DNA of 64,000 nt from Streptomyces umbrinus (GTDB taxonomy: Bacteria > Actinomycetota > Actinomycetes > Streptomycetales > Streptomycetaceae): assembly GCF_030817415.1 (NCBI RefSeq), contig NZ_JAUSZI010000002.1, positions 1,302,001 to 1,366,000 on the forward strand. The letters are read 5' to 3'. Each line of letters starts with the position of its first letter. Positions within the stretch are counted from its first letter, which is position 1. The translations under genes and the position numbers were made by a program. This document shows, piece by piece, positions 1 to 64,000 of this stretch. Below the pieces are notes generated by a model that saw nothing but the letters and a program-made list of their open reading frames with translations, did not search any database and was not told the origin of the DNA.

Positions 1-126
1 GGGAAGACGGCAAGCGTGCACGTCTCCAACATCCTCGCCAAGCTCGGCGCCGCCAGCCGCACGGAGGCCGTGGCGATCGCCTACCGCGAGGGGTTGGTCG
101 AGCCGGAGCCGTCCGCTTCCGGGTGA
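1..126 (+). CDS. LuxR-family regulator, C-terminal fragment (5' truncated by window)
   Basis: Only the last 41 codons are visible, in frame 1, ending at TGA 124-126. The residues KTASVHVSNILAKLGAASR followed by TEAVAIAYREGLV are the recognition helix and last helix of a GerE/LuxR-type DNA-binding domain. In this family the domain closes either a NarL-type response regulator or a large AAA regulator, so the N-terminal half cannot be named. It converges on the ABC importer operon, 18 bases away. The family assignment is firm; the target genes are unknown. Confidence 0.85.
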   Translation, partial: GKTASVHVSNILAKLGAASRTEAVAIAYREGLVEPEPSASG

Positions 127-144
127 TCACCGAAGGACGCTCGC

Positions 145-984
145 TCAGGACTCGGTCTTCTGGAGGACCGGCTCGATGGTGCGGTCCGCGATCACGGGGT
201 CCGGGGCCGTGTCCCCGCTGTGGTGCTTGGCCCGTTGGATCTGTTCGTAGACGTGGGCGCGCAGTTCGGCGAAGCGGGGGCTGGAGCGGGTGTGCAACTG
301 GTCGCGCTCGTCGGGGAGGTCGATGGTGAGGTCCTCCTGCACGACGGTCGGGGACTTGGAGAGGATCAGGGTGCGCTGGCCGAGGTAGACCGCCTCGTCG
401 ATGTCGTGGGTGACGAACAGGACGGTGACGCCGAGTTCGTGCCACAACTTCCGGATGAGGTCCTCCAGTTCGGCGCGGGTCTGCGCGTCGACCGCCGCGA
501 AGGGCTCGTCCATGAGCAGTACCTTCGGCTCGTACGCGACGGCGCGGGCGATGGCGACGCGCTGCTGCATGCCTCCCGAGAGCTGCCAGGGGTATGCCTC
601 GTGGGCGTCGGAGAGGCCGACCACCTCCAGGGCGTGGTCCACCAACTCCCGCTCGCGCGCCTTGCCGAGCTTCTTGCGGCGCAGCGGCAGGGCGACGTTG
701 TCGCGCACGTTCATCCAGGCGAACAGCGAGCGGCCGTACTCCTGGAAGACGACCGCCATGCCGGGCGGCGGTCCGGCGACCGGACGGCCGTCGAGACGCA
801 CCTCGCCCCGGGTGGGGGCGAGCAGGCCCGCCATGCACTTCAGCAGGGTGGTCTTGCCGCAGCCCGACGGGCCGACCAGACAGACCAGTTCGCCCTCGGC
901 TATGTGGAAGGTGAGATTGCGCAGCGCCTCGACGTTGCGGTGCCGACCGGTGTAGATCTTCTGCAGGTCCTGTACGTCGAGCAT
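145..984 (-). CDS. ABC transporter ATP-binding protein, NitT/TauT (SsuB/TauB-like) family
   Basis: A 279-residue ATPase that should power uptake of a small anion or organic substrate with the two permeases and binding protein encoded upstream. Walker A (GPSGCGKTT), the Q-loop (VVFQEYG), the signature LSGGMQQR, Walker B (VLLMDEPF) and the switch His (VTHD) are all present, so it should be active. The start ATG at 982-984 gives the normal family N-terminus (MLDVQDLQKIY). A longer open frame upstream overlaps the permease gene in another frame and is a shadow. It is the last gene of a four-gene minus-strand operon, 47 bases after the permease. The family also includes sulfonate, taurine, nitrate and pyrimidine-precursor importers, so the substrate is not settled. 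Confidence 0.92.
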   Translation of the reverse strand: MLDVQDLQKIYTGRHRNVEALRNLTFHIAEGELVCLVGPSGCGKTTLLKCMAGLLAPTRGEVRLDGRPVAGPPPGMAVVFQEYGRSLFAWMNVRDNVALPLRRKKLGKARERELVDHALEVVGLSDAHEAYPWQLSGGMQQRVAIARAVAYEPKVLLMDEPFAAVDAQTRAELEDLIRKLWHELGVTVLFVTHDIDEAVYLGQRTLILSKSPTVVQEDLTIDLPDERDQLHTRSSPRFAELRAHVYEQIQRAKHHSGDTAPDPVIADRTIEPVLQKTES

Positions 985-1031
985 CGACGTCTCCTTGTCA
1001 GGCGTTGCGTCTGGGGTTCGTCGGGTGTGCG

Positions 1032-1814
1032 TCAGGGGTTGCGCTGCGCGCGGCGCAGACCGTGGTACCAGGCCAGGGCGCGGTTCTCGGCGAACCGGAA
1101 GAGCAGGGACAGGAGGAAGCCGAGGATGCCGAGGAGCAGGACCCCGCTCCACATCTCGGGGATGGCGAAGGAGCGCTGGAACTGCACGATGGTGAAGCCG
1201 AGTCCGTTGCTGGCGGCGAACATCTCGCTGATGACCATGAGGATGATCCCGATCGACAGGGCCTGGCGCATGCCCGTGACGATCTGCGGGCTCGCCGCGC
1301 GCAGCACCAGATGCCGCAGGCGCGCGACGCCGGTGATGCCGTAGGAACGGCAGGTGTCGCCGAGCACCTCGTCGACCGCGCGGACGCCTTCGACGGTGTT
1401 GAGCAGGATCGGCCACATGCAGCCGCTGACGATGACGAGCACCTTCATGGTGTCGCCGATGCCCGCGAACAGCATGATCACCGGGATGAGCACGGGCGGC
1501 GGGATGGCCCGGAAGAGTTCGAGGACCGGTTCCAGGACGTCCCGTACGGCCCGCCGCATGCCGACGACCAGGCCGAGCCCCACTCCGACGACCACGGCGA
1601 GGAGGTAGCCGGCCGCGAGGCGCAGCAGGCTGGGGACGACGTCCGACAGCAGCCGTTCCCCCGTCCAGACCTTCCCGAAGCTGTCCAGGATGGTGGACAG
1701 GGGCGGGAAGTAGAAGTCGGCGCTGCCCGCGGTCGCGAACCACCACACGGCGAAGAGGACGGCGGGCAGGCCCAGTACCAGCAGCCCGCGTCGCAGGACG
1801 GAGAGGGCGGTCAT
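1032..1814 (-). CDS. ABC transporter permease, NitT/TauT family (second permease)
   Basis: A 260-residue inner-membrane permease with about six hydrophobic segments. It has the EAA-type cytoplasmic loop of the BPD_transp_1 fold around GITGVARLRHLVLRAASPQ, which docks on the ATPase. The start ATG at 1812-1814 overlaps the stop of the preceding permease gene by four bases (ATGA), implying translational coupling. It probably forms a heterodimer with the product of 1811-2668, which is unusual because many SsuC/TauC systems use a single permease gene. Assignment to the family is secure; the substrate is not visible. Confidence 0.9.
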   Translation of the reverse strand: MTALSVLRRGLLVLGLPAVLFAVWWFATAGSADFYFPPLSTILDSFGKVWTGERLLSDVVPSLLRLAAGYLLAVVVGVGLGLVVGMRRAVRDVLEPVLELFRAIPPPVLIPVIMLFAGIGDTMKVLVIVSGCMWPILLNTVEGVRAVDEVLGDTCRSYGITGVARLRHLVLRAASPQIVTGMRQALSIGIILMVISEMFAASNGLGFTIVQFQRSFAIPEMWSGVLLLGILGFLLSLLFRFAENRALAWYHGLRRAQRNP

Positions 1815-2668
1815 GCAGTCACCTCCCTGCGTACGGACTGGTGCCAGTGCAGTGCCCGTCGTTCGACCGCCCGTGCCGCCAGGTTGACGGCGACGCCGAG
1901 CAGACCGGTGACCAGGACGAGGGCGTAGACCTCCGGTACCGCGCCGGACACCTGGGCGACGGCGATCTCGTGGCCGAGTCCCGGGGCGCCGATGACGAGT
2001 TCGGCGGTGATGGTGAGGATGAGCGCCACGGTGGCGGCGAGCCGCACCCCCGTCATCACGTACGGCAGCGCGGTCGGCCACAGGACGTGGCGGACCCGGC
2101 CCCAGGTGCCGAGCAGATAGCTGCGGGCGGTGTCCTCGGCGACCGGGTCGACGTCCTGCATACCGGCCAGGACCTGGACGATCACCTGCCAGAAGGATGC
2201 GTACACGACGAGCAGCAGCTTGGACCTGAGGTCGGTGCCGTAGAGCAGGACCGCGACGGGGATCAGGGCCACGGACGGGATGGGGCGCAGGAACTCGATG
2301 GTGGAGGCGGTCACCGCGCGCAGTACGGGCACGGAGCCGATGACGACTCCGGCGGCGACGCCCGCCACGACGGCGACGGCCAGCCCCAGGCCCCACCCGG
2401 TCAGGGTGTCCCCGAGCGCGGTCCAGAACGTCGGTTCCGCAAGCAGGGTTCCCAGGGTGCGGACGGTTTCCGAGGCGGGCGGCAGATAGTCGGCCGACAC
2501 CAGGCTGGTGTGCGGCAGCACTTCTAGTACCGCGACCAGTCCGGCGAGACCGGCGAGGCCGCGCAGTACCGCGACCGGGACCGGACCGCGCCGGGCGGAT
2601 GCCCCGCCGGGACCGGAGTCGGTCCCGGCGGGCTCCGCCAGTACAGGGGTGAGACCGGGGCTGGTCAT
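1811..2668 (-). CDS. ABC transporter permease, NitT/TauT family (first permease)
   Basis: A 285-residue permease. A polar, Gly/Pro-rich N-terminal tail of about 30 residues is followed by a first membrane segment (AVLRGLAGLAGLVAVLEVL), a periplasmic-side stretch with YLPPASETV typical of SsuC-like proteins, and further membrane spans with an EAA loop (DTARSYLLGTWGRVRHVLW). The start at 2666-2668 overlaps the binding-protein gene by four bases (ATGA), and its own stop overlaps the next permease, so the operon is translationally coupled throughout. Together with 1032-1814 it should form the membrane channel. Confidence 0.9.
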   Translation of the reverse strand: MTSPGLTPVLAEPAGTDSGPGGASARRGPVPVAVLRGLAGLAGLVAVLEVLPHTSLVSADYLPPASETVRTLGTLLAEPTFWTALGDTLTGWGLGLAVAVVAGVAAGVVIGSVPVLRAVTASTIEFLRPIPSVALIPVAVLLYGTDLRSKLLLVVYASFWQVIVQVLAGMQDVDPVAEDTARSYLLGTWGRVRHVLWPTALPYVMTGVRLAATVALILTITAELVIGAPGLGHEIAVAQVSGAVPEVYALVLVTGLLGVAVNLAARAVERRALHWHQSVRREVTA

Positions 2669-3642
2669 GAGAACAGCGCGTTCAGGTCGGGCTTCTTGTC
2701 GCCGAAGATGCCGTCCTCCTCGCCGAGGGCGGCCAGCTTCTCCAGGGAGGCCATGTCGACCTCCGCCGGCCAGCTGGGCAGGATGAGCTTGTCGAGAACG
2801 TCGCCGCTGATCTTGGTGTAGGAGGTGAGGATCTGGCGCGCCTCGTCGGGGTGCTCGGAGGCGTAGGTCAGCGATTCGGCCATCGCCTCGCTGAACTTCT
2901 TCACGAGATCCGGGTTCTCCTGCATCACCTTGGCCGAGGTGAAGTACGTGGCCACGGTGAGCTTCGGGTCGGTCTCGGCGAAGGGCGAGGCGATGACACG
3001 GGCGCCCTGCCCCTTGGCGATCGTCGTCGCGGGCTCGCCCATCCAGGCCGCGTCCACCTGCCCGCCGTCGAGGGCGGCGGGCATCTGGTCGAACGGGATC
3101 TCGACGAACTTGACCTTGGACGGGTCGCCGCCGGCCTTGCGGACCGACTCGCGGACGGTCGTGTCCCCGATGTTCTGCAGGGTGTTGACCGCCACCGTCT
3201 GCCCGGCGAGGTCCTTGGCCGACTTGATCGAGCTGTCCTTCTTGACCGCGACGCCGGTGACGTCGGCGCCGATCTTGCCGTTGGAGGCAGCGCCGTTGAC
3301 CACCGACTTCACGGGGACGCCCTTGGTCTGGGCGAGCATCAGCGAGGTGGTGTTGCTGAAGCCGAACTGGAACTGGCCGCTCACCACACCGGGGATGATC
3401 GCCGCGCCGCCCTGGGCGCTCTCCATCTTCAGCTTGATGCCCCGGCTGCTGAAGAAGCCCTTCTTGTCGCCCAGATAGAGCGGTGCCACATCGACGATCG
3501 GGATGATGCCGACCTTGACCTCCGTGGTCTTGCCTCCGCCGGAGGACGCCGAAGCGCCGCTCGAGGAGGACGAGGACCCGCATCCGGCCGCGCCTGCGAC
3601 CGTGACCACGGCTATGGCTAGCCCGAGAATGCGCCTTTGCAT
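2665..3642 (-). CDS. Substrate-binding lipoprotein, NMT1/SsuA-like (NitT/TauT family)
   Basis: A 325-residue lipoprotein. A hydrophobic leader ends in the lipobox AGAAGC with the modified Cys at residue 21, followed by a Ser-rich linker. The mature part has the NMT1/SsuA fold: VKVGIIPIVDVAPLYLG at the start, KGFFSSRGI, a GVVSGQFQFGFSN hinge and a later DAAWMGEPA. It presents substrate to the permease pair. The start ATG is preceded by a good ribosome site (AGGAGG on the minus strand). It is the first gene of the operon and is divergent from the PaaX-type regulator, which is the obvious candidate regulator. The ligand cannot be told from sequence; aromatic, sulfonate and nitrile compounds are possibilities. 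Confidence 0.88.
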   Translation of the reverse strand: MQRRILGLAIAVVTVAGAAGCGSSSSSSGASASSGGGKTTEVKVGIIPIVDVAPLYLGDKKGFFSSRGIKLKMESAQGGAAIIPGVVSGQFQFGFSNTTSLMLAQTKGVPVKSVVNGAASNGKIGADVTGVAVKKDSSIKSAKDLAGQTVAVNTLQNIGDTTVRESVRKAGGDPSKVKFVEIPFDQMPAALDGGQVDAAWMGEPATTIAKGQGARVIASPFAETDPKLTVATYFTSAKVMQENPDLVKKFSEAMAESLTYASEHPDEARQILTSYTKISGDVLDKLILPSWPAEVDMASLEKLAALGEEDGIFGDKKPDLNALFS

Positions 3643-3727
3643 GGGCTCCTCCTGACGGAAACACCTGTGGTGGCGTGCACACCCCGCCGTGACCGGAGAG
3701 GTCGAGCGGAGAACCGCGGACTTCCGA

Positions 3728-3770
3728 CGACGAGGCAGCGGAGCGGGGAGTAGCTACCGCTGCCTCGTCG
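3728..3770. promoter_or_regulatory. Perfect 14-bp inverted repeat between ABC operon and PaaX gene
   Basis: Left arm CGACGAGGCAGCGG at 3728-3741 and its exact reverse complement at 3757-3770 flank a 15-base spacer. It sits in the divergent control region, about 85 bases upstream of the binding-protein start. It could be an operator or an RNA hairpin in the ABC leader. No U-tract follows on either strand, so it is not a simple terminator. Confidence 0.55.
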
Positions 3771-3791
3771 AGACCCGTCGGCCCTCCACCT

Positions 3792-3815
3792 GTGGACCCG
3801 TGGACCCGTGGACCC
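3792..3815. repeat. Three tandem copies of GTGGACCC
   Basis: Three exact, uninterrupted 8-bp copies (3792-3799, 3800-3807, 3808-3815) end 17 bases upstream of the -35 box of the PaaX-family gene. They may be an activator or repressor array, or chance slippage in GC-rich DNA. Confidence 0.6.
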
Positions 3816-3832
3816 AGACGTTGTGCACTTTC

Positions 3833-3861
3833 TTGACGGCCGCAATCTACACACCTATGTT
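3833..3861 (+). promoter_or_regulatory. Vegetative-type promoter of the PaaX-family gene
   Basis: The -35 box TTGACG (3833-3838) and -10 box TATGTT (3856-3861) are separated by exactly 17 bases, a good match to an HrdB-type promoter. Transcription would start near 3868, about 30 bases before the GTG start. Confidence 0.6.
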
Positions 3862-3897
3862 CGCGCTGTCAGTACCCCGGACAAGGGAGGTTGCAAA

Positions 3898-4818
<921 letters not shown>

Positions 4819-5015
4819 CCCGGCGGGAAGCCGACAGGGAGACGAGCGCGAAACCGGCGGCGGCCCGCGACACCCCGGCGGTGCGGCTGCGAGGTCCCGT
4901 GGATGGCGGTGTGATGGAGACATGCCCCACGCAGGGCCGAGCCGCCGTTTGTGGACCGGAGGACCGGTTACACGGACGGGACGGCGCGCATCCGCACAAG
5001 AAAAGGTGGCTGGTC

Positions 5016-5369
5016 ATGACGCCTGGCACGCATCTCGCTCTGACGCTCACCCTCAGCGGCGGCACGGCCGCCGACGCACGGGCGGTCGTCCACACTCTTG
5101 AATCCGCCTTCGGAACGGCGGAGGACATGCCCGGGGACGGGGGCGCAACGGTCTACACGGCCGCGTTCGACAACGACGTGCCGGTCGGTTCCGGTGTGAC
5201 ACCGGCGACTGTGCCACCGCTCTCCGCGCCCGTGACCGTCACCCTCCAGGGCAGCCCCGAGGCGGTACGGCGGGCCGACGAGACCCTCACCTCCGTCTTC
5301 ACCGTGCGCGAGGAGGGCATGGTCTCCGGCGACCAGGAGCAGGAATGGCAGCTGCGGCTGGAGCCGTAG
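5016..5369 (+). CDS. Conserved-looking small protein, function unknown
   Basis: A 117-residue acidic, soluble protein that I do not recognise. ATG 5016 is chosen because AAAAGGTGG lies a few bases upstream; the open frame extends farther 5' but that part overlaps the PaaX gene and has a composition unlike a protein. Visible features are a Thr/Leu-rich start (HLALTLTLSGG) and an alternation of short hydrophobic strands (VTVTLQGSPEAVRRADETL) that suggests a small alpha/beta or ferredoxin-like fold. No membrane segment or signal peptide is present. It converges on the DUF6624 gene. Confidence 0.6.
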   Translation: MTPGTHLALTLTLSGGTAADARAVVHTLESAFGTAEDMPGDGGATVYTAAFDNDVPVGSGVTPATVPPLSAPVTVTLQGSPEAVRRADETLTSVFTVREEGMVSGDQEQEWQLRLEP

Positions 5370-5401
5370 CGCAGCCTTCGCCTCAGCGCCGAACCGATGC
5401 C

Positions 5402-6145
5402 TCAGACGCCGAGGCGCAGCGCCCGCATCTGCTCGTCGAGGGGGCACAGTCCGACGTCCTCGCGGCGCTCGTCTAGGGTCCGGGGCTGACGGACCGGATA
5501 CGGACGGAAGGTCGCGGGGTCCACACGGGTGCCGTAGAACTGCGGCTGGCCGAGTTCGACGGCGCAGTGGTCGGCGATGTACGCGTGGTGCGGCGCGGGA
5601 CAGCGTCCGTCCGCGGTGGCCTGGGCGATCAGGTCGCGGCAGGTGAGCTGGAAGTCGAGGTCGGGAGCGTGCAGGAGGATCATCAGCGCCGCCGTGGAGG
5701 CGGGCGCGCCGACCAGGTCGGCGGTCGGCCAGGCATGACGCTTGACGATGGTCTTCAGCGCTTCGGCGTTGCCCCTGCGGCACTCGGTGATACGGCGGCG
5801 CGCCACCTGTGTGGGGCTGCGGTGTGCCGCCCGCGTGACGCTCTGGTCCTCGTCCGCCCTGCGGACCAGTTCGTGGGCGAGGGCGGCCGCGAGAGCCGGC
5901 ACGACGAGCGGACGCACTTCCTGAACCCCGTCGTGTATCTCGTCGTGGCTGCGCCCCACCCCGTCCTCCCCCGCCGAGTCGTGTACTCGCCCGGCGTGCC
6001 CGTCCCGGCAGGGGTGCCCCGGGTCACCGCCCGGGGCACCCGCCGGCTCCATGGGCCCGTCGCGACCCGGAAGGGGGGCGACCCCCGTACGCCCCTCCCG
6101 TGCCGTGTCGTGCGCGACGTGGCCCGGCATGCCGGAACCGCTCAT
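5402..6145 (-). CDS. DUF6624 domain protein
   Basis: A 247-residue protein. The first 100 residues are Gly/His/Asp-rich and probably disordered. The C-terminal half matches the DUF6624 pattern as I know it: a DEDQSVTR segment, then NAEALKTIVKRHAWPT, VGAPASTAALMILLHAPDL and an HAYIADHCAVELGQPQFYGT ending. DUF6624 has no established biochemical role. The start ATG at 6143-6145 overlaps the stop of the upstream ATPase gene by four bases, so the two are co-translated and may work together. The N-terminal half could instead be untranslated if an internal start is used. Confidence 0.7.
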   Translation of the reverse strand: MSGSGMPGHVAHDTAREGRTGVAPLPGRDGPMEPAGAPGGDPGHPCRDGHAGRVHDSAGEDGVGRSHDEIHDGVQEVRPLVVPALAAALAHELVRRADEDQSVTRAAHRSPTQVARRRITECRRGNAEALKTIVKRHAWPTADLVGAPASTAALMILLHAPDLDFQLTCRDLIAQATADGRCPAPHHAYIADHCAVELGQPQFYGTRVDPATFRPYPVRQPRTLDERREDVGLCPLDEQMRALRLGV

Positions 6146-6702
6146 GACGCCCCCTGGATTTCCGATGAGAACCACACCCGCTTCCCCGGCTCGCCGGGGT
6201 CGGGCGGTGCGATGCCCCAGTCGTCGACCAGCGCGGCCACGATGGCGAGCCCGCGTCCGGACTCGTCGGCGTCGTCCGCCGTGCGGTGGCGCGGCAGGTC
6301 GGGCGAGTGGTCGGCGACCGTCACCCGCACTTCGTGGCCGGTGCACTCGACGCTGACGGTGATCATGTCATCGGCGTCGGGGCTGCCGTGCCTGACGGCG
6401 TTGGCGAACAGTTCGTCGGTGGCCAGGACTGCGTTGTCGAGCCGCTCGGCCGGCAACCGCAGGTACGACAACTGCTCGGCGACCATGCGGCGTACGCCCG
6501 AGGCGCGCGAGGGCTGCGCGGGGACCACGATGCGAAGGACCCGGGCCGCGCTCACGGAGACGGGCTCGGCCGGAGCCGCGGACGTGACCGGGGTGGTCCG
6601 GGCGCTCTCACCGGCCCAGGGCCGACCGGTGGGCGGGTCGTGGTCCGCGCCGCGCGTCAGCGAGGGTGACGGCCGACGGCGGTGCGCCCTGGATGCCGTC
6701 AT
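6142..6702 (-). CDS. ATP-binding protein, anti-sigma-factor-like HATPase (HATPase_c_2)
   Basis: A 186-residue protein of the RsbW/SpoIIAB-like GHKL ATPase family, abundant in Streptomyces as stand-alone regulators. The N box (AVLATDELFANAVRHG), the D-box region (VRVTVADHSPDLP) and a G box (ESGRGLAIVAALVDDWGI) are clear. A disordered stretch of about 50 residues precedes the domain. The start ATG at 6700-6702 has a strong GGAGG ribosome site. It probably acts as a kinase or anti-sigma partner in the cytoplasm. Such genes often sit beside Scr1-type HTH/DUF397 pairs, as here a few genes away. It is followed by the overlapping DUF6624 gene. Confidence 0.82.
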   Translation of the reverse strand: MTASRAHRRRPSPSLTRGADHDPPTGRPWAGESARTTPVTSAAPAEPVSVSAARVLRIVVPAQPSRASGVRRMVAEQLSYLRLPAERLDNAVLATDELFANAVRHGSPDADDMITVSVECTGHEVRVTVADHSPDLPRHRTADDADESGRGLAIVAALVDDWGIAPPDPGEPGKRVWFSSEIQGAS

Positions 6703-6796
6703 CGTGCCTCCTTCATGTGCAGCACGGGTGGGGGACGGTCTCGGTGGCTGCTCGTGCAGCCAACCGGCCGGAGCAGCGGCGGACCAGGGGGTACGG

Positions 6797-6826
6797 GGGT
6801 TGTCCGGTTGCAGGCGCGTAGTGGTG
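6797..6826. repeat. 30-bp dispersed repeat, copy A (inverted relative to copies near 10.6 kb)
   Basis: The reverse complement of this segment matches 10588-10617 at 25 of 30 positions, including a shared CACCACTACG start and a shared CAACCGGACAACCC end. It lies between the divergent ATPase and SDR genes. A binding site for the neighbouring Scr1-type HTH protein is one explanation (inference). Confidence 0.6.
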
Positions 6827-6834
6827 TGGCATGT

Positions 6835-7680
6835 ATGTTCGAAAGCGTGAGCAACGTGAGCGAAGGCCGGGCCATCGACAGCGGGCAGGGTGCCCGCGGC
6901 TGGTCCGGCGTGAGCGGCAAGCGTGTGCTCGTCACCGGCGGTACGCGAGGGCTCGGCGAGCAGATTGTGCGGCTGCTGGCCGCCGAGGGCGCCCGGGTCG
7001 CTACGTGTGCCCGCACGGCACAGGACCTGGAGACGCTGAGAGGCACGGTCGACGCCGCGGCGCCCGACGGGTTGTTCACCCGAGCCCTCGATGTCACCGA
7101 GCCGGAGCGGCTGGAGGCGTTCGTCACGGCCTCGGCAAGTCGTTTCGGTGGCCTGGACGGGGTGGTGGCCTGTGCGGGGGGTTCTCGCGGGCGCGGCCTC
7201 GAACAGACGGACGCCGGGGACTGGGCCGCGACCTGGGAGCTGAACGTCGGACACACCGCGCGACTGGTGCGGGCCGCCGTCCCGTATCTGCGTACGGCGG
7301 GCGGTGGCTCGGTCGTCGTCATCTCGTCGATATCCGGCTGGAAGCCGGGACCCGACGCGCAGTACGGAACCGCGAAGTCCGCGCAGATCCATCTGGCCGC
7401 CTCGCTGGCCCGCGAACTCGGCCCGGACGGGATCCGGGTGAACGCCGTCTCGCCGGGGTCGATGCTCATTCCGGGCCGGCGCTGGGACCGGATGCGCAGG
7501 GACGAGCCCGAGGCCTTCGCCGCGTTCGCGGCGGCCGAGCTGCCGGGCGGCGAGCCGGTCGCGCCGCAGGAGGTGGCCCGCGTGGTGGCGTTCCTGCTGT
7601 CGGACTGGTCGAGCGGGATCTCCGGGGCCAATCTGCCCGTCGACCGCGCCCAGAACGCGCCCTCCCCCGACGGTTACTAA
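6835..7680 (+). CDS. Short-chain dehydrogenase/reductase (SDR)
   Basis: A 281-residue classical SDR, a cytoplasmic NAD(P)-dependent oxidoreductase of unknown substrate. The cofactor motif TGGTRGLG, the ACAGGSRG segment (NNAG position), a catalytic Ser in VVISSIS and YGTAK (Tyr and Lys) are all present, so it should be catalytic. VSPGSM and the C-terminal IPVD-like segment (ANLPVDRA) fit the family. ATG 6835 is taken as the start; GTG 6847 and GTG 6856 are possible alternatives because no strong ribosome site precedes any of them. It is divergent from the ATPase gene and converges on the HTH-TPR regulator. Confidence 0.88.
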   Translation: MFESVSNVSEGRAIDSGQGARGWSGVSGKRVLVTGGTRGLGEQIVRLLAAEGARVATCARTAQDLETLRGTVDAAAPDGLFTRALDVTEPERLEAFVTASASRFGGLDGVVACAGGSRGRGLEQTDAGDWAATWELNVGHTARLVRAAVPYLRTAGGGSVVVISSISGWKPGPDAQYGTAKSAQIHLAASLARELGPDGIRVNAVSPGSMLIPGRRWDRMRRDEPEAFAAFAAAELPGGEPVAPQEVARVVAFLLSDWSSGISGANLPVDRAQNAPSPDGY

Positions 7681-7715
7681 GTCGTCGAGTGGGCCGATCG
7701 AGCCAGGGCCGGTCG

Positions 7716-9137
7716 TCATGCCACCGCCCCCAGCACCGGTCGGGACCTGCGCTCGAACTCCTGGACCAGCGGCTCGTGGCGGCGGGGCTCCAGCCTCTTG
7801 CGGAAGTCGCGCAGTGCCTGGATGGACCGCTCGCTGTGCACCGTACTGAGCGTGTCCAGCGCCTTGGTCGCCGTACCGATCGCCTCGTCGAGGCGGTTCT
7901 GCTGGAGGTGTGCCGTCGCCAGTACGGAACGGCTGATGGCCTGGCGCCTGCGCCGGTCCGCGTTGGCGTCGACCGACTCACCGGCCGTGCGCTCCGCCTG
8001 CGCGGCCAGGCCGAGGTCGCGGAAGCACAGGGCTGACTCGGCCTGCAGATAGTGGTGATCGAGGAAACGCACCCACACGGACTCCTGCGCGGCTCCCCGG
8101 CTCGCGTCCAGTTGCTGTTCCGCGAGCCTCAGCGCCTCGGACGTCTCACCGGAGCGGCCCCGCGCCGCGTGTCCGCGCGCCGACATGGCGTACAGGCGCA
8201 TCAGGCCGAGCGGGCTGCCCGAGCCCTTCGCGGTCGCGATGCCGGCCCTCGCCAGCGCCACGCCCTCGTCCGGGCGGCCGAGGTTGGTGGCGAGGTGGGA
8301 GAGCCCGGCCAGGATCTGCCCGCCCAGGACACGGTCGCGGCCCTCGGCACAGAGCCGCAGCGCCTGCGTCATATAGCGCTGTGCGAGCCCGTACTCCCCC
8401 GCGTCGTACGAGCTCCAGCCGGCCATCGCGGCGAGGCGGGCGGCCGCCGCGTACAGCAGGCGCTGCTGGTGCGGGGGTGTGCCGCGGCGCTGGAGCATGG
8501 GCACGACCTCGGTGCACAGGTAGTGCACGATGCTGGTGCGCACTCCCCCGCCGCCGAAGTGGTTGTCCATCTGGTCGAACATGCTGATCATGGCGTGGAC
8601 CTGCTCGACGGGCCCGCCGTCGGTGACCGGTGCGAGCCGCGCGACGTCGTGATTCCCGGCGTGCTCCACCAGCCAGAGCAGCCACTCGCGCTGAGGGTCC
8701 GTCAGTGCGCCCGCGACGAAGGGGACCGCGCCGAGGAGGCTGCGGCGGGAGATGTCGGTGGAACCCAGTTCGGCCAAGGTGTGCAAGGTGTCTGCCAGGT
8801 CTTCGCGGTACACGAGTGCCCTGCCGACGACCGGGCGTTGCTGGTCGGGCAGAAAGCCGAGGTCCGTCGGCGACACGGCGTGGCGGAGTCGCTCGGACAG
8901 GACGGCGGCGATCAACTCCGGGGTGTTGCCCCGGGGTTGCTGGCCGTTCAGCCAGCGGGTGACCGACGCCTTGTCGTAGTTCGAGTCCGCGCCCTGTCTG
9001 CGCCCCAGTTCGTTGACCCGCAGGGCGAGCGAGGCATACGAGCAGCCGGCGTCTCTGAGGGCGGCCGCCAGCGCCTTGTTGGCCCCGGCGGGACCCTTGC
9101 CCGGGCTCCTCGATTGTCCGTCGGTCACGGTGGCCAT
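7716..9137 (-). CDS. HTH-TPR transcriptional regulator (XRE-like N-terminus)
   Basis: A 473-residue regulator. The N-terminal 90 residues look like an XRE-type helix-turn-helix (NKALAAALRDAGCSYASLALRVNE, then ASVTRWLNGQQPRG). The long C-terminal part is all-helical with tetratricopeptide-like repeats (RLYAMSARGHAARGRSGE; RSVLATAHLQQNRLDEAIGTATKALD). An internal RRSLLGAVPFVAGAL follows the HTH domain; it resembles a Tat motif but is too deep in the protein to be one. The plan resembles the many Streptomyces developmental regulators with HTH and TPR parts. ATG 9135-9137 is chosen; an in-frame ATG at 9188 is possible. Upstream, between it and the Scr1-type gene, lies a perfect inverted repeat (9287-9307). 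Confidence 0.8.
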   Translation of the reverse strand: MATVTDGQSRSPGKGPAGANKALAAALRDAGCSYASLALRVNELGRRQGADSNYDKASVTRWLNGQQPRGNTPELIAAVLSERLRHAVSPTDLGFLPDQQRPVVGRALVYREDLADTLHTLAELGSTDISRRSLLGAVPFVAGALTDPQREWLLWLVEHAGNHDVARLAPVTDGGPVEQVHAMISMFDQMDNHFGGGGVRTSIVHYLCTEVVPMLQRRGTPPHQQRLLYAAAARLAAMAGWSSYDAGEYGLAQRYMTQALRLCAEGRDRVLGGQILAGLSHLATNLGRPDEGVALARAGIATAKGSGSPLGLMRLYAMSARGHAARGRSGETSEALRLAEQQLDASRGAAQESVWVRFLDHHYLQAESALCFRDLGLAAQAERTAGESVDANADRRRRQAISRSVLATAHLQQNRLDEAIGTATKALDTLSTVHSERSIQALRDFRKRLEPRRHEPLVQEFERRSRPVLGAVA

Positions 9138-9286
9138 CCAGGTGTCGCATCGCGGTGCTGCGGTCTGCCCTCCCTGCCGGGGCGTCAAGTCCGGGAAGCC
9201 GATGCGCTGTTGTGCGCCGTCGCCGCCGGACTGTGCGGCAGGTCACTCGATCACTATGATGGCCGACACACACAACCCGCAACAAG

Positions 9287-9307
9287 CGTTCTGATAATTT
9301 CAGAACG
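9287..9307. promoter_or_regulatory. Perfect inverted repeat, candidate HTH operator
   Basis: CGTTCTGA (9287-9294) and TCAGAACG (9300-9307) flank TAATT. This AT-rich palindrome stands out from GC-rich surroundings and lies between two divergent HTH-regulator genes, the expected place for an autoregulatory site. Confidence 0.65.
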
Positions 9308-9382
9308 ATCCTCATCGCTCTGTCTGTGTCAGCGACCTCGTGGCACACTGCACGCTGTGACGGCCGTTCCGGGAGGTAGGAC

Positions 9383-10249
9383 GTGAGCGACAACCGCTCG
9401 GGCGGCAGTGCACCGACCGTCCTGCGGATGGTTCTCGGCAAGCGGCTCCGGCATCTGCGGGAACAGGCCGGAGTCTCCTTCGAGGACGCCGCGCGGGCCA
9501 TCGAGGTCACTCCTCTGACGGTCCGCCGGATCGAAAAGGCCGAGGTCGGCCTCCGTATCCCCTACGTGAGGGAGTTGCTGCACACCTACGGAGTCCCGGA
9601 GTCCGAGGTCGAGGACTTCCTCTCGATGGCCAGGGAGGCCAACCAGCCCGGCTGGTGGTACTCGTACCGCGATGTGCTGCCCGACTGGTTCAGCGCCTAC
9701 GTGAGCCTGGAGAGCGAAGCCAGCGTCATCCGTCTCTACGAACCCCACTACGTCCCGGGCCTGTTGCAGACGCACGACTACGCGGCCGCGCTCATGCACA
9801 TCGGCTTTCCCAACGAGACGAAGGAGGACATCGACCGCCGCGTCGCCCTGCGCCTCAAGCGCCAGGACCTGCTCACGAAATCCGAGGCACCGGCCGTCTG
9901 GGCCGTCCTGGACGAGACGGTGCTGCGCCGCCCGGTGGGCGGGGCCGAGGTGATGCGGGCCCAGATCGACCGGCTGAACGAGGCCCTGGACATGCCGAAG
10001 GTCCGGATCCAGATACTGCGCTACTCCGTGGGAGCCCATCCGGGCGCGTTCGGCCCCTTCCACCACTTCCGCTTCGGTTTCTCCGAACTTCCCGATGTCG
10101 TCTACACCGAGAGCCTCGTCGGCTCGGTCTATGTCGACCAGCCGGCCGATGTCGTGACGTACCTCGAAGTAATGGACCGGATGTCCGTGCAGGCGGAGCC
10201 GGTCGCTCGGACCAGGGCCATCCTGGCTGAACTGCGTAAGGAGTTGTGA
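9383..10249 (+). CDS. Scr1-type HTH regulator (XRE HTH + DUF5753)
   Basis: A 288-residue protein. The N-terminal XRE helix-turn-helix (RLRHLREQAGVSFEDAARAIEVTPLTVRRIE) is followed by the DUF5753 effector-like domain with its hallmarks EASVIRLYEPHYVPGLLQT and ILRYSVGAHPGAFGPF. This is the WhiJ-like regulator class of Streptomyces, in which an HTH protein pairs with a small DUF397 protein to control development or a nearby gene. The GTG start is well supported by GGGAGGTAGGAC just upstream. The DUF397 gene follows 3 bases after the stop, so the two form an operon. Candidate operators are the inverted repeat at 9287-9307 and the dispersed repeats near 6.8 and 10.6 kb. Confidence 0.93.
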   Translation: MSDNRSGGSAPTVLRMVLGKRLRHLREQAGVSFEDAARAIEVTPLTVRRIEKAEVGLRIPYVRELLHTYGVPESEVEDFLSMAREANQPGWWYSYRDVLPDWFSAYVSLESEASVIRLYEPHYVPGLLQTHDYAAALMHIGFPNETKEDIDRRVALRLKRQDLLTKSEAPAVWAVLDETVLRRPVGGAEVMRAQIDRLNEALDMPKVRIQILRYSVGAHPGAFGPFHHFRFGFSELPDVVYTESLVGSVYVDQPADVVTYLEVMDRMSVQAEPVARTRAILAELRKEL

Positions 10250-10252
10250 GCC

Positions 10253-10498
10253 ATGACTTCCATGGACCCCATCCACAGCGGAATGCCCGCCATCGATCTG
10301 GGCACCGAGGGCTGGCACAAGCCCTGGAGCGGCACCAACGGCGGCAGCTGTGTCGAGGCCAAGCGACTGCCCGACGGCAGCGTCGCGTTCCGCCAGTCCA
10401 AGGACCCGGACGGGCCCGCGCTGATCTACACCCGGGAAGAGATGATCTCGTTCCTGGAGGGCGCGAAGTCCGGCCAGGCCGACTTCCTCGTCGCCTGA
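10253..10498 (+). CDS. DUF397 protein, partner of the Scr1-type regulator
   Basis: An 81-residue protein with the DUF397 pattern: W at the start of the motif (WHKPWSGTNGGSCVEAKRLPDGSVAFRQSKDPDGPAL is summarised as W-x3-W-S-G-x-N-G-G-x-C-V-E and R-x-S-K-D-P-x-G-P). The C-terminal part (REEMISFLEGAKSG) is the usual helical tail. Its ATG follows the HTH gene by three bases. In this family the DUF397 protein is thought to counteract the DNA-binding partner, like an antitoxin or anti-repressor pair; that role is by family analogy only. Confidence 0.93.
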   Translation: MTSMDPIHSGMPAIDLGTEGWHKPWSGTNGGSCVEAKRLPDGSVAFRQSKDPDGPALIYTREEMISFLEGAKSGQADFLVA

Positions 10499-10563
10499 CG
10501 CCCCGCTGAACTCCCGCGTCGCGAGCCCGCGCTCCGACGCCCTCGCCCGCCCGGTCCGGGCGG

Positions 10564-10617
10564 CACCACTACGCCCGCACAACCATCCACCACTACGGCC
10601 GCACAACCGGACAACCC
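10564..10617. repeat. Dispersed repeat, two further copies (B1 and B2)
   Basis: Copy B1 (10564-10584) and the first 21 bases of copy B2 (10588-10608) match at 20 of 21 positions with a 24-base period. B2 extends to 10617 and matches copy A near 6.8 kb at 25 of 30 positions on the opposite strand. The block lies downstream of the DUF397 gene and upstream of the degenerate-kinase gene. Confidence 0.7.
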
Positions 10618-10686
10618 GCACGCGCACTCCCGCCGTGCGGGTCGCCCGGCCACACTGGGAAAGTCGGTCGTCCTGGAGGGAGTGGT

Positions 10687-11202
10687 ATGCGCACGCTCCA
10701 TGAGGCCGTCGACCGGTGCCGGACGCTGGTCGTCGAGGGCCCCGACGGCATCGCCAGAAGCGGACTGCTCGCCGAACTGGTCCGCAACGGATTCATGATC
10801 AGGCGCTCGCGGGACCAGCTGCACCACGTGGACCCGACCCGTCCGTACCGTGAACTCCTCGCCGCCCCCGGCCGCCTGGCGGTCGACGGCGGCATCGTCC
10901 ACGAGCTCGTCTACGGGCCGCTGCGCCGCGGACACTCCCGGGTGACCTGGATCCAGGCGCTCGACTTCGCCGAGTCCGTGGCCGAGCGGGACGGCGCCCT
11001 TCTCCATCTGACGGACTCCGGACGCCGCGCGGACACCGAGGGCGCCGAGGTGGCCGACGCCTACCGCCGGGTGTTCCGCACCCTCGCCCAGCACGTCCCG
11101 GTCGTCACTCTGGACGTCTGCGGCCCCGGCCCTCCCATCCGTGCGCCATCCGGTCCCGATCTTCAACTGGGGCGATGCAAGGGGCAGTTGACGGTAGGTT
11201 AG
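10687..11202 (+). CDS. Thymidylate-kinase-like protein with degenerate P-loop
   Basis: A 171-residue protein whose start (TLVVEGPDGIARSGL) aligns with the P-loop of dTMP-kinase-like proteins, and whose middle (IVHELVYGPLRRGHSRVTW) resembles the DRS/EVYGP..RG segment of the same group. The key GxGK[ST] residues are changed to I-A-R-S (residues 22-25), so normal ATP binding is doubtful. It may be a pseudokinase or a nucleotide sensor. The start ATG follows GGAGGGAGTGGT. The Pro-rich C-terminus (after about residue 150) is probably disordered. Function unknown. Confidence 0.6.
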   Translation: MRTLHEAVDRCRTLVVEGPDGIARSGLLAELVRNGFMIRRSRDQLHHVDPTRPYRELLAAPGRLAVDGGIVHELVYGPLRRGHSRVTWIQALDFAESVAERDGALLHLTDSGRRADTEGAEVADAYRRVFRTLAQHVPVVTLDVCGPGPPIRAPSGPDLQLGRCKGQLTVG

Positions 11203-11237
11203 AAGCAGACCGCGTGACGCACGGCAGGAGATCTCGC

Positions 11238-12047
11238 ATGGCAGACGGCCAGTCCACTCCCGACCAGGACGCTTTGTCCAAGATCGACACCACGGTGCCG
11301 CATTCGGCCCGCATCTGGAACTACTGGATGGGCGGCAAGGACAACTACGAGGTCGACCGGGAGGCGGGCGACGCCTACCGCGAGATCGCCCCGAACATCG
11401 AGACGATGGCCCGCGCCTCCCGCGGCTATCTGATCCGGACCGTGACGTTCGTCGCCGGTGAGCTGGGCATCCGTCAGTTCCTGGACATCGGCACGGGCCT
11501 GCCCACGTACGACAACACCCACCAGGTCGCCCAGCGCGTGGCGCCCGAGTCGCGGATCGTCTACGTGGACAACGACCCGCTGGTGCTGCGGCACGCCCAG
11601 GCGCTTCTCACCAGCACCCCCGAGGGCGTCACCGACTACATCGACGCGGACCTGCACGAGCCCGAGCAGATCATCGAGGCCGCGGGCAAGATCCTGGACT
11701 TCAACAAGCCCGTCGCGCTGATGCTGATGGGCATCCTGGGCCACATCCAGGACTACGAAGAGGCCCAGTCGATCGTCCGCCGTCTCCAGGCCGCCCTGCC
11801 GCCGGGCAGCTACTTCGTGCACTACGACAGCACCGACACGGACGCCGAGCTCAAGCGGGCCCAGGAGGGTTACGACGACACCGGCGCCGTCCCGTACGTG
11901 CTGCGCAGCCCGCGGGAGATCTCCGTCTACTACGACGGTCTGGAACTGCTGGAGCCCGGCATCGTCTCCTGCCCGCTGTGGCGCCCCGAGCCGGGCACCA
12001 CTCCGGAGGCTACGGATGTGTACGGGGGCGTCGCGCGCAAGTCCTGA
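11238..12047 (+). CDS. SAM-dependent methyltransferase, DUF574 (Methyltransf_19) family
   Basis: A 269-residue protein of a Streptomyces-expanded family. The hallmark SARIWNYWMGGKDNYEVDR near the N-terminus is followed by FLDIGTGLPT (SAM motif I), VYVDNDPLVL (acidic loop), DYIDADL and SYFVHYDS. These are the class I methyltransferase fold and SAM site; the substrate is unknown. ATG 11238 is chosen for CAGGAG 7 bases upstream; the open frame extends 5' but overlaps the previous gene. A second member is encoded at 49928-50740. Confidence 0.9.
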   Translation: MADGQSTPDQDALSKIDTTVPHSARIWNYWMGGKDNYEVDREAGDAYREIAPNIETMARASRGYLIRTVTFVAGELGIRQFLDIGTGLPTYDNTHQVAQRVAPESRIVYVDNDPLVLRHAQALLTSTPEGVTDYIDADLHEPEQIIEAAGKILDFNKPVALMLMGILGHIQDYEEAQSIVRRLQAALPPGSYFVHYDSTDTDAELKRAQEGYDDTGAVPYVLRSPREISVYYDGLELLEPGIVSCPLWRPEPGTTPEATDVYGGVARKS

Positions 12048-12070
12048 GTCCCGCGGCCCTGAGCCCCCGC

Positions 12071-12101
12071 GGCCCTGACGCCCCCCGTTGGCGCCAGGGC
12101 C
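12071..12101. terminator. Bidirectional hairpin terminator
   Basis: GGCCCTGACGCC and GGCGCCAGGGCC pair at 11 of 12 positions around a 7-base loop, between two convergent genes. There is no U-tract, as is common for GC-rich actinomycete terminators. Confidence 0.6.
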
Positions 12102-12120
12102 GATCCCCGGGTCCGGCCGG

Positions 12121-13518
12121 TCAGGGCCTCGCGGCCGGCTCGATGTTCTGGTTGAGCCGGAACAGGTTGCCCGGGTCGTACTCGGCCTTGATCCGGGCCA
12201 GCCGGGCGTAGTTGTCGCGGTAGCTGGCCCGTACGCGCTCCTGGCCCTCGTCCATCATCATGTTCACGTAGGCGCCGCCCGCCGAGTACGGGTGGAGGGC
12301 CTCGAAGTAGTCGACGGTCCACCGCTTGATGTCGTCGGCGTTGGCCGGGTCGGGGTCCACGCCCGCGAAGACGGAGGCCCAGCGTGCGTCGCGGTAGCTC
12401 CAGGCGGTGTCCGTCGGCGCGTGGTCGTGGACGGCGCCGTCGATCGGGTACAGGTGCATGGTCGACTTCATGGTGGGCAGTTCGGCGCCGAACTTGGCGT
12501 GCAGGTCGATCGCCTCGGCGGGGATCTCGTTGACGAAGTCGGCACGCCAGTACCACTGGTCGCCGGGCGGGTAGAGACCGTCGAAGGCGCCCTGGATCAT
12601 GGGGTGCGGCATCGGCGCGGGGCCGTGCAGCATCGGCTCCGGCAGGGCGTCGAGCAGGGGCGCCATCGCGCGGGCCGCCGCGTCCGCGTCCTCTCCGGCG
12701 TAACACCACACGACACCGCAGGCCTTGCGTCCATGGAGTTCCTCGGGGAACGGCGGGGCGGGCGGGACGGCGCCGATCAGGAAGAAGCCGTTGAGTTCGC
12801 GGGGCGCGTGCGGGATGAAGTCCCGGTAGGCGGCGAGTACTTCGGAGCACTGTTCGACGGGCCAGAACGTGGGACCCGCGACGACCGTGCTCACCTCGTG
12901 CAGCCGGAACAGGAACGAGGTGACGACGCCGAAGTTGCCGCCTCCGCCGCGGATCGCCCAGAACAGGTCGGGGTTCTCGTCGGCGCTCGCGCGCACGTGC
13001 CGGCCGTCGGCCAGGACGAGCTCGGCCTCCAGGAGGTTGTCGATGGCCAGCCCGCACTTGCGGGTGAGATGGCCGAGGCCGCCGCCCAGCGTGAGGCCCC
13101 CGACGCCGGTCGTGGAGATGATGCCGCTCGGGGTGGCCAGACCGTGCGCGTTGGTGGCCCGGTCCACTTCGCCCCAGACGCAGCCGCCGCCGACACGGAC
13201 CGTCCTGGCCTCCGGGTCGACCTCGATGTCCTTGAGCGGGGACAGGTCGACGACGACGCCGCCGTCGCAGGTCCCGAGTCCGGCGCCGTGGTGCCCGCCG
13301 CCGCGTACGGCGAGCGGCAGCTCGTGGGCGCGGGCGAAGCCGACGGCGTGCGTGACGTCCTCGGCGCTCGTACACCGCGCCACCAGGGCGGGGCGACGCT
13401 CGATCATCGCGTTGTAGACGGGACGGGCCTCCTCGTAGCCGGAGTCGTCCGGCCCGATCAACTGCCCCTTGAACTGGGTGAGTTCCTGCCGGGCCGCCTG
13501 TGCTGGTGTGACGGACAT
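12121..13518 (-). CDS. FAD-linked oxidase, berberine-bridge-enzyme type
   Basis: A 465-residue oxidoreductase of the FAD_binding_4 plus BBE families. The N-terminal FAD domain contains RGGGHHGAG, whose first His is the usual 8-alpha-histidyl FAD ligand, and GGGCVWGEVD, whose Cys is the usual 6-S-cysteinyl ligand, so bicovalent flavin attachment is expected. GGLTLGGGLGHL and GGGGNFGVVTSF are further FAD contacts. The C-terminal ARIKAEYDPGNLFRLNQNI is the BBE signature. Relatives oxidise sugars or natural-product intermediates. The start is taken as ATG 13516-13518 with a G-rich ribosome site before it; ATG 13524 is two codons upstream. No signal peptide is seen. Confidence 0.9.
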   Translation of the reverse strand: MSVTPAQAARQELTQFKGQLIGPDDSGYEEARPVYNAMIERRPALVARCTSAEDVTHAVGFARAHELPLAVRGGGHHGAGLGTCDGGVVVDLSPLKDIEVDPEARTVRVGGGCVWGEVDRATNAHGLATPSGIISTTGVGGLTLGGGLGHLTRKCGLAIDNLLEAELVLADGRHVRASADENPDLFWAIRGGGGNFGVVTSFLFRLHEVSTVVAGPTFWPVEQCSEVLAAYRDFIPHAPRELNGFFLIGAVPPAPPFPEELHGRKACGVVWCYAGEDADAAARAMAPLLDALPEPMLHGPAPMPHPMIQGAFDGLYPPGDQWYWRADFVNEIPAEAIDLHAKFGAELPTMKSTMHLYPIDGAVHDHAPTDTAWSYRDARWASVFAGVDPDPANADDIKRWTVDYFEALHPYSAGGAYVNMMMDEGQERVRASYRDNYARLARIKAEYDPGNLFRLNQNIEPAARP

Positions 13519-13633
13519 GTGCATCCCCCGATCCGGGACCCGGCTTCCGGGCCCCTTCCATGGGCCTGTTTCTAGTCCCGTCCCCAGTGCGCGGATATCC
13601 GTGCCGGTCACTCAGCTCGGCGTCGGCGGCTAC

Positions 13634-16234
13634 CTAGGTCTCGCGTCCGGGCACCAGCCCCAGCTCCGTGGCGCGGGCGGTGGCCTGGCGCCGGGAGCGG
13701 GCCCCGAGCTTGTCCAGTACGGCGGAGACGTGGTTGTCGACCGTACGGACGGAGACCACGAGCCGCTCGGCGATCTCGGGGTTGGTCAGACCCTGGGCCA
13801 GCAATCGCACGACCTGGAGCTGACGTTCGGTGAGGCCCGCGGGGTTGTCGCGGGTCGCGGCGAGCGGGCCGCGCGGGATGTGGCGCACGCCCAGTTGCCG
13901 CAGTTCGCCGCGGACTAACCGTGCCAGGGGCTCCGCGCCGAGCGCGTCCAGACCGGCGAGGGCCGTGAGCTTGTCGTCCGGGTCCGGGCTCTCGGCGAGG
14001 GCGGCGGCATCCTCGTACGGGCAGCCGGCCGCACGCCAGGCCTCCGCCGCCTCGCGCCAGCGTCCGGCGGTCTGGAGCGCGTACGGATGGTCCCAGCTGT
14101 CCGCCGGTACGGGGCTCCCGGCCTTGGCGAGCCAGTAGCCGAGCTCGGCCACGTGCGGCATGGCGGACAGGCGGCGCGCCTCCTCGAAGACCTCACCGGC
14201 GACGGCGACCACCGCCGCGTGATCGCCCCGGAGCCAGGCAGCCTCCGCCCGGGCTACCGCGACCGGCCCGGTGCGCTGCAGTTCACGGGTGCGTACGGCG
14301 ATCTCCCAGGCCTCGTCGAGCAGTTCCTCCCCGCCGTCGCGGCCGCGGCGGACGCGTACCCGGGCCAGCACGGTCAGCGCGGGGCAGCGGGCGGGCACGA
14401 AGTCGTGGGCGCCGATCTCGGCGTGCCGCTCGGCGTCGTCCCAGGCCGCTGCGGCGAACCGGCGCAGCCCCATCGCGACATGGAGATAGCTCAGGAAGCC
14501 GACGTGTTCCGCCCGGTCCGCCAGCGCCATACCGGGCGCCAGGAAGCGGTCGGCCTCGGTGAACTCGAGGCGTTGGAGCAGCGTCCAGATGAGGTTGGCG
14601 TACGAGCGGCAGGCGTGCTCGACCTCGCCCGCGGCCAGCGCGACCTTGAGGCTCTCCTCCAACTGGGCGCGGCCCAGCGGGTCGCCGTCGCGCCAGCGGG
14701 CGGAGCCGACGTTGTTGAGGGCGTGCGCGAGGATCGCGTCGTCGCCGGTGCGGCGGGCCAGGGCGATGGCCCGCTCACCGAAGTCGATGGCCAGGGTGGT
14801 GCGTTCGGACAGCATGTGCAGCTGCGAGGTGTTGCTGAGGGCGAGCCCGAGCAGCCGGTCGTCGCCCGCTTCCTCCAGTACGGCGATGGCCTCGCGCGCG
14901 GCACTCTGCGCCTCGTCGGCGTTGCCCGCCCACCAGTGGATACGGGACAGCCAGCGCAGGTCGGCGCCGAGCGCGCGGGTGTCGCCGAGGAAGCGTCGCA
15001 GTGCGACCGCGTCCCGTTCGGCGTCGACGGCTGCCGCGGAGTCGGCGATGGTGTAACTCTCGACGGCGAACCGCTCCAGCAGGTCGGCCAGTTCGGCGGC
15101 CTCGAACCGGTCGCGCTGTCGCAGGACGAGCCGCAGGTGGGCGGCGGCCTCCCGGTGTGCTCCCGCGCCGGAGGCGTCCCGGGCGGCGTCGGGACCGTAC
15201 CGCGCGATGGCCTCCTGGTCGCCCGCTTCCGCCGCGTGGTGGACGACGCGGGCCGGGTCGGAGCCGGACTTCGCGACGAGCGCGGCGAGGACGTGACGGT
15301 TGAGTTCGATGCGCCGTGCGGCGGGCAGCGAGTCGGCGACGGCCCGGCGGATCAACTCGTGCCGGAATCCGGCCCGTTCAGGTGTCACTGTGAGCAGTCC
15401 GCGCTGTTCGGCAGCGGCCAGCTCGGCCACGCCGTCCGTGAACAGCGCGTCGACCAGGGGCCGTTCGACGGCGGACGGGACCACGGCGAGCTGTTCCAGG
15501 GCGTCGCGGGTGCGGTCGTCCAGGCCGCGCAGCCGGGCGAGGACGGCGTCGACCACGGTCGGCGGGACTCCGCCGGTGCCGCCCGCCGCTACGACTTCGG
15601 CCACGAAGAACGGGTTGCCCGAGGTCACCTCGTACACCTCTGCCGGGTCCAGGCGGCTCACCGCGCTCAGCTGCCGCACGGCGCCCGCGGAGAGGCGGGA
15701 CAGCGGGAGCCGGTGCACGCGTTCGGCCCGGGAGACCTGGCCCAGGAGGTGGTGCAGGGGGTGGCGGCGGTCCAGTTCGTCGTCGCGGTAGGTGAGGACC
15801 AGGAGGGCCGGGAGGCGTTCCACCCGGTGAACCAGGAACCGCAGGGCGTCGAGCGAGGCCTCGTCGGCCCAGTGCACGTCCTCGACGACGAGAACGGCCG
15901 GGTGCGGGGCCGCGGTCAGCTCGGCCCGCAGGGCGTCGTACACCCGGGGCCGGTCGCCGCCCGCCGTGAGAGCCCGGGCCAGTTCGGCGCCGACGCTGCC
16001 GACCAGATCGCGGAAGGGGCCGAGCGGCCGTCGCGTGGCGAGGTCGTCGCACTCCCCCACCAGGACGCGCGCCTTCTCCGGCAGCACGGCCGGCATGGCC
16101 TTCACCAGGCTCGACTTCCCGATACCCGCCTCGCCGAAGACGAGCGCCACCGAACCGGCTCCATCGGCCGCGTCCCGCGCGGCGACGGCCAGTCGATCGA
16201 GCTCGTCGTCTCGTTCGAGGATCCCCCAATCCAC
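13634..16234 (-). CDS. Large AAA-type LuxR (LAL) transcriptional regulator with a TTA codon
   Basis: An 866-residue regulator. The N-terminal ATPase has Walker A (GEAGIGKSSL) and Walker B (AVLVVEDVHWAD). A long helical, TPR-like middle section follows, and the C-terminal LuxR helix-turn-helix is clear (LTERQLQVVRLLAQGLTNPEIAERL, then VSVRTVDNHVSAVLDKLG). Members often control antibiotic or sugar-use gene clusters and respond to a ligand through the middle domain. The GTG start (16232-16234) places the N-terminus just before the ATPase domain; the longer open frame upstream overlaps the amidohydrolase operator. The codon at 13916-13918 is an in-frame TTA (codon 773), so full translation should require the bldA tRNA in Streptomyces. 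Confidence 0.88.
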   Translation of the reverse strand: MDWGILERDDELDRLAVAARDAADGAGSVALVFGEAGIGKSSLVKAMPAVLPEKARVLVGECDDLATRRPLGPFRDLVGSVGAELARALTAGGDRPRVYDALRAELTAAPHPAVLVVEDVHWADEASLDALRFLVHRVERLPALLVLTYRDDELDRRHPLHHLLGQVSRAERVHRLPLSRLSAGAVRQLSAVSRLDPAEVYEVTSGNPFFVAEVVAAGGTGGVPPTVVDAVLARLRGLDDRTRDALEQLAVVPSAVERPLVDALFTDGVAELAAAEQRGLLTVTPERAGFRHELIRRAVADSLPAARRIELNRHVLAALVAKSGSDPARVVHHAAEAGDQEAIARYGPDAARDASGAGAHREAAAHLRLVLRQRDRFEAAELADLLERFAVESYTIADSAAAVDAERDAVALRRFLGDTRALGADLRWLSRIHWWAGNADEAQSAAREAIAVLEEAGDDRLLGLALSNTSQLHMLSERTTLAIDFGERAIALARRTGDDAILAHALNNVGSARWRDGDPLGRAQLEESLKVALAAGEVEHACRSYANLIWTLLQRLEFTEADRFLAPGMALADRAEHVGFLSYLHVAMGLRRFAAAAWDDAERHAEIGAHDFVPARCPALTVLARVRVRRGRDGGEELLDEAWEIAVRTRELQRTGPVAVARAEAAWLRGDHAAVVAVAGEVFEEARRLSAMPHVAELGYWLAKAGSPVPADSWDHPYALQTAGRWREAAEAWRAAGCPYEDAAALAESPDPDDKLTALAGLDALGAEPLARLVRGELRQLGVRHIPRGPLAATRDNPAGLTERQLQVVRLLAQGLTNPEIAERLVVSVRTVDNHVSAVLDKLGARSRRQATARATELGLVPGRET
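13916..13918 (-). other. In-frame TTA leucine codon (bldA target candidate)
   Basis: On the minus strand the bases read TTA and lie an exact multiple of three from the GTG at 16234, encoding Leu in the segment PLARLVRGEL just before the helix-turn-helix of the LAL regulator. Confidence 0.85.
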
Positions 16235-16291
16235 GCTGTGATTCTGGCACGTGTGCGGGCAGACAGCCCCCGCAAAGGATCGGTGGTTGTG

Positions 16292-16303
16292 CAAAACGTT
16301 TTG
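16292..16303. promoter_or_regulatory. LacI-type operator 1
   Basis: Perfect palindrome CAAAACGTTTTG, 19 bases upstream of the amidohydrolase ATG. The central CG and this symmetry are typical of LacI/PurR-type operators. The surrounding 20 bases match operator 2 at 20359-20370 in 19 positions, in opposite orientation. Confidence 0.85.
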
Positions 16304-16322
16304 GATACCTAGCTTGTGCCGC

Positions 16323-17687
16323 ATGAGCGACAGAACGCCTCCGTCGACCCGCCGCCTCCTGGTGAGCGGCTGCGACGTGCTGCGGGTTCCGCCGGAGGGC
16401 GAGTGCGACGTGCTGCGGGCGCAGGACATCGTGGTGACGGACGGTGTCATCGAGGAGATACGGCCGACCGGGGCGGCCGCTGCGGTCCACGCGGCGGAGG
16501 TCATCCACGGGCGGGGGCTGCTGGCCGTTCCAGGCCTGGTCAACGCGCACACGCACAGTCCCATGGTGCTGATGCGTGGTGCGGCCGAGGACGTGACCGT
16601 CGAGGGGTGGTTCAACGACCGCGTCTGGCCGATGGAGTCCAACCTCACCGCGGCCGACGTGCGGCTCGGTGCCCGGCTGGCCTGCGCGGAGATGATCCGC
16701 TCCGGTGTGACCGCCTTCGCCGACCACTACTTCTTCCCCGAGCAGATCGCCGAGGCGGTCGCCGAGACCGGCCTGCGGGCCGACATCGCGCCCACGTACT
16801 TCAGCAGCCGGGGCCAGGAAGCTCTGGAGGAGACGGTGAGGTTCGCGGAGACCTGGCACGGCGGAGCCGGGGGCCGGGTGACAGTCTCGCTCGGGCCGCA
16901 CGCCCCGTACACGGTCGACGACGGTGATCTGCGGATCCTGGCCGACCATGCCCGGCGGCTCGGCCTGCGTGTGCACATCCATGCCGCAGAGCACCTGGAG
17001 CAGACGCAATCCAGTCTGGAGCGGCGCGGCATCACACCGATCCGCGTGCTGCACGAGACGGGGGTTCTGGACGCGGGCGCCCTCATCGCGCACGGCTGCG
17101 GGATCGTCGAGCAGGACCTGCCGTTGTTGGCCGAGTACGCCGGCACAACCGCCGTGGCCTACTGCCCCAAGGTGTATCTGAAACACGCCTTGTCTCCGCT
17201 CACCCCGGTCCGGGAGCTGCTCGGTGCCGGGCTCACCGTCGCCGTCGGCACGGACGGCGCCGCCGGCCACAACACGCTCGACGTATGGGAAGCGCTGCGG
17301 CTGGTCGCCCTCACCCAGAAGCAAGCGGTGTGCGACGCCACCTGGATGACCGTCTCCGACACCCTGCGGCTGGCTGTGCGAGGCGGAGCCCGAGCCCTCG
17401 GCCTGCAGCAGGACATCGGGGCGCTGGAGCCGGGCATGCGCGCCGACATCGTCCTCACCGATCTGTCGGGGCTGCACTGCCGTCCGCTGCACGACCCCCG
17501 CGCCGCACTGGTCTACAGCGCCCGCGCCAGTGACGTACGGACGGTCGTGGTCGACGGCCGCGTCCTGATGCGCGACGGCCGGCTGCTGACCGTGGACGTG
17601 CCCGCGCTGCTGGACGAGGCCGACGCCCGGGTGGCGCGGATCCTCGACACCTCCCACGGGAGGGCGGTGCAGCACTATGACCCGTGA
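16323..17687 (+). CDS. Amidohydrolase, purine/SAH-deaminase type (TrzN/MtaD/GuaD group)
   Basis: A 454-residue metal-dependent deaminase of the amidohydrolase superfamily. The HxH metal pair is in NAHTHSP (His76, His78); HIHAAEH (about 218-224) gives the next metal/substrate His and Glu; VGTDGAAGHN carries the final Asp (about 311). MVLMRGAAEDVTVEGW matches the MTA/SAH, guanine and 8-oxoguanine deaminase group. The product beside a purine nucleoside phosphorylase argues for a purine base or nucleoside substrate. The start ATG lies just after the LacI-type operator. The 3' end overlaps the LacI gene by 11 bases. Confidence 0.85.
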   Translation: MSDRTPPSTRRLLVSGCDVLRVPPEGECDVLRAQDIVVTDGVIEEIRPTGAAAAVHAAEVIHGRGLLAVPGLVNAHTHSPMVLMRGAAEDVTVEGWFNDRVWPMESNLTAADVRLGARLACAEMIRSGVTAFADHYFFPEQIAEAVAETGLRADIAPTYFSSRGQEALEETVRFAETWHGGAGGRVTVSLGPHAPYTVDDGDLRILADHARRLGLRVHIHAAEHLEQTQSSLERRGITPIRVLHETGVLDAGALIAHGCGIVEQDLPLLAEYAGTTAVAYCPKVYLKHALSPLTPVRELLGAGLTVAVGTDGAAGHNTLDVWEALRLVALTQKQAVCDATWMTVSDTLRLAVRGGARALGLQQDIGALEPGMRADIVLTDLSGLHCRPLHDPRAALVYSARASDVRTVVVDGRVLMRDGRLLTVDVPALLDEADARVARILDTSHGRAVQHYDP

Positions 17688-18729
17688 GCCCTACGGGACG
17701 CCCGGGCAGGCGGCGGTGCGCAGACCCGCGTCCATCAAGGACGTGGCCGCGGCCGCGGGGGTCAGCCCCACCACCGTCTCCCACGTCCTCAGCGGCAACC
17801 GGCCGGTCAACGAGCACACGGCCGCCCGGGTGCGCAGCGTCGTCAACCGGCTCGGTTACGTCCCGGCATCGCTGGCCCGCAGCCTGCAGGCCGGGGCCAC
17901 CTCGGTGATCGGCCTGCTGATCCCCGACATCAGCAACACCTTCTTCGCCGAGCTGGCCAAGGGCGCCGAGGACGCCGCCCACGACCTCGGCTACGGCCTG
18001 ATCCTGTGCAACACCGAGTTCGACCCCGACCGCGAGGACCGCTACCTCGGCATGATCCGCAGCCGGTTCATCGACGGCATGGTGTACGCCTCGGGATCCC
18101 CGCCGTCCCGGCGGAGGCTGGAGGCCCTCATGGGCAAGTTCCCCATCGCGCTCGCCGACGAGGAGGTCGAGGGCCTCGAAGGTGCCCTCATCGCGACCGC
18201 CGACCACGAGGCGGGCGGGCGGCTGGTCGGCGAGCACCTGCGGTCGCTCGGCCACCGCCGGGCCCTGATGCTGACCGGTCCGCGTGCCCTGAAGAGCAGC
18301 ATCGCCCGGGCGAACGGCTTCGTACGGGCCTTCCGGGGCGAGGTCGTCGAACGTGTCGGCGACTTCAAGGAAGCCTCCGGCTACCGCCTTGTCGCCAAAC
18401 TCCTCGAGGAGGGCGGCCTCCCGGAGCACTGCACGGCCGTGTTCGCCGCCAACGACCTGATGGCCTTCGGCGCCCTCCTGGCACTGAGGGAGGCGGGTCT
18501 GTCGGTACCGGAGGACGTCTCGGTGGTCGGCTTCGACGACATCCGGGCGGCCTCGCTGGCCCATCCGCCCCTGACCACCGTCCACCAGCCGGCCTACGAC
18601 GTGGGCCGCACGGCCACCGCCCAGCTCCTCCAGTACGTCACCCGGGGCGAGGTCCCGCCCGCCTCCCGGCACACCCTTCCCGTCGAACTCAAGGTACGCG
18701 GCAGCACGGCGCCCGCGGCTGGCCGCTGA
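17677..18729 (+). CDS. LacI-family transcriptional repressor of the nucleoside island
   Basis: A 350-residue regulator. The N-terminal LacI helix-turn-helix and hinge are exact in form: [22 protein letters not shown], then [13 protein letters not shown]. The periplasmic-binding-like effector domain starts at [17 protein letters not shown] and ends near VELKVRGS. It is translated from within the amidohydrolase gene end (11-base overlap). The two copies of CAAAACGTTTTG, one before its own operon and one before the BMP-type importer, are its likely operators (inference). The inducer would be a nucleoside or purine. Confidence 0.9.
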
Positions 18730-18826
18730 CCTTCACCTGACCCAACTTCCCGCCGCACTTCAGGCAGTTGACGTGCCCGCGCGGCGGCACCCCCTGCTCT
18801 GCTCAGCCTTGGAAAGGCGGTTCGCC

Positions 18827-19576
18827 ATGCCCAGAGTGCTCGTTGTGGGCGAGTCCTGGTTCACGTACACGGTTCATCAGAAAGGCTTCGACGCCTTCCA
18901 CACCGCGGAGTACACCGAGGGCGGAGGCGTCTTCCTCGACGCTCTCCGCTCGCGCGGCCATGAGGTGACATATGTGCCCGCGCACGAGATACCCACCCGG
19001 GTGCCCGCCTCCGCGGACGGCTTCGACGCGTACGACGTCGTGGTCATCAGCGATGTCGGCGCCAACAGCTTTCAGCTCCCGCCCGAGACCTTCAACCGGT
19101 CCGTTCCGGCGCCCGACCGCTCGGCGCTGGTGTGCGGCTTCGTGGAACGGGGCGGCGGGGTACTGATGATCGGCGGCTATCTGACCTTCAGCGGCATCGA
19201 CGGCCGCGCGCGATGGGGGCGGTCCCCGCTGGCCGCCGCCCTGCCGGTGGTTCTGGCGGACCACGACGACCGGGTGGAGCTTCCGGCCGGTGCCGTGCCC
19301 GATGTGGTTGGCGAGCATCCGGTCGTACGGGGACTGGAGCGGCCCTGGCCCGCGCTGCTCGGCCTGAACGAGGTCACCGCGCGGCCGGAGGCGTCGCTGC
19401 TGGTCGAGTGTGCCGGGCACCCCCTGCTCGTCGTCGGCGGCCACGGCGCGGGCAGGTCCGCGGCGTTCACCTCCGATGTGGCTCCGCACTGGGCGCCGCC
19501 GCCGTTTCTGGCTTGGCGGGGGTACGCCGAGCTGTGGGACCGGCTGGTGCGCTGGCTCGCGGGATCGGACCTGTGA
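18827..19576 (+). CDS. ThuA-like / glutamine-amidotransferase-like protein (PF07090-type)
   Basis: A 249-residue cytoplasmic protein of the class I glutamine-amidotransferase-like fold, in the group annotated as putative glutamine amidotransferases or ThuA-like proteins. VLVVGESWFTYTVHQKGFDAF is the recognisable start; DVVVISDVGANSF and GGGVLMIGGYLTFSG follow. ATG 18827 has GGAAAGG 9 bases upstream. The gene lies between the repressor and the phosphorylase and shares one base with the latter (TGATG), so it belongs to the nucleoside operon. Its reaction is not known. Confidence 0.75.
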   Translation: MPRVLVVGESWFTYTVHQKGFDAFHTAEYTEGGGVFLDALRSRGHEVTYVPAHEIPTRVPASADGFDAYDVVVISDVGANSFQLPPETFNRSVPAPDRSALVCGFVERGGGVLMIGGYLTFSGIDGRARWGRSPLAAALPVVLADHDDRVELPAGAVPDVVGEHPVVRGLERPWPALLGLNEVTARPEASLLVECAGHPLLVVGGHGAGRSAAFTSDVAPHWAPPPFLAWRGYAELWDRLVRWLAGSDL

Positions 19577-20316
19577 TGCCTGACCACGTGAGTGCTCCGT
19601 TCACCGGCACACCCCATATCTCGGCCGCGCCGGGCGACTTCGCGCCGCTCGTGCTGATGCCGGGGGATCCGCGCCGGGCCCGGCGGATCGCCGAGACGTT
19701 CCTGGAGGACGCACGGCGGGTCACCGACGTACGCGGCATCCTCGGCTACACCGGCAGCCACCAGGGCGTGCCGATGTCGGTCCTCGCCTCGGGCATGGGC
19801 ATCCCCTCGGTGTCGATCTACGCGACGGAGCTGTTCCGCCACTACGGCGTGCGCAGGATCGTCCGGGTCGGCACGTCAGGCGCGATCCCGGCCTCGGTCC
19901 GGGTACGGGATGTGGTGATCGCCTCCGCCGCGCACACCGACTCCAGCCTCGGCCGCGTCCTCGTGAACGGCGTGACCCTCTCGCTCGCTCCCTCCTACCG
20001 GCTGCTGCGCGCCGCCGCGGACGCCGCCGAGCAGGAGCCCTCCGCGGTGCACATCGGACCGGTGTTCAGCAGCGACCACTTCTACCTCGACCGCCCCGCC
20101 CTCTTCGACGCCCTGGAGCGCCGGGGCACGCTCGCGGTCGAGATGGAGGCGGCGGGGCTGTACGCCGTGGCCTGCGCGGAGGGAGGGGAGGCCCTCGCCG
20201 TGCTGACCGTGTCCGACCACCTCCGCACCGGTGACGCCCTCACCGCCGAGGAACGCGAGACGGAATTCGACCGGACGCTGCGTATCGCCGCGACCGCGCT
20301 GCTGACCGATGTCTGA
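19576..20316 (+). CDS. deoD: Purine nucleoside phosphorylase, DeoD-type
   Basis: A 246-residue nucleoside phosphorylase that cleaves purine (deoxy)ribonucleosides with phosphate to base and (deoxy)ribose-1-phosphate. MPGDPRRARRI, ILGYTGSHQGVPMSVLASGMG, RVGTSGAI (phosphate loop), AVEMEAAGLY (ribose contact) and VSDH (base contact; Asp typical of hexameric bacterial enzymes) all fit DeoD. Its length is normal. It is coupled to the ThuA-like gene by a one-base overlap. It would act on the nucleosides brought in by the adjacent BMP-type importer. Confidence 0.88.
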   Translation: MPDHVSAPFTGTPHISAAPGDFAPLVLMPGDPRRARRIAETFLEDARRVTDVRGILGYTGSHQGVPMSVLASGMGIPSVSIYATELFRHYGVRRIVRVGTSGAIPASVRVRDVVIASAAHTDSSLGRVLVNGVTLSLAPSYRLLRAAADAAEQEPSAVHIGPVFSSDHFYLDRPALFDALERRGTLAVEMEAAGLYAVACAEGGEALAVLTVSDHLRTGDALTAEERETEFDRTLRIAATALLTDV

Positions 20317-20358
20317 AATTCCCTCACCGGAAATCAAACCGAAACCGGGCAACGTAGC

Positions 20359-20370
20359 CAAAACGTTTTG
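20359..20370. promoter_or_regulatory. LacI-type operator 2
   Basis: A second perfect CAAAACGTTTTG, 58 bases before the BMP lipoprotein start. On the minus strand its flanks match those of operator 1 in 19 of 20 bases, making a common binding protein very likely. Confidence 0.85.
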
Positions 20371-20428
20371 CACTTTCTACTGTCAACGCAGCCGCTCACT
20401 CAGCAACAAAATGATCAGGAGGTCGATG

Positions 20429-21520
20429 ATGCGATACGGAAGAAGCGCCGCCGTCGCGGTGACAGGGATGCTCGCGCTGACCGCGTGCGGAGGGTCGGGC
20501 GGGGACGATTCCGGAGCTTCGTCCTCCGGCAAGCCGCGCATCAAATTGGTGCTCAATGGCGGGCTGGGCGACAAGTCGTTCTTCGACTCCGCCTACGCGG
20601 GTCTGAAGAAGGCCGAGAAGGACCTCGGCTACGAGCTCAAGGTGGTGGAGCTCGGCTCCGACCGCACCAAGTGGGAGCCCGGCTTCGAGGACGCCGCCTC
20701 GGCCGACGACTACGACATCCTCGCTGCCGGCACCTTCGACGTCACCGACTACATCGGCAAACTCGCCCCGGAATTCCCGGACAAGAAGTTCTGGGTCTTT
20801 GATGCCCCGGTCGACTACAGCGGCAAGAACGGCGCCTGTTCCAACAAGTGCGAGAACGTCTACTCCGTCACGTTCAAGCAGAACGAGGGCGGCTATCTCG
20901 CGGGATTCCTGGCCGAGAAGCTGGTGGCCGCGAAAGCGCTCAAGGGAACCGAATCGCTGAAGAAGGCAGGCGTCATGGGCGGCGTGAAGATCCCGTTGAT
21001 CGAGGACTTCGTCGTCGGTTTCAAGTCGGGCTTCCAGGCTGCCGGCGGAAAGAACTCCGATGTCCTCGTGCAGTACGTGGGCGGCGACAAGCCGTTCGGC
21101 GACCCGGCCAAGGGCAAGGAGATCAGCACCTCCATGTACGGCCAGGGCGCCGCGCTGGTGTGGCCGGTCGCCGGGCTCTCCGGGCTCGGCACCTTCGAGT
21201 CGGCCGTCGGCGCCAAGCGGTACGCGTTCGGCGTCGACTCCGACCAGTACCAGACCCTCACCGACCAGGCGCAGAAGAACATCGTCGTCACCTCCATCCT
21301 CAAGAACGTCGGCAACGCCCTGTACGAGGCCGCGCAGAAGGACCAGAAGGACTCCCTGAAGTACGGCGCCGTCTCCACCGTCGGCCTCGCCGAGGACGCC
21401 GTCGGCTATGTGAACGACGACCACTTCAAGGAGTTGGTGCCCGAGGAGATCCGTACCGAGCTCCAGGAAGCCGCCGACAAGGTCAAGTCCGGCTCCGTCA
21501 CGGTGCCCAGCGCCCTCTAG
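20429..21520 (+). CDS. BMP-family nucleoside-binding lipoprotein
   Basis: A 363-residue lipoprotein. The leader ends in LALTAC with the lipid-modified Cys at residue 20. The mature part has the Bmp/PnrA fold: LVLNGGLGDKSFFDSAYAG, then VTFKQNEGGYLAGFLAEK, VMGGVKIPLIEDFVVGFKSGF and FGVDSDQYQTL. These proteins bind purine nucleosides in characterised members. ATG 20429 is chosen because AGGAGG (20417-20422) is 6 bases away; ATG 20426 is too close. It is the first gene of the importer operon behind operator 2. Confidence 0.9.
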   Translation: MRYGRSAAVAVTGMLALTACGGSGGDDSGASSSGKPRIKLVLNGGLGDKSFFDSAYAGLKKAEKDLGYELKVVELGSDRTKWEPGFEDAASADDYDILAAGTFDVTDYIGKLAPEFPDKKFWVFDAPVDYSGKNGACSNKCENVYSVTFKQNEGGYLAGFLAEKLVAAKALKGTESLKKAGVMGGVKIPLIEDFVVGFKSGFQAAGGKNSDVLVQYVGGDKPFGDPAKGKEISTSMYGQGAALVWPVAGLSGLGTFESAVGAKRYAFGVDSDQYQTLTDQAQKNIVVTSILKNVGNALYEAAQKDQKDSLKYGAVSTVGLAEDAVGYVNDDHFKELVPEEIRTELQEAADKVKSGSVTVPSAL

Positions 21521-21533
21521 CCGAACGGCCTTG

Positions 21534-23137
<1,604 letters not shown>

Positions 23138-23141
<4 letters not shown>

Positions 23142-24259
23142 CCACCACTCCCATGACCCTGATCGAGACCGAGGACCGCCGCCAGTACCGGGCGACCCGG
23201 CGCCGCGACTTCGTCGTAGACCTCAGCATGGCCCTGGCCACCATCCTGGCCGCCCTGGCCATCGGCTTCCTCGTCATGCTCGCCACCGGCAACGACCCGA
23301 TCCGCGCCTATGAGGTGATGCTCACCGGCCCGCTGGACCGCTCCTTCCGCGTCGGCCGCTGGCTGGAGGACGCCACCACGCTCACCCTGCTCGGGCTGTC
23401 GGTCGCGATCCCCTTCCGCGCCCGGCAGATCAGCCTCGGCGCCGAGAGCCAGGTCTACGCCGGTGCGCTGGCGGCCGCGACCGTCGCGATCTTCGTGCCG
23501 CTGCCGCCCGTCGTCGCCGTGATCGTGCCCATGGCCGCAGCAGCCGCCGCGGGCGCCGGAATGGGCCTGGTGCCCGGCGCGATGAAGGCACGCCTCGGCG
23601 CCAACGAGATCGTGGCCACGCTGATGCTCAACGCCATCGTCGTCCGCGTCTACGACTACCTCGTCAACGGCCCGCTGAAGGAGTCGGGCAGCAGCGCCGT
23701 GCACTCGAAGTCCATCCAGCAGGACTCCGCGCTCACCCCGCTGAGCGACTGGTTCGGCGTCCCGCTGGGCCGGGCCAACATCGGCCTCGGGGTGATGCTG
23801 CTGACCGCCGTCGCGCTGTGGCTGCTCATCACCCGCACCCCGCTCGGCTACCGCATCCGCATGACCGGGGCCAACCCCGACTTCGCGGCGTACGGCGGTA
23901 TCCGCGTGCCCCGCGTCATCGAGTGGAGCTTCGTCATCGGAGGAGCCGTCGCGGGCCTGGCCGGAGCCCATCTCGTCCAGGGCGTCTACGGGCGACTGGA
24001 ACCGGGGCTCGCCGGAAGCCTCGCCTTCGAAGGGATCGTGCTCGCCCTGCTGGCCAGGAACAACCCGCTGGTCGTCGTGGTCGCCGGACTCTTCTACTCC
24101 TACCTGCGCGCCGGGGGCGACATCATGGAACAGCAGACGGACGTCGGCACCGAGATCGTGGTGGTCATCCAGGCGGTCATCGTGCTGCTGGTCACCGCCC
24201 AGGCCCTGCCGAACCTCCTCAAGCGGCGCATCGCGCGGAGGCAGGTGGGCGTCCGATGA
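23138..24259 (+). CDS. Nucleoside ABC transporter permease 1 (BPD_transp_2)
   Basis: A 373-residue membrane protein with about 8-10 hydrophobic segments of the branched-chain/nucleoside permease family (PF02653). Recognisable pieces are FRARQISLGAESQVYAGAL, KARLGANEIVATLMLNAI and VAGLAGAHLVQGVYGRLEPG. The GTG start overlaps the ATPase stop by four bases and its own stop overlaps the next permease (ATGA), so the complex is co-translated. Confidence 0.9.
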
Positions 24260-25191
24260 GTTCCGTACTCGACGTCGTCCTCAGCAGCGCCTTCCTGGCG
24301 GCCGTGCTACGGATCGCCACGCCCTACCTGCTCGCCGCGTTCGGCGGGCTGGTCGCCGAACGCGCCGGCATCAGCAACATCGCCCTGGAAGGCCAGATGC
24401 TGAGCGCGGCCTGCACCGGAGCGCTGGTCGCCGGCTACAGCGGCTCCGTCGCGCTGGGCGCGGTCAGCGGCGTCGCGATGGCGACACTGCTGGGCGTGCT
24501 GCTCGCCGCGCTGCGCCTGGAGCTGGGCGCCGACGCGATCATCGCGGGCATCGGCCTCAACCTCCTCGCCTCCGGTGGCACCGCCTACGCCGTCTACAGC
24601 CTCCTCGACGACAAGGGCGGCACCTCCGGCCTGAAGAGCGGCAGCCTGCCGACGGTCACTCTGCCGGGCGTAGAGAACGTGCCGGTGCTCGGCGATGTGC
24701 TGAGCGGCCAGAACATGGTCACCTGGCTGGCCTTCCTGGCCGCGCCGTTCGTCGCCTGGCTGTTCTACCGCACCCGCTTCGGCTTCCACCTGCGCGCGGT
24801 CGGCGAGATGCCCGACGCCGCCGAGTCGGTCGGGATCGCGGTACGGCGTGTCCAGTACACCGGACTCGCCCTCAGCGGAGCCCTCGCCGGACTCGCCGGG
24901 GTCTTCCTCAGTATGGGCTACGTCTCCTTCTTCGTACGGGACATGACGGCCGGCCGCGGCTTCATCGCCCTCGCCGCCGTGTTCCTCGGCGGCCTGCGGC
25001 CGTGGGGTGTCTTCCTCGCCGCGCTCGGCTTCGGAGCGGCGGAGGCACTGGCCGTACAGCTCGGCACCCTCGATGTGCCACCGCAGTTGGTATCGACGAT
25101 CCCGTACGTGATGACGCTGCTCGCCCTCGCGCTGTACGCGTGGCGCCGCAAGCGCCGGGGCCGTGCTGTGCCGGCCGCTGCCTCACTCTGA
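24256..25191 (+). CDS. Nucleoside ABC transporter permease 2 (BPD_transp_2)
   Basis: A 311-residue partner permease of the same family, with an N-terminal span, VAERAGISNIALEGQMLSAA (the family's conserved NxALEG element), ELGADAIIAGIGLNLLASG and GALAGLAGVFLSMGYVSFF. ATG 24256 overlaps the preceding stop by four bases. Together with 23138-24259 it forms the heterodimeric channel. The next gene, the secreted 5'-nucleotidase, begins 123 bases later with no terminator visible between. Confidence 0.9.
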   Translation: MSSVLDVVLSSAFLAAVLRIATPYLLAAFGGLVAERAGISNIALEGQMLSAACTGALVAGYSGSVALGAVSGVAMATLLGVLLAALRLELGADAIIAGIGLNLLASGGTAYAVYSLLDDKGGTSGLKSGSLPTVTLPGVENVPVLGDVLSGQNMVTWLAFLAAPFVAWLFYRTRFGFHLRAVGEMPDAAESVGIAVRRVQYTGLALSGALAGLAGVFLSMGYVSFFVRDMTAGRGFIALAAVFLGGLRPWGVFLAALGFGAAEALAVQLGTLDVPPQLVSTIPYVMTLLALALYAWRRKRRGRAVPAAASL

Positions 25192-25314
25192 CGCCTCCGT
25201 AGCACCCCTCTTCCCTCAGCCACAGGGCTCTCCCACCACCCGCGCCTCGCCGAGCGAACCGGCCGGCGAGCCATGCCCGCACGCCCGTGCGCCTCCCCCT
25301 TCGGAAGGACACCC

Positions 25315-28302
25315 ATGCGCCACGAATCCCCAGCGCGCCGCAGACGCGCGTTCCTCGCCTCCCTCATTGCAGCCGGCCTCCTCGGCAGCCTGGCCCTCAC
25401 GAACGGCTTCGCGGCGGAACCCGAGGCGGACACCTCCCGGAAGCCGCAGGACGTACGGCTCCTCGACACCCTCACGGTGCCCGCCGGAACGACGGAGTTC
25501 GGCAGGCCGTTCGGCGGGTTGTCCGGAATCGACTACGACCCGCGGTCCGGCGAGTACGTCGCCCTCAGTGACGACCGCTCGGAAAACGGCAAGGCCCGCT
25601 TCTACACCCTCCGACTGCCGCTCGACGGGGCAGCTTTCGCCGACGACAAGCCCGCCCTCGACGGCCTGACCGTGCTCGCCGACACCACCGGTGAACCCTT
25701 CGCCCCCAAGGCGGTCGACCCCGAGGCGATCCGCTGGACCCCGGGCGGCAAGAGCCTGCTGTGGACCAGCGAGGGCGCCTCTTCCATCGGGCAGCCCGCC
25801 TTCGTCCGCGAGGCGGCCACCTCCGGCGGGTACGTACGCGAACTGCCACTCCCCAAGGCGTACGCCCCCGTCCGGTCGGCCTCGGGCACACTCACCGCCG
25901 GGGTGCGCAACAACCAGGCCCTGGAAGGGCTCACCCTCTCCCCGGACGGGCGCACGGTGACCACCGTCACCGAGAACGCCCTCGTCCAGGACGGCCCCGC
26001 GGCCGGGCTGACGGTCAAGAGCCCGTCCCGGCTGCTGCTGATGGACCGTCGGACAGGCGAGCCGAAGGCGGAGCACGTCTACGAGGTCGACCCGATCTCC
26101 GACGCACCCACCGCGCCCCTGCCTGCCCCGGTCGGCACGTACTCGGCGGACCGCGGAGTCTCCGAGATCCTCGCGATCAACGAGACCGACTACCTCACCG
26201 TCGAACGGTCCTTCGCCTCCGGCGTCGGTTTCTCCATCCGCCTCTACTGGACCAGCACCATCGGCGCGACGGACGTCAACGGCAAGGAGGCCCTGTCCGG
26301 CACCGAGAAGCCGATGCCGAAGAAGCTGCTGTACGACTTCACCACCTCCGGCACCGACGCCGACAACGTCGAGGGCATCACCTGGGGGCCGCAACTGCCC
26401 GACGGCTCCCGCTCACTCGTCCTCGTCGCCGACGACAACTTCGGCTTCAACGGCAGCGTCACGAAGTTCCATCTGCTGTCCGTCCGACCGGATCTCCTCG
26501 CCACCCGCACCCCGGACGTCAACGGCGACGGCACTGTGAACGCCAAGGACCTGGCGGCCATCCCGACCGCCGGTGCGGCCGGAGACCTGGACGGCAACGG
26601 CCGTACGGACGCCGCCGACGTCCGGCTCTGGATCTCGTACACCCGCGCCTTCCCCACAACCCAGAAGCCGCCGTCCACCGTCGACGTCCAACTGCTGTCC
26701 TTCAACGACTTCCACGGCAACCTGGAGCCGCCCACCGGACGCGACGCCAACCTCGGCTCCAAGCTCGACCCGAAGTCCACGCCGGTCGGCGGCGCCGAAT
26801 ATCTCGCGACCCGGCTGGGTCAGCTCCGCCAGGGCACCGACACCTCGCTGACCGTCGCCGCGGGCGACATCATCGGCGCCAGCCCCTTCCTGTCCGGCCT
26901 CTTCCACGACGAACCCACCGTCGAATCCATGGAGAAGCTGCACCTGGACGTCACCAGCGTCGGCAACCACGAGTTCGACGAGGGCACCGACGAACTGCTG
27001 CGCATGCAACACGGGGGCTGCCACCCCGAGGACGGCTGCTACATCAAGGACGAACCGTACGACGGCGCCGACTTCCCCTGGCTCGCCGCCAACGTCATCG
27101 ACCGCGACTCCGGCAAACCTCTCCTGGCACCCACCTGGGTCAAGAAGGTGGACGGGGTGAAGGTCGGCTTCATCGGCATGACGCTGGAGGGCACCCCCGA
27201 GGTCACCGGCCAGTCCGGCATCAAGTCCGTACGCTTCCTCGACGAGGTGCAGACCGCCGACGCCTCGGCCCGCGAACTGCGGCGTCAGGGTGTGGAGGCG
27301 ATCGTCGTGCTGCTCCACGAGGGCGGGGTGCAGGCCGGATCGTACGGTCAGTGCGACGGCATCTCCGGCCCGATCGTGGACATCGCCAAGAACCTCGACC
27401 CGGCGATCGACACCGTGGTGACCGGCCACACCCACCAGCCGTACATCTGCTCCCTGCCCGATCCGGCCGGGAACCCCCGCCTGGTCACCTCGGCGTCGTC
27501 GTTCGGCCGGGTGGTCACCGAGACCCGGCTGCCGGTGAACCGCCGTACCGGGGATGTCGTACGGGACCAGGTCGCCGCGATGAACCACCTCGTCACCCGC
27601 ACCGGCGCCAAGGACGCCGACCAGACCGCCGTCATCGACAGGTGGAAGGCCCTGTCGGCGCCGCTGGCCAACCGGCCCGTCGGCAGCGTCACCGCCGACA
27701 TCACCCGCTCCGAGACCCGCGACGCCGAGTCCGATCTGGCGAACCTCATCGCCGACGCCCAACTCGCCGCGACCTCGGCACCGGAGCGCGGCGGGGCCCA
27801 GATCGCCCTGATGAACCCGGGGGGTGTGCGGGCGGACCTGGTGCACGCGTCCTCGTCGGGTGGCGAGGCGCCTGGCGAGATCACGTACGCGGAGGCCTTC
27901 GCCGTACAGCCGTTCGCCGGATCCCTGGTCTCCGTGAACCTGACGGGAGCGCAGATCGAGAGGATCCTGGAGGAGCAGTTCAACGACTCCGGCACTCGGG
28001 CACCCACCCTGATGCTCGGCGTCTCCAAGGGCCTGACGTACTCCTTCTCGCGCGGCGCCCCGGTCGGCGACCGCATCGACCCGGCGTCGATCACGCTCAA
28101 CGGCGCACCACTGAAGCCGGACGCCACCTACCGGGTGACCGCGAACACCTTCCTCGCCGCGGGCGGCGACGGATTCACCACCTTCGCCGAGGGCACCGAC
28201 ACCGTCGGCGGCGGGGACGACATCGCGGCCCTGACCGACTATCTCACCGCCAACAGTCCAGCCTCCCCTCCCGGCACCGACCGCGTGACCGAACTGCCCT
28301 GA
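25315..28302 (+). CDS. Secreted phytase-like / dockerin-like / 5'-nucleotidase fusion protein
   Basis: A 995-residue exported protein with three parts. An N-terminal signal peptide (RRRR then a hydrophobic run to about residue 35) precedes an esterase-like-of-phytase beta-propeller (about 45-395). Two perfect EF-hand-like calcium loops follow, DVNGDGTVNAKD (401-412) and DLDGNGRTDAAD (424-435), as in dockerin type I domains. The C-terminal half (about 456-995) is a 5'-nucleotidase: FNDFHGN, GNHEFDEG (about 550), GHTHQP (about 704) metal ligands, then the 5_nucleotid_C domain with MNPGGVRADL and FLAAGGDGF. It should dephosphorylate nucleotides outside the cell. ATG 25315 has GGAAGGA upstream. 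It follows the nucleoside importer and ends at a strong terminator, so it completes the scavenging island. Confidence 0.88.
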   Translation: MRHESPARRRRAFLASLIAAGLLGSLALTNGFAAEPEADTSRKPQDVRLLDTLTVPAGTTEFGRPFGGLSGIDYDPRSGEYVALSDDRSENGKARFYTLRLPLDGAAFADDKPALDGLTVLADTTGEPFAPKAVDPEAIRWTPGGKSLLWTSEGASSIGQPAFVREAATSGGYVRELPLPKAYAPVRSASGTLTAGVRNNQALEGLTLSPDGRTVTTVTENALVQDGPAAGLTVKSPSRLLLMDRRTGEPKAEHVYEVDPISDAPTAPLPAPVGTYSADRGVSEILAINETDYLTVERSFASGVGFSIRLYWTSTIGATDVNGKEALSGTEKPMPKKLLYDFTTSGTDADNVEGITWGPQLPDGSRSLVLVADDNFGFNGSVTKFHLLSVRPDLLATRTPDVNGDGTVNAKDLAAIPTAGAAGDLDGNGRTDAADVRLWISYTRAFPTTQKPPSTVDVQLLSFNDFHGNLEPPTGRDANLGSKLDPKSTPVGGAEYLATRLGQLRQGTDTSLTVAAGDIIGASPFLSGLFHDEPTVESMEKLHLDVTSVGNHEFDEGTDELLRMQHGGCHPEDGCYIKDEPYDGADFPWLAANVIDRDSGKPLLAPTWVKKVDGVKVGFIGMTLEGTPEVTGQSGIKSVRFLDEVQTADASARELRRQGVEAIVVLLHEGGVQAGSYGQCDGISGPIVDIAKNLDPAIDTVVTGHTHQPYICSLPDPAGNPRLVTSASSFGRVVTETRLPVNRRTGDVVRDQVAAMNHLVTRTGAKDADQTAVIDRWKALSAPLANRPVGSVTADITRSETRDAESDLANLIADAQLAATSAPERGGAQIALMNPGGVRADLVHASSSGGEAPGEITYAEAFAVQPFAGSLVSVNLTGAQIERILEEQFNDSGTRAPTLMLGVSKGLTYSFSRGAPVGDRIDPASITLNGAPLKPDATYRVTANTFLAAGGDGFTTFAEGTDTVGGGDDIAALTDYLTANSPASPPGTDRVTELP

Positions 28303-28327
28303 CGCCGACGCGTCGGGCAGACATAGA

Positions 28328-28358
28328 GCGGCACCACCGGCTCCCTCGGTGGTGCCGC
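28328..28358 (+). terminator. Strong hairpin terminator after the 5'-nucleotidase gene
   Basis: A perfect 12-bp stem (GCGGCACCACCG / CGGTGGTGCCGC) with a 7-base loop, 25 bases after the stop. No U-tract follows. Confidence 0.75.
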
Positions 28359-28445
28359 CTGCTGGTCCGCCGCACGAGGTCGGCCGACGCGTGCACGCCT
28401 CTTGAAGCCCGACAGTCGCACTGCATAGGATCGTTCACAGTCGAA

Positions 28446-28457
28446 TGAATCGTTTCA
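28446..28457. promoter_or_regulatory. Candidate LacI-type operator before the rhamnosidase
   Basis: TGAATCGTTTCA is a near-perfect palindrome (10 of 12) with a central CG, 61 bases before the rhamnosidase ATG. Sites of this form precede many glycosidase genes controlled by LacI-family proteins. No regulator gene of its own is seen nearby. Confidence 0.5.
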
Positions 28458-28518
28458 AACTCCCTCATCACTTCGTCACCCGCATCCGTGCACGCCTGTA
28501 CGCAACCAAGGGGCCCAG

Positions 28519-31500
28519 ATGACCAAGGGTTGGAACCGCCGCGCCTTCCTCCGCACCTCCGTCGCCGGAGCGGGCGCCTCAGCCGCTCTGGGTTCCGGGG
28601 CCGTCGAGACCGCCACCGCGTCTGCGGGGACGGCCTCCGACGCCTCGGGGGCCGGCCGGCTGCGGGTCGAGCGCACGACCGTCGAGTACGCCGAGACACT
28701 GCTCGGCACCGAGGTCGAAAAGCCCAGACTGACCTGGGAGTTGGCCGCCGATGGGCGCGGGGCCCGGCAGACCGCGTACCAGGTGAGAGTGGCGCTGAGC
28801 GAGAAGGGCCTGCGTCAGGGGCGGCGCACGGTCTGGGACTCCGGGCGGGTCACGTCGGACCGTACGGTCGGGATCGTGTACGACGGCCCGGCTCTCCATC
28901 CGCGCACCCGCTACCACTGGCACGTCAGGGTGTGGGACGGCGAGGGCCGGCCGTCGGCGTGGAGCGCGCCCCGCTGGTGGGAGACAACGTTGTCCAAGGA
29001 TGCCTGGGAGGGGTTCTGGATCGGCGCGGAGGCGGCACCGGAGCCGCCGAAGTTCACCGGTGCGTCCTGGATCTGGTCTCCCGGCTCGACCTCCAACAGC
29101 GCGCCCGCCGGGCCCCGTTGGTTCCGCGGCGCGCTGACGCCGGCCGCGGGCGCGGAGATCCGGAAGGCGACGCTGCTCGCCACGGCCGACGACGACTTCA
29201 CCCTGTATCTCGGTGGCGAGCGGGTGGCGCACCAGCCCGAGCAGACCGACGCCTGGCGGCAGGGCCATCTCGTCGACGTCACCGAGCAGGTGCGGGCCGC
29301 CGGGTCCGGGCCGATCGTGGTCGCCGCCCTGGCGACGAACCGCGGCAACGCCTCCGTCAACCCCGGAGGACTGCTCGTACGGCTCATCGTGGAGACCGGA
29401 TCGGACACGGTCGAACTGGTCACGGGTGAGGGGTGGCGCTCGGCCGAGAGTGAGCAAGAAGGCTGGCAGCGGCCGGAGTTCGACGACAGCGGGTGGCCCG
29501 AGGCGGCCGTGCTCGCGGCGTACGGCCAAGGACCGTGGGGCAACGGTGTGTCGATCGCGGCGACCGAACAGGCGGCTCCGCTGCTGCGACGCGAGTTCGC
29601 CGTGCCGAAGCCCGTGGCGCGCGCCCGGCTCTACATCAGCGGCCTCGCCTACTACGACGCCGAGATCAACGGCAGACGCGTCGGCCGCCAGGTCCTCGAC
29701 CCGGGCTTCACCGACTACGACGAGACCGTGCTGTACGCGGTGCACGACGTGACGGACCACCTCCGGCGGGGCACCAACGCGATCGGGGTGACCCTCGGCC
29801 GCGGCTTCTTCGGCATGACGACACCGAACGTGTGGAACTGGCACCTTCCTCCGTGGCACGGCGAGCCGCGGCTCCTCGGCCAGTTGGAGGTCGACCACCC
29901 GGACGGCTCCCGCACCACGATCGTCACGGACGACCGGTGGCGGATCACCGAGGGCCCGACCCTCTCCAACTCCCTGTACGCGGGCGAGAGTTACGACGCG
30001 CGTAAGTCGCCCGGACCGGCCTGGTCCCGCCCCGGATTCGACGACGGCGGCTGGCGGAAGGTCAAGCGCCAGGAGGCCCCGAAGGGCGCCCTGCACGCAC
30101 AGCCGCACGATCCGATCGAGGTCGTCGACACCGTACGCCCGGTCGCCGTCGAGGAGTTGAGCGAGGGCGTGTACGTCGTCGACATGGGCCGCACGATGGC
30201 CGGCTGGACACAGTTGACCGTACGGGCCGGCGCCGGGACGACCGTGCGCATGATCCACGGAGAGAAGCTGAAGTCCGACGGGAGCGTCCACGCCGAGACC
30301 GGGCACGTGCCGGGCCGGTTCCAGACCGACGAGTACGTGTGCGCGGGCGGCGGCGCCGACGAGGTGTGGGAGCCCAAGTTCTCGTACAAGGGCTTCCGTT
30401 ACGTGCAGATCAGCGGGCTGCCCGCGAAGCCGAAGCCGTCTCAGGTGCTGGGCCGGGTCGTCCATACGCGCGTGGCGGAGACGGGTACCTTCGCGTGCTC
30501 CGAGCCGTTCTACGAGCGGTTGGAGGCGGCGATGCGGCGCACGGTGCTCAACAACCTGCACGGCATACCGACGGACACACCGATGTACGAGAAGAACGGC
30601 TGGACCGGTGACGCGCAGCTCGGCGCGCCGGTGATGACGTACGCCCTCGGCATGCACCGCTTCCTCTCCAAGTGGCTCGGTGACCTGAAGGACAGTCAGA
30701 ACACCGACGGGCAGCTGCCGGTGATCGTCCCGAGCGGCGGCTGGGGCTACGGCGACCTCGGTCCGTCGCCGGAGTGGACGACGGTGTACCCCTTCCTGCT
30801 GCGGGAGATGTACCGCGTCTACGGGGACGAGCGGCTGGCCCGCGACCACTGGGCGCCGCTGACCCGCTACCTGGACTGGGAGATCTCCCGGCTCAAGGAC
30901 GGGCTCGCGGTGACCGCCCTGGGCGACTATCTGCCGCCGGGGTACGGGGGCAACCCGCCCGAGGACACCCGGCTGACCGCGACGGCGTATCTGCACCGAG
31001 CGCTCACGGGCACGGCGGAACTGGCGGATCTGCTGCGCGACGCCGAGGTCGCGGACCGCTATCGCAGGGCCGCCGCCGGGCTCAAGGAGGCGTTCAACAC
31101 GGCCTTCCTGGGCCCGGACGGCCACTACCGCACGGCGAAGGATCCCGGCTACCGCCAGACCAACAACTGCATTCCGCTCGCCTTCGGGCTGGTCCCGCCG
31201 GGCGCCCGGGCCACGGTCGTCGACTCTCTCCTCGCCGACATCAAGCAGCGCGGCAACCATCTCAACACCGGCGCGCTCGGCACGAGTGTGCTGTTGCGGC
31301 AGTTGTCGGCGCAGGGCCATCCCGAGGTGGCGCACGCGATCGCCACCCAGCGCACGTACCCGAGTTGGGGCTACTGGTTCGACAACGGCGCCGACACCAT
31401 GTGGGAGATGTGGCCGCTCGACTCGCGCTCCCGCGACCACTACTTCCAGGGCACGGTCGTGCAGTGGCTGTACGAGAACGTGGCCGGACTGCGTCCCGGA

Positions 31501-31806
31501 GACGCGGGCTACCGGACCTTCACGGTCCGCCCCGACGGCCGTACGGGCGTGAACTGGGCCCGCACCTCGGTCCGCACGGTGCGTGGCGAGGCCTCGGCGG
31601 CATGGTCGGTCGTGGACGGTTCGACACGGCTGTCGGTGCGGGTTCCGGTGGGTTCGACGGCCGAGGTGTACGTGCCCGCGGCGAGCCGCTCGGCCGTGAA
31701 GGCGCCGGGCGGGGCGGAATTCGTGCGGGTGGAGCCGGGGTTCGTGGTGTATGAAGTGGCGCACGGCGGCTGGGAGTTCGTGGCCCGGGCCCGAGCCGCC
31801 GGGTGA
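28519..31806 (+). CDS. Exported alpha-L-rhamnosidase, GH78 family
   Basis: A 1095-residue glycosidase that should remove terminal alpha-L-rhamnose from plant or bacterial glycans. A Tat signal is present (NRRAFLRTSVAGAGASAALG, twin Arg at 7-8). Domain order is as in GH78: an N-terminal beta domain (RLRVERTTVEYAETLLGTEV), the rhamnosid_N domain (APLLRREFAVPKPVARARLYI), a concanavalin-like domain, the (alpha/alpha)6 catalytic barrel with DTPMYEKNGWTGDAQ (about 688-700, the conserved acidic active-site motif) and a C-terminal beta domain. ATG 28519 follows AAGGGG. Its stop overlaps a possible GTG of the hydrolase gene. Regulation is probably through the palindrome at 28446-28457. Confidence 0.93.
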   Translation: MTKGWNRRAFLRTSVAGAGASAALGSGAVETATASAGTASDASGAGRLRVERTTVEYAETLLGTEVEKPRLTWELAADGRGARQTAYQVRVALSEKGLRQGRRTVWDSGRVTSDRTVGIVYDGPALHPRTRYHWHVRVWDGEGRPSAWSAPRWWETTLSKDAWEGFWIGAEAAPEPPKFTGASWIWSPGSTSNSAPAGPRWFRGALTPAAGAEIRKATLLATADDDFTLYLGGERVAHQPEQTDAWRQGHLVDVTEQVRAAGSGPIVVAALATNRGNASVNPGGLLVRLIVETGSDTVELVTGEGWRSAESEQEGWQRPEFDDSGWPEAAVLAAYGQGPWGNGVSIAATEQAAPLLRREFAVPKPVARARLYISGLAYYDAEINGRRVGRQVLDPGFTDYDETVLYAVHDVTDHLRRGTNAIGVTLGRGFFGMTTPNVWNWHLPPWHGEPRLLGQLEVDHPDGSRTTIVTDDRWRITEGPTLSNSLYAGESYDARKSPGPAWSRPGFDDGGWRKVKRQEAPKGALHAQPHDPIEVVDTVRPVAVEELSEGVYVVDMGRTMAGWTQLTVRAGAGTTVRMIHGEKLKSDGSVHAETGHVPGRFQTDEYVCAGGGADEVWEPKFSYKGFRYVQISGLPAKPKPSQVLGRVVHTRVAETGTFACSEPFYERLEAAMRRTVLNNLHGIPTDTPMYEKNGWTGDAQLGAPVMTYALGMHRFLSKWLGDLKDSQNTDGQLPVIVPSGGWGYGDLGPSPEWTTVYPFLLREMYRVYGDERLARDHWAPLTRYLDWEISRLKDGLAVTALGDYLPPGYGGNPPEDTRLTATAYLHRALTGTAELADLLRDAEVADRYRRAAAGLKEAFNTAFLGPDGHYRTAKDPGYRQTNNCIPLAFGLVPPGARATVVDSLLADIKQRGNHLNTGALGTSVLLRQLSAQGHPEVAHAIATQRTYPSWGYWFDNGADTMWEMWPLDSRSRDHYFQGTVVQWLYENVAGLRPGDAGYRTFTVRPDGRTGVNWARTSVRTVRGEASAAWSVVDGSTRLSVRVPVGSTAEVYVPAASRSAVKAPGGAEFVRVEPGFVVYEVAHGGWEFVARARAAG

Positions 31807-31871
31807 CGTGGGACGGCGGCGAGAACGGGGCCGGCGACCGCGGCCGGCCCCGGACCGAGAAGGGCATCAAC

Positions 31872-32567
31872 GTGCAGCTCAACACCCGTACGTGGGGATC
31901 CGGCGACAAGAGCGCCGTGCTCGTCCACGGCATCATGTCCGACTCCCGCACCTGGCGGCGGGTCGGACCGGCGCTCGCCGAGCGCGGGTACCGGGTGGTC
32001 GCGGTGGATCTGCGCGGGCACGGTGCGTCGCCGCGCGGCGAGTACAGCCCCGCGCTCTTCGCCCGCGACCTCGTGGACACGCTGACCGGGCGCGTGGACG
32101 TGGCCATCGGGCACTCCCTGGGCGGGCTCGCGCTCTCGCTGGCCATCGACCGGCTGCGGCCGTGCCGGGCGGTGTACTGCGACCCGGTCTGGGCGACGTC
32201 CGCGCCCGACCGGCGGGTGGACGCGGCCGCGTTCGTAGCGGGCAAGCACGCGACGCGGGAGCACATCGCCCGGCTCAACCCCCGCTGGGACGAGGCCGAC
32301 GTCGACGTCGAACTCGCCACTCTCGCGGACTGGGACCCCGACACGGCCCACTTCCTCGGCGACCGTCCCCTGCTCGGCTTCCTTCCCGCCCAGCCGGTGG
32401 TCCCCTCACTGGTCCAACTCGCCGACCCGAGCTTCCTCATCGGCCCCGAGGACGCCGCCCACCTGCGAACAAGCCACTTCGAGGTCCGCACGGTCCCCGG
32501 CGCGGGCCACACCATCCACCGGGACGACTTCGACGACTTCATGAAGTCGTTGGAGGGCTGGATCTGA
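31872..32567 (+). CDS. Alpha/beta-hydrolase
   Basis: A 231-residue alpha/beta-hydrolase of unknown substrate. VLVHGIMSDSRTWRRVGPAL gives the oxyanion-hole strand, GHSLGG the nucleophile elbow with catalytic Ser, and GAGHTIH the catalytic His. GTG 31872 is preferred because AGAAGGG precedes it and homologous hydrolases begin close to this point; a GTG at 31803 overlapping the rhamnosidase stop would add 23 low-complexity residues. It may hydrolyse esters linked to the rhamnosides processed by the upstream enzyme, but that is only a contextual guess. Confidence 0.8.
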   Translation: MQLNTRTWGSGDKSAVLVHGIMSDSRTWRRVGPALAERGYRVVAVDLRGHGASPRGEYSPALFARDLVDTLTGRVDVAIGHSLGGLALSLAIDRLRPCRAVYCDPVWATSAPDRRVDAAAFVAGKHATREHIARLNPRWDEADVDVELATLADWDPDTAHFLGDRPLLGFLPAQPVVPSLVQLADPSFLIGPEDAAHLRTSHFEVRTVPGAGHTIHRDDFDDFMKSLEGWI

Positions 32568-32610
32568 CGTACGCGGAGTTGACGTACACGTAAGAGACGT
32601 ACACGGAGCG
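32566..32610. repeat. Three imperfect 15-bp tandem repeats
   Basis: Units at 32566, 32581 and 32596 each begin GACGTAC followed by [AG]CG. The array starts in the stop codon of the hydrolase gene. A short GGAGCC/GGCTCC hairpin at 32617-32630 follows, before the convergent gene end. Confidence 0.6.
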
Positions 32611-32637
32611 GCAGTTGGAGCCACGGCTCCGCCCGTT

Positions 32638-33360
32638 CTAGGACGCCGTGCGGGATTCCAGGTCGCTGCGGGTGTCGTTGCCGTAGACGCCTGATTCGTC
32701 GCCCCGGATGCCGTACCAGAGTTGGAAGCGGGCCACCGCCGCGGTGAGTGTGGCGTCGTAGAGGCCGGTGGCCGTGCCGCCCTCGTAGACGTTCGGGATG
32801 CGGAGGAGTCTTTCCTGGAGGTCGCTCACCTCCGGGCCGCTGTCGCCCTCACGGAGGGTGCCTGCGCCGTCGGGGTCGGGAGCGGCGGCGGGCTGGGACG
32901 GTGCCGGAGCGGATGACGCGGCCGGGGGCGGCGCCTGTGCCTTGTCGTCGGTGGCGTCGCGGTCCCAGGTGAGCAGAAGGGCCGCGCTGAATCCCGCCAG
33001 GGCGGCGGCCACCGCGGCGATGGCGATCGCCGTGCGGCGGAACAGGGACGTACGGCCGTGCGCCGTCGTGCGGGCGACCTGGCGTCCGCGTGTGCCGCCC
33101 TGATCGTGGCCTTCGTCGCTGCCGAAGTCGACGATGTACGGCGGCAGTTCCTGGGTGTCGTCCTCCGCCGTCCGAGGCAGTGCGGAGGTGTACTCCCCCG
33201 GGACCGCGACGACCTCGTACCCGTCGTCCGGGTCGCGTTCCCTCTCCTGGACCTGCCGCACCAGCTCCGACAGGGCTCCGGACCGGCGCCGGCGCATGAC
33301 GTGGGTCGGTTCCAGCGCCGACCGGTTCGGTGGCAGTTGTGGGTCGGACGGTGTCGACAA
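32638..33360 (-). CDS. Membrane protein with C-terminal peptidoglycan-binding domain
   Basis: A 240-residue membrane-anchored protein. A cytoplasmic N-terminal part of about 105 residues (SGALSELVRQVQERERDPDDG, then an acidic stretch) precedes one membrane segment (about 111-133, TAIAIAAVAAALAGFSAALLL). An Ala/Pro-rich linker leads to a PG_binding_1 domain (LREGDSGPEVSDLQERLLRI, then TLTAAVARFQLWYGI). The TTG at 33358-33360 is chosen because GGAGGGAG lies just upstream on the minus strand; ATG 33297 is an alternative giving 219 residues. It may tether the envelope to peptidoglycan. It converges on the hydrolase gene. Confidence 0.75.
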   Translation of the reverse strand: MSTPSDPQLPPNRSALEPTHVMRRRRSGALSELVRQVQERERDPDDGYEVVAVPGEYTSALPRTAEDDTQELPPYIVDFGSDEGHDQGGTRGRQVARTTAHGRTSLFRRTAIAIAAVAAALAGFSAALLLTWDRDATDDKAQAPPPAASSAPAPSQPAAAPDPDGAGTLREGDSGPEVSDLQERLLRIPNVYEGGTATGLYDATLTAAVARFQLWYGIRGDESGVYGNDTRSDLESRTAS

Positions 33361-33571
33361 CCTGCTCTCCCTCCGGGCGGTACTGAGGAGTGATACGGGT
33401 ACCCCCGCCCGGAAGTTCAACAGCGGCCCGCCGAGTTGATCGCCCCGGGGTGGACCGACGCCCGGACGAGGCCGGATTCTCGACGGGGCCGCTGCCTGTT
33501 GAAGCCGACAGCCGGGTGGGCTCCTTCGCACATCAGTGTCTCGGACCGGTGGAGCCGCATGTCAGTGCGTC

Positions 33572-33595
33572 GTACCGGTGGGGCCCACCCGGTAC
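33572..33595 (-). terminator. Hairpin terminator after the methyltransferase gene
   Basis: GTACCGG at 33572 pairs with CCGGTAC ending at 33595, with further G/C pairs toward the centre and one bulged base. It lies 3-27 bases after the stop of the minus-strand methyltransferase gene. Confidence 0.5.
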
Positions 33596-33598
33596 CCG

Positions 33599-34345
33599 TC
33601 AGCGGTTCATCAGCGCGAACACGCCCCAGCCCAGGTACTCACGCTGGTGGCGCACGTGGCGTACGGGTCCGGTGGCGAGGTCCTCGCGCATCTCGTCCGC
33701 CATCTCGTCGTCGGGATGGGCGTCCAGCCAGCGCCGGGTGTTGAGCCACTGCGCGGCCACGTACCGGTCCCAGCTGTCCTGGTCGGCGAGGACCATCTCC
33801 ACCACGTCGCAGCCGAGCCGCCCGAAGAGTTCGAGCAGCTCGGGGAGCGGGCGGTAGTCGTCCTTCGTGGTGGCGTGGCAGCCCTCGACGGTGGCCTGGT
33901 CCTGGGGCTCGCGCCGCCAGTACGGCTCGCCGATCAGCATGATCCCGCCGGGCGCGAGGCTCCGCCGGAGCAGCTCGACGGTGCCGGCCGCCCCGTCACC
34001 GATCCAGGTGGCGCCGAGGCATGCCGCGACGCCGACCGGTTCGTCGGCGACATGGCCGGTCGCGTCCCCGTGCCGGAAGGCGACCCGGTCGGTGACCCCG
34101 AGCTCCGTCGCCCGGACATGCGCCGCAGCGAGGAACTCGGTGCTGATGTCCACCCCGGTGCCGGTCACCTGGTGGTCGCGCGCCCAGGTGCACAGCATCT
34201 CGCCGCTGCCGCAGGCGAGGTCGAGCACGCTCGTCCCGGGCGCCAGGCCGAGGGCCCGGCCGAGGGTGGCCAGCTTCTCGCTGGTGAACGGGTTGTGAAT
34301 GCGGTGTCCGCTCTCGCGGATGGTGAAGCTACGTGGAAGATCCAC
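33599..34345 (-). CDS. Class I SAM-dependent methyltransferase (divergent from the metallophore-like operon)
   Basis: A 248-residue methyltransferase. SVLDLACGSGEMLCTWA is SAM motif I, GTGVDIS the acidic loop, and FRHGDATGHV and LAPGGIMLIGEPYW later motifs. The N-terminal FTIRESGHRIHNPFTSEKLA is typical of a Streptomyces subgroup. It faces away from the ATP-grasp gene and shares its 315-base control region, which contains the Fur/Zur-like box, so it may be co-regulated and modify the same product (inference). Confidence 0.82.
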   Translation of the reverse strand: MDLPRSFTIRESGHRIHNPFTSEKLATLGRALGLAPGTSVLDLACGSGEMLCTWARDHQVTGTGVDISTEFLAAAHVRATELGVTDRVAFRHGDATGHVADEPVGVAACLGATWIGDGAAGTVELLRRSLAPGGIMLIGEPYWRREPQDQATVEGCHATTKDDYRPLPELLELFGRLGCDVVEMVLADQDSWDRYVAAQWLNTRRWLDAHPDDEMADEMREDLATGPVRHVRHQREYLGWGVFALMNR

Positions 34346-34513
34346 TTCTGGGATTCCTTCGGTCCGAGGAGGTCGTGGTGGCTGAAGTACGCAGCCCGTC
34401 GTACGCGGCCGCGCTCGCCAGGACCGTCATCTCCCGCACCTCATTCGGTAGGCACACCATCACTCGGACCGGGCGAGGCTAGATCCGCCCGTCCGGCCCT
34501 GTCCAACAGTTTT

Positions 34514-34528
34514 TTGCCGCGTCGGCAA
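34514..34528. promoter_or_regulatory. Perfect inverted repeat TTGCCG-CGT-CGGCAA
   Basis: Six-base arms around three bases, 20 bases before the Fur/Zur-like box. An 18-base segment starting here matches the segment at 61254-61271 in 15 positions, both ending GGCAACAA. It may be a second operator. No U-tract follows on either strand, so a terminator is unlikely. Confidence 0.45.
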
Positions 34529-34548
34529 CAAAGGACAGGCAATCAGAT

Positions 34549-34567
34549 GACAATGAAAATGATTGTC
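34549..34567. promoter_or_regulatory. Fur/Zur-family box
   Basis: GACAATGAAAATGATTGTC has GACAAT/ATTGTC arms and matches the classic 19-bp E. coli Fur consensus in 15 positions. In Streptomyces iron is mostly handled by DtxR-type DmdR, so the zinc regulator Zur is the likelier ligand-sensing protein. It lies 93 bases before the ATP-grasp start. Confidence 0.75.
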
Positions 34568-34660
34568 GATAGCGTGTGCGTCGGTCACGCCGTCCGCGCC
34601 CCGCCATGGGGTGCCCCCGGCGTGCCCGGAACCTCAACCGGCTTGCACGAAAGGGGAGTT

Positions 34661-35917
34661 GTGGCTCATCTGTTGGTGGTCGAGAGCTGGGTCGGGTCGA
34701 TGAGCAGACTGCTGCCACGGGCGATCCGGGAGGGCGGGCACGAGTTCACGTTCCTCACCCGCGATCTGCACCACTACCTGCGCTCCGCCCCGGAGGGCAC
34801 GGCCCACCCCCTGCTCGCGTCCCGAAATGTACTGACCGCCGACACGAACGACGTCGACACCCTCCTGCCGGAGATCGAGCGCCTGCACGGGGCTCTCGGC
34901 TTCGACGGAGTGGTCACGTCCTGCGACTACTACCTGCCGACCGTGGCCCGGATCGCCGCCCGGCTGGGGCTCCCCGGCCCCACACCGGAATCGGTGGAGA
35001 ACGCCTGCCGCAAGGACACGACCCGCCGCGTCCTCGGCGAGGCAGGCGTTCCCGGCCCGCTCTTCGCAGTCTGCGCCGACCGGGCCGAGGCGGAGGAGGC
35101 CGCGCGCCGCCTCGGCTTCCCGCTGGTGGTCAAGCCGGTCGACCTGTGCGCGGGCATGCTTGTGCGGCGCGTGGACGACGAGCGCGAGCTGGCGGACGCC
35201 TGCCGGGCGATCGCGGACTTCCCGGTGAACGCCCGCGGCCAGGTCCGGGCGCCCGTCCTCCTGCTCGAAGAACTCCTCGACGGGCCCGAGGTCAGCGTGG
35301 AGACCGTGTCGTTCGACGGTACGACCCATGTGGTGGGCGTGACCGACAAGAGCGTCGGCGGAGCGCCCGCCTTCATCGAGACGGGCCATATGTTCCCGGC
35401 CGTGCTCGCCCCGGCCGACTCGGAGGCCGCCCAGGACACCGCGGTGCAGGCCATCAAGGCACTCGGCCTCGACTCCGTGGTCGCCCACACCGAGATCAAG
35501 CTGACCGCCGCCGGTCCGCGTGTCGTCGAGGTGAACCCCCGCCCGGCCGGAAACCGCATCACCGAGCTGATCCGGCACGTCACCGGACTCGACCTGGCCG
35601 CGGCCTGCGTCGACGTGGCCCTCGGCCACGCCCCCGACCTGCGGCGGAGCGACACCGGGCTGCGCAGCGCCGCCGTCGGCTTCCTGGTGCCGGACACCGC
35701 GGGGACGCTGGAGTCGATCGACGGCTGCGATCAAGTGCGGGGCGCCCAGGATGTGTTGGAGGTCCAACTCGCCGAGCCGGGGCGGGCGGTCAAGGCCGCG
35801 GGCAGCAACAACGAGTACCTCGGCCATGTGATGGCGGGTGACGCGGAGGGGCTCGGCGCACGGGCCCGTGTCGAGTCGCTGCTGTCCGGACTGCGGCCGC
35901 GGGTGAGCGCCCGATGA
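34661..35917 (+). CDS. ATP-grasp ligase, first gene of the metallophore-like operon
   Basis: A 418-residue ATP-grasp enzyme, the family that joins a carboxylate to an amine through an acyl-phosphate. After an N-terminal Rossmann-like part (VVESWVGSM; GVVTSCDYYLPTVARIA) come KDTTRRVLGEAGVPGP, FPLVVKPVDLCAGM (ATP-binding Lys), LLLEELLDGPEVSVETVSFDG, and VVEVNPRPAGNRI (metal-binding Glu/Asn), as in carnosine/L-amino-acid ligases. The GTG at 34661 follows AAGGGGAG. It begins a chain of overlapping genes, and the Fur/Zur-like box lies upstream. It could couple amino acids or build the backbone of a small chelator. Confidence 0.88.
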   Translation: MAHLLVVESWVGSMSRLLPRAIREGGHEFTFLTRDLHHYLRSAPEGTAHPLLASRNVLTADTNDVDTLLPEIERLHGALGFDGVVTSCDYYLPTVARIAARLGLPGPTPESVENACRKDTTRRVLGEAGVPGPLFAVCADRAEAEEAARRLGFPLVVKPVDLCAGMLVRRVDDERELADACRAIADFPVNARGQVRAPVLLLEELLDGPEVSVETVSFDGTTHVVGVTDKSVGGAPAFIETGHMFPAVLAPADSEAAQDTAVQAIKALGLDSVVAHTEIKLTAAGPRVVEVNPRPAGNRITELIRHVTGLDLAAACVDVALGHAPDLRRSDTGLRSAAVGFLVPDTAGTLESIDGCDQVRGAQDVLEVQLAEPGRAVKAAGSNNEYLGHVMAGDAEGLGARARVESLLSGLRPRVSAR

Positions 35918-36843
35918 GCGCGGCGGTCGGCGCGGGGGCGGCAGTTACGGCCGTCCGGGACAGCACGGCCCCGACCTCGTACGACGGCCTGGTGAGCCGT
36001 GTCCTGGCCGGCCGGCTCGGTCCGGACCCCCGCACCCTGCGGATCGCCGTGGCCTTCACCACCAGCCAGGCCGTACGTCACGACGGGCGCCGCGGCGGAT
36101 ACCGCAACGAGGTGCTCAGCCTGCGCCTCGACCGGGCCGTCGGATCTTGTGCGGTCGAACCGGGTGCCCTGTCCGGGGGCGCGGTGGACGACTGTGCCGG
36201 CGCGGACGTGGCACTGCTGCTGGAGCATCCGCTGACGCCGGTCAGGGTGGCGGCGCTGGACGCGTATCTGATGCACGTCACCCCCCACACGCCGGAGAAC
36301 GGGGCACTCCCCCACCCGCTGCCCGCCGGGAGCTCCCTGGAGAAATCCCGTGCACGGGCGAAGGCCGTCGTCGAGTTGCTGGACGTCCGGGCGGGACAGA
36401 CCGTGCTCGTCGTCGGCGTAGTCAACTCCCTTTTGGAGGAGCTCCGTTCACGTGGTGTCCCGTACATACCGTGCGATCTCAAGGGCGGCCGCACGGAGTG
36501 GGGCGAGCCGATCGTGACGCACGCGCTCGCCGAACTCGACCGCTGCGATGCCGTGTTGGCGTCCGGTATGACGCTCGGCAACGGGTCCTTCGAACCCTTG
36601 CGGGAGCATGCCCTGCGCGTCGGCAAGCAGTTGGTGATGTTCGCACAGACGGGAAGTGCCGTCCTGCCGCGTTTCCTCGGTGCCGGAGTGAGCGCGGTGT
36701 GCGCGGAGCCGTACCCCTTCTTCTGGCTGGACGGCGGTCCCGGCGTCATCCACCGCTACGGACCCGGACACGGAAATGGTCGTGGACACCGGTCCGGCCA
36801 GCCGTCCGGACATCGCGACAGCTGTACGGAGGCCACGCTGTGA
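35914..36843 (+). CDS. DUF364-type protein (putative metal-chelation Rossmann-like domain)
   Basis: A 309-residue protein. Its C-terminal half has the DUF364 features I know: VLVVGVVNSLLEELRSRGVPY, an acidic/Lys loop, DAVLASGMTLGNGSFEPL and VMFAQTGSAVLPRFLGAGVS. The N-terminal half resembles the DUF4213 enolase-N-like partner domain. Pfam describes these as putative heavy-metal chelation domains, without firm proof. The extreme C-terminus is His/Gly-rich (HRYGPGHGNGRGH), which could bind metal. ATG overlaps the previous stop by four bases. A catalytic role in metallophore assembly is inference. Confidence 0.72.
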   Translation: MSAAVGAGAAVTAVRDSTAPTSYDGLVSRVLAGRLGPDPRTLRIAVAFTTSQAVRHDGRRGGYRNEVLSLRLDRAVGSCAVEPGALSGGAVDDCAGADVALLLEHPLTPVRVAALDAYLMHVTPHTPENGALPHPLPAGSSLEKSRARAKAVVELLDVRAGQTVLVVGVVNSLLEELRSRGVPYIPCDLKGGRTEWGEPIVTHALAELDRCDAVLASGMTLGNGSFEPLREHALRVGKQLVMFAQTGSAVLPRFLGAGVSAVCAEPYPFFWLDGGPGVIHRYGPGHGNGRGHRSGQPSGHRDSCTEATL

Positions 36844-37925
36844 CGACGGCCGCGCTGCGCCCCCTCACCGCCAACCCCGATCTCCTCGCGCTCCTCGGCC
36901 GCACACCGCTGGCCCGGGTGACCACCGATCTGCCGTGCCCCCAGCCCGGTTTCTGGGCCAAGCTCGAAGGGCTCGGCGCCGGTGGCATGAAGGCGCGGGC
37001 CGCCGTGTCCATGCTGCTCGGGGCCCGGGAGCGGGGTGAACTGCGCCCCGGCGCCCCGGTGGTGGAGTCCACCTCGGGGACGCTCGGGATCGGTCTCGCC
37101 TTCGCCGGGCAGGCACTGGGCCATCCCATCGTGCTGGTCGGCGACAGCGAACTGGAGCCGTCCATGCGGCAGTTGCTGCGCACGTACGGGGTAAGCCTCG
37201 AACTCGTCGACCGTCCGGCAGCCGTGGGCGGCTGGCAGGCGGCGCGGCTGGCCCGGCTGCGGGAGCTGCTGGCGGTGCTGCCGGACGCGTACTGGCCCGA
37301 TCAGTACAACAACCCGGACAACATCGCCGGGTACGCGTCTCTCGCCGCCGAACTCGCCACCCAGCTCGACCACTTGGACGTACTGGTGTGCAGTGTCGGC
37401 ACCGGCGGCCACAGTGCCGGAGTGGTGGGGCCGTTGCGCAGGCACTGGCCGGGGCTGCGTCTGATCGGTGTGGACGCCACCGGCTCCACCATCTTCGGCC
37501 AGCCCGCGCGGCCCCGCCTGATGCGCGGCCTCGGGAGCAGCATCCATCCGCGCAATGTGGCGTACGAGGCCTTCGACGAGGTGCACTGGGTCGGCCCGGC
37601 CGAGTCTGCGGACGCCTGTCGACGCCTCGCGCGCGGGAGTTTCGTCAGTGGCGGCTGGAGCACCGGCGCGGTGGCGCTGGTCTCGGCATGGGCCGCCCGC
37701 GTCCATCCCGGGGCCGTGGTCGCGACCGTCTTCCCCGACGGGCCGCACCGCTACCTCGGCACGGTCTACGACGACGACTTCACGGCCGTCCACGGCCTCG
37801 ACCCGGCCGGCGCCGCCACCCGGCCCGTCGAGATCCCGCATCCGCATGCCGTCGAGGCCACCGGCTGGGTCCGCTGCACCACGGTCACCGACCCCCTGCA
37901 CACCCCCTTGGAAGGGAGCCCGTGA
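36840..37925 (+). CDS. PLP-dependent cysteine-synthase-like enzyme
   Basis: A 361-residue fold-type II PLP enzyme. GGMKARAA contains the probable PLP Lys (residue 51), ESTSGTLGIGLA is the substrate-binding loop (TSGNTG in CysK) and VGTGGHSAGV the phosphate loop. Members catalyse beta-replacement on serine derivatives, and related enzymes (for example SbnA) make 2,3-diaminopropionate precursors of siderophores. Here GMKAR replaces the usual SVKDR, and the C-terminus is longer than CysK, so the substrate probably differs. The GTG start overlaps the previous stop by four bases. Confidence 0.85.
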   Translation: MTTAALRPLTANPDLLALLGRTPLARVTTDLPCPQPGFWAKLEGLGAGGMKARAAVSMLLGARERGELRPGAPVVESTSGTLGIGLAFAGQALGHPIVLVGDSELEPSMRQLLRTYGVSLELVDRPAAVGGWQAARLARLRELLAVLPDAYWPDQYNNPDNIAGYASLAAELATQLDHLDVLVCSVGTGGHSAGVVGPLRRHWPGLRLIGVDATGSTIFGQPARPRLMRGLGSSIHPRNVAYEAFDEVHWVGPAESADACRRLARGSFVSGGWSTGAVALVSAWAARVHPGAVVATVFPDGPHRYLGTVYDDDFTAVHGLDPAGAATRPVEIPHPHAVEATGWVRCTTVTDPLHTPLEGSP

Positions 37926-38968
37926 AGGCCACCCTGCGCACCGTGCGACTCGCGCTCGCCGAGCCGCTGCGCATATCCCGTTCGACGATGGCCGCCCGCG
38001 ACGCCGTCTGGCTGACGGTCGAGCACGAGGGCCTGACCGGCCACGGCGAGGCCGTCACCAGCGTCTACTACGGTCTCGACACCGCTGTAATTGAACGGCA
38101 GTTGTACGAGGCCGGTCTGGATCTGGGCCGCTTCGGCGACCCCGAGAGCGCGCTGAGGGACCGGCCCGCGGGCCACCGGCCGCCAGCGGTGACCGCGGCC
38201 GTCGAGGCAGCTCTGCTCGACCTGTGCGGCAAGCGATCCGGCGTCCCGGTGCACCGGCTGCTCGGCGCGCGGCACGCTCCGAGCGCCCGGACCGCCCGCA
38301 CCATCGGGATCATCCCCACCGAGCGAGCCGCCGCGCAGGCCCGCTCGCTCGCGGACAGCGGCTTCACCGTCATCAAGGTCAAGGCGGGTGCCCCGGACCC
38401 CGAGGACGACCTCGACCGCATACGAGCCATCGCCTCCGCCGCGCCCCGGGCCCGGTTGCTTCTCGACCCCAACGGTGCCTGGACGACCGCCCAGGCCCTG
38501 CAACTACTCCCCCACTACGCCGAGTTGGGCGTCGAAGCCGTCGAACAGCCCCTTGCCCCCGGTGATCCGGAGGCCCTGGCGCGGCTCGCCGAGCGTTCAC
38601 CGCTGCCCCTGATCGCCGACGAGGACACCGTCACGTACGAGGACGTACGCCGTCTCGCGGGCCGGGTGCACGGCGTGAACGTCAAGCTCGCCAAGTGCGG
38701 AGGTCCGTACGCGGCGTTGCGGATCGCCGAGCTGATCGAGGGCAGCGGCACCGAGCTGATGCTCGGCTGTCTCACCGCCAGCACGCTCGGCCTGGCGCCC
38801 GCCGTGCATCTCGCCGACCGCGCCCGCTGGGCCGACCTCGACGGGCATCTGCTGCTCGCCGACGACCCGTGGACCGGGATCGGGGGCGCCGACGGCGTCG
38901 TACGGGCGAACGACCTGCCCGGGCTCGGCGTACGGGAGAGGCGGGTGGGCCGTGAAGACGCTGCATGA
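37922..38968 (+). CDS. Enolase-superfamily epimerase (dipeptide epimerase / MLE subgroup)
   Basis: A 348-residue enzyme of the muconate-lactonising subgroup. VIKVKAG carries the KxK catalytic pair (Lys152, Lys154), the metal ligands are Asp182 (LDPNGAW), Glu208 (VEQP) and Asp233 (IADEDT), and NVKLAKCGG holds the opposite catalytic Lys. This matches dipeptide epimerases and N-acylamino-acid racemases, which invert an alpha-carbon. It may epimerise the product of the ATP-grasp ligase. GTG overlaps the previous stop by four bases, and its 3' end overlaps the MFS gene by 17 bases. Confidence 0.88.
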   Translation: MKATLRTVRLALAEPLRISRSTMAARDAVWLTVEHEGLTGHGEAVTSVYYGLDTAVIERQLYEAGLDLGRFGDPESALRDRPAGHRPPAVTAAVEAALLDLCGKRSGVPVHRLLGARHAPSARTARTIGIIPTERAAAQARSLADSGFTVIKVKAGAPDPEDDLDRIRAIASAAPRARLLLDPNGAWTTAQALQLLPHYAELGVEAVEQPLAPGDPEALARLAERSPLPLIADEDTVTYEDVRRLAGRVHGVNVKLAKCGGPYAALRIAELIEGSGTELMLGCLTASTLGLAPAVHLADRARWADLDGHLLLADDPWTGIGGADGVVRANDLPGLGVRERRVGREDAA

Positions 38969-40184
38969 GATACGTGGCTTCTCGCCCGCGATCCGGCTGC
39001 TGCTGGTCAACCAGCTCGGCGTCAACACCGGTTTCTATCTGCTCATCCCCTATCTGGCCACGCATCTGGGCGAGGACCTGGGCATGTCGGCGGCCGTCGT
39101 CGGGATCGTGCTCGGGGTGCGCAACCTCAGTCAGCAGGGGCTGTTCCTCATCGGCGGATCGGCCGCGGACCGGCTCGGGGCGCGCGGCGTGATCATCGCC
39201 GGGTGCGCGGTGCGTACGGTCGGCTTCGCGCTGTTCGCTCTGGGGGACGGGCTCGCCGTGCTGCTCGCCGCGTCCGTGCTGAGCGGGCTCGCGGGGGCGC
39301 TGTTCAACCCGGCCGTGCGGGCCTATCTCGCGCAGGAGGCCGGTGAGCGCAAGGCCGAGGCGTTCGCGTTGTTCAACGTCTTCGCGACCACCGGCGCGCT
39401 GATCGGGCCGCTGCTCGGCAGTGTGCTGCTGCTGTTCGACTTCCGGGCCTCCGCGCTCACGGCAGCCGGGATCTTCGCGGTGCTGACCGTGGCGCAGGCG
39501 CTCGTGCTGCCGGCGCGGGCGGTGCCGAAGAGCACGGGGGGTGTGCTCGCGGACTGGCGTGAGGTGGTGGGCAACCGCGCGTTCCTGGCCTTCTCGCTGG
39601 CCATGGTCGGCATGTTCACCCTGGAGAACCAGCTGTATCTGCTCCTGCCGGACGGCGCCCGCCGGGCCACCGGCTGGGACGGCGCGGCCGGGCTCGTCTT
39701 CCTGGTGGGCACGCTCGCCAATCTCGCCCTGCAGATGCGCCTGACCCGGGCCCTGAAGGACCGCGGCCACCAGGCCATCGGCGCCGGGCTCGCTCTCATG
39801 GGCCTCGCCTTCCTGCCGCCGATGCTGGTGTCGGGGGCACCGCCGGAGCTGTGGCACGCCGTGCCCGTCCTCGTCGGCGTCCTGTTCCTCTACATCGGCG
39901 TCATGGTCGCCCAGCCCTTCGTGATGGAGCTGATCCCGGGCTTCGGGCGGCCGGAGCTGACCGGCACGTACTTCGGGATCTTCTACATGGTGTCCGGGAT
40001 CGCGGCGGCCGTGGGCAACACGGTCGTCGGCTGGGCCATGGACACCGGTGACCAGCGGGGAGCCTCCTGGCTGCCATGGGCCTGCTGCCTGGTCTTCGGC
40101 CTGGTGTCCGCCGGCGGGGTCACCTGGCTGCGTCGCCTCAAGGCGCTGCCCGAGCGTCCCGTGCCCGTTGGGGCGACGGTATGA
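38952..40184 (+). CDS. MFS transporter, probable exporter of the cluster product
   Basis: A 410-residue protein with about 12 membrane segments and the MFS inter-helix loop RNLSQQGLFLIGGSAADRLGARG (helices 2-3 motif). In staphylopine-like loci an MFS protein (CntE) exports the finished metallophore, and this gene occupies the corresponding place between synthesis and uptake genes. The GTG start lies within the 3' end of the epimerase gene; its stop overlaps the methyltransferase start by four bases. Import cannot be excluded, but an ABC importer follows. Confidence 0.87.
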   Translation: MKTLHEIRGFSPAIRLLLVNQLGVNTGFYLLIPYLATHLGEDLGMSAAVVGIVLGVRNLSQQGLFLIGGSAADRLGARGVIIAGCAVRTVGFALFALGDGLAVLLAASVLSGLAGALFNPAVRAYLAQEAGERKAEAFALFNVFATTGALIGPLLGSVLLLFDFRASALTAAGIFAVLTVAQALVLPARAVPKSTGGVLADWREVVGNRAFLAFSLAMVGMFTLENQLYLLLPDGARRATGWDGAAGLVFLVGTLANLALQMRLTRALKDRGHQAIGAGLALMGLAFLPPMLVSGAPPELWHAVPVLVGVLFLYIGVMVAQPFVMELIPGFGRPELTGTYFGIFYMVSGIAAAVGNTVVGWAMDTGDQRGASWLPWACCLVFGLVSAGGVTWLRRLKALPERPVPVGATV

Positions 40185-40960
40185 CGAGCGGCAATCTGCT
40201 GACCGACAACCCGGTGCTGTACGAGGCCCGGTTCCCCGATCCCGAGCGGCTGGCCGGGCGTTGGGCCGAGGACTGCCTGCGGCGGTACGCGGCCGGTCCG
40301 AGGGTCCTCGACCTGGGCTGCGGCACGGGCCGGGACGCGGCCCAGCTGCACGCGTCCGGGCGGACGGTCGTCGGGGCCGACCTCTCCGAGGCGATGCTGG
40401 CGCACGCCCGCAATCGGCACCCCGGCCCGGAGTACGTGCGCGCCGATCTGCGGGACTTCTCGCTCGGAGTCTTCGACTCCGTGGTGTGTCTGGACAGTTC
40501 GCTGCTGTACTGCCACACCAATGACGACCTCGACGGCTTCCTCGCCTCCTGTCGCAGGAGCCTGACACCCGGCGGGCTGCTCGTCGCCGAGATGCGCAAC
40601 GGGGCCTACTTCCTGGGCCGCGACGACCTGTTGAACACACCGAGGGTCAACGCCTTTGCCTGGCGGGGGATTTCGTACCGGTCGACGACGACTCTGTACG
40701 TCGACCGCACTGCGCAACTCCTGCGGCGTACGCGCGTATGGACGGCCGACGACGGCTCGGAGCCGGTCGAGCAGCGGTCGGCCTGGCGGCTGCTGTTGCC
40801 GCAGGAACTGCGGCACTTCCTGACCTCCCACGGATTCACCGTGCTCGCGCTGCACGACGGTCCGGGGCCGCGTACCGAACCGCCGTGGCAGGAGGGCGAC
40901 TTGCCCGGGACGTCGACCGAGGCCGACCGGCTGCACGTAGTGGCCCGGCTCGGCGCCTGA
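40181..40960 (+). CDS. Class I SAM-dependent methyltransferase within the operon
   Basis: A 259-residue methyltransferase. RVLDLGCGTGRDAAQL is SAM motif I, VGADLSEAML the acidic loop, DSVVCLDSSLLYC motif IV and LTPGGLLVAEMRNG a later motif. It overlaps the MFS stop by four bases and is 76 bases from the binding-protein gene. It probably tailors the small molecule made by the preceding enzymes. The target atom (N, O or C) cannot be read from sequence. Confidence 0.87.
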   Translation: MTSGNLLTDNPVLYEARFPDPERLAGRWAEDCLRRYAAGPRVLDLGCGTGRDAAQLHASGRTVVGADLSEAMLAHARNRHPGPEYVRADLRDFSLGVFDSVVCLDSSLLYCHTNDDLDGFLASCRRSLTPGGLLVAEMRNGAYFLGRDDLLNTPRVNAFAWRGISYRSTTTLYVDRTAQLLRRTRVWTADDGSEPVEQRSAWRLLLPQELRHFLTSHGFTVLALHDGPGPRTEPPWQEGDLPGTSTEADRLHVVARLGA

Positions 40961-41036
40961 CCGCACCACGCATCCCTGCCTCACACGCATCCCTGCTTCA
41001 GCCGCTTCATCCATCTCACACAGCAAGGACATCGTC

Positions 41037-42614
41037 ATGCGGGAATACCCCGGCCTCCGTCGTAGAGGCTTCCTCGCCGCCGCCTCGGGGGTGGGCGCCC
41101 TCGCCCTCGTCGGCTGCGGCAGTTCGGACAACGACTCGGGCTCGGACGCGGGGAGCGCGAACGACGGGAAGCCCCGGCGCGGCGGGCGGCTCCGGGCCGC
41201 CTTCGCGGGCGGCGGTGCGAGCGAGACGCTCGATCCGCACCTGGCCAACCTGTTCGCCGACGTGGCCCGTGCCAAAGCCCTCTTCGACAAGCTCGCCGAC
41301 TACGGCGACGACCTCTCCGCCCAGCCGCGCCTGGCCTCCGGCTGGGAGCCGAACGCGGGCCTGGACCGCTGGAACGTCACCCTGCGCAAGGCGGACTTCC
41401 ACGACGGGAAGCCCGTCACCGCCGAGGACGTCCTGTTCAGCTACCGCCGTATCGCCGATCCGGAGAAGGCGTTCCGCGCGAAGGCTTCCCTCGAACCCAT
41501 CGACCTGAAGGCGAGCCGGGCCGTCGACGAGCGGACCGTGGAGTTCGTCCTCAAGCGGCCGACGGCCGAATTCCCCAATGTGCTGGCCGCGTTCGGCGCG
41601 TACATCGTGCCCGACGCGACGTCGGACGCCGACTTCGACAAGAAGCCGGTCGGCTCCGGGCCGTTCCGTTTCGTGTCGTTCGCGCCGGGCCGCTCGGCGG
41701 TCTTCCGGCGCAACGAGGCCTACTGGGACGGCGCCCCGCACCTCGACGAGCTGGAGTTCGTCGTCGCCAACGAGGAGTCCGCGCGAGTGAACGCACTGCT
41801 CGGCGGGCAGGTCGAGTACGCCCACGAGCTCAACCCGACGACCGCGCGCGCCCATGAGGGCAAGGGGCAGATCGAGATCGTACGGCTGCGGAACAGTGCC
41901 ATGCAGGCCTTCGCCATGAAGACGGACCGGCCGCCCTTCGACGACAAGCGGGTCCGGGAGGCGTTCTTCCTGATCGCCGACCGCCAGGAGCTGATCGACG
42001 GCGCGCTGTCCGGGGCGGGCGTGGTCGGCAACGACCTGTTCGGCAAGGGGTACGAGTACTACGCGGACGGCCTGCCGCAGCGCGAGCAGGACCTCGACCG
42101 GGCCCGTTCCCTCCTCAAGAAGGCGGGCGCGGAGAAGCTGAAGGTCACGCTGGACACATCGGCGGTCGCGGCCGGGTTCACCGAGGCGGCCGGCATCTTC
42201 CGCGACCAGGCCGCCAAGGCCGGTGTCACCGTCGAGGTGAAGATGGGCAGCAAGGACTCCTACTGGGCGGACATCCTCGACTCCGGAACCCTGTGCTGCT
42301 ACCGCTCGGGGGCCATGCCCATCGAGTCGCACATCTCGCAGCGGCTGCTCACCGACTCCACCACCAACGCCACCAAGTGGCACCACAAGGACTTCGACGC
42401 GCTCTACCACCAGGCGCAGTCCACGAAGGACGAGAAGGATCGCGCCGCCGTGTTCGACCGGATGCAACGCCGGCTGTACGCCGAGGGCGGATTCCTGGTG
42501 TGGGGGTTCGCCGACTGGATCATCGGAACAGCCCGTACGGTCAAGGGGGTTGAGCGGACCGCGCCCGCGAACTCGCTCGACTGGGCGCGGTTCGACAAGG
42601 TCTGGCTGGCGTGA
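41037..42614 (+). CDS. Opp/Nik-type substrate-binding lipoprotein (SBP_bac_5)
   Basis: A 525-residue binding protein. Its leader has twin arginines (RRRGFLAAASG) and a lipobox ALVGC with Cys27, so it may be Tat-exported and lipid-anchored. The mature part has SBP_bac_5 features: TLDPHLANLF, WNVTLRKADFHDGKPVTAEDVLFSYRR, VGSGPFRFVSF and NEAYWDGAPHLDELEFVV. This family binds peptides, nickel complexes and opine-type metallophores (CntA). It is the entry component of the importer. ATG 41037 has an AAGGA ribosome site. A second promoter in the 76-base gap is possible but not evident. Confidence 0.9.
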   Translation: MREYPGLRRRGFLAAASGVGALALVGCGSSDNDSGSDAGSANDGKPRRGGRLRAAFAGGGASETLDPHLANLFADVARAKALFDKLADYGDDLSAQPRLASGWEPNAGLDRWNVTLRKADFHDGKPVTAEDVLFSYRRIADPEKAFRAKASLEPIDLKASRAVDERTVEFVLKRPTAEFPNVLAAFGAYIVPDATSDADFDKKPVGSGPFRFVSFAPGRSAVFRRNEAYWDGAPHLDELEFVVANEESARVNALLGGQVEYAHELNPTTARAHEGKGQIEIVRLRNSAMQAFAMKTDRPPFDDKRVREAFFLIADRQELIDGALSGAGVVGNDLFGKGYEYYADGLPQREQDLDRARSLLKKAGAEKLKVTLDTSAVAAGFTEAAGIFRDQAAKAGVTVEVKMGSKDSYWADILDSGTLCCYRSGAMPIESHISQRLLTDSTTNATKWHHKDFDALYHQAQSTKDEKDRAAVFDRMQRRLYAEGGFLVWGFADWIIGTARTVKGVERTAPANSLDWARFDKVWLA

Positions 42615-43564
42615 GCGGACTGGGGTCGTGGGCCGCCCGGCGGCTGCTGCTCGGTGGCGCGCAGACCGTGGCCGTGGTGGTGCTGGTCTTCGCGCTCACC
42701 GAGGCGCTGCCGGGCGACGCGGCGGTGGCCCTCGCCGGGGACCAGCCGGATCCGGCGCGGATCGCCGCCATCCGCGAAGCGCTGGACCTGGACCGGCCCG
42801 CGTACGAACGGCTCGCCGACTGGGCAACGGGCCTGCTGCACGCGGACTTCGGGCACTCGTTGACGTCCGGTCGGCCCGTCTCCTCGTACATCTCCGACGC
42901 CTTCGGTCCCACCCTGCTGCTCGCCGGTCTCACGGTCGCGTTACTGGTGCCGGTCGGGGTCGGGCTCGGGGTGCTGGCCGCGAGGTACGAGGGGCGGTTC
43001 GTGGACCGGCTGATCAGTTCGGTGACGCTCGGGGTGTACGCGGTACCGGAGTTCGCGTTCGGGGTGCTGCTGGTGACGGTGTTCGCGCTCCGGCTCGACT
43101 GGCTGCCGCCGACGGCGGTCGGCTACGGCACGGATCTCCTCGGGCATCCGGCCGCGCTCGTGCTGCCGGTGCTCGTCCTGCTGTCCCGGCCGGTCTGCTC
43201 GCTCTCCCGACTGGTGCGCGCCGGGATGATCGACGCGCTCGCCTCGCCGTACGTGGCGCACGCCCGCCGGTACGGGATTCCGGGCGCCCGCGTGCGGTAC
43301 GCGCACGCGTTGCCGAACGCGATGGCGCCCGCCGCGCAGCAACTCGCCCGCACGGTCGACTGGTTGTTGTGCGGGGTGATCGTCGTGGAGGCGCTGTTCG
43401 TGATTCCCGGCCTTGGGACCGTACTGATGAACGCTGTCGCCGAGCGGGATGTGCCGGTGGTGCAGGGGCTCGCCGTGGTCTTCGGAGTGATCACCGTCGT
43501 GCTGAACCTGGGGGCCGATCTCGTCGCCCACCGGTTCGCGCCACGGGCGGAGGTGGCCGCGTGA
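42611..43564 (+). CDS. Opp/Nik-type ABC permease 1, contains a TTA codon
   Basis: A 317-residue membrane protein of the DppB/NikB group: an N-terminal span, ALPGDAAVALAGDQPDPARI, VSSYISDAFGPTLLL, and the EAA loop ARRYGIPGARVRYAHALPNAMAP. GTG overlaps the previous stop by four bases. Codon 111 (42941-42943) is TTA, rare in Streptomyces, so the permease would need the bldA tRNA and appear late in growth. It pairs with 43561-44436. Confidence 0.9.
   Translation: MSGLGSWAARRLLLGGAQTVAVVVLVFALTEALPGDAAVALAGDQPDPARIAAIREALDLDRPAYERLADWATGLLHADFGHSLTSGRPVSSYISDAFGPTLLLAGLTVALLVPVGVGLGVLAARYEGRFVDRLISSVTLGVYAVPEFAFGVLLVTVFALRLDWLPPTAVGYGTDLLGHPAALVLPVLVLLSRPVCSLSRLVRAGMIDALASPYVAHARRYGIPGARVRYAHALPNAMAPAAQQLARTVDWLLCGVIVVEALFVIPGLGTVLMNAVAERDVPVVQGLAVVFGVITVVLNLGADLVAHRFAPRAEVAA
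42941..42943 (+). other. In-frame TTA leucine codon in the importer permease
   Basis: TTA encodes the first Leu of VALLVPVG. It lies 330 bases after the start, an exact multiple of three. Confidence 0.9.
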
Positions 43565-44436
43565 GGAGACGGGAGAAGTGGCTGCCGTCGGGGCGCTTCG
43601 CGCTCGGGGCCGCCCTGGTGTGCGTACCGCTGGTCCTCGCCCTGTTCGGGCCGCTGTTCGCGGGTGAACCCGGGCCGCGGGCCACCTCGTTCACGCTCGG
43701 CGGCGGGCACTGGCTCGGCACGGACTTCGTGGGGCGTGACGTGTGGTGGCAGGTGCTGTTCGGCGGCCGGCCCGTGGTGGTCGTGGCGCTCGCGGCGACT
43801 ACGCTGGCCTACCTGGTGGCGCTGCCGGTCGGGCTGATCAGCGCGCTCACCCATCGGACCTGGTTGGAAGAGGTTCTGATGCGGCCGCTGGACGTGCTCC
43901 TCGCCGTGCCGTCGCTGCTGATGATCCTGCTGGTCGCGTCCGTGTTCTCGCCCGGCGCGGCCGGTCTCGCCCTGCTGGTCGCGCTCGTCAACATCCCGGA
44001 CGCGGCACGCATCGTGCGTGCCGCCGCGGCGGATGTGGCCTCGCGTCCGGCGGTGGAGGCGCTGCGGATGCAGGGCGAGTCGTGGTGGCGCATCGCCGTC
44101 GGACATGTCGGCCGGTCGATCCTGCGGCCGCTCGCCGCCGACGCGGGGGTGCGGCTGACGGGTGTCCTCTACCTGGTGGCCACGGCCGCTTTCCTGGGCA
44201 TCGGGGTGGCGCCGGACGCGGCCGACTGGGCGGTGATGGTGGACCGCAACCGTACGGGGCTGTTCGTTCAGCCGTGGGCCGTGGTGGTCCCGGCACTGCT
44301 GATCGTGACGCTGACGATGGGATGCAATCTGCTCTTCGACGCGCTGCTGAGCGCCGGCCGGGATGTCACCCCGGAACGGGTTGTCGTTCGTCGTGGCGTC
44401 GATGTGCGTGATCGGACGAAGGAGCCACGTCCGTGA
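43561..44436 (+). CDS. Opp/Nik-type ABC permease 2
   Basis: A 291-residue DppC/NikC-type permease. The start is followed by a hydrophobic segment (LGAALVCVPLVLALFGPLF), then HWLGTDFVGRDVWWQVLFGGR (the conserved GTDxxGRD element) and an EAA loop (LRMQGESWWRIAVGHVGRSIL). It overlaps both neighbours by four bases and forms the heterodimeric channel. Confidence 0.9.
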   Translation: MRRREKWLPSGRFALGAALVCVPLVLALFGPLFAGEPGPRATSFTLGGGHWLGTDFVGRDVWWQVLFGGRPVVVVALAATTLAYLVALPVGLISALTHRTWLEEVLMRPLDVLLAVPSLLMILLVASVFSPGAAGLALLVALVNIPDAARIVRAAAADVASRPAVEALRMQGESWWRIAVGHVGRSILRPLAADAGVRLTGVLYLVATAAFLGIGVAPDAADWAVMVDRNRTGLFVQPWAVVVPALLIVTLTMGCNLLFDALLSAGRDVTPERVVVRRGVDVRDRTKEPRP

Positions 44437-45974
44437 GCGAGTTGACCCCGGTCGCGGAGATCGAGGAGCTGACCGTGGAGGTCGGCGGACGGCGCATCGT
44501 CGACGAGGTGAGCCTGCGGGTTCTGCCCGGGAGGGTGACTGCGCTGGTGGGTGCGTCCGGCAGCGGGAAGACCACGACAGGGCGTGCGCTGCTCGGAGAG
44601 TTCCCGTCGGACGCGCGGGTGACCGGCTCCGTACGGGTGGACGAGGCCCTGGTCGGTTACGTCCCGCAGCATCCGGCGGCGGTGCTCAACCCCGCGCGGC
44701 GGGTGGGTGCGCTGCTGTACGACATCGCGCGCGGCCAGGTGCGCGAACTGCCTCGCCGTGCCCGACGGGCCGCGGCACGGGAACACGTCCTGAACGCCTT
44801 GGAAATGGCTCAACTCCACGATGGCTCACGGCTGTTGAGACGCTTCCCGCATCAGCTCTCGGGTGGCCAGCAGCAGCGCGTCGTCCTCGCGCAGGCCCTG
44901 CTCCTCGGCGCGCGGGTCGTCGTCGCGGACGAGCCCACCACCGGGCAGGACGCGCTGACGAAGCGACGCGTGGTCGACGAACTGGCGGCCGTCGCCGCAC
45001 GGGGCATCGGCGTCGTCCTGCTCAGCCACGACCTGGAGACCGTACGCGCACTGGCCGACGAGGTGCTCGTCATGCGGGACGGCCGGGTCGTGGAGTCCGG
45101 GCCGACGGAACGGGTGTGGCTCGCGCCCTCGCATCCGTGGACGCGTGAACTCCTCGCGGAGCAGCCGACGTTGACGGGCGACGCACCGGCAACGTCGGAC
45201 TCGTACACCGTGCTGCGGGTCCGCGGTCTCCGCGCCCGGCACCGCGATGTCGAGGTGCTGCACACGCCGGAACTCGCCCTGCGCTCCGGGGAATGCCTCG
45301 CCGTCCTCGGCCGCTCGGGCAGCGGAAAGACGACGCTCGCCCGTTGTATGGCCGGACTCCATCGCACGTACGTGGGAGAGGTGCTGCTCGACGGGGTCGC
45401 GCTGCCGCGCAGTCTGCGAGACCGTGCGCGTGGTCAACTGGCCGCCGTGCAGTACGTGTTCCAGGACGCGCGTGCCTCCTTCGACGAGCGTCGGCCGGTG
45501 CTCGACCAGGTGGCCCGTACGGCGGTTCGGTTGCGTGGGGTGCCCCCTCGGGATGCGCGAGCCGAGGCAGCAGAAGTGCTCAACAATCTTGGTCTGGCTG
45601 GGGAGTTGGCGGCCCGCTCCGCTGCCCGGCTCTCCGGTGGCGAGCTCCAACGGGCGGCACTGGCCCGGGCCCTGCTCGCGCGGCCGCGGGTCCTGGTGTG
45701 TGACGAGATCACCTCCGGGCTCGACACGGTCACCCGCCGGGGCATCCTCGACCTGCTCGCCGGGCTGCTGCGGAATCGCGACGGGCTGTCTCTCGTACTG
45801 ATCACCCACGACCTGGACACGGCCCGGCTCGCTTCCAGGATCGCGGTGTTGGACGCCGGGCAGGTGGTCGAGCAGGGGTCGGCCGAGGACATCCTGACGG
45901 CGCCCGCGCATCCGTTCACGGTGTCATTGACGGAGAAGCACTCACTGCAGGGGCGATCGCTGGGGAAGCATTAG
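44433..45974 (+). CDS. Opp/Nik-type ABC ATPase, two fused domains (DppD-DppF-like)
   Basis: A 513-residue fusion of two ATPase domains, replacing the usual pair of separate genes. Domain 1: Walker A GASGSGKTT, Q-loop GYVPQHP, signature LSGGQQQR, Walker B VVVADEPT. Domain 2: GRSGSGKTT, LSGGELQR, VLVCDEITSGLD and a switch His (LITHD). Both halves appear active. GTG overlaps the permease stop by four bases. It is the last gene of the run that starts at 34661 and converges on the NarL-type regulator. Confidence 0.92.
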   Translation: MSELTPVAEIEELTVEVGGRRIVDEVSLRVLPGRVTALVGASGSGKTTTGRALLGEFPSDARVTGSVRVDEALVGYVPQHPAAVLNPARRVGALLYDIARGQVRELPRRARRAAAREHVLNALEMAQLHDGSRLLRRFPHQLSGGQQQRVVLAQALLLGARVVVADEPTTGQDALTKRRVVDELAAVAARGIGVVLLSHDLETVRALADEVLVMRDGRVVESGPTERVWLAPSHPWTRELLAEQPTLTGDAPATSDSYTVLRVRGLRARHRDVEVLHTPELALRSGECLAVLGRSGSGKTTLARCMAGLHRTYVGEVLLDGVALPRSLRDRARGQLAAVQYVFQDARASFDERRPVLDQVARTAVRLRGVPPRDARAEAAEVLNNLGLAGELAARSAARLSGGELQRAALARALLARPRVLVCDEITSGLDTVTRRGILDLLAGLLRNRDGLSLVLITHDLDTARLASRIAVLDAGQVVEQGSAEDILTAPAHPFTVSLTEKHSLQGRSLGKH

Positions 45975-46009
45975 GTGGAGAAGCGGCGGGGTTCGCTCGC
46001 ACCGGGCGG

Positions 46010-46612
46010 TCAGATCCAGCCCTGTTCCCACGCGTGATGCGCGGCGGCGTGGCGTGTGGACGCTCCCAGTTTGGACATGGCGGCGGAGAGGTAGTTGCGG
46101 ACCGTGCCCGGGGCCAGATGGACCGCCGCGGCGATCTCGACGACCGACGCTCCGGTGCGGGCGGCGCGCAGGACCTCCAGTTCGCGGTCGGTGAGGGGGC
46201 AGTCGTCCTCGGTCAGCGCGGAGGCGGCGATGTCGGGGTCGACGTACCGGCGGCCGGCGGCGACATCACGGATGATCTCCGCCAGTCTGGCCGCGGCGGT
46301 GGTCTTGGGCACGAAGCCGCGGATGCCGGCTGCGAGCGCGCGGCGCAGCACGGCGGGGCGGGCGTGCCGGGTGACCAGGACGATCTGGGTGGGGAGTTCG
46401 GCGCGGATCTCCTCGGCGGCGCGCAGCCCGTCGGTGGGCGGCATCTCCAGATCGAGAACCGCGATGTCGGGGCGGTGCTCGCGCGCCAGCCGTACCGCGT
46501 CGGTGGACGTGGACGCCTCGGCGACCACGACGAGGTCCGGCTCCAGTCCGAGCAGTGCGGCCAGCGCGCCTCTGAGGAGGTCCTCGTCGTCGGCGATCAG
46601 CAGTCGGATCAA
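46010..46612 (-). CDS. NarL/FixJ-family response regulator
   Basis: A 200-residue response regulator. The receiver domain has the acidic pair ADDED, phosphoacceptor Asp54 (AVLDLEMPP) and the conserved Thr/Lys region (VTRHARPAVLRRALAAGIRGFVPK). The LuxR-type helix-turn-helix is LTDRELEVLRAARTGASVVEIAAAV, then PGTVRNYLSAAMSKLG. It overlaps the sensor kinase gene by four bases and would be phosphorylated by it. Targets are probably its own operon and the divergent membrane proteins through the palindrome at 47886-47899. Confidence 0.93.
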   Translation of the reverse strand: MIRLLIADDEDLLRGALAALLGLEPDLVVVAEASTSTDAVRLAREHRPDIAVLDLEMPPTDGLRAAEEIRAELPTQIVLVTRHARPAVLRRALAAGIRGFVPKTTAAARLAEIIRDVAAGRRYVDPDIAASALTEDDCPLTDRELEVLRAARTGASVVEIAAAVHLAPGTVRNYLSAAMSKLGASTRHAAAHHAWEQGWI

Positions 46613-47826
46613 CTCGCAGCTCCGTTCCCGGTGTTCCCCGGTTTCACCGGCAGCGCGGCCTCGACCACGAAGCGCTCGCCGTCGCGGTCCCAGGTCAACT
46701 CGCCGCCGGCCGCCTGCAATCGCTCCCTGAGTGTGCCCAGTCCGGTGCCGTTGGTACCGGGTGGGTGCTCATCGGCGCCGTCGTTGCTCACTCGCAGCCG
46801 GGCGAGGCCGCCGGTGACTCGGCAGTCGACCTCGGCGTGCCGTGCGCTGCTGTGCCGGAGCACGTTGGTGGTGGTCTCCCGCATCACGAGACCCAGGAGA
46901 TGGCGGGCCGGCTCGGCGAGTTCGGTGACGGCCGTGGCGGGCTCTACGGTCATCCGGGCGTCGATCTCGGCCGCGGCCAGCACCCGGGTCGCGTTGGTGA
47001 TCTCGTCGTCCAGGCTCGTGCGGCGGTAGCCCTGCACCACGGCCCGGGTGTCGCCGAGGGCGTCGGCGGCCAGCCGACGCACCTCCTTCATCTCCGCGGC
47101 GGCACGACCGGGGTCCACCTCGACGAGCCGTGCCGCCAACTCGCTCTTCAGCGCGATCACTTGGAGATGATGGCCCTGGATGTCGTGCAGGTCGGCGGCG
47201 AACCGCAGGCGCTCGTCCTTGACCGCCACCTCCGCCTCCAGCCGCCTTGCGTCGTCCAGCCGCCGCGCGGTGTCCCAGGCCCACAGGGGCCCGAGCATCA
47301 CCCAGACGGTGAACGCGACCAGCCCGGGCGGGAAGAGCGTCGCGTACAGCAGCTTCCCGTCCCCTGCGACCAGGCTGACGACAGCGCCGGGCAGCGACGC
47401 GAGGACCACGGCGCAGGCGATGAGCGGCCGTCTGCTGCTCGGTGCGAGGTAGGTCGCGACGATCGCCACCACCATGGCCGGCGCGACCGCCCACAACCCG
47501 TAGTTCCGCACGGCCAGCGGACACACCGCGAGCACGGCACCGGCCGCGCACGCGGCGATCAGCCACCCCATGGGCAGCCTGCCGGGGCGCGTCCCGGCCA
47601 CCGGCAGCAGCGCGAGCCGCCTGCCGAGCAGCACCACGCTGGCCAGCACCGCGACCACCAGGGCGACGGCGGCCGGGCCCCGGGCCCACACCTCGACGTC
47701 CTCGTCGAGGATCCACTCCCCGACGAAGAGGAGCTGCACACACCCGGCTGTGCCCGGCACGGTCAGCCACGTGTAGCGGCGGAAGCTCGTCAGCCCCGCG
47801 CCACGATCGTTCGCCCCGTCCCCCAT
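46609..47826 (-). CDS. DesK/NarX-like sensor histidine kinase
   Basis: A 405-residue kinase with five to six membrane segments in the first 200 residues and no obvious extracellular sensor domain, so it probably senses an intramembrane or envelope signal. The HisKA_3 box is RFAADLHDIQGHHLQ (phosphoacceptor His in DLHD), and the ATPase has MRETTTNVLRHS (N box) and GTGLGTLRERL (G box). It is transcribed before, and overlaps, the response regulator. Confidence 0.92.
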   Translation of the reverse strand: MGDGANDRGAGLTSFRRYTWLTVPGTAGCVQLLFVGEWILDEDVEVWARGPAAVALVVAVLASVVLLGRRLALLPVAGTRPGRLPMGWLIAACAAGAVLAVCPLAVRNYGLWAVAPAMVVAIVATYLAPSSRRPLIACAVVLASLPGAVVSLVAGDGKLLYATLFPPGLVAFTVWVMLGPLWAWDTARRLDDARRLEAEVAVKDERLRFAADLHDIQGHHLQVIALKSELAARLVEVDPGRAAAEMKEVRRLAADALGDTRAVVQGYRRTSLDDEITNATRVLAAAEIDARMTVEPATAVTELAEPARHLLGLVMRETTTNVLRHSSARHAEVDCRVTGGLARLRVSNDGADEHPPGTNGTGLGTLRERLQAAGGELTWDRDGERFVVEAALPVKPGNTGNGAAS

Positions 47827-47885
47827 CCGGCCATTGTCCCCGAAGCCGGCCGATCGGGAGCAGTTGCCGTGCGGCCGGTCCCGGC

Positions 47886-47899
47886 ATGACAGATGTCAT
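47886..47899. promoter_or_regulatory. Candidate response-regulator operator ATGACA-GA-TGTCAT
   Basis: A perfect 14-base palindrome in the control region between the sensor kinase gene and the divergent small membrane protein gene, 60 bases from the kinase start. NarL-family regulators commonly bind such sites. Confidence 0.6.
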
Positions 47900-48016
47900 C
47901 CGAGGACGTGACAACTCCACGCGGCCGCATGCGGGTTCGGCACTACGCGCGATTCTCGCCCGGTCGCAGTCTGGAGACGTCCGCAACACCCACCCGGTAC
48001 GGAAAGAGAGCCCGTC

Positions 48017-48487
48017 ATGCAGATCCGGCCGAAGCAGCGGCAGACGCGGCACACTCAGGGCGCCGTACCGGTCGGTTCCGGGCGCATGCCGGTCGAGCGA
48101 CACGGCGGCAAGCGGCACTTCGCGCGCCACTACCTGGAGATGGTGGTCGCGATGGTCGTCGGGATGCTGGTACTCGGCGCGGTGACCCGGGGCGTCCTGG
48201 CACTCGCCGGAACCGAGCTCTCCGCGAGTCGCCATCCCGAACTGGCCTCGCTGGAGATGGCGTTCGACATGTCCGTCGGCATGGCCTTCTGGATGCGCAG
48301 GCGCGGCCACGGCTGGGCGAGCACGCTGGAGATGTGCGGTGCGATGTTCGCGCCGGCGCTCGCACTGTTCCCGCTGCTCTGGCTCGACGTCGTCGGCGCC
48401 GATTCGATGATCGCCCTGGAACACCTCGTGATGCTCCCGCTGATGTTCTTCGTCATGCTCCGCCGCCGAGGCGAGTACGGCTGCTGA
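48017..48487 (+). CDS. Four-helix membrane protein with repeated LE(M/H) motif, function unknown
   Basis: A 156-residue protein with four predicted membrane helices and a basic N-terminus rich in His and Arg. Each helix begins with a Leu-Glu-Met/His motif: LEM at 40-42, 79-81 and 104-106, LEH at 134-136, often followed by further Met (EMVVAMVVGM, EMAFDMSVGM). Regular Glu and Met at the same place in each helix suggests metal or charge chemistry in the membrane (inference). I do not recognise a named family. The gene is divergent from the two-component system. ATG 48017 follows GAAAGAGAG. Confidence 0.75.
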   Translation: MQIRPKQRQTRHTQGAVPVGSGRMPVERHGGKRHFARHYLEMVVAMVVGMLVLGAVTRGVLALAGTELSASRHPELASLEMAFDMSVGMAFWMRRRGHGWASTLEMCGAMFAPALALFPLLWLDVVGADSMIALEHLVMLPLMFFVMLRRRGEYGC

Positions 48488-48533
48488 CCGAATCCCCGCC
48501 CGTACAACTACCGCTTCACACCCTGGAGTTGCC

Positions 48534-49196
48534 ATGGCTGCCACACACGCCACCACGGTTCCGCACGCGACCACCGACGCCCCGACATCCAGCCAGGTAT
48601 CCGGCCCGGCATCCGACCCGGCATCCGGCCCTGCTTCGAACGGGCGACGCCCCGTCGAGATGCTCCGGCGACGCTGGCCGACAGCCCTGGCCGTCGCGCT
48701 CGTGATCCTGACGACGGCCGATGGTTCGGGTGAACGCGCCGACACCGTCGGCGCGTTCGGGGACGCCCTGCCTCTGCTCCCGCTGCTGTACGTGATCATC
48801 CATCAAGTCGGCAACCCACGGGTGACCTGGCCCGTGCTCGGCGCCGGTGTGGCCGTCATGGTCGCTCTCCGGGCGCAGGACGTGGTCTCGCAGCCCGTCG
48901 CACTGGTCGCCATCGCGCTGGCGGTCCTGGTCTGGGGTGCCGTCCGCGGAACACCGCTCGGACGGGCCGCCTTCGGGGTCCAGGCGGCGGGGGCGTTCGT
49001 GTTCGGTGCGCTCGCGCTGGTCGGGCTCGCGGTCGATCCGGACCTCGGCCGCTACCTCGTGGCGGCAGGCTGGTTCTTCCACGGCGTCTGGGACTTCGTC
49101 CATCTCAAGCTCGACAAGGTCGTCGCCCGGTCGTTCGCAGAGTGGTGCGGAGTGGTGGATGTCCTGATCGCCGTCCACCTGCTCTTCCTGGTGTGA
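48534..49196 (+). CDS. Polytopic membrane protein, function unknown
   Basis: A 220-residue protein. A Thr/Ser/Ala-rich N-terminal tail of about 45 residues, with repeated SGPAS/SDPAS units, precedes about six membrane segments. The last part, AGWFFHGVWDFVHLKLDKVVARSFAEWCGVVD, has a His pair and a WD/WC motif that I cannot assign to a family. ATG is preceded by GGAG. It lies 46 bases after the LEM-motif protein and is probably in the same operon. Confidence 0.75.
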   Translation: MAATHATTVPHATTDAPTSSQVSGPASDPASGPASNGRRPVEMLRRRWPTALAVALVILTTADGSGERADTVGAFGDALPLLPLLYVIIHQVGNPRVTWPVLGAGVAVMVALRAQDVVSQPVALVAIALAVLVWGAVRGTPLGRAAFGVQAAGAFVFGALALVGLAVDPDLGRYLVAAGWFFHGVWDFVHLKLDKVVARSFAEWCGVVDVLIAVHLLFLV

Positions 49197-49385
49197 TCGC
49201 TCGCCATTCCGCTCCTGCCGCTCCTGCCGTCCCTCCCACGAAATGGGCGAACGTCATGAGCGGCAGCCCATTGGCGAACCGGCCGGGGCCTGGAAACCAC
49301 GTGGCCGTCGCGCGTACCGTGCCGCTATCGTTCGGTCTCCTGACCAGCCGTTTCGGCGGATTCCCACGTTCGGAGAGCAGCGCTC

Positions 49386-49739
49386 ATGACCAGTCGGCAC
49401 GCGACGACGACCCTCTGGCGCCCGGTCGGCCCCAAGGAGCTGGATCTGGTCCGGGAACTGGACTGGCGCGCCTGGCCGCCCCGTCTCCCCGAGCAGCCGA
49501 TCTTCTACCCGGTCCTCAACGAGGACTACGCGATCAGGATCGCGCGGGACTGGAACGTGAAGCACGACGGCGCCGGTTTCGTCACGCGATTCGAGGTCGA
49601 GTCGGATTTCCTGCGCCGGTATCCCGTCCAGCAGGCCGGCGGGCGCACGATCCTCGAACTCTGGGTTCCGGCCGAAGAGCTCGACGACCTCAACGCCCAC
49701 ATCGTGGGAAAGATCGACCTCGTCCACGAGTTTCGCTGA
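49386..49739 (+). CDS. Conserved actinobacterial protein (often annotated ADP-ribosylation/crystallin J1-like)
   Basis: A 117-residue soluble protein. The pattern LWRPVGPKELDLV, then WPPRLPEQPIFYPVLNEDYAIRIARDWN, FVTRFEVESDFLRRYPVQQ and ELWVPAEELDDLNAHIVGKI is one I associate with a conserved Streptomyces family. The database label often given to it is not supported by any visible ADP-ribosyl-hydrolase motif. Function unknown. The upstream 189 bases contain no clear regulatory element. Confidence 0.75.
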   Translation: MTSRHATTTLWRPVGPKELDLVRELDWRAWPPRLPEQPIFYPVLNEDYAIRIARDWNVKHDGAGFVTRFEVESDFLRRYPVQQAGGRTILELWVPAEELDDLNAHIVGKIDLVHEFR

Positions 49740-49927
49740 GAGACGCGGGGAAGACACAGGAGGCGGCACGGGAGGCGGCGTACGCCTTCCGGCCGTTCGC
49801 GCGGAGGACGATCCGCTGCGCTCGGCCTTTACGTCTGGCACTTGGCCGGATCCCGTACGACAGCGGGGGCGGCGGCTCTACGTTGTGTGGTGAGACTTGC
49901 GATGGCGTGTGCTGAGGAGGCTGTTCA

Positions 49928-50740
49928 GTGACTCACGATTCGTCCGCACCCGCGGGCCCGTGGTCGAAGATCGACACATCGGTGCCGCATTCGGCCCGGA
50001 TCTGGAACTACTGGCTGGGCGGGAAGGACAACTACCCCGTCGACCACCAAGTGGGCGACGCGTTCCGTGAGTTCTTCCCGGGCATCGAGGAACTCGCCCG
50101 GGGTTCCCGGGCGTTCCTCGGCCGGGCCGTGCGCCATCTGGCGGGCGAAGAGGGTGTCCGGCAGTTCCTGGACATCGGTACCGGACTGCCCACCGTGGAC
50201 AACACGCATCAGATAGCCCAGCGTGTGGCCCCTGAGGCATGCATCGTCTACGTCGACAACGACCCGCTGGTGCTCGCGCACGCCCGGGCGCTGCTGACCA
50301 GCACCCCGCAAGGGGTGACCGACTACATCGACGCGGATCTGCACGATCCCGAGGCGATCCTGCGGCAGGCGGCCACGACGCTGGATCTGACCCAGCCGGT
50401 GGCACTCACCCTGATGCAGGTCAGCGGGCACATCGCCGACTACGACGAGGCACGGTCCATCGTGACCCGGCTGATGGAGGCCCTGCCGTCCGGCAGCTTC
50501 CTGGCGTTCAACGACAGCGTGGACACCCACAAGGCCAACGCCGAGGCCACCCGGCGCTACAACGAGAGCGGCGCGGCCCCGTACTTCCTCCGCAGCCCGG
50601 AACAACTGGCCGGATTCTTCGAGGGTCTGGAGCTGCTGGAGCCCGGCGTGGTCCCGCTCGCGGAGTGGCGGCCCGACCCCGGCGCCGCGGCGATCCCGTC
50701 CGAGGTGATCGCCCTCGGCGGCGTCGGCCGCAAGCCGTAA
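49928..50740 (+). CDS. SAM-dependent methyltransferase, DUF574 family (paralogue of 11238-12047)
   Basis: A 270-residue methyltransferase with the family hallmark SARIWNYWLGGKDNYPVD, then FLDIGTGLPT, VYVDNDPLVL and DYIDADL. It is clearly similar to the protein encoded at 11238-12047 along its whole length. GTG 49928 follows GAGGAGG at good spacing. Substrate unknown. A strong hairpin follows the gene. Confidence 0.9.
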   Translation: MTHDSSAPAGPWSKIDTSVPHSARIWNYWLGGKDNYPVDHQVGDAFREFFPGIEELARGSRAFLGRAVRHLAGEEGVRQFLDIGTGLPTVDNTHQIAQRVAPEACIVYVDNDPLVLAHARALLTSTPQGVTDYIDADLHDPEAILRQAATTLDLTQPVALTLMQVSGHIADYDEARSIVTRLMEALPSGSFLAFNDSVDTHKANAEATRRYNESGAAPYFLRSPEQLAGFFEGLELLEPGVVPLAEWRPDPGAAAIPSEVIALGGVGRKP

Positions 50741-50774
50741 GGTCCCCCGGGCCCCAGGCCCGCCATGGCTCAGT

Positions 50775-50811
50775 CTTTGCCCGGACCAGAGGATCCTCTG
50801 ACCGGGCAAAG
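50775..50811 (+). terminator. Strong hairpin terminator after the DUF574 gene
   Basis: A 10-bp perfect outer stem (CTTTGCCCGG / CCGGGCAAAG) and a 6-bp inner stem (CAGAGG / CCTCTG) separated by a small bulge, 35 bases after the stop codon. Confidence 0.8.
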
Positions 50812-50914
50812 CCGTACTCCCCGGCATCCGCACCGCTCACCGCGGTGCGAAAGCAGCGCCCCTGGAGCACTCCACTCCGGGGGCGGATGTCCTGGGCCAG
50901 GAGGAGCCATGCGT

Positions 50915-51640
50915 ATGTCCCGGAACGTGGCGGGAACAGTCTTCGTCGTCGGCAGCCTGACGTTGACCCTCGCCGCGCTCGCGTATCCCGCGATGCTCGG
51001 GGTGCAGAACGCGTCGAGTTCCCCGTCGCGCATCATCGCCCGCACCCCGACCGGCCCGCTCACGGAGGCGGACCGCGACTTCGTCGTCAAGGTGCGTGCC
51101 GCCGGGCTGTGGGAGTTCCCCTCCGGCGAGCTGGCTCTGACGAAGGGCACGACCCAGCCCGTCAGAACGGCGGGCGAGCACCTGATCTCGGGCCACGCCG
51201 CACTCGACGCCGAGTGCCGGCTGATCGCTCCCCGGCTGGGGATCACCCTGCCCAACCAGGCGTCCCCGCAGCAGCAGGGGTTCGTGGCGACCCTCACCGC
51301 GGACCATGGCAAGCAGTTCGACACGGACCTCGCCAACATCCTGCGGGTGACGCACGGCCAGATCTTCCCGACCGTCGCGAAGATCCGTGCCACCACCGAG
51401 AACAGCCTGGTCCGTGAACTGGCCGACCAGGCCAACGACACCGTCCTGGACCACATATCCGTCCTGGAGAAGACCGGGCTGGTCAACTTCGACTCGGTCC
51501 TCTTCCAGGAGACGACCCCTCCGAAGCTGCCCTCCGGCGATGTCACGCCGCCCGCGCCCCAGCCAGGAGCGCCGGTCGTCGCTCTCACTCCGCAGGCGGG
51601 CGCCTCCCAGACACCGACGCCGTCACCGACGGTGCGGTAG
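50915..51640 (+). CDS. Exported DUF4142 protein
   Basis: A 241-residue exported protein. An N-terminal hydrophobic segment (VAGTVFVVGSLTLTLAALAYP) acts as signal peptide or anchor. The DUF4142 domain follows: LTEADRDFVVKVRAAGLWEFPSGELAL, HLISGHAALDAECRLIAPRLG and LVRELADQANDTVLDHISVLEKTGL, a ferritin-like helical bundle. The C-terminal 45 residues are Pro/Thr-rich and probably disordered. ATG 50915 is preferred because GGAGGAG is 8 bases before it; ATG 50909 is only two bases away from that site. Function unknown; the family is common in envelopes. Confidence 0.85.
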   Translation: MSRNVAGTVFVVGSLTLTLAALAYPAMLGVQNASSSPSRIIARTPTGPLTEADRDFVVKVRAAGLWEFPSGELALTKGTTQPVRTAGEHLISGHAALDAECRLIAPRLGITLPNQASPQQQGFVATLTADHGKQFDTDLANILRVTHGQIFPTVAKIRATTENSLVRELADQANDTVLDHISVLEKTGLVNFDSVLFQETTPPKLPSGDVTPPAPQPGAPVVALTPQAGASQTPTPSPTVR

Positions 51641-51767
51641 GCCTCCGGCGCGGCATGGGACACCACCCGGCAGGCCCGCGCACCCGCCATCGGACGGGTG
51701 CGCGTCTGGCGTCGGCGGCCGCGGCCCCGCAGGCCGTCCCGCGCGGCTCACCGCACGCCCGTGCCGA

Positions 51768-52271
51768 TCACCGCACGACCGTGCCGTACATCTCGCCGAG
51801 TGGATCCGCGATCAGCTCGACGCGGGTGCCGTCGGGGTCGCGGAAGTAGACCGAAGTGCCGCTCTCCTCCTGGTAGTCCACCCCGGCCGCGTCGAGCCGG
51901 TCGCGCAGACGGGTCCAGGCCGCCGGTTCGACGGAGATGGCCAGGTGGTGGAGACCGCCGAGGACTTCCGCGTACGGTCCGAGGTCGAGGCCCGGGAAGT
52001 CGAAGAAGGCGAGCAGGTTGCCGTGACCGATGTCGAAGAAGAAGTGGGTCGAGCCCTTGTAGTCGCGGTTCTCGAACATCTCCGTGAGCGGGAACTCCAG
52101 AAGTTCCTGGTAGAAGCGCACCGTCCGCTCGACGTCGCCGGAGAGCAGCGCGACATGGTGCACGCCACGGGCCGAACTGGGCCGCCTGTCCGGGACCAGA
52201 CAGGCGTCCCGGATCCGTGCCCTCTCGGTCTCGATCGCCGTCAGGTCCAAGGGGTTCTCCTGGCTCGACAC
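51768..52271 (-). CDS. VOC-family protein (glyoxalase/dioxygenase fold)
   Basis: A 167-residue protein of the vicinal-oxygen-chelate superfamily. VHHVALLSGDVERTVRFYQELLEFPLTEM is the first VOC module, with His as metal ligand. LHHLAISVEPAAW and SVYFRDPDGTRVELI, with another His and a Glu, are the second. The reaction cannot be told: ring-cleaving dioxygenase, glyoxalase and resistance proteins share the fold. The GTG start (52269-52271) follows GGAGC at about 10 bases. Confidence 0.85.
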   Translation of the reverse strand: MSSQENPLDLTAIETERARIRDACLVPDRRPSSARGVHHVALLSGDVERTVRFYQELLEFPLTEMFENRDYKGSTHFFFDIGHGNLLAFFDFPGLDLGPYAEVLGGLHHLAISVEPAAWTRLRDRLDAAGVDYQEESGTSVYFRDPDGTRVELIADPLGEMYGTVVR

Positions 52272-52435
52272 GTGTGCGAACGCTCCTCACACAATGGAAT
52301 GGGACGCCGGCCGCGACGGCCGGGGCCGGCGCTTCACCGGCATCGCGAAAGCGGTTTGCCGTTCAACCACCGGTCACTCTAGGCATCCCCCCGGTCCGGT
52401 CAAGGGCCACGGAGCCGGACGAACGGAGTCACATC

Positions 52436-52906
52436 ATGGATCTGCTTCCCTTCAGCGCCGCGTACGCGACGACCGTGGCGACCTGGCCGCTCTCCGCCAC
52501 AGAGGTCGCGATGTGGTGCGGGCGGGGGGATTTCCCCATGCCCGGAGAGACCGTCGCGGCATGGCAGCAGGACACGGACGTGACGGCTCACCTGCTTGTC
52601 GAGGACGAACAACCCCTCGCGTACGGGGAGTTGTGGTTCGACGCCGAGGAGGATGAGGTGGAGCTGGCCCGGATCATCGTGGCACCCGAGGCCCGCGGTC
52701 GTGGCCTCGGGCGCGAACTGGTCCGGGGCCTGCTCGGCGAGGCCCGTGGCTCCGGGCACTCGGACGTGTTCATGCGGGTGCACCCGGATAACGACCGGGC
52801 CCTGCGCTGCTACCAGGGAGCCGACTTCGTCCGCGTCGGCCCGGAACTGGCCGAGGCCTGGAACGCCGTACAGCCCGTCGACTACGTCTGGCTACGGAAC
52901 CAGTGA
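52436..52906 (+). CDS. GNAT-family N-acetyltransferase
   Basis: A 156-residue acetyltransferase. The family's acetyl-CoA motif A is ELARIIVAPEARGRGLGRELVRGLL (R/Q-x-x-G-x-G/A), and the C-terminal FMRVHPDNDRALRCYQGADFVRVG is motif B. The start ATG follows ACGGAG. The substrate (amino group of a protein, antibiotic or small amine) is unknown. The 3' end overlaps the convergent PPOX gene by 15 bases. Confidence 0.88.
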   Translation: MDLLPFSAAYATTVATWPLSATEVAMWCGRGDFPMPGETVAAWQQDTDVTAHLLVEDEQPLAYGELWFDAEEDEVELARIIVAPEARGRGLGRELVRGLLGEARGSGHSDVFMRVHPDNDRALRCYQGADFVRVGPELAEAWNAVQPVDYVWLRNQ

Positions 52907-53278
52907 GACCCGGATGCCGAGCGTCCCGTTCTTCCCGCGGCGCAGTCGGCTGCCGAGCAGGACAAGGCGGCCGTTGATGCCGTATTTGCGGGCGATCAGA
53001 CGGCGGTAGTGGTCGGTGACGTCCTGGTCGCAGACCTCGGCGGTGGCCGGGCGCTGCTCGCCGGTCGGGTTGCCGCGGACGTCGCAGGGGCCGACCAGGA
53101 CGTCGGCGCGGTTGCGGATCCGCTTCACCTTCCACGAGTCCGCGACGGTCCAGACGCCGAGCGTGTCGCCGTCACGGACCACCCACACCGGGGTCGCGAC
53201 CGGCGTGCCGTTCTTCCGATAGCTGGTCACCAGCAGGTACTTACCGGCACCGAGCCGCTCCAGCGCTGCGTTGTCCAC
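52892..53278 (-). CDS. PPOX-class flavin/F420-dependent protein
   Basis: A 128-residue protein of the pyridoxamine-5'-phosphate-oxidase-like split-barrel group, probably using F420 or FMN. LLVTSYRKNGTPVATPVWVVRDGDTLGVWT is the recognisable strand pair, with VKRIRNRADVLVGPCDVRGNP after it. GTG 53276-53278 is chosen; the longer open frame upstream is Pro-rich and unlikely. Redox substrate unknown. Its 3' end overlaps the GNAT gene. Confidence 0.82.
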   Translation of the reverse strand: MDNAALERLGAGKYLLVTSYRKNGTPVATPVWVVRDGDTLGVWTVADSWKVKRIRNRADVLVGPCDVRGNPTGEQRPATAEVCDQDVTDHYRRLIARKYGINGRLVLLGSRLRRGKNGTLGIRVSLVP

Positions 53279-53472
53279 GCGGTGAGTGTAGGCGGCGGGC
53301 GGGCCCGGCGGGAGCCCGGGTCGGGGGGAGTCCGGCCCGGCGGAATCCTGGGCCGGACGCGCGATCTCTGACGGCTCGTCAGTGATGCGCCGGGCTTTCG
53401 GGCGCGGGATGTGAAAAAGAGTCAGACAAAGCGTCGATTTGTACGACAATCATCCCGTTCGGAGGACCTCGC

Positions 53473-54111
53473 ATGCCCGCCTCGCCGCTCCCCCGCACCG
53501 GCCGCACCAACCCCACTTTCCGCACCGCCCGCACGGGAGCCGCCGCGCTCACGGCGCTCATCCTCGCCGGAACCGCCCTCCTCGGAGCCCCGGCCGCCTT
53601 CGCCGCACCCGGCGACAACGGCGACGTCAAGATCCACGCGGACACAACACCCGACGCCGACCAGCGCAACAACCCGAAGGTCTGCCAGTTCTACCTCGCC
53701 GCCTTCAACTTCGACCGCGGGCAGGGCGTCACCTGGATCATCGAGCCCCAGCCGGCGAAGCGGGGAAGCGCCACGCTCACCGGCACCCTCGCGCTGCCCA
53801 CCGGCACCGGCCGGACAACCGGCCTGCTGGCTCTGCCTGACGGCCAGTACAAGCTCACCTGGCAGATCGTGGACGGCAAGGGCGCGGGCAAGCACAAGGT
53901 GTTCAAGGTCGACTGCAAGAAGACCCCGCCCTCCGACGACAACGACCTGGCACCCGGAGGACCCAACGGCGGCGTACCCGCGGGCGGCGGCGGTCTCGCC
54001 GAGCCACCGAGTGTGTCTGCGGTCGGCGCCGCGGCGGCCGTGGGCCTGGTCGGCGTGTCGGGCTTCGTCTACTTCCGGATGCTGCGCCGCCGGCCCGATG
54101 GCGCCGCGTAG
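53473..54111 (+). CDS. Secreted cell-surface protein with C-terminal membrane anchor, likely sortase-linked
   Basis: A 212-residue exported protein. The N-terminal signal peptide (about residues 20-45, ending AAFAAP) leads to an immunoglobulin-like or beta-rich ectodomain with two Cys (VCQFYLAAFNFDRG; FKVDCKK). The C-terminus is a sorting-signal-like tail: a Gly-rich linker, LAEPP, a hydrophobic run (AVGAAAAVGLVGVSGFVYF) and basic MLRRR. The expected actinobacterial LAxTG is replaced by LAEPP. The class F sortase gene starts before this gene ends, a strong hint of a sortase-substrate pair. Confidence 0.78.
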   Translation: MPASPLPRTGRTNPTFRTARTGAAALTALILAGTALLGAPAAFAAPGDNGDVKIHADTTPDADQRNNPKVCQFYLAAFNFDRGQGVTWIIEPQPAKRGSATLTGTLALPTGTGRTTGLLALPDGQYKLTWQIVDGKGAGKHKVFKVDCKKTPPSDDNDLAPGGPNGGVPAGGGGLAEPPSVSAVGAAAAVGLVGVSGFVYFRMLRRRPDGAA

Positions 54112-54868
54112 GCGCGCGCCCAGGCCCTGGCACCGGACGCGCACCTACCGGCTGACGAGGACGGCCGTGCTGGCGTTCTCGCTGGTGATGGGCGGCCTCT
54201 GGTGGGCCGAGGACGACGGCCGGCCCCCGGATCCGGCCGCCGCACCCGCCCCGGCCCCGGCCCCCGGGGACGCCAAGGCGTCCCCGGGTTCCGCCGCCCG
54301 GGGTCCCTCCGCCGCCGCGACACCCGAGCCCGGGCGCGGCCGCGTCCGTGTGCCGCCTCCCGTCCGCCGCGCCGGCCCGGCGCCCCGGCCGCTCCCGCGG
54401 TCCAGGGCGACGGTGCTGAGGATCCCGTATCTCGGTCTGGAGGCACCGGTCGTCGGACTGCACCTGGACCGGAAGCGGCAGCTCACCACTCCGTCGATGG
54501 ACAGCCCCGAACTGGTCGGCTGGTACGAGGGCGGACCCTCACCCGGAGAGACGGGCACCGCCGTGGTGGTCGGCCACCTCGACACCGCCACCGGGCCCGC
54601 CGTCTTCGTCGGCCTGAGCGGACTGACACCCGGCCGGCTCGTCGAGGCCCGGCGCGCCGACGGCCGCACGGCTGTCTACACGGTGGACGCCGTCCGCACG
54701 TACGACAAGGAGCAGTTCCCGAGCCAGGGGGTGTACGGCACCCGAAAGCGCCCCGAGCTGCAGCTGATCACCTGCGGCGGGGCGTACGACCGGAGGGCCG
54801 GCTACCGGAGCAATGTCGTCGTCTTCGCGCATCTGACAGGGACGCGCGAGCCGGATCGCCCCGCCTGA
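54098..54868 (+). CDS. Class F sortase
   Basis: A 256-residue membrane transpeptidase. An N-terminal span (AVLAFSLVMGGLWWA) and a long Pro/Ala linker precede the sortase domain. Catalytic His160 (VVVGHLD), Cys226 (LITCGG) and Arg237 (YRSNVVVF) are in place. Class F enzymes attach surface proteins to the cell wall, or act on other substrates. ATG 54098 overlaps the surface-protein gene by 14 bases, so the two are co-expressed. The start was chosen to give a short cytoplasmic tail before the span. Confidence 0.88.
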   Translation: MAPRRRAPRPWHRTRTYRLTRTAVLAFSLVMGGLWWAEDDGRPPDPAAAPAPAPAPGDAKASPGSAARGPSAAATPEPGRGRVRVPPPVRRAGPAPRPLPRSRATVLRIPYLGLEAPVVGLHLDRKRQLTTPSMDSPELVGWYEGGPSPGETGTAVVVGHLDTATGPAVFVGLSGLTPGRLVEARRADGRTAVYTVDAVRTYDKEQFPSQGVYGTRKRPELQLITCGGAYDRRAGYRSNVVVFAHLTGTREPDRPA

Positions 54869-54980
54869 ATCTCCGGCCGAGTCTCCGGCTCGACACCGAC
54901 GGTCGACCCCCGCAGAGCCTGTGAAGATCACTTTTCGCCGTCCGCCCCCATGGTCCGAACCTCCGTGCAAGACTCCGACG

Positions 54981-55865
54981 ATGACCTCGGAGACGATCAA
55001 CGCGACGGCAGCGGGCACGTGGCGGCTCGGCGACCTCACCGTCAACCGGCTGGGTTTCGGGACCATGCGGCTGACCGGGAGCGGCGCCTTCCACCAGGGC
55101 ACGCCGAGCGACCGCGACCGGTCGCTCGGGGTGCTCCGCCGCGCGGTGGAACTGGGCGTCGACCACATCGACACCGCCGCCTTCTACTTCTCGTCCCTGC
55201 GCTCGGCCAACGAGCTGGTCAACTCGGCGCTGGCCCCGTATCCGGACGACCTGGTCATCGTCACCAAGGTCGGGCCGGGGCGGGATCCGTCGGGCGAGTG
55301 GCTGCCCTGGGCCAGGCCCGAGCAGTTGCGCGGGCAGGTGGAGGAGAACCTGCGCCAGCTCGGCCGCGACCACCTCGACGTGGTCAACCTCCGGACGCAC
55401 GGGCGCCATTCGATCGCCGAGCACTTCGGCGCACTGGCCGCACTGCGCGAGGCCGGGCTCGTCCGCCACCTCGGTGTGTCGGACGTCGACCCGGATCAGC
55501 TCGCCGAGGCACAGGCCATTGCCCCAGTGGTCTGCGTCCAGAACCGGTACGCCCTCGACACCCGTAGCGAGGTCGGCGACGACGTCCTGCGGATCTGCGG
55601 TGAACAGGGCATCGCCTTCGTGCCGTTCTTCGCGATAGCCGGCGAGGGCGGCAGGAAGGGCGCCGACGGTACCCACGAAGCCGAGGTCCTCGACATCGCC
55701 CGGGCCCACGGCGCGAGCCCCGCGCAGATCCGGCTGGCCTGGACACTGCATCGCGGCCCGCACGTCCTGGCCATCCCGGGCACCGGCGATCCTGACCACC
55801 TCGTGGAGAACGTGGCCGCGGGCGCGATCAGCCTGTCGGACGACGAACTCGCCCGGCTCGCCTGA
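54981..55865 (+). CDS. Aldo/keto reductase
   Basis: A 294-residue NADPH-dependent reductase of the (beta/alpha)8 barrel. RLGFGTMRLTG is the first strand, DHIDTAAFYF holds Asp and Tyr, IVTKVGPG the Lys, and DVVNLRTHG the His region of the catalytic tetrad. LAIPGTGDPDHLVENV is the C-terminal cofactor-binding segment (IPG.x6.N). ATG 54981 gives the normal family length. Substrate unknown. Confidence 0.9.
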   Translation: MTSETINATAAGTWRLGDLTVNRLGFGTMRLTGSGAFHQGTPSDRDRSLGVLRRAVELGVDHIDTAAFYFSSLRSANELVNSALAPYPDDLVIVTKVGPGRDPSGEWLPWARPEQLRGQVEENLRQLGRDHLDVVNLRTHGRHSIAEHFGALAALREAGLVRHLGVSDVDPDQLAEAQAIAPVVCVQNRYALDTRSEVGDDVLRICGEQGIAFVPFFAIAGEGGRKGADGTHEAEVLDIARAHGASPAQIRLAWTLHRGPHVLAIPGTGDPDHLVENVAAGAISLSDDELARLA

Positions 55866-55885
55866 GGGTTGGGGATCTCTTCGAC

Positions 55886-56416
55886 ATGGGGGACAGCACA
55901 CTCTGGGTGGCCGCGCTGACGGCCGGGACCGCCGTGCTCGCGAGCTGGGTGACCAGCCGCGGCACCTACCGGGCCGCCCGCATCCAGGCGGACGCCGCCG
56001 CCGCGACCGTACAGGCGGACCGGCTCCGGGCGACCCGCCGCTCGGCGTACGTCGACGTCATCGAGCAGGCCCAGCGCATGGGCGACCTCTACTGGAAGGT
56101 CACCGACGCCGATCGGGTCCAGGACCCGGACGAGCGGCTCGCCGCCCTCAGGGATCTGCGGATACGGCTTCAGGGCGAGTACGCCGTGCTGCGTCAGCGG
56201 GTCTGGGTGGTGGACCTGGAAGGGCCCGCTGAGGTTGCCGCGGCCGCGGACCGGCTCCGCCTCGCGACCGGCGACAACTGGCGGGCGCTCCGCGCGATGA
56301 TCGAGGGCGAGGAGGGGGCAGGACAGCGGTTCGACGACTGCTACCGCCCGTTCTGGGAGTCGGTCGTGACCTTCGTCGGCCTCGCCCGCACCGCCCTGCA
56401 CGAGACACGTACGTAG
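55886..56416 (+). CDS. Single-span membrane protein with helical cytoplasmic part, function unknown
   Basis: A 176-residue protein. One N-terminal membrane segment (LWVAALTAGTAVLASWV) is followed by a basic, helical, possibly coiled-coil part (RAARIQADAAAATVQADRLRATRR and beyond) with Trp/Tyr-rich motifs. I recognise the general type common in Streptomyces but no named family. It lies 20 bases after the reductase gene and may be in the same operon. It converges on the ABC permease gene. Confidence 0.7.
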   Translation: MGDSTLWVAALTAGTAVLASWVTSRGTYRAARIQADAAAATVQADRLRATRRSAYVDVIEQAQRMGDLYWKVTDADRVQDPDERLAALRDLRIRLQGEYAVLRQRVWVVDLEGPAEVAAAADRLRLATGDNWRALRAMIEGEEGAGQRFDDCYRPFWESVVTFVGLARTALHETRT

Positions 56417-56424
56417 AACGGCCG

Positions 56425-57291
56425 TCATTGGTCGCGCCGCTGCACCGAGATCACGGCGACAGCGGCAGTGGCCAGGGCCCAGAGCGCGTAGACGGTCCAG
56501 GCGCCGGTGAGCGTCCACGGGTACGCGACCGCCTGCTGGTCGACGTCGACCAGACGGATCCACGCGCCGGTCGGCAGGGCGTGGTCGACGAGGGCCGCCC
56601 AGTGGCGGTCAGCGCTGAAGACCAGGGGCAGCAGCAGAAGAATCACCACATTGGCGGTCATGGTGGCCGCGCTGTGCCTGATCAGGGTGCCGAGGGCCAT
56701 ACCGACGAGCGCGGACACCGGCGCGAGGAGCGCCGACGCCACGACGACGCGCAGCGCGCCGGGATGGTCGATCGGGACACCGATGTGCCGGCCGGACAGG
56801 ACGGCCTGAGTCAGGCCGAACGAGGCCGCCGCGACGACCGCGCCGAACACGGTCGTGACGGCGGTGACCACACACACCTTCGCCGCCATCACCGAACGCC
56901 GGGCCGGGACAGCCGTGAACGTCGTGCGGATCATCCCGGTCCTGTACTCGCCCACGATCGCCGTGGCGCCGACGGCGCTGAGGGCGAGCATGAGGACCAT
57001 GGCGGCGTTCGCGGTGAAGGCGATCGACAGCGGGATCCCGTCCCGGACGAAGTCGGCCCGGGAACGCGCGTCCTGCGCCGTCCAGTAGCGGTACGTGTCC
57101 CAGGCGGTTCCCACGTTGAACCCGATGACCGCCAGGGCCCCGATCACGAACGCCCAGGTGTTGGAGCGCAGCGACCACAGCTTGATCCACTCAGCGGCGA
57201 CGAGGTCGCCGAAGCGGGCGCGGGGTTCGGTGACTTGAGCAGGATCGACCGTGGCCATGGCTGTGACCGTGGCCTTGTCGGTGATGGTCAT
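56425..57291 (-). CDS. ABC-2-type permease (exporter)
   Basis: A 288-residue integral membrane protein with about six segments of the ABC-2 type, as found in drug or lantibiotic-immunity exporters. The N-terminal ARFGDLVAAEWIKLWSLRSNTWAF and the central IVGEYRTGMIRTTFTAVPARRSVM (family-typical EY.tG.ir.tl...p.R) are clear. ATG 57289-57291 overlaps the ATPase stop by four bases. Together they form an efflux complex. Confidence 0.88.
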   Translation of the reverse strand: MTITDKATVTAMATVDPAQVTEPRARFGDLVAAEWIKLWSLRSNTWAFVIGALAVIGFNVGTAWDTYRYWTAQDARSRADFVRDGIPLSIAFTANAAMVLMLALSAVGATAIVGEYRTGMIRTTFTAVPARRSVMAAKVCVVTAVTTVFGAVVAAASFGLTQAVLSGRHIGVPIDHPGALRVVVASALLAPVSALVGMALGTLIRHSAATMTANVVILLLLPLVFSADRHWAALVDHALPTGAWIRLVDVDQQAVAYPWTLTGAWTVYALWALATAAVAVISVQRRDQ

Positions 57292-58196
57292 CGGGCTTCT
57301 CCCGCGAGGTATTCGACGCTGTCGGCGGTCAGTTCCATGAAGGCCTCCTCCAAGGAGGCGGTCCGGGTGGTGAGTTCGCGCAGCAACACCCGGTTCCGGA
57401 GCGCGAGTTCACCGATCCGGTCCGCGTCCATGCCGGTCACCGTCAGCGAGTCGGCGTCCCGACTCACCTCCGCTCCCGCCCCGGTGAGCAGCGCCGTCAG
57501 CACCGCGGGGTCCGGCGTCCGTACGGTCACGGTCGGACGGGTGCCGCGGGCCGCGAACTCCGTCAGTCTCTCGGCGGCGATGAGCGTGCCACGGCCGATG
57601 ACGACGAGCTGGTCGGCGGTGTTCTCCATCTCGGACATCAGATGGCTGGAGACCAGCACGGTGCGGCCCTCGGCGGCCAGCCGGTGGAACAGGCCGCGGA
57701 GCCACTTCACCCCCTCCGGGTCCAGCCCGTTGAGGGGCTCGTCGAAGAGCAGCACGGGCGGGTCGCCGAGCAGCGCGGCCGCGATGCCCAGCCGCTGTTT
57801 CATCCCGAGCGAGAACCCGCCGATCCGGCGCCGCCGCGCGCCCGCCAGACCGACCTCCTCCAGCACCTCGTCCACCCGGCGGCGCGGGATGCGGTTGGAG
57901 CGGGCCAGCACGGTCAGATGCGCCAGGGCACTGCGGCCGCCGTGCACCTCGTGGGCGTCGAGCAGCGCGCCGACGTGGCGCAGACCGCGTGGGCGGTCGC
58001 GGAAGCGGCGGCCGTCAATGGTGACGGATCCGCCGGTGGGGTCGTTCAGGCCGAGTACGAGTCGCAGAGTGGTGCTCTTCCCGGCGCCGTTCGGGCCGAG
58101 GAACCCGGTGACGTGTCCGGGCCGCACCGTGAAACTCAGGTGGTCGACGGCCGTGGTGCCGCCGTATCGCTTCGTCAGTTCGTTGACTTCGATCAC
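57288..58196 (-). CDS. ABC transporter ATPase (exporter, DrrA/BcrA-like)
   Basis: A 302-residue ATPase with Walker A (GPNGAGKST), a family-typical GFSLGMKQRLG signature and Walker B (VLLFDEPLNGLDP). The C-terminal 80 residues resemble the DrrA-type extension. GTG 58194-58196 is chosen; upstream in-frame residues look random. It and the permease gene are divergent from a two-component system, suggesting induction by a signal such as an envelope-active compound. Confidence 0.9.
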   Translation of the reverse strand: MIEVNELTKRYGGTTAVDHLSFTVRPGHVTGFLGPNGAGKSTTLRLVLGLNDPTGGSVTIDGRRFRDRPRGLRHVGALLDAHEVHGGRSALAHLTVLARSNRIPRRRVDEVLEEVGLAGARRRRIGGFSLGMKQRLGIAAALLGDPPVLLFDEPLNGLDPEGVKWLRGLFHRLAAEGRTVLVSSHLMSEMENTADQLVVIGRGTLIAAERLTEFAARGTRPTVTVRTPDPAVLTALLTGAGAEVSRDADSLTVTGMDADRIGELALRNRVLLRELTTRTASLEEAFMELTADSVEYLAGEAR

Positions 58197-58228
58197 GGGT
58201 CCAACGGTCCCCGGGAGCACGGCGGTTC

Positions 58229-58299
58229 GGCATCGGACCGGCGCCGACAATCGCGCCCGGCGGGTGTCGACCACGGGTGTACACCCACGGTCCGATGCC
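58229..58299. promoter_or_regulatory. Nested inverted repeats in the divergent control region
   Basis: GGCATCGGACCG (58229-58240) has an exact reverse complement at 58288-58299, and between them lies a perfect 12-base palindrome GGGTGTACACCC (58275-58286). The region is only 133 bases and separates the ABC exporter operon from the sensor kinase gene. Confidence 0.65.
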
Positions 58300-58329
58300 C
58301 TGCCCGGATCGCCTCGTTACGATCGGCGT

Positions 58330-59547
58330 ATGGCCGCCACACCACGACTTCCGCCGCTCAAACGCATACCGCCGGGCGTCTGGACGGCGGTGATCTGGTG
58401 TGCGGGTCTGGCGCTCACCATGCTCATGCGTTTCCGGTTGCCCGGCCAGGAGGAGGCCGACGCCTATCGCACCGCGCTGCTCAGCAGTGCCAAGTGGGAG
58501 GGCTGGACGCTTCTCGCGCTGGGTACCGCCCTGACGCTGGGCGGCTGCGTCCTGATGCAGCGTCGCCCGCTGTGGACCCTCTCCCTGATGCTCGCCGGTT
58601 CCATCTCCGCGACGAGTGCGCTGAGCGTCGGCGCGATCCCGTTGCTGCAGTTCCTGGCCGTCGATCTCACGCTGTACTTCATCGCGGCGGTCCGGACACG
58701 CAGGACCGGGATCGTGGCCATCTCCATGGCACTCTGCACTCTGGCCGGGTACCTGGCCGTCCGGGTACTGAGCGGATGGGCCATCGGAACCACGACCGAG
58801 CTGATCGTGGCCCTCACCACCGTGATCGCCTGGCTCATCGGCGACTCGATGCACCAGTCCCGGGTCCACGCCGAGCAGGTACGCAGCCAGGCCGCCGCCC
58901 AGGCCGTCACCGCCGAACGGCTGCGGATCGCGAGGGAGTTGCACGACATGGTGGCCCACACGATCGGCATCGTCGCCCTCCAGGCCGGTGCCGCACGCCG
59001 GGTCATCGACACCCAGCCCGACCTGGCGCGGGAGGCGCTCGGCGAGGTGGAGAACGCCAGCCGCGAGACGCTGTCCGGCCTGCGCCGGATGCTCGGTGTA
59101 CTCCGCCGGGCCGAACCGGGCCAGGCCCCCGAGGCGACTCCGCTCGATTCCTCCCCCGCCCCCGGTCTGGCCGACATCGACCGTCTCGCCGAGCGGACGA
59201 CGGCCGCGGGCGTCCGGGTCGAGGTCCGCTGGCGGGGCGAACGGCACACACTGCCCCCGGAGATCGGCATGTCCGCGTACCGGATCGTGCAGGAGGCCGT
59301 CACCAATGTCGTACGCCATGCCGGCACCGGCTCCTGCCAGGTGACCGTCGACTGTCGGGACGAGGAGCTGGCCATCGAGGTCGTCGACAGCGGGAACGGC
59401 CCCGGGCGCGCCGCGGCCACCGGCTACGGGCTGCTCGGCATGCGCGAGCGGGTCGGCCTGCTGCACGGGGAGTTCTCGGCCGCGCCGCGCCCCGAGGGCG
59501 GATTCCGGGTGGCGGCGCGGCTGCCCGTACCGGCGGGTGTGCGATGA
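58330..59547 (+). CDS. NarX/DesK-like sensor histidine kinase
   Basis: A 405-residue kinase with about five to six membrane segments in the first 160 residues and no large extracellular loop, as in intramembrane-sensing kinases. The HisKA_3 box is LRIARELHDMVAHT (phosphoacceptor His), the N box SAYRIVQEAVTNVVRHA and the G box GYGLLGMRERV. ATG 58330 begins close to the first span. It overlaps the response-regulator gene by four bases. The divergent ABC exporter is the likely target. Confidence 0.93.
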   Translation: MAATPRLPPLKRIPPGVWTAVIWCAGLALTMLMRFRLPGQEEADAYRTALLSSAKWEGWTLLALGTALTLGGCVLMQRRPLWTLSLMLAGSISATSALSVGAIPLLQFLAVDLTLYFIAAVRTRRTGIVAISMALCTLAGYLAVRVLSGWAIGTTTELIVALTTVIAWLIGDSMHQSRVHAEQVRSQAAAQAVTAERLRIARELHDMVAHTIGIVALQAGAARRVIDTQPDLAREALGEVENASRETLSGLRRMLGVLRRAEPGQAPEATPLDSSPAPGLADIDRLAERTTAAGVRVEVRWRGERHTLPPEIGMSAYRIVQEAVTNVVRHAGTGSCQVTVDCRDEELAIEVVDSGNGPGRAAATGYGLLGMRERVGLLHGEFSAAPRPEGGFRVAARLPVPAGVR

Positions 59548-60203
59548 CGGTCCGGATCGTCCTGGCCGACGACCAGCCCCTCGTCCGCGCGGCCCTTCGC
59601 ATGGTGATCGGCGAGGCCCCCGGCCTGGAGGTCGTCGGCGAGGCGGGCACCGGAGCCGAAGCGGTCGAGCTGGCCGGGACGGAGCACCCCGACGTCGTCG
59701 TGATGGACATCCGCATGCCCGGCATGGACGGCATCGAGGCCACCCGGCTGATCACAGAGGGCTCCGGCGGGGCCCAGGTCATCATGCTGACGACCTTCGA
59801 CGATGACGACTATCTGTACGGGGCGCTGCGCGCGGGCGCGGCCGGGTTCCTCGTCAAGGACATGGCCCTGGACGACATCCTCGACTCGATCCGGGTCGTC
59901 GCCACGGGGGACGGGCTGCTCGCGCCGAGTGTGACACGCCGTCTCATCAGGGAGTTCGCGGAGCGTCCCGTGTCCGCCGCGCCCGCGCCGCGCACGGCCC
60001 TGGGCATCACCGACCGCGAACGCGAGGTGCTGACCCTCATCGGAAACGGGCTGTCCAACACCGAGATCGCCGCGCGGCTGTCCATCAGTGTCGCCACCGC
60101 GAAGACGTACGTGACCCGGCTGCTCGCCAAGCTGGACGCCCGGGACCGGGTGCGGCTCGTCATCATCGCGTACGAGGCGGGGCTGGTCGCGTCTACGCGT
60201 TGA
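59544..60203 (+). CDS. NarL-family response regulator
   Basis: A 219-residue regulator. The receiver has ADDQPLVR, phosphoacceptor Asp55 (VVMDIRMPG) and LTTFDDDDY with AGFLVKD. The helix-turn-helix is ITDREREVLTLIGNGLSNTEIAARL, then SVATAKTYVTRLLAKLD. Its ATG overlaps the kinase stop by four bases. Candidate sites are the nested repeats at 58229-58299. It overlaps the convergent hydrolase gene end by 11 bases. Confidence 0.93.
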   Translation: MTVRIVLADDQPLVRAALRMVIGEAPGLEVVGEAGTGAEAVELAGTEHPDVVVMDIRMPGMDGIEATRLITEGSGGAQVIMLTTFDDDDYLYGALRAGAAGFLVKDMALDDILDSIRVVATGDGLLAPSVTRRLIREFAERPVSAAPAPRTALGITDREREVLTLIGNGLSNTEIAARLSISVATAKTYVTRLLAKLDARDRVRLVIIAYEAGLVASTR

Positions 60204-61185
60204 GGGATCGCAGCCAAGTGGTCAGCAGCCGGTTGACCTCATCGGGGCGTTCCTGCTGCACCCAGTGGCCGCAGCCCTCGACGAGGTGCGAGGAGACCAG
60301 GCCGGGGAGCGTGGTGGGGAACGCCTCGATTGCACTGGCCAACCAGGCGATGGAAGCGTCGAGTCGGCCCGCGACGAAGAGCGACGGCTGGGTGATCGGG
60401 GCACCGTCCCACTCCGCGAGGTCCTCCCAGTCCTGGTCCATGTTGCGGTAGCGGTTGAGCGCGCCGCTGAATCCGGTGCGCTCGAACTCGCCTACGCAGA
60501 AGTCGAGTTCCTCGTCCGAGAGCCACGACGGCCGGTCCTTCACGAACCGGTCGGAGAGCTTGCCGCCCGCCGGGACGAAGAAGACCGCGCCTTCTCCCTG
60601 CTCCGGCATGGTGTCGGCCGACAGCGAGGCGTAGAAGCCCGTCAGCCACGCCCGTACGTCCGGCTCGATCTCCGACTCCGCCCTGCCGGGCTCCTGGAAG
60701 TAGCGGACGTAGAACTCCTCGTCCCCGCCGATCATGGCGAAGGCGTCGGTCGGGCGGATCCCGCCCCGTGGCGCGTACGGCACGCCGAGCAGTCCCACCG
60801 CGGTGAAGACATCGGGCCTGAGCAGCGCGGAGTCGGCGGCGATGGTCGAGCCCCAGTCGTGGCCGACGATCACGGCGGTCTCCTCGCCGAGGGCGCGGAC
60901 GACGGCGACGTTGTCCTCGACGTACGCCCCGATGCGGTACGCCTCCGCGGCGCCCGGCACCGACGAGCGCCCGTAGCCGCGTACGTCGATGGCGACGGCA
61001 CGGTAGCCCGCCTCGGCGAGTGCGGGGAGCTGGTGGCGCCACGAGTACCAGAGCTCGGGAAAGCCGTGGACCAGCAGGACAAGGGGGCCGGTGCCCTGTT
61101 CCACGAGATGGATACGGCCACCGGGGACGTCCACCAGTCGATGCTGGGCGCCCGCCGGGGTGAACGGGTCTGCGGCCTGCGACAT
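60193..61185 (-). CDS. Epoxide-hydrolase-like alpha/beta-hydrolase
   Basis: A 330-residue hydrolase. LVHGFPELWYSWRHQ (oxyanion-hole HGFP), GHDWGS with Asp110 as nucleophile and GCGHW with His307 are diagnostic of epoxide hydrolases and haloalkane dehalogenases. EEPVDAR-like signatures of known plant enzymes are not seen, so the substrate is open. ATG 61183-61185 follows GAGGACCC. It is divergent from the S1 protease gene. Confidence 0.87.
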   Translation of the reverse strand: MSQAADPFTPAGAQHRLVDVPGGRIHLVEQGTGPLVLLVHGFPELWYSWRHQLPALAEAGYRAVAIDVRGYGRSSVPGAAEAYRIGAYVEDNVAVVRALGEETAVIVGHDWGSTIAADSALLRPDVFTAVGLLGVPYAPRGGIRPTDAFAMIGGDEEFYVRYFQEPGRAESEIEPDVRAWLTGFYASLSADTMPEQGEGAVFFVPAGGKLSDRFVKDRPSWLSDEELDFCVGEFERTGFSGALNRYRNMDQDWEDLAEWDGAPITQPSLFVAGRLDASIAWLASAIEAFPTTLPGLVSSHLVEGCGHWVQQERPDEVNRLLTTWLRSLNA

Positions 61186-61252
61186 GGGTCCTCCTCGAAC
61201 TGGGATGTACTGCTGCCGATCATCGCGCCGGTCCCGAGCCGGTGCGAGAGAC

Positions 61253-61269
61253 GTTGCTGTTTCGGCAAC
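61253..61269. promoter_or_regulatory. Inverted repeat GTTGC-N7-GCAAC
   Basis: Perfect five-base arms at 61253-61257 and 61265-61269, in the 288-base region between the divergent hydrolase and protease genes. An 18-base stretch here matches 34514-34531 in 15 positions. It may be an operator; the rest of the region shows nothing I can name. Confidence 0.4.
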
Positions 61270-61473
61270 AACGCACCGAGGGGTACACCACCCCAGTGGA
61301 TGGGCCCCTCCGGCGGAGCGGCCGGAGCTACAGGCGAGTTCTGGCCGACTCCGAACACTCGGCCGGGCCGCTGAACCAGACCGAAGGGCGGCACGTACTG
61401 AAGGAGGGCGTTCACCTCACGGGAGCACCCACAGAAGTGACGCTGGGTCAGGACAGTCGCACGGGAGCCGTGG

Positions 61474-62895
61474 ATGAGGCATGCACGACGGAACGTTCAG
61501 CGGATCGCACGGTTCGCCGCAATCGGCGGATTGGTGTGTGGGGGGCTGATGGTCTCGCATGCCGTGGCGAGCGAGACGTCGGACGATCCGAAGGCTCCGA
61601 ACGCCGAGATGCTGGCCGCCCGGACCGGCCAGGAACTGGTCGCCGATCTGGGCACGTCGCGTACGGCGGGCAGTTGGATCGACGCGAAGGGACGCCCGGT
61701 CGTCGCGGTGACCGACGAGGAGGCGGCGGCCGACGTCCGTGGCGCGGGTGCCGTCCCCAAGGTGGTCCGCTACGCCATGAAGGATCTGCGCTCCGCCACC
61801 GACACCCTCAAGGACGCGCCCAAGGTGGCCGGCACCTCGTGGGCGATGGACTACGCCTCCAACCAGGTGGTGGTCCGCGCCGACACCACCGTCTCGGCCG
61901 ACGAGTGGGACCGGCTGGCCAAGGTCGCCGAGAGCCTCGGCAAGTCCGTGCGGATGGAGCGTATCGAGGGCACGTTCACCCCGCGGGTGAACGGCGCCTC
62001 GCCGCTCTTCGCCAGCGCCGGACGCTGTTCGGCGGGCTTCAACGTGACCAACGGACAGGCCAACTTCATTCTCACGGCCGGGCACTGCGGCCCGGTGGGC
62101 ACGACGTGGTTCTCGGACCAGCAGGGCAGTCAGCAGGTCGGCGCGACCGTGTCCGGCTCGTTCCCCGGCGGTGACTTCTCGCTCGTGCAGTACAGCCCCG
62201 GCGTGGATCTCAGCGGCGCCGACCTCGTGGCCGTCGGCGACGGCCAGGGCATACGGATCATCGGATCGGCCGACGCCGCCGTCGGACAGAAGGTGTTCCG
62301 CAGCGGCAGCACGACCGGTCTCCAGTCCGGCGAGGTGACCGGACTGAACGCCACCGTGAACTACCCGCAGGGCACGGTCAGCGGGCTCATCGAGACCACG
62401 GTGTGCGCCGAACCGGGCGACAGCGGCGGCCCGATGTTCGCCAACGGGCTGGCCATGGGCATCACCTCGGGCGGCAACGGGGACTGCCAGAGCGGCGGTA
62501 CGACGTTCTTCCAGCCGGTCAGCAAGGCGCTGGACTCGCTCGGTGTGAAGCTGGTGACCGAGCCCGGGTCGGGCGGCCAGGAGACGCCCTCCTCCGGGAG
62601 CACCGGGAACACGGGCAGCGCCAACAACGGCGCGGGCGCGGCGGCGCCTCCCGGCACGTCCTCGACCGCTCCCGGCGGCGCGGTCCTGCCCGGAGGGGCG
62701 GGCCCCGGGGACACGGCGCCCGAGGGTGAGACCGACAGTGTGGCCTCGGCGCTGGAGCGGGTCGCGGACTTCAGGAACCTCGGTCCCGGACTGTTCGTCA
62801 TCGCGGGCAGCCTGGTCGCCCTGGTGGCCCTCCGGATCCGATCGGAGCGCGGGCGCAGGCGGTACCGCAACCAGTACTCGCAGAGCTGGGGCTGA
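61474..62895 (+). CDS. S1-family serine protease (streptogrisin-like) with C-terminal membrane anchor
   Basis: A 473-residue exported pro-protease. The signal peptide lies around residues 12-32. A prodomain (about 33-180) is followed by the chymotrypsin-like domain with catalytic His204 (TAGHC), Asp234 (GGDFSLV) and Ser317 (GDSGGP), and the usual Cys pairs. A Gly/Pro/Ser-rich linker then leads to a membrane segment (LFVIAGSLVALVALRI) and a basic tail. Classical streptogrisins are secreted without this anchor, so this one would stay attached to the cell surface. ATG 61474 follows GGGAG. Confidence 0.88.
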   Translation: MRHARRNVQRIARFAAIGGLVCGGLMVSHAVASETSDDPKAPNAEMLAARTGQELVADLGTSRTAGSWIDAKGRPVVAVTDEEAAADVRGAGAVPKVVRYAMKDLRSATDTLKDAPKVAGTSWAMDYASNQVVVRADTTVSADEWDRLAKVAESLGKSVRMERIEGTFTPRVNGASPLFASAGRCSAGFNVTNGQANFILTAGHCGPVGTTWFSDQQGSQQVGATVSGSFPGGDFSLVQYSPGVDLSGADLVAVGDGQGIRIIGSADAAVGQKVFRSGSTTGLQSGEVTGLNATVNYPQGTVSGLIETTVCAEPGDSGGPMFANGLAMGITSGGNGDCQSGGTTFFQPVSKALDSLGVKLVTEPGSGGQETPSSGSTGNTGSANNGAGAAAPPGTSSTAPGGAVLPGGAGPGDTAPEGETDSVASALERVADFRNLGPGLFVIAGSLVALVALRIRSERGRRRYRNQYSQSWG

Positions 62896-63034
62896 CAGCG
62901 GCTCGGCCGAGATCCTTCGCGGCTGGAACCTGGCATGGCTAAAACACGGCACACATACCGGTTCACATAACTGAAACAGCCGATAGTGCCCATTGTCGTC
63001 CATCGTGACCGTGGCACTGGTTCAATCGTTCGAC

Positions 63035-64000
63035 ATGACCCTCAAGGGGCGCGCCCGGGAATGCGAGCAACTCGACCTGCTCGTCCGGGAGTTGCGCGAA
63101 GGACTCAGCGGTGTGGCGGTGCTGCGGGGCGACGCGGGCATCGGCAAGACCGTCCTGCTGGAGCACGCGGTGACCGAGGCCGCCGAACTACGTGTGCTGC
63201 GGGTGGTGGGCGTGGAGGCGGAGTCCGGCTTCCCGTTCGCCGCGCTGCACCGGCTGCTCGTCCCCTTGCTCGACGGGCTCAAGGAGCCCGGTGCACTGCC
63301 ATTGGCCCAGCACACGGCACTGCGGGTGGCCTGCGGACTGGCCGAAGGACCGCCCCCCGACGGGTTTCTGGTGGGGCACGCGACGCTCACCCTGCTCGCC
63401 GAGACAGCGAAGCGGCGGCCGGTACTGGCCATCGTCGACGACGCACAGTGGCTCGACGAGGAGTCCCTGCGCGTGCTCGCGTTCGTGGGCCGCCGGGTGC
63501 ACGCGGAGGGCGTCGGCCTGCTGTTCGCCGCGCGGACCGGATTCGACGTACCCGCGGGCCTGCCCGCCGCTGTCGACGTCACCGGTCTGGAGGAGCCGTT
63601 CGCGCTTGAGGTGCTGCGGGGGGCAGTGCCCGGACAGCTCGACGCCCGCGTCGCGGCACGGATCGTGGCCGCCACCGCCGGGAACCCGCTGGCGCTGACC
63701 GACCTCGGTCTCGAACTCTCCGCCGACCAGCTCTCCGGCGGGCTCGCGCTGCCCGAACCCCTGCCCGTGGGAAGCAGGTTGGAGGCGCACTACCTTCAGC
63801 GGGTCCGGGAGCTGCCGGGGCCCGCGCGCACCTGGCTGTTGCTCGCCGCCGCCGAGCCGAGCGGCGACCTCGGCTACCTCACCCGTGCGGCACGGCAGAT
63901 GGGGACCGGTGCCGAGGCCTCGGGTCCGGCCGAGGCCGCCCGCCTCGTGGTGCTGCGCTCGGCCGCGGAGTTCCGGCACCCGCTGGTGCGATCCGCGGTG
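63035..64000 (+). CDS. Large AAA-type LuxR regulator, N-terminal part (3' truncated by window)
   Basis: The frame stays open for 322 codons to the window end. [21 protein letters not shown], Walker A ([11 protein letters not shown]), [18 protein letters not shown] (Walker B) and TAGNPLAL are typical of the LAL/LuxR ATPase domain; the helix-turn-helix would lie outside. ATG 63035 is taken as the start; GTG 63005 and GTG 63011 are in-frame alternatives and no ribosome site decides between them. Confidence 0.85.

What the first reader, a model, noticed from the sequence alone, without database searches (positions are those of the whole stretch)
34346..45974. Possible NRPS-independent, Zur-regulated metallophore locus
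Seen: behind a 19-bp Fur/Zur-like box, ten plus-strand genes, almost all overlapping by four bases, encode an ATP-grasp ligase, DUF364 protein, cysteine-synthase-like enzyme, dipeptide-epimerase-like enolase, MFS exporter, methyltransferase and a full Opp/Nik-type importer with fused ATPase. Known: staphylopine and pseudopaline loci use synthesis genes, an MFS exporter (CntE) and an Opp/Nik importer (CntA-F). Inferred: this locus makes a different small metal chelator, since no CntL- or CntM-like gene is present. The exact gene combination is one I do not recognise from described pathways.
Basis: partly seen in the sequence, partly recalled or inferred. Interest (0 to 1): 0.8.

Follow-up and report, generated by a model that had tools for sequence, protein, structure and literature searches.

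The report
Zinc-regulated metal-scavenger operon in Streptomyces
A conserved ten-gene bacterial operon, switched by what looks like the cell's zinc sensor, appears to build, export and re-import a small metal-grabbing molecule with a set of enzymes that I could not match to a described pathway.

Summary
Ten plus-strand genes (34661-45974) follow a box that meets 10 of 11 defined positions of the published Streptomyces Zur motif; 7 of 9 junctions are four-base overlaps. All ten genes keep their order in 74 of 80 named Streptomyces loci (6 end at record edges) and in two loci of other actinobacterial families. The box is conserved (up to 3 mismatches in 72 of 79 upstream regions; 1 of 1515 control stretches). 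In the same genome similar boxes lie at znuA and before another Opp-type binding-protein gene.

Best reading: a Zur-repressed, NRPS-independent zincophore locus. An SbnA-like PLP enzyme makes an aminocarboxylate unit, an ATP-grasp ligase couples it, a dipeptide epimerase inverts a centre, a methyltransferase caps it, an MFS protein exports it and a Nik/Opp transporter recovers the chelate. By domain content it is not opine-like, NIS or NRPS; it differs from the EDHA locus read in S. scabiei 87.22. A sister architecture (DUF364 + SbnA-like enzyme, often a GHMP kinase) also carries Zur-type boxes, once with the same importer family, so DUF364 is probably a metallophore-biosynthesis enzyme. Product, metal and zinc response are not shown.

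The parts
34547..34575 (+). Putative promoter with the Zur box between its elements: ATGACA (34547-34552), 15-bp Zur core TGAAAATGATTGTCG (34554-34568), TAGCGT (34570-34575), 17-bp spacing
   Evidence: Box. In 22 aligned upstream regions ATGACA/GTGACA stands before the box in 14 and TANNNT after it in 21 (counted by eye). The strict sigma-70 scan found no promoter, so the promoter is inference.
34661..35917 (+). A: ATP-grasp L-amino-acid ligase (LAL_C2 domain)
   Evidence: Pfam ATP-grasp_4 70.6 bits and LAL_C2 53.7 bits, over cut-off; best PDB hit L-amino acid ligase BL00235, E 3.9e-35
35914..36843 (+). B: DUF364 protein (PF04016)
   Evidence: 29.5 bits, cut-off 23; AF2 model pLDDT 85; best PDB fold match 3l5o, E 2.9e-8, TM 0.53/0.65
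36840..37925 (+). C: SbnA-like PLP enzyme (fold type II); lysine K51 retained
   Evidence: NCBIfam SbnA 240.5 bits (cut-off 349.95) as best family; best PDB hits are SbnA 5d84-5d87; K51 invariant in 7 of 7 aligned
37922..38968 (+). D: enolase-superfamily, dipeptide-epimerase-like (K152/K154, D182, E208, D233, K255, D305-x-D307)
   Evidence: Residues invariant in 8 of 8 aligned; PDB hits include dipeptide epimerases; their roles are recalled
38952..40184 (+). E: MFS exporter
   Evidence: MFS_1 116.5 bits; nearest NCBIfam MdtH, below cut-off
40181..40960 (+). F: SAM-dependent methyltransferase
   Evidence: Methyltransf_25 67.8 bits
41037..42614 (+). G: solute-binding lipoprotein, SBP_bac_5 (NikA/Opp type)
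   Evidence: 268.7 bits; nearest NCBIfam a nickel SBP model, below cut-off
42611..43564 (+). H: Nik/Opp-type permease
43561..44436 (+). I: Nik/Opp-type permease
44433..45974 (+). J: fused double ATPase
   Evidence: ABC_tran in two stretches; NikD 285.8, CntF 274.1, CntD 269.5 bits, all below cut-off

Best explanation
The locus is a Zur-repressed, NRPS-independent metallophore system, most likely a zincophore. When zinc is scarce, Zur leaves the box between the promoter elements and the ten-gene operon is transcribed. The SbnA-like enzyme (C) replaces the beta-leaving group of an activated serine with an amino-acid amine, giving an amino(poly)carboxylate unit. DUF364 (B) acts with it in an unknown step. 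The ATP-grasp ligase (A) couples this unit to another amino acid, the dipeptide epimerase (D) inverts one alpha-carbon, and F methylates. MFS protein E exports the chelator and G-H-I-J re-import the metal complex. Shown: gene content, conservation, the box and its resemblance to the znuA boxes. Inferred: operon transcription, Zur binding, every reaction, the order of steps, the metal and the product.
For: All ten genes keep their order in 20 of the 21 unnamed Streptomyces loci with gene A (40 fetched), in 74 of 80 named loci and in 2 loci of other families. The box is conserved upstream and fits 10 of 11 defined positions of the published motif. In the 12.4-Mb own genome two sites match TGAAAAYSATTWTCR with at most 1 mismatch: this one and one before an SBP5 gene; znuA has related boxes. 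Export and Nik/Opp import genes are both fixed members. The presumed EDHA locus also pairs an SbnA-like enzyme with a related importer. A sister architecture joins DUF364 and an SbnA-like enzyme; 23 of 34 such loci hold a Zur-motif site, and L235 has the same importer family. Of 199 Streptomyces genomes 1 holds both DUF364 types, 8.5 expected.
Against: No product, metal or expression data. Another Fur-family protein could bind the box; the genome has four FUR-domain hits. The strict promoter scan found nothing. The degenerate Zur motif with 1 mismatch also occurs at 5743 in the window and once in control L246, so that motif alone is weak; 11 of 34 sister loci lack a site at that cut-off, and sites were counted anywhere in the stretch. 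L229's box is weak, in a scan trained partly on these boxes. L062 keeps A-D without E-J beside them (elsewhere in that genome not searched). No protein reaches an NCBIfam cut-off in the rows shown. The exclusion test ignores phylogeny.
Confidence: 0.75

Rival explanations
1. The operon makes a ligase-built dipeptide antibiotic (bacilysin-like), with E as self-resistance exporter and G-J for nutrient uptake, under Zur control only because zinc starvation signals competition.
For: The ATP-grasp ligase resembles BL00235 and BacD; an MFS pump is present.
Against: No further domain that I would take for a warhead pathway among the ten (judgement from recall); a metal-type importer with its own SBP is a fixed member; DUF364 is associated with metal transport genes in the literature (PMC2954201 passages).
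Confidence: 0.1
2. The operon scavenges or remodels wall or environmental dipeptides under zinc limitation: Opp importer plus L-Ala-D/L-Glu-type epimerase, with ligase and PLP enzyme rebuilding amino acids.
For: D is close to dipeptide epimerase models and structures; G-J belong to the Opp/Nik family.
Against: An exporter and a methyltransferase are fixed members; no peptidase or murein-enzyme domain among the ten; SbnA-like enzyme and DUF364 recur in Zur-box clusters, mostly without such an epimerase.
Confidence: 0.07
3. It is a metallophore locus, but mainly for cobalt, nickel or copper, with zinc as the regulatory signal.
For: The importer proteins are closest to Nik-type models; staphylopine is described as a broad-spectrum metallophore (abstracts listed).
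Against: The box matches the zinc regulator's motif, in a genome where znuA has similar boxes.
Confidence: 0.15

Closest known systems
EDHA (ethylenediaminesuccinic acid hydroxyarginine) cluster of S. scabiei 87-22
   Same: SbnA-like enzyme (35% identical to C) near an SBP5/Opp-type importer (36-42% to G, H and I) and an exporter-like gene
   Different: The locus that I take for EDHA has a VioC/GntD-like hydroxylase, an SbnB-like cyclodeaminase and a LysA-like decarboxylase, a MATE-like gene (by eye), and no Zur-type box in two scans. No hits to A, B, D or F there. S. scabiei 87.22 holds both loci, 8.5 Mb apart in coordinates.
[S,S]-EDDS cluster of Amycolatopsis japonicum
   Same: Zur-controlled zincophore made by neither NRPS nor NIS (PMC4993170 passages)
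   Different: Gene content could not be read here (primary paper and genome not reached), so overlap beyond regulation is untested
Staphylopine / pseudopaline (cnt, opine-like zincophores)
   Same: Exporter plus chelate importer of the dipeptide/oligopeptide type in some clusters (PMC7438024 passages; MFS exporter recalled)
   Different: No CntL or CntM domain in the locus; SBP scores 66 bits against the CntA cut-off of 800
Staphyloferrin B SbnA/SbnB
   Same: C has SbnA as its best solved-structure match, E 6.2e-44
   Different: No SbnB-type cyclodeaminase in the locus; SbnA's TSGNLG loop reads TSGTLG and the lysine loop is one residue shorter
Sister architecture: DUF364 + SbnA-like, often with GHMP kinase and FecCD-type ABC transporter
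   Same: DUF364 (36-44% identical) and SbnA-like pair; Zur-motif site in 23 of 34 loci; once with a G-J-like importer
   Different: Of 34 loci none has a hit to A, two have weak D-like hits (L218, L220) and one a partial F-like hit (L235). No product known to me.

Membership tests
Aminopolycarboxylic-acid metallophore cluster (EDHA type) | SbnA-like PLP enzyme | tested here: met
   Best family and best PDB match are SbnA, though below the equivalog cut-off
Aminopolycarboxylic-acid metallophore cluster (EDHA type) | SbnB-like cyclodeaminase and decarboxylase, as read at the presumed S. scabiei EDHA locus | tested here: not met
   Neither domain among the ten proteins; both present in L245
Aminopolycarboxylic-acid metallophore cluster (EDHA type) | Product is an aminopolycarboxylate | not testable with these tools
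   Needs metabolite isolation
Opine-like zincophore (cnt) | CntM opine dehydrogenase and CntL nicotianamine-synthase-like enzyme | tested here: not met
   No such domain in the Pfam scan of the ten proteins
Opine-like zincophore (cnt) | Opp/Nik-type importer with exporter | tested here: met
   SBP_bac_5, two BPD_transp_1 permeases, double ATPase, MFS; all below the CntA/C/D/F cut-offs
NIS siderophore / NRPS metallophore | IucA/IucC synthetase or NRPS modules | tested here: not met
   No such domain among the ten proteins
Zur regulon | Zur box upstream | tested here: met
   10 of 11 defined positions of the ChIP motif; up to 3 mismatches to a Zur-type 15-mer in 72 of 79 loci; znuA boxes alike
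Zur regulon | Zur binding and zinc-dependent transcription | not testable with these tools
   Needs EMSA and transcript data
Dipeptide epimerase (enolase superfamily) | Paired lysines, D/E/D metal ligands and DxD motif (roles recalled) | tested here: met
   Invariant in 8 of 8 sequences; activity not tested
DUF364 (PF04016) | Family profile and fold | tested here: met
   29.5 bits, cut-off 23; best PDB matches 3l5o and 3npg

The most novel reading that the evidence does not exclude
This is a new class of zincophore: an SbnA-derived aminopolycarboxylate carried on a ligase-made, epimerised and methylated dipeptide. DUF364 would be a genuine metallophore-biosynthesis enzyme shared with a second, simpler Zur-controlled class (DUF364 + SbnA-like enzyme, often a GHMP kinase). 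Together the two would be an overlooked zinc-scavenging chemistry of actinobacteria; DUF364 of one or the other type is present in 83 of 199 Streptomyces genomes sampled (my count of the rows).
Probability: 0.4. Interest if true: 0.85.

Novelty: new variant of a known kind. Interest (0 to 1): 0.68.

Why it matters
If right, about a quarter of the sampled Streptomyces (51 of 199 by DUF364 at 70% identity or more) carry a zinc-scavenging pathway built without NRPS, NIS or opine enzymes, of which I found no description. It would give the DUF364 family, whose 2010 structure paper could only suggest a role in making chelators (PMC2954201 passages), a testable partner enzyme. It would also give seeds for genome mining: the related EDHA cluster was missed by antiSMASH in a published S. 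scabiei survey (PMC8914351 passages). antiSMASH 7 has since added an aminopolycarboxylic-acid rule (PMC10320115 passages); whether it catches this locus is untested.

Tried and rejected
EDHA identity: rejected. In S. scabiei 87.22 this locus is at about 9.09 Mb, while the SbnA-like gene with VioC/GntD-, SbnB- and LysA-like neighbours is at about 0.60 Mb, where scab_5231-5311 would fall by interpolation. Opine, NIS and NRPS types: rejected by domain content. A dyad-only pattern was uninformative: 46 sites against 30 in the reversed control. The Rfam scan of the window was empty. The promoter scan was empty. A search of 396 genomes of the phylum with gene A at E 1e-60 hit 4, all Streptomyces, the own one included. 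Literature: searches listed no title or abstract start that describes this gene set; several lists were capped (20 of 41, 20 of 31, 30 of 65, 20 of 64 shown), none of the searches named the whole gene set, and I read passages only, of ten papers. The primary EDDS and EDHA papers were not seen. The S. scabiei survey text holds no SCAB_81 tag, but the tags of this operon were not determined, so whether that survey listed it stays open. A protein-database search with gene A could not be made.
Full report
Observation. Seven of nine junctions are four-base overlaps; the enolase/MFS junction overlaps by 17 bases, and 76 bases separate the methyltransferase from the binding protein. Pfam and NCBIfam give an ATP-grasp L-amino-acid ligase, DUF364, a fold-type-II PLP enzyme, an enolase-superfamily racemase/epimerase, an MFS protein, a methyltransferase, an SBP5 protein, two permeases and a double ATPase. 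No protein reaches an NCBIfam cut-off in the rows shown (for A, C and J the lists were capped). The window lies in a 12.4-Mb genome whose genus I take from the named relatives to be Streptomyces.

Conservation. A DUF364 search of 199 genomes of the genus matched 85; by my count of the rows 51 have a homologue at 70% or more, 33 a full-length one at 37-44%, one genome has both, and two have only weak matches. I fetched 40 regions, 21 of the first class and 19 of the second. Gene A was found in the 21, and 20 of the 21 have A-J in order; L055 among them is broken into many frames, and L062 has A-D followed by unrelated genes. 74 of 80 carry A-J in order on one strand; in the other six the last hit ends within 60 bases of the record end. 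Named and unnamed sets overlap in species. In the class, 34 of 394 genomes matched, 30 strongly (320 bits or more), 15 of these outside the genus. I fetched those 15 and 3 of the genus. Two of the 15 (L225, L229; two families) carry A-J in order at 46-70% identity, with D of L229 in two pieces. The other 13 carry the sister architecture.

Regulation. Best matches to the window's 19-mer in 22 upstream regions: 0 mismatches in 3, 1 in 6, 2 in 3, 3 in 4, 4 in 4, 5 in 1, 6 in 1. In 79 named loci the best match to TGAAAATGATTKTCA has 1-3 mismatches in 72 and 4 in 7; of 1515 control stretches of 250 bp from the same loci one has 1 mismatch, none 2 or 3, four have 4. The S. coelicolor ChIP-chip motif is tGaNNatSatNNtCa (PMC5472717, passages); the window core meets 10 of its 11 defined positions, and 13 of 15 of the older 21-bp actinobacterial motif quoted there. 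In the own genome TGAAAAYSATTWTCR with up to 2 mismatches gave 11 forward and 8 reverse sites against 1 and 1 for the reversed control. Two sites have at most 1 mismatch: this one, and one at 3,959,433, 57 bp before an SBP5 gene. znuA, with a FUR-domain gene about 2 kb further on the same strand, has TGAAAATGGGTGTCA at its start codon and TGGAAACGGTTGTCA just upstream. Among the 22 regions ATGACA or GTGACA stands before the box in 14 and TANNNT after it in 21, at 17-bp spacing (counted by eye), which would place a repressor over the promoter; the strict promoter scan reports none.

Enzymes. C has SbnA as best family and best PDB match; K51 is kept, but the loop reads TSGTLG where SbnA has TSGNLG. 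A matches ligase BL00235. D keeps K152, K154, D182, E208, D233, K255 and D305-x-D307 in 8 of 8 sequences; assigning these to dipeptide epimerases rests on recall plus PDB hits. B (AF2, pLDDT 85) matches the DUF364 structures 3l5o and 3npg best, at modest TM-scores of 0.40-0.65. [quoted passage not shown]

Comparison with EDHA. PMC8914351 (passages) places an 11-kb EDHA cluster at scab_5231-5311 and says antiSMASH missed it. In S. scabiei 87.22 nine SbnA/CysK-like hits were found; the one at 598,362 has VioC/GntD-, SbnB- and LysA-like neighbours, a MATE-like gene (by eye) and an Opp-type importer. That fits hydroxyarginine chemistry, so I take it as EDHA (inference). It has no Zur-type box in two scans; the first used a matrix trained on boxes of this study. 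This window's operon is elsewhere in the same genome. Importer and SbnA-like enzyme are shared themes; the other enzymes differ.

Sister architecture. In L033 DUF364 lies beside a GHMP kinase (Pfam), an SbnA-like enzyme and FecCD-type transport genes; L043 looks the same by eye. The 19 Streptomyces loci of the second class all have an SbnA-like hit. Outside Streptomyces 13 of 13 have the SbnA-like gene and 11 of 13 a kinase hit. Gene A is absent from all 34; weak D-like hits occur in L218 and L220 and a partial F-like hit in L235. Of 34 such loci 23 hold a Zur-motif site with at most one mismatch anywhere in the stretch; 42 kb of own-genome background held none and 382 kb of shuffled sequence none, but the window has an extra site at 5743 and control L246 has one. 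L235 combines DUF364 and the SbnA-like enzyme with an importer 46-52% identical to G-J. One of 199 Streptomyces genomes has both types, 8.5 expected (Fisher p 4e-4, no correction for phylogeny), as expected of interchangeable functions, though lineage alone could cause it.

Mechanism. I favour a zincophore built from an SbnA-type aminocarboxylate and an amino-acid ligase, with one inverted centre and a methyl group, exported by E and recovered by G-J. The step done by DUF364 is open. Because the sister loci seem to have little beyond DUF364, the SbnA-like enzyme and often a kinase, the shared step is probably the making of the chelating unit itself. The rival readings (antibiotic, peptide recycling, another metal) are kept at lower weight.

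Limits. No expression, binding or product data. Literature was searched only in open-licence PMC papers and read in passages; the primary EDDS and EDHA papers were not seen.

Noticed in passing
L252 2433-7585 (own genome, near 3.96 Mb): A second Zur-type box (TGAAAACGATTGTCA) precedes an SBP5 gene followed by what look like permease and ATPase genes (by eye): perhaps a Zur-controlled Opp-type importer without synthesis genes, for foreign chelators.
   Followed up: partly
L033 7956-13789, L043, L221 and others: Sister cluster of DUF364, SbnA-like enzyme and often a GHMP kinase with FecCD-type or other transporters and Zur-motif sites; no product known to me.
   Followed up: partly
L246 9519-12040 (S. 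scabiei) and L254 6413-9000 (own genome): A two-gene unit: a PLP enzyme 57-58% identical to gene C beside an MFS gene (43% to E in S. scabiei; by eye in the own genome). No A, B or D hit in L246 and no clear Zur box beside it.
   Followed up: partly
own genome, 5.17 Mb and 3.23 Mb: Two places where an SbnA-like hit lies about 2.3 and 0.2 kb from an ornithine-cyclodeaminase-family hit: possible diaminopropionate or EDHA-like loci.
   Followed up: no
L062 (G165): A-D with a Zur-type box are present but E-J are missing next door, replaced by unrelated genes; the rest of that genome was not searched for E-J.
   Followed up: partly
L055 (G195): Genes D-J are broken into many frames, which may be assembly error; left as found.
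   Followed up: no
window 5743-5757: A GC-rich one-mismatch match to the degenerate Zur motif, probably chance.
   Followed up: no
window 33599-34345 and 46010-47826: Minus-strand neighbours, named by eye: a methyltransferase-like ORF upstream, and a response-regulator-like and a sensor-kinase-like ORF downstream.
   Followed up: no
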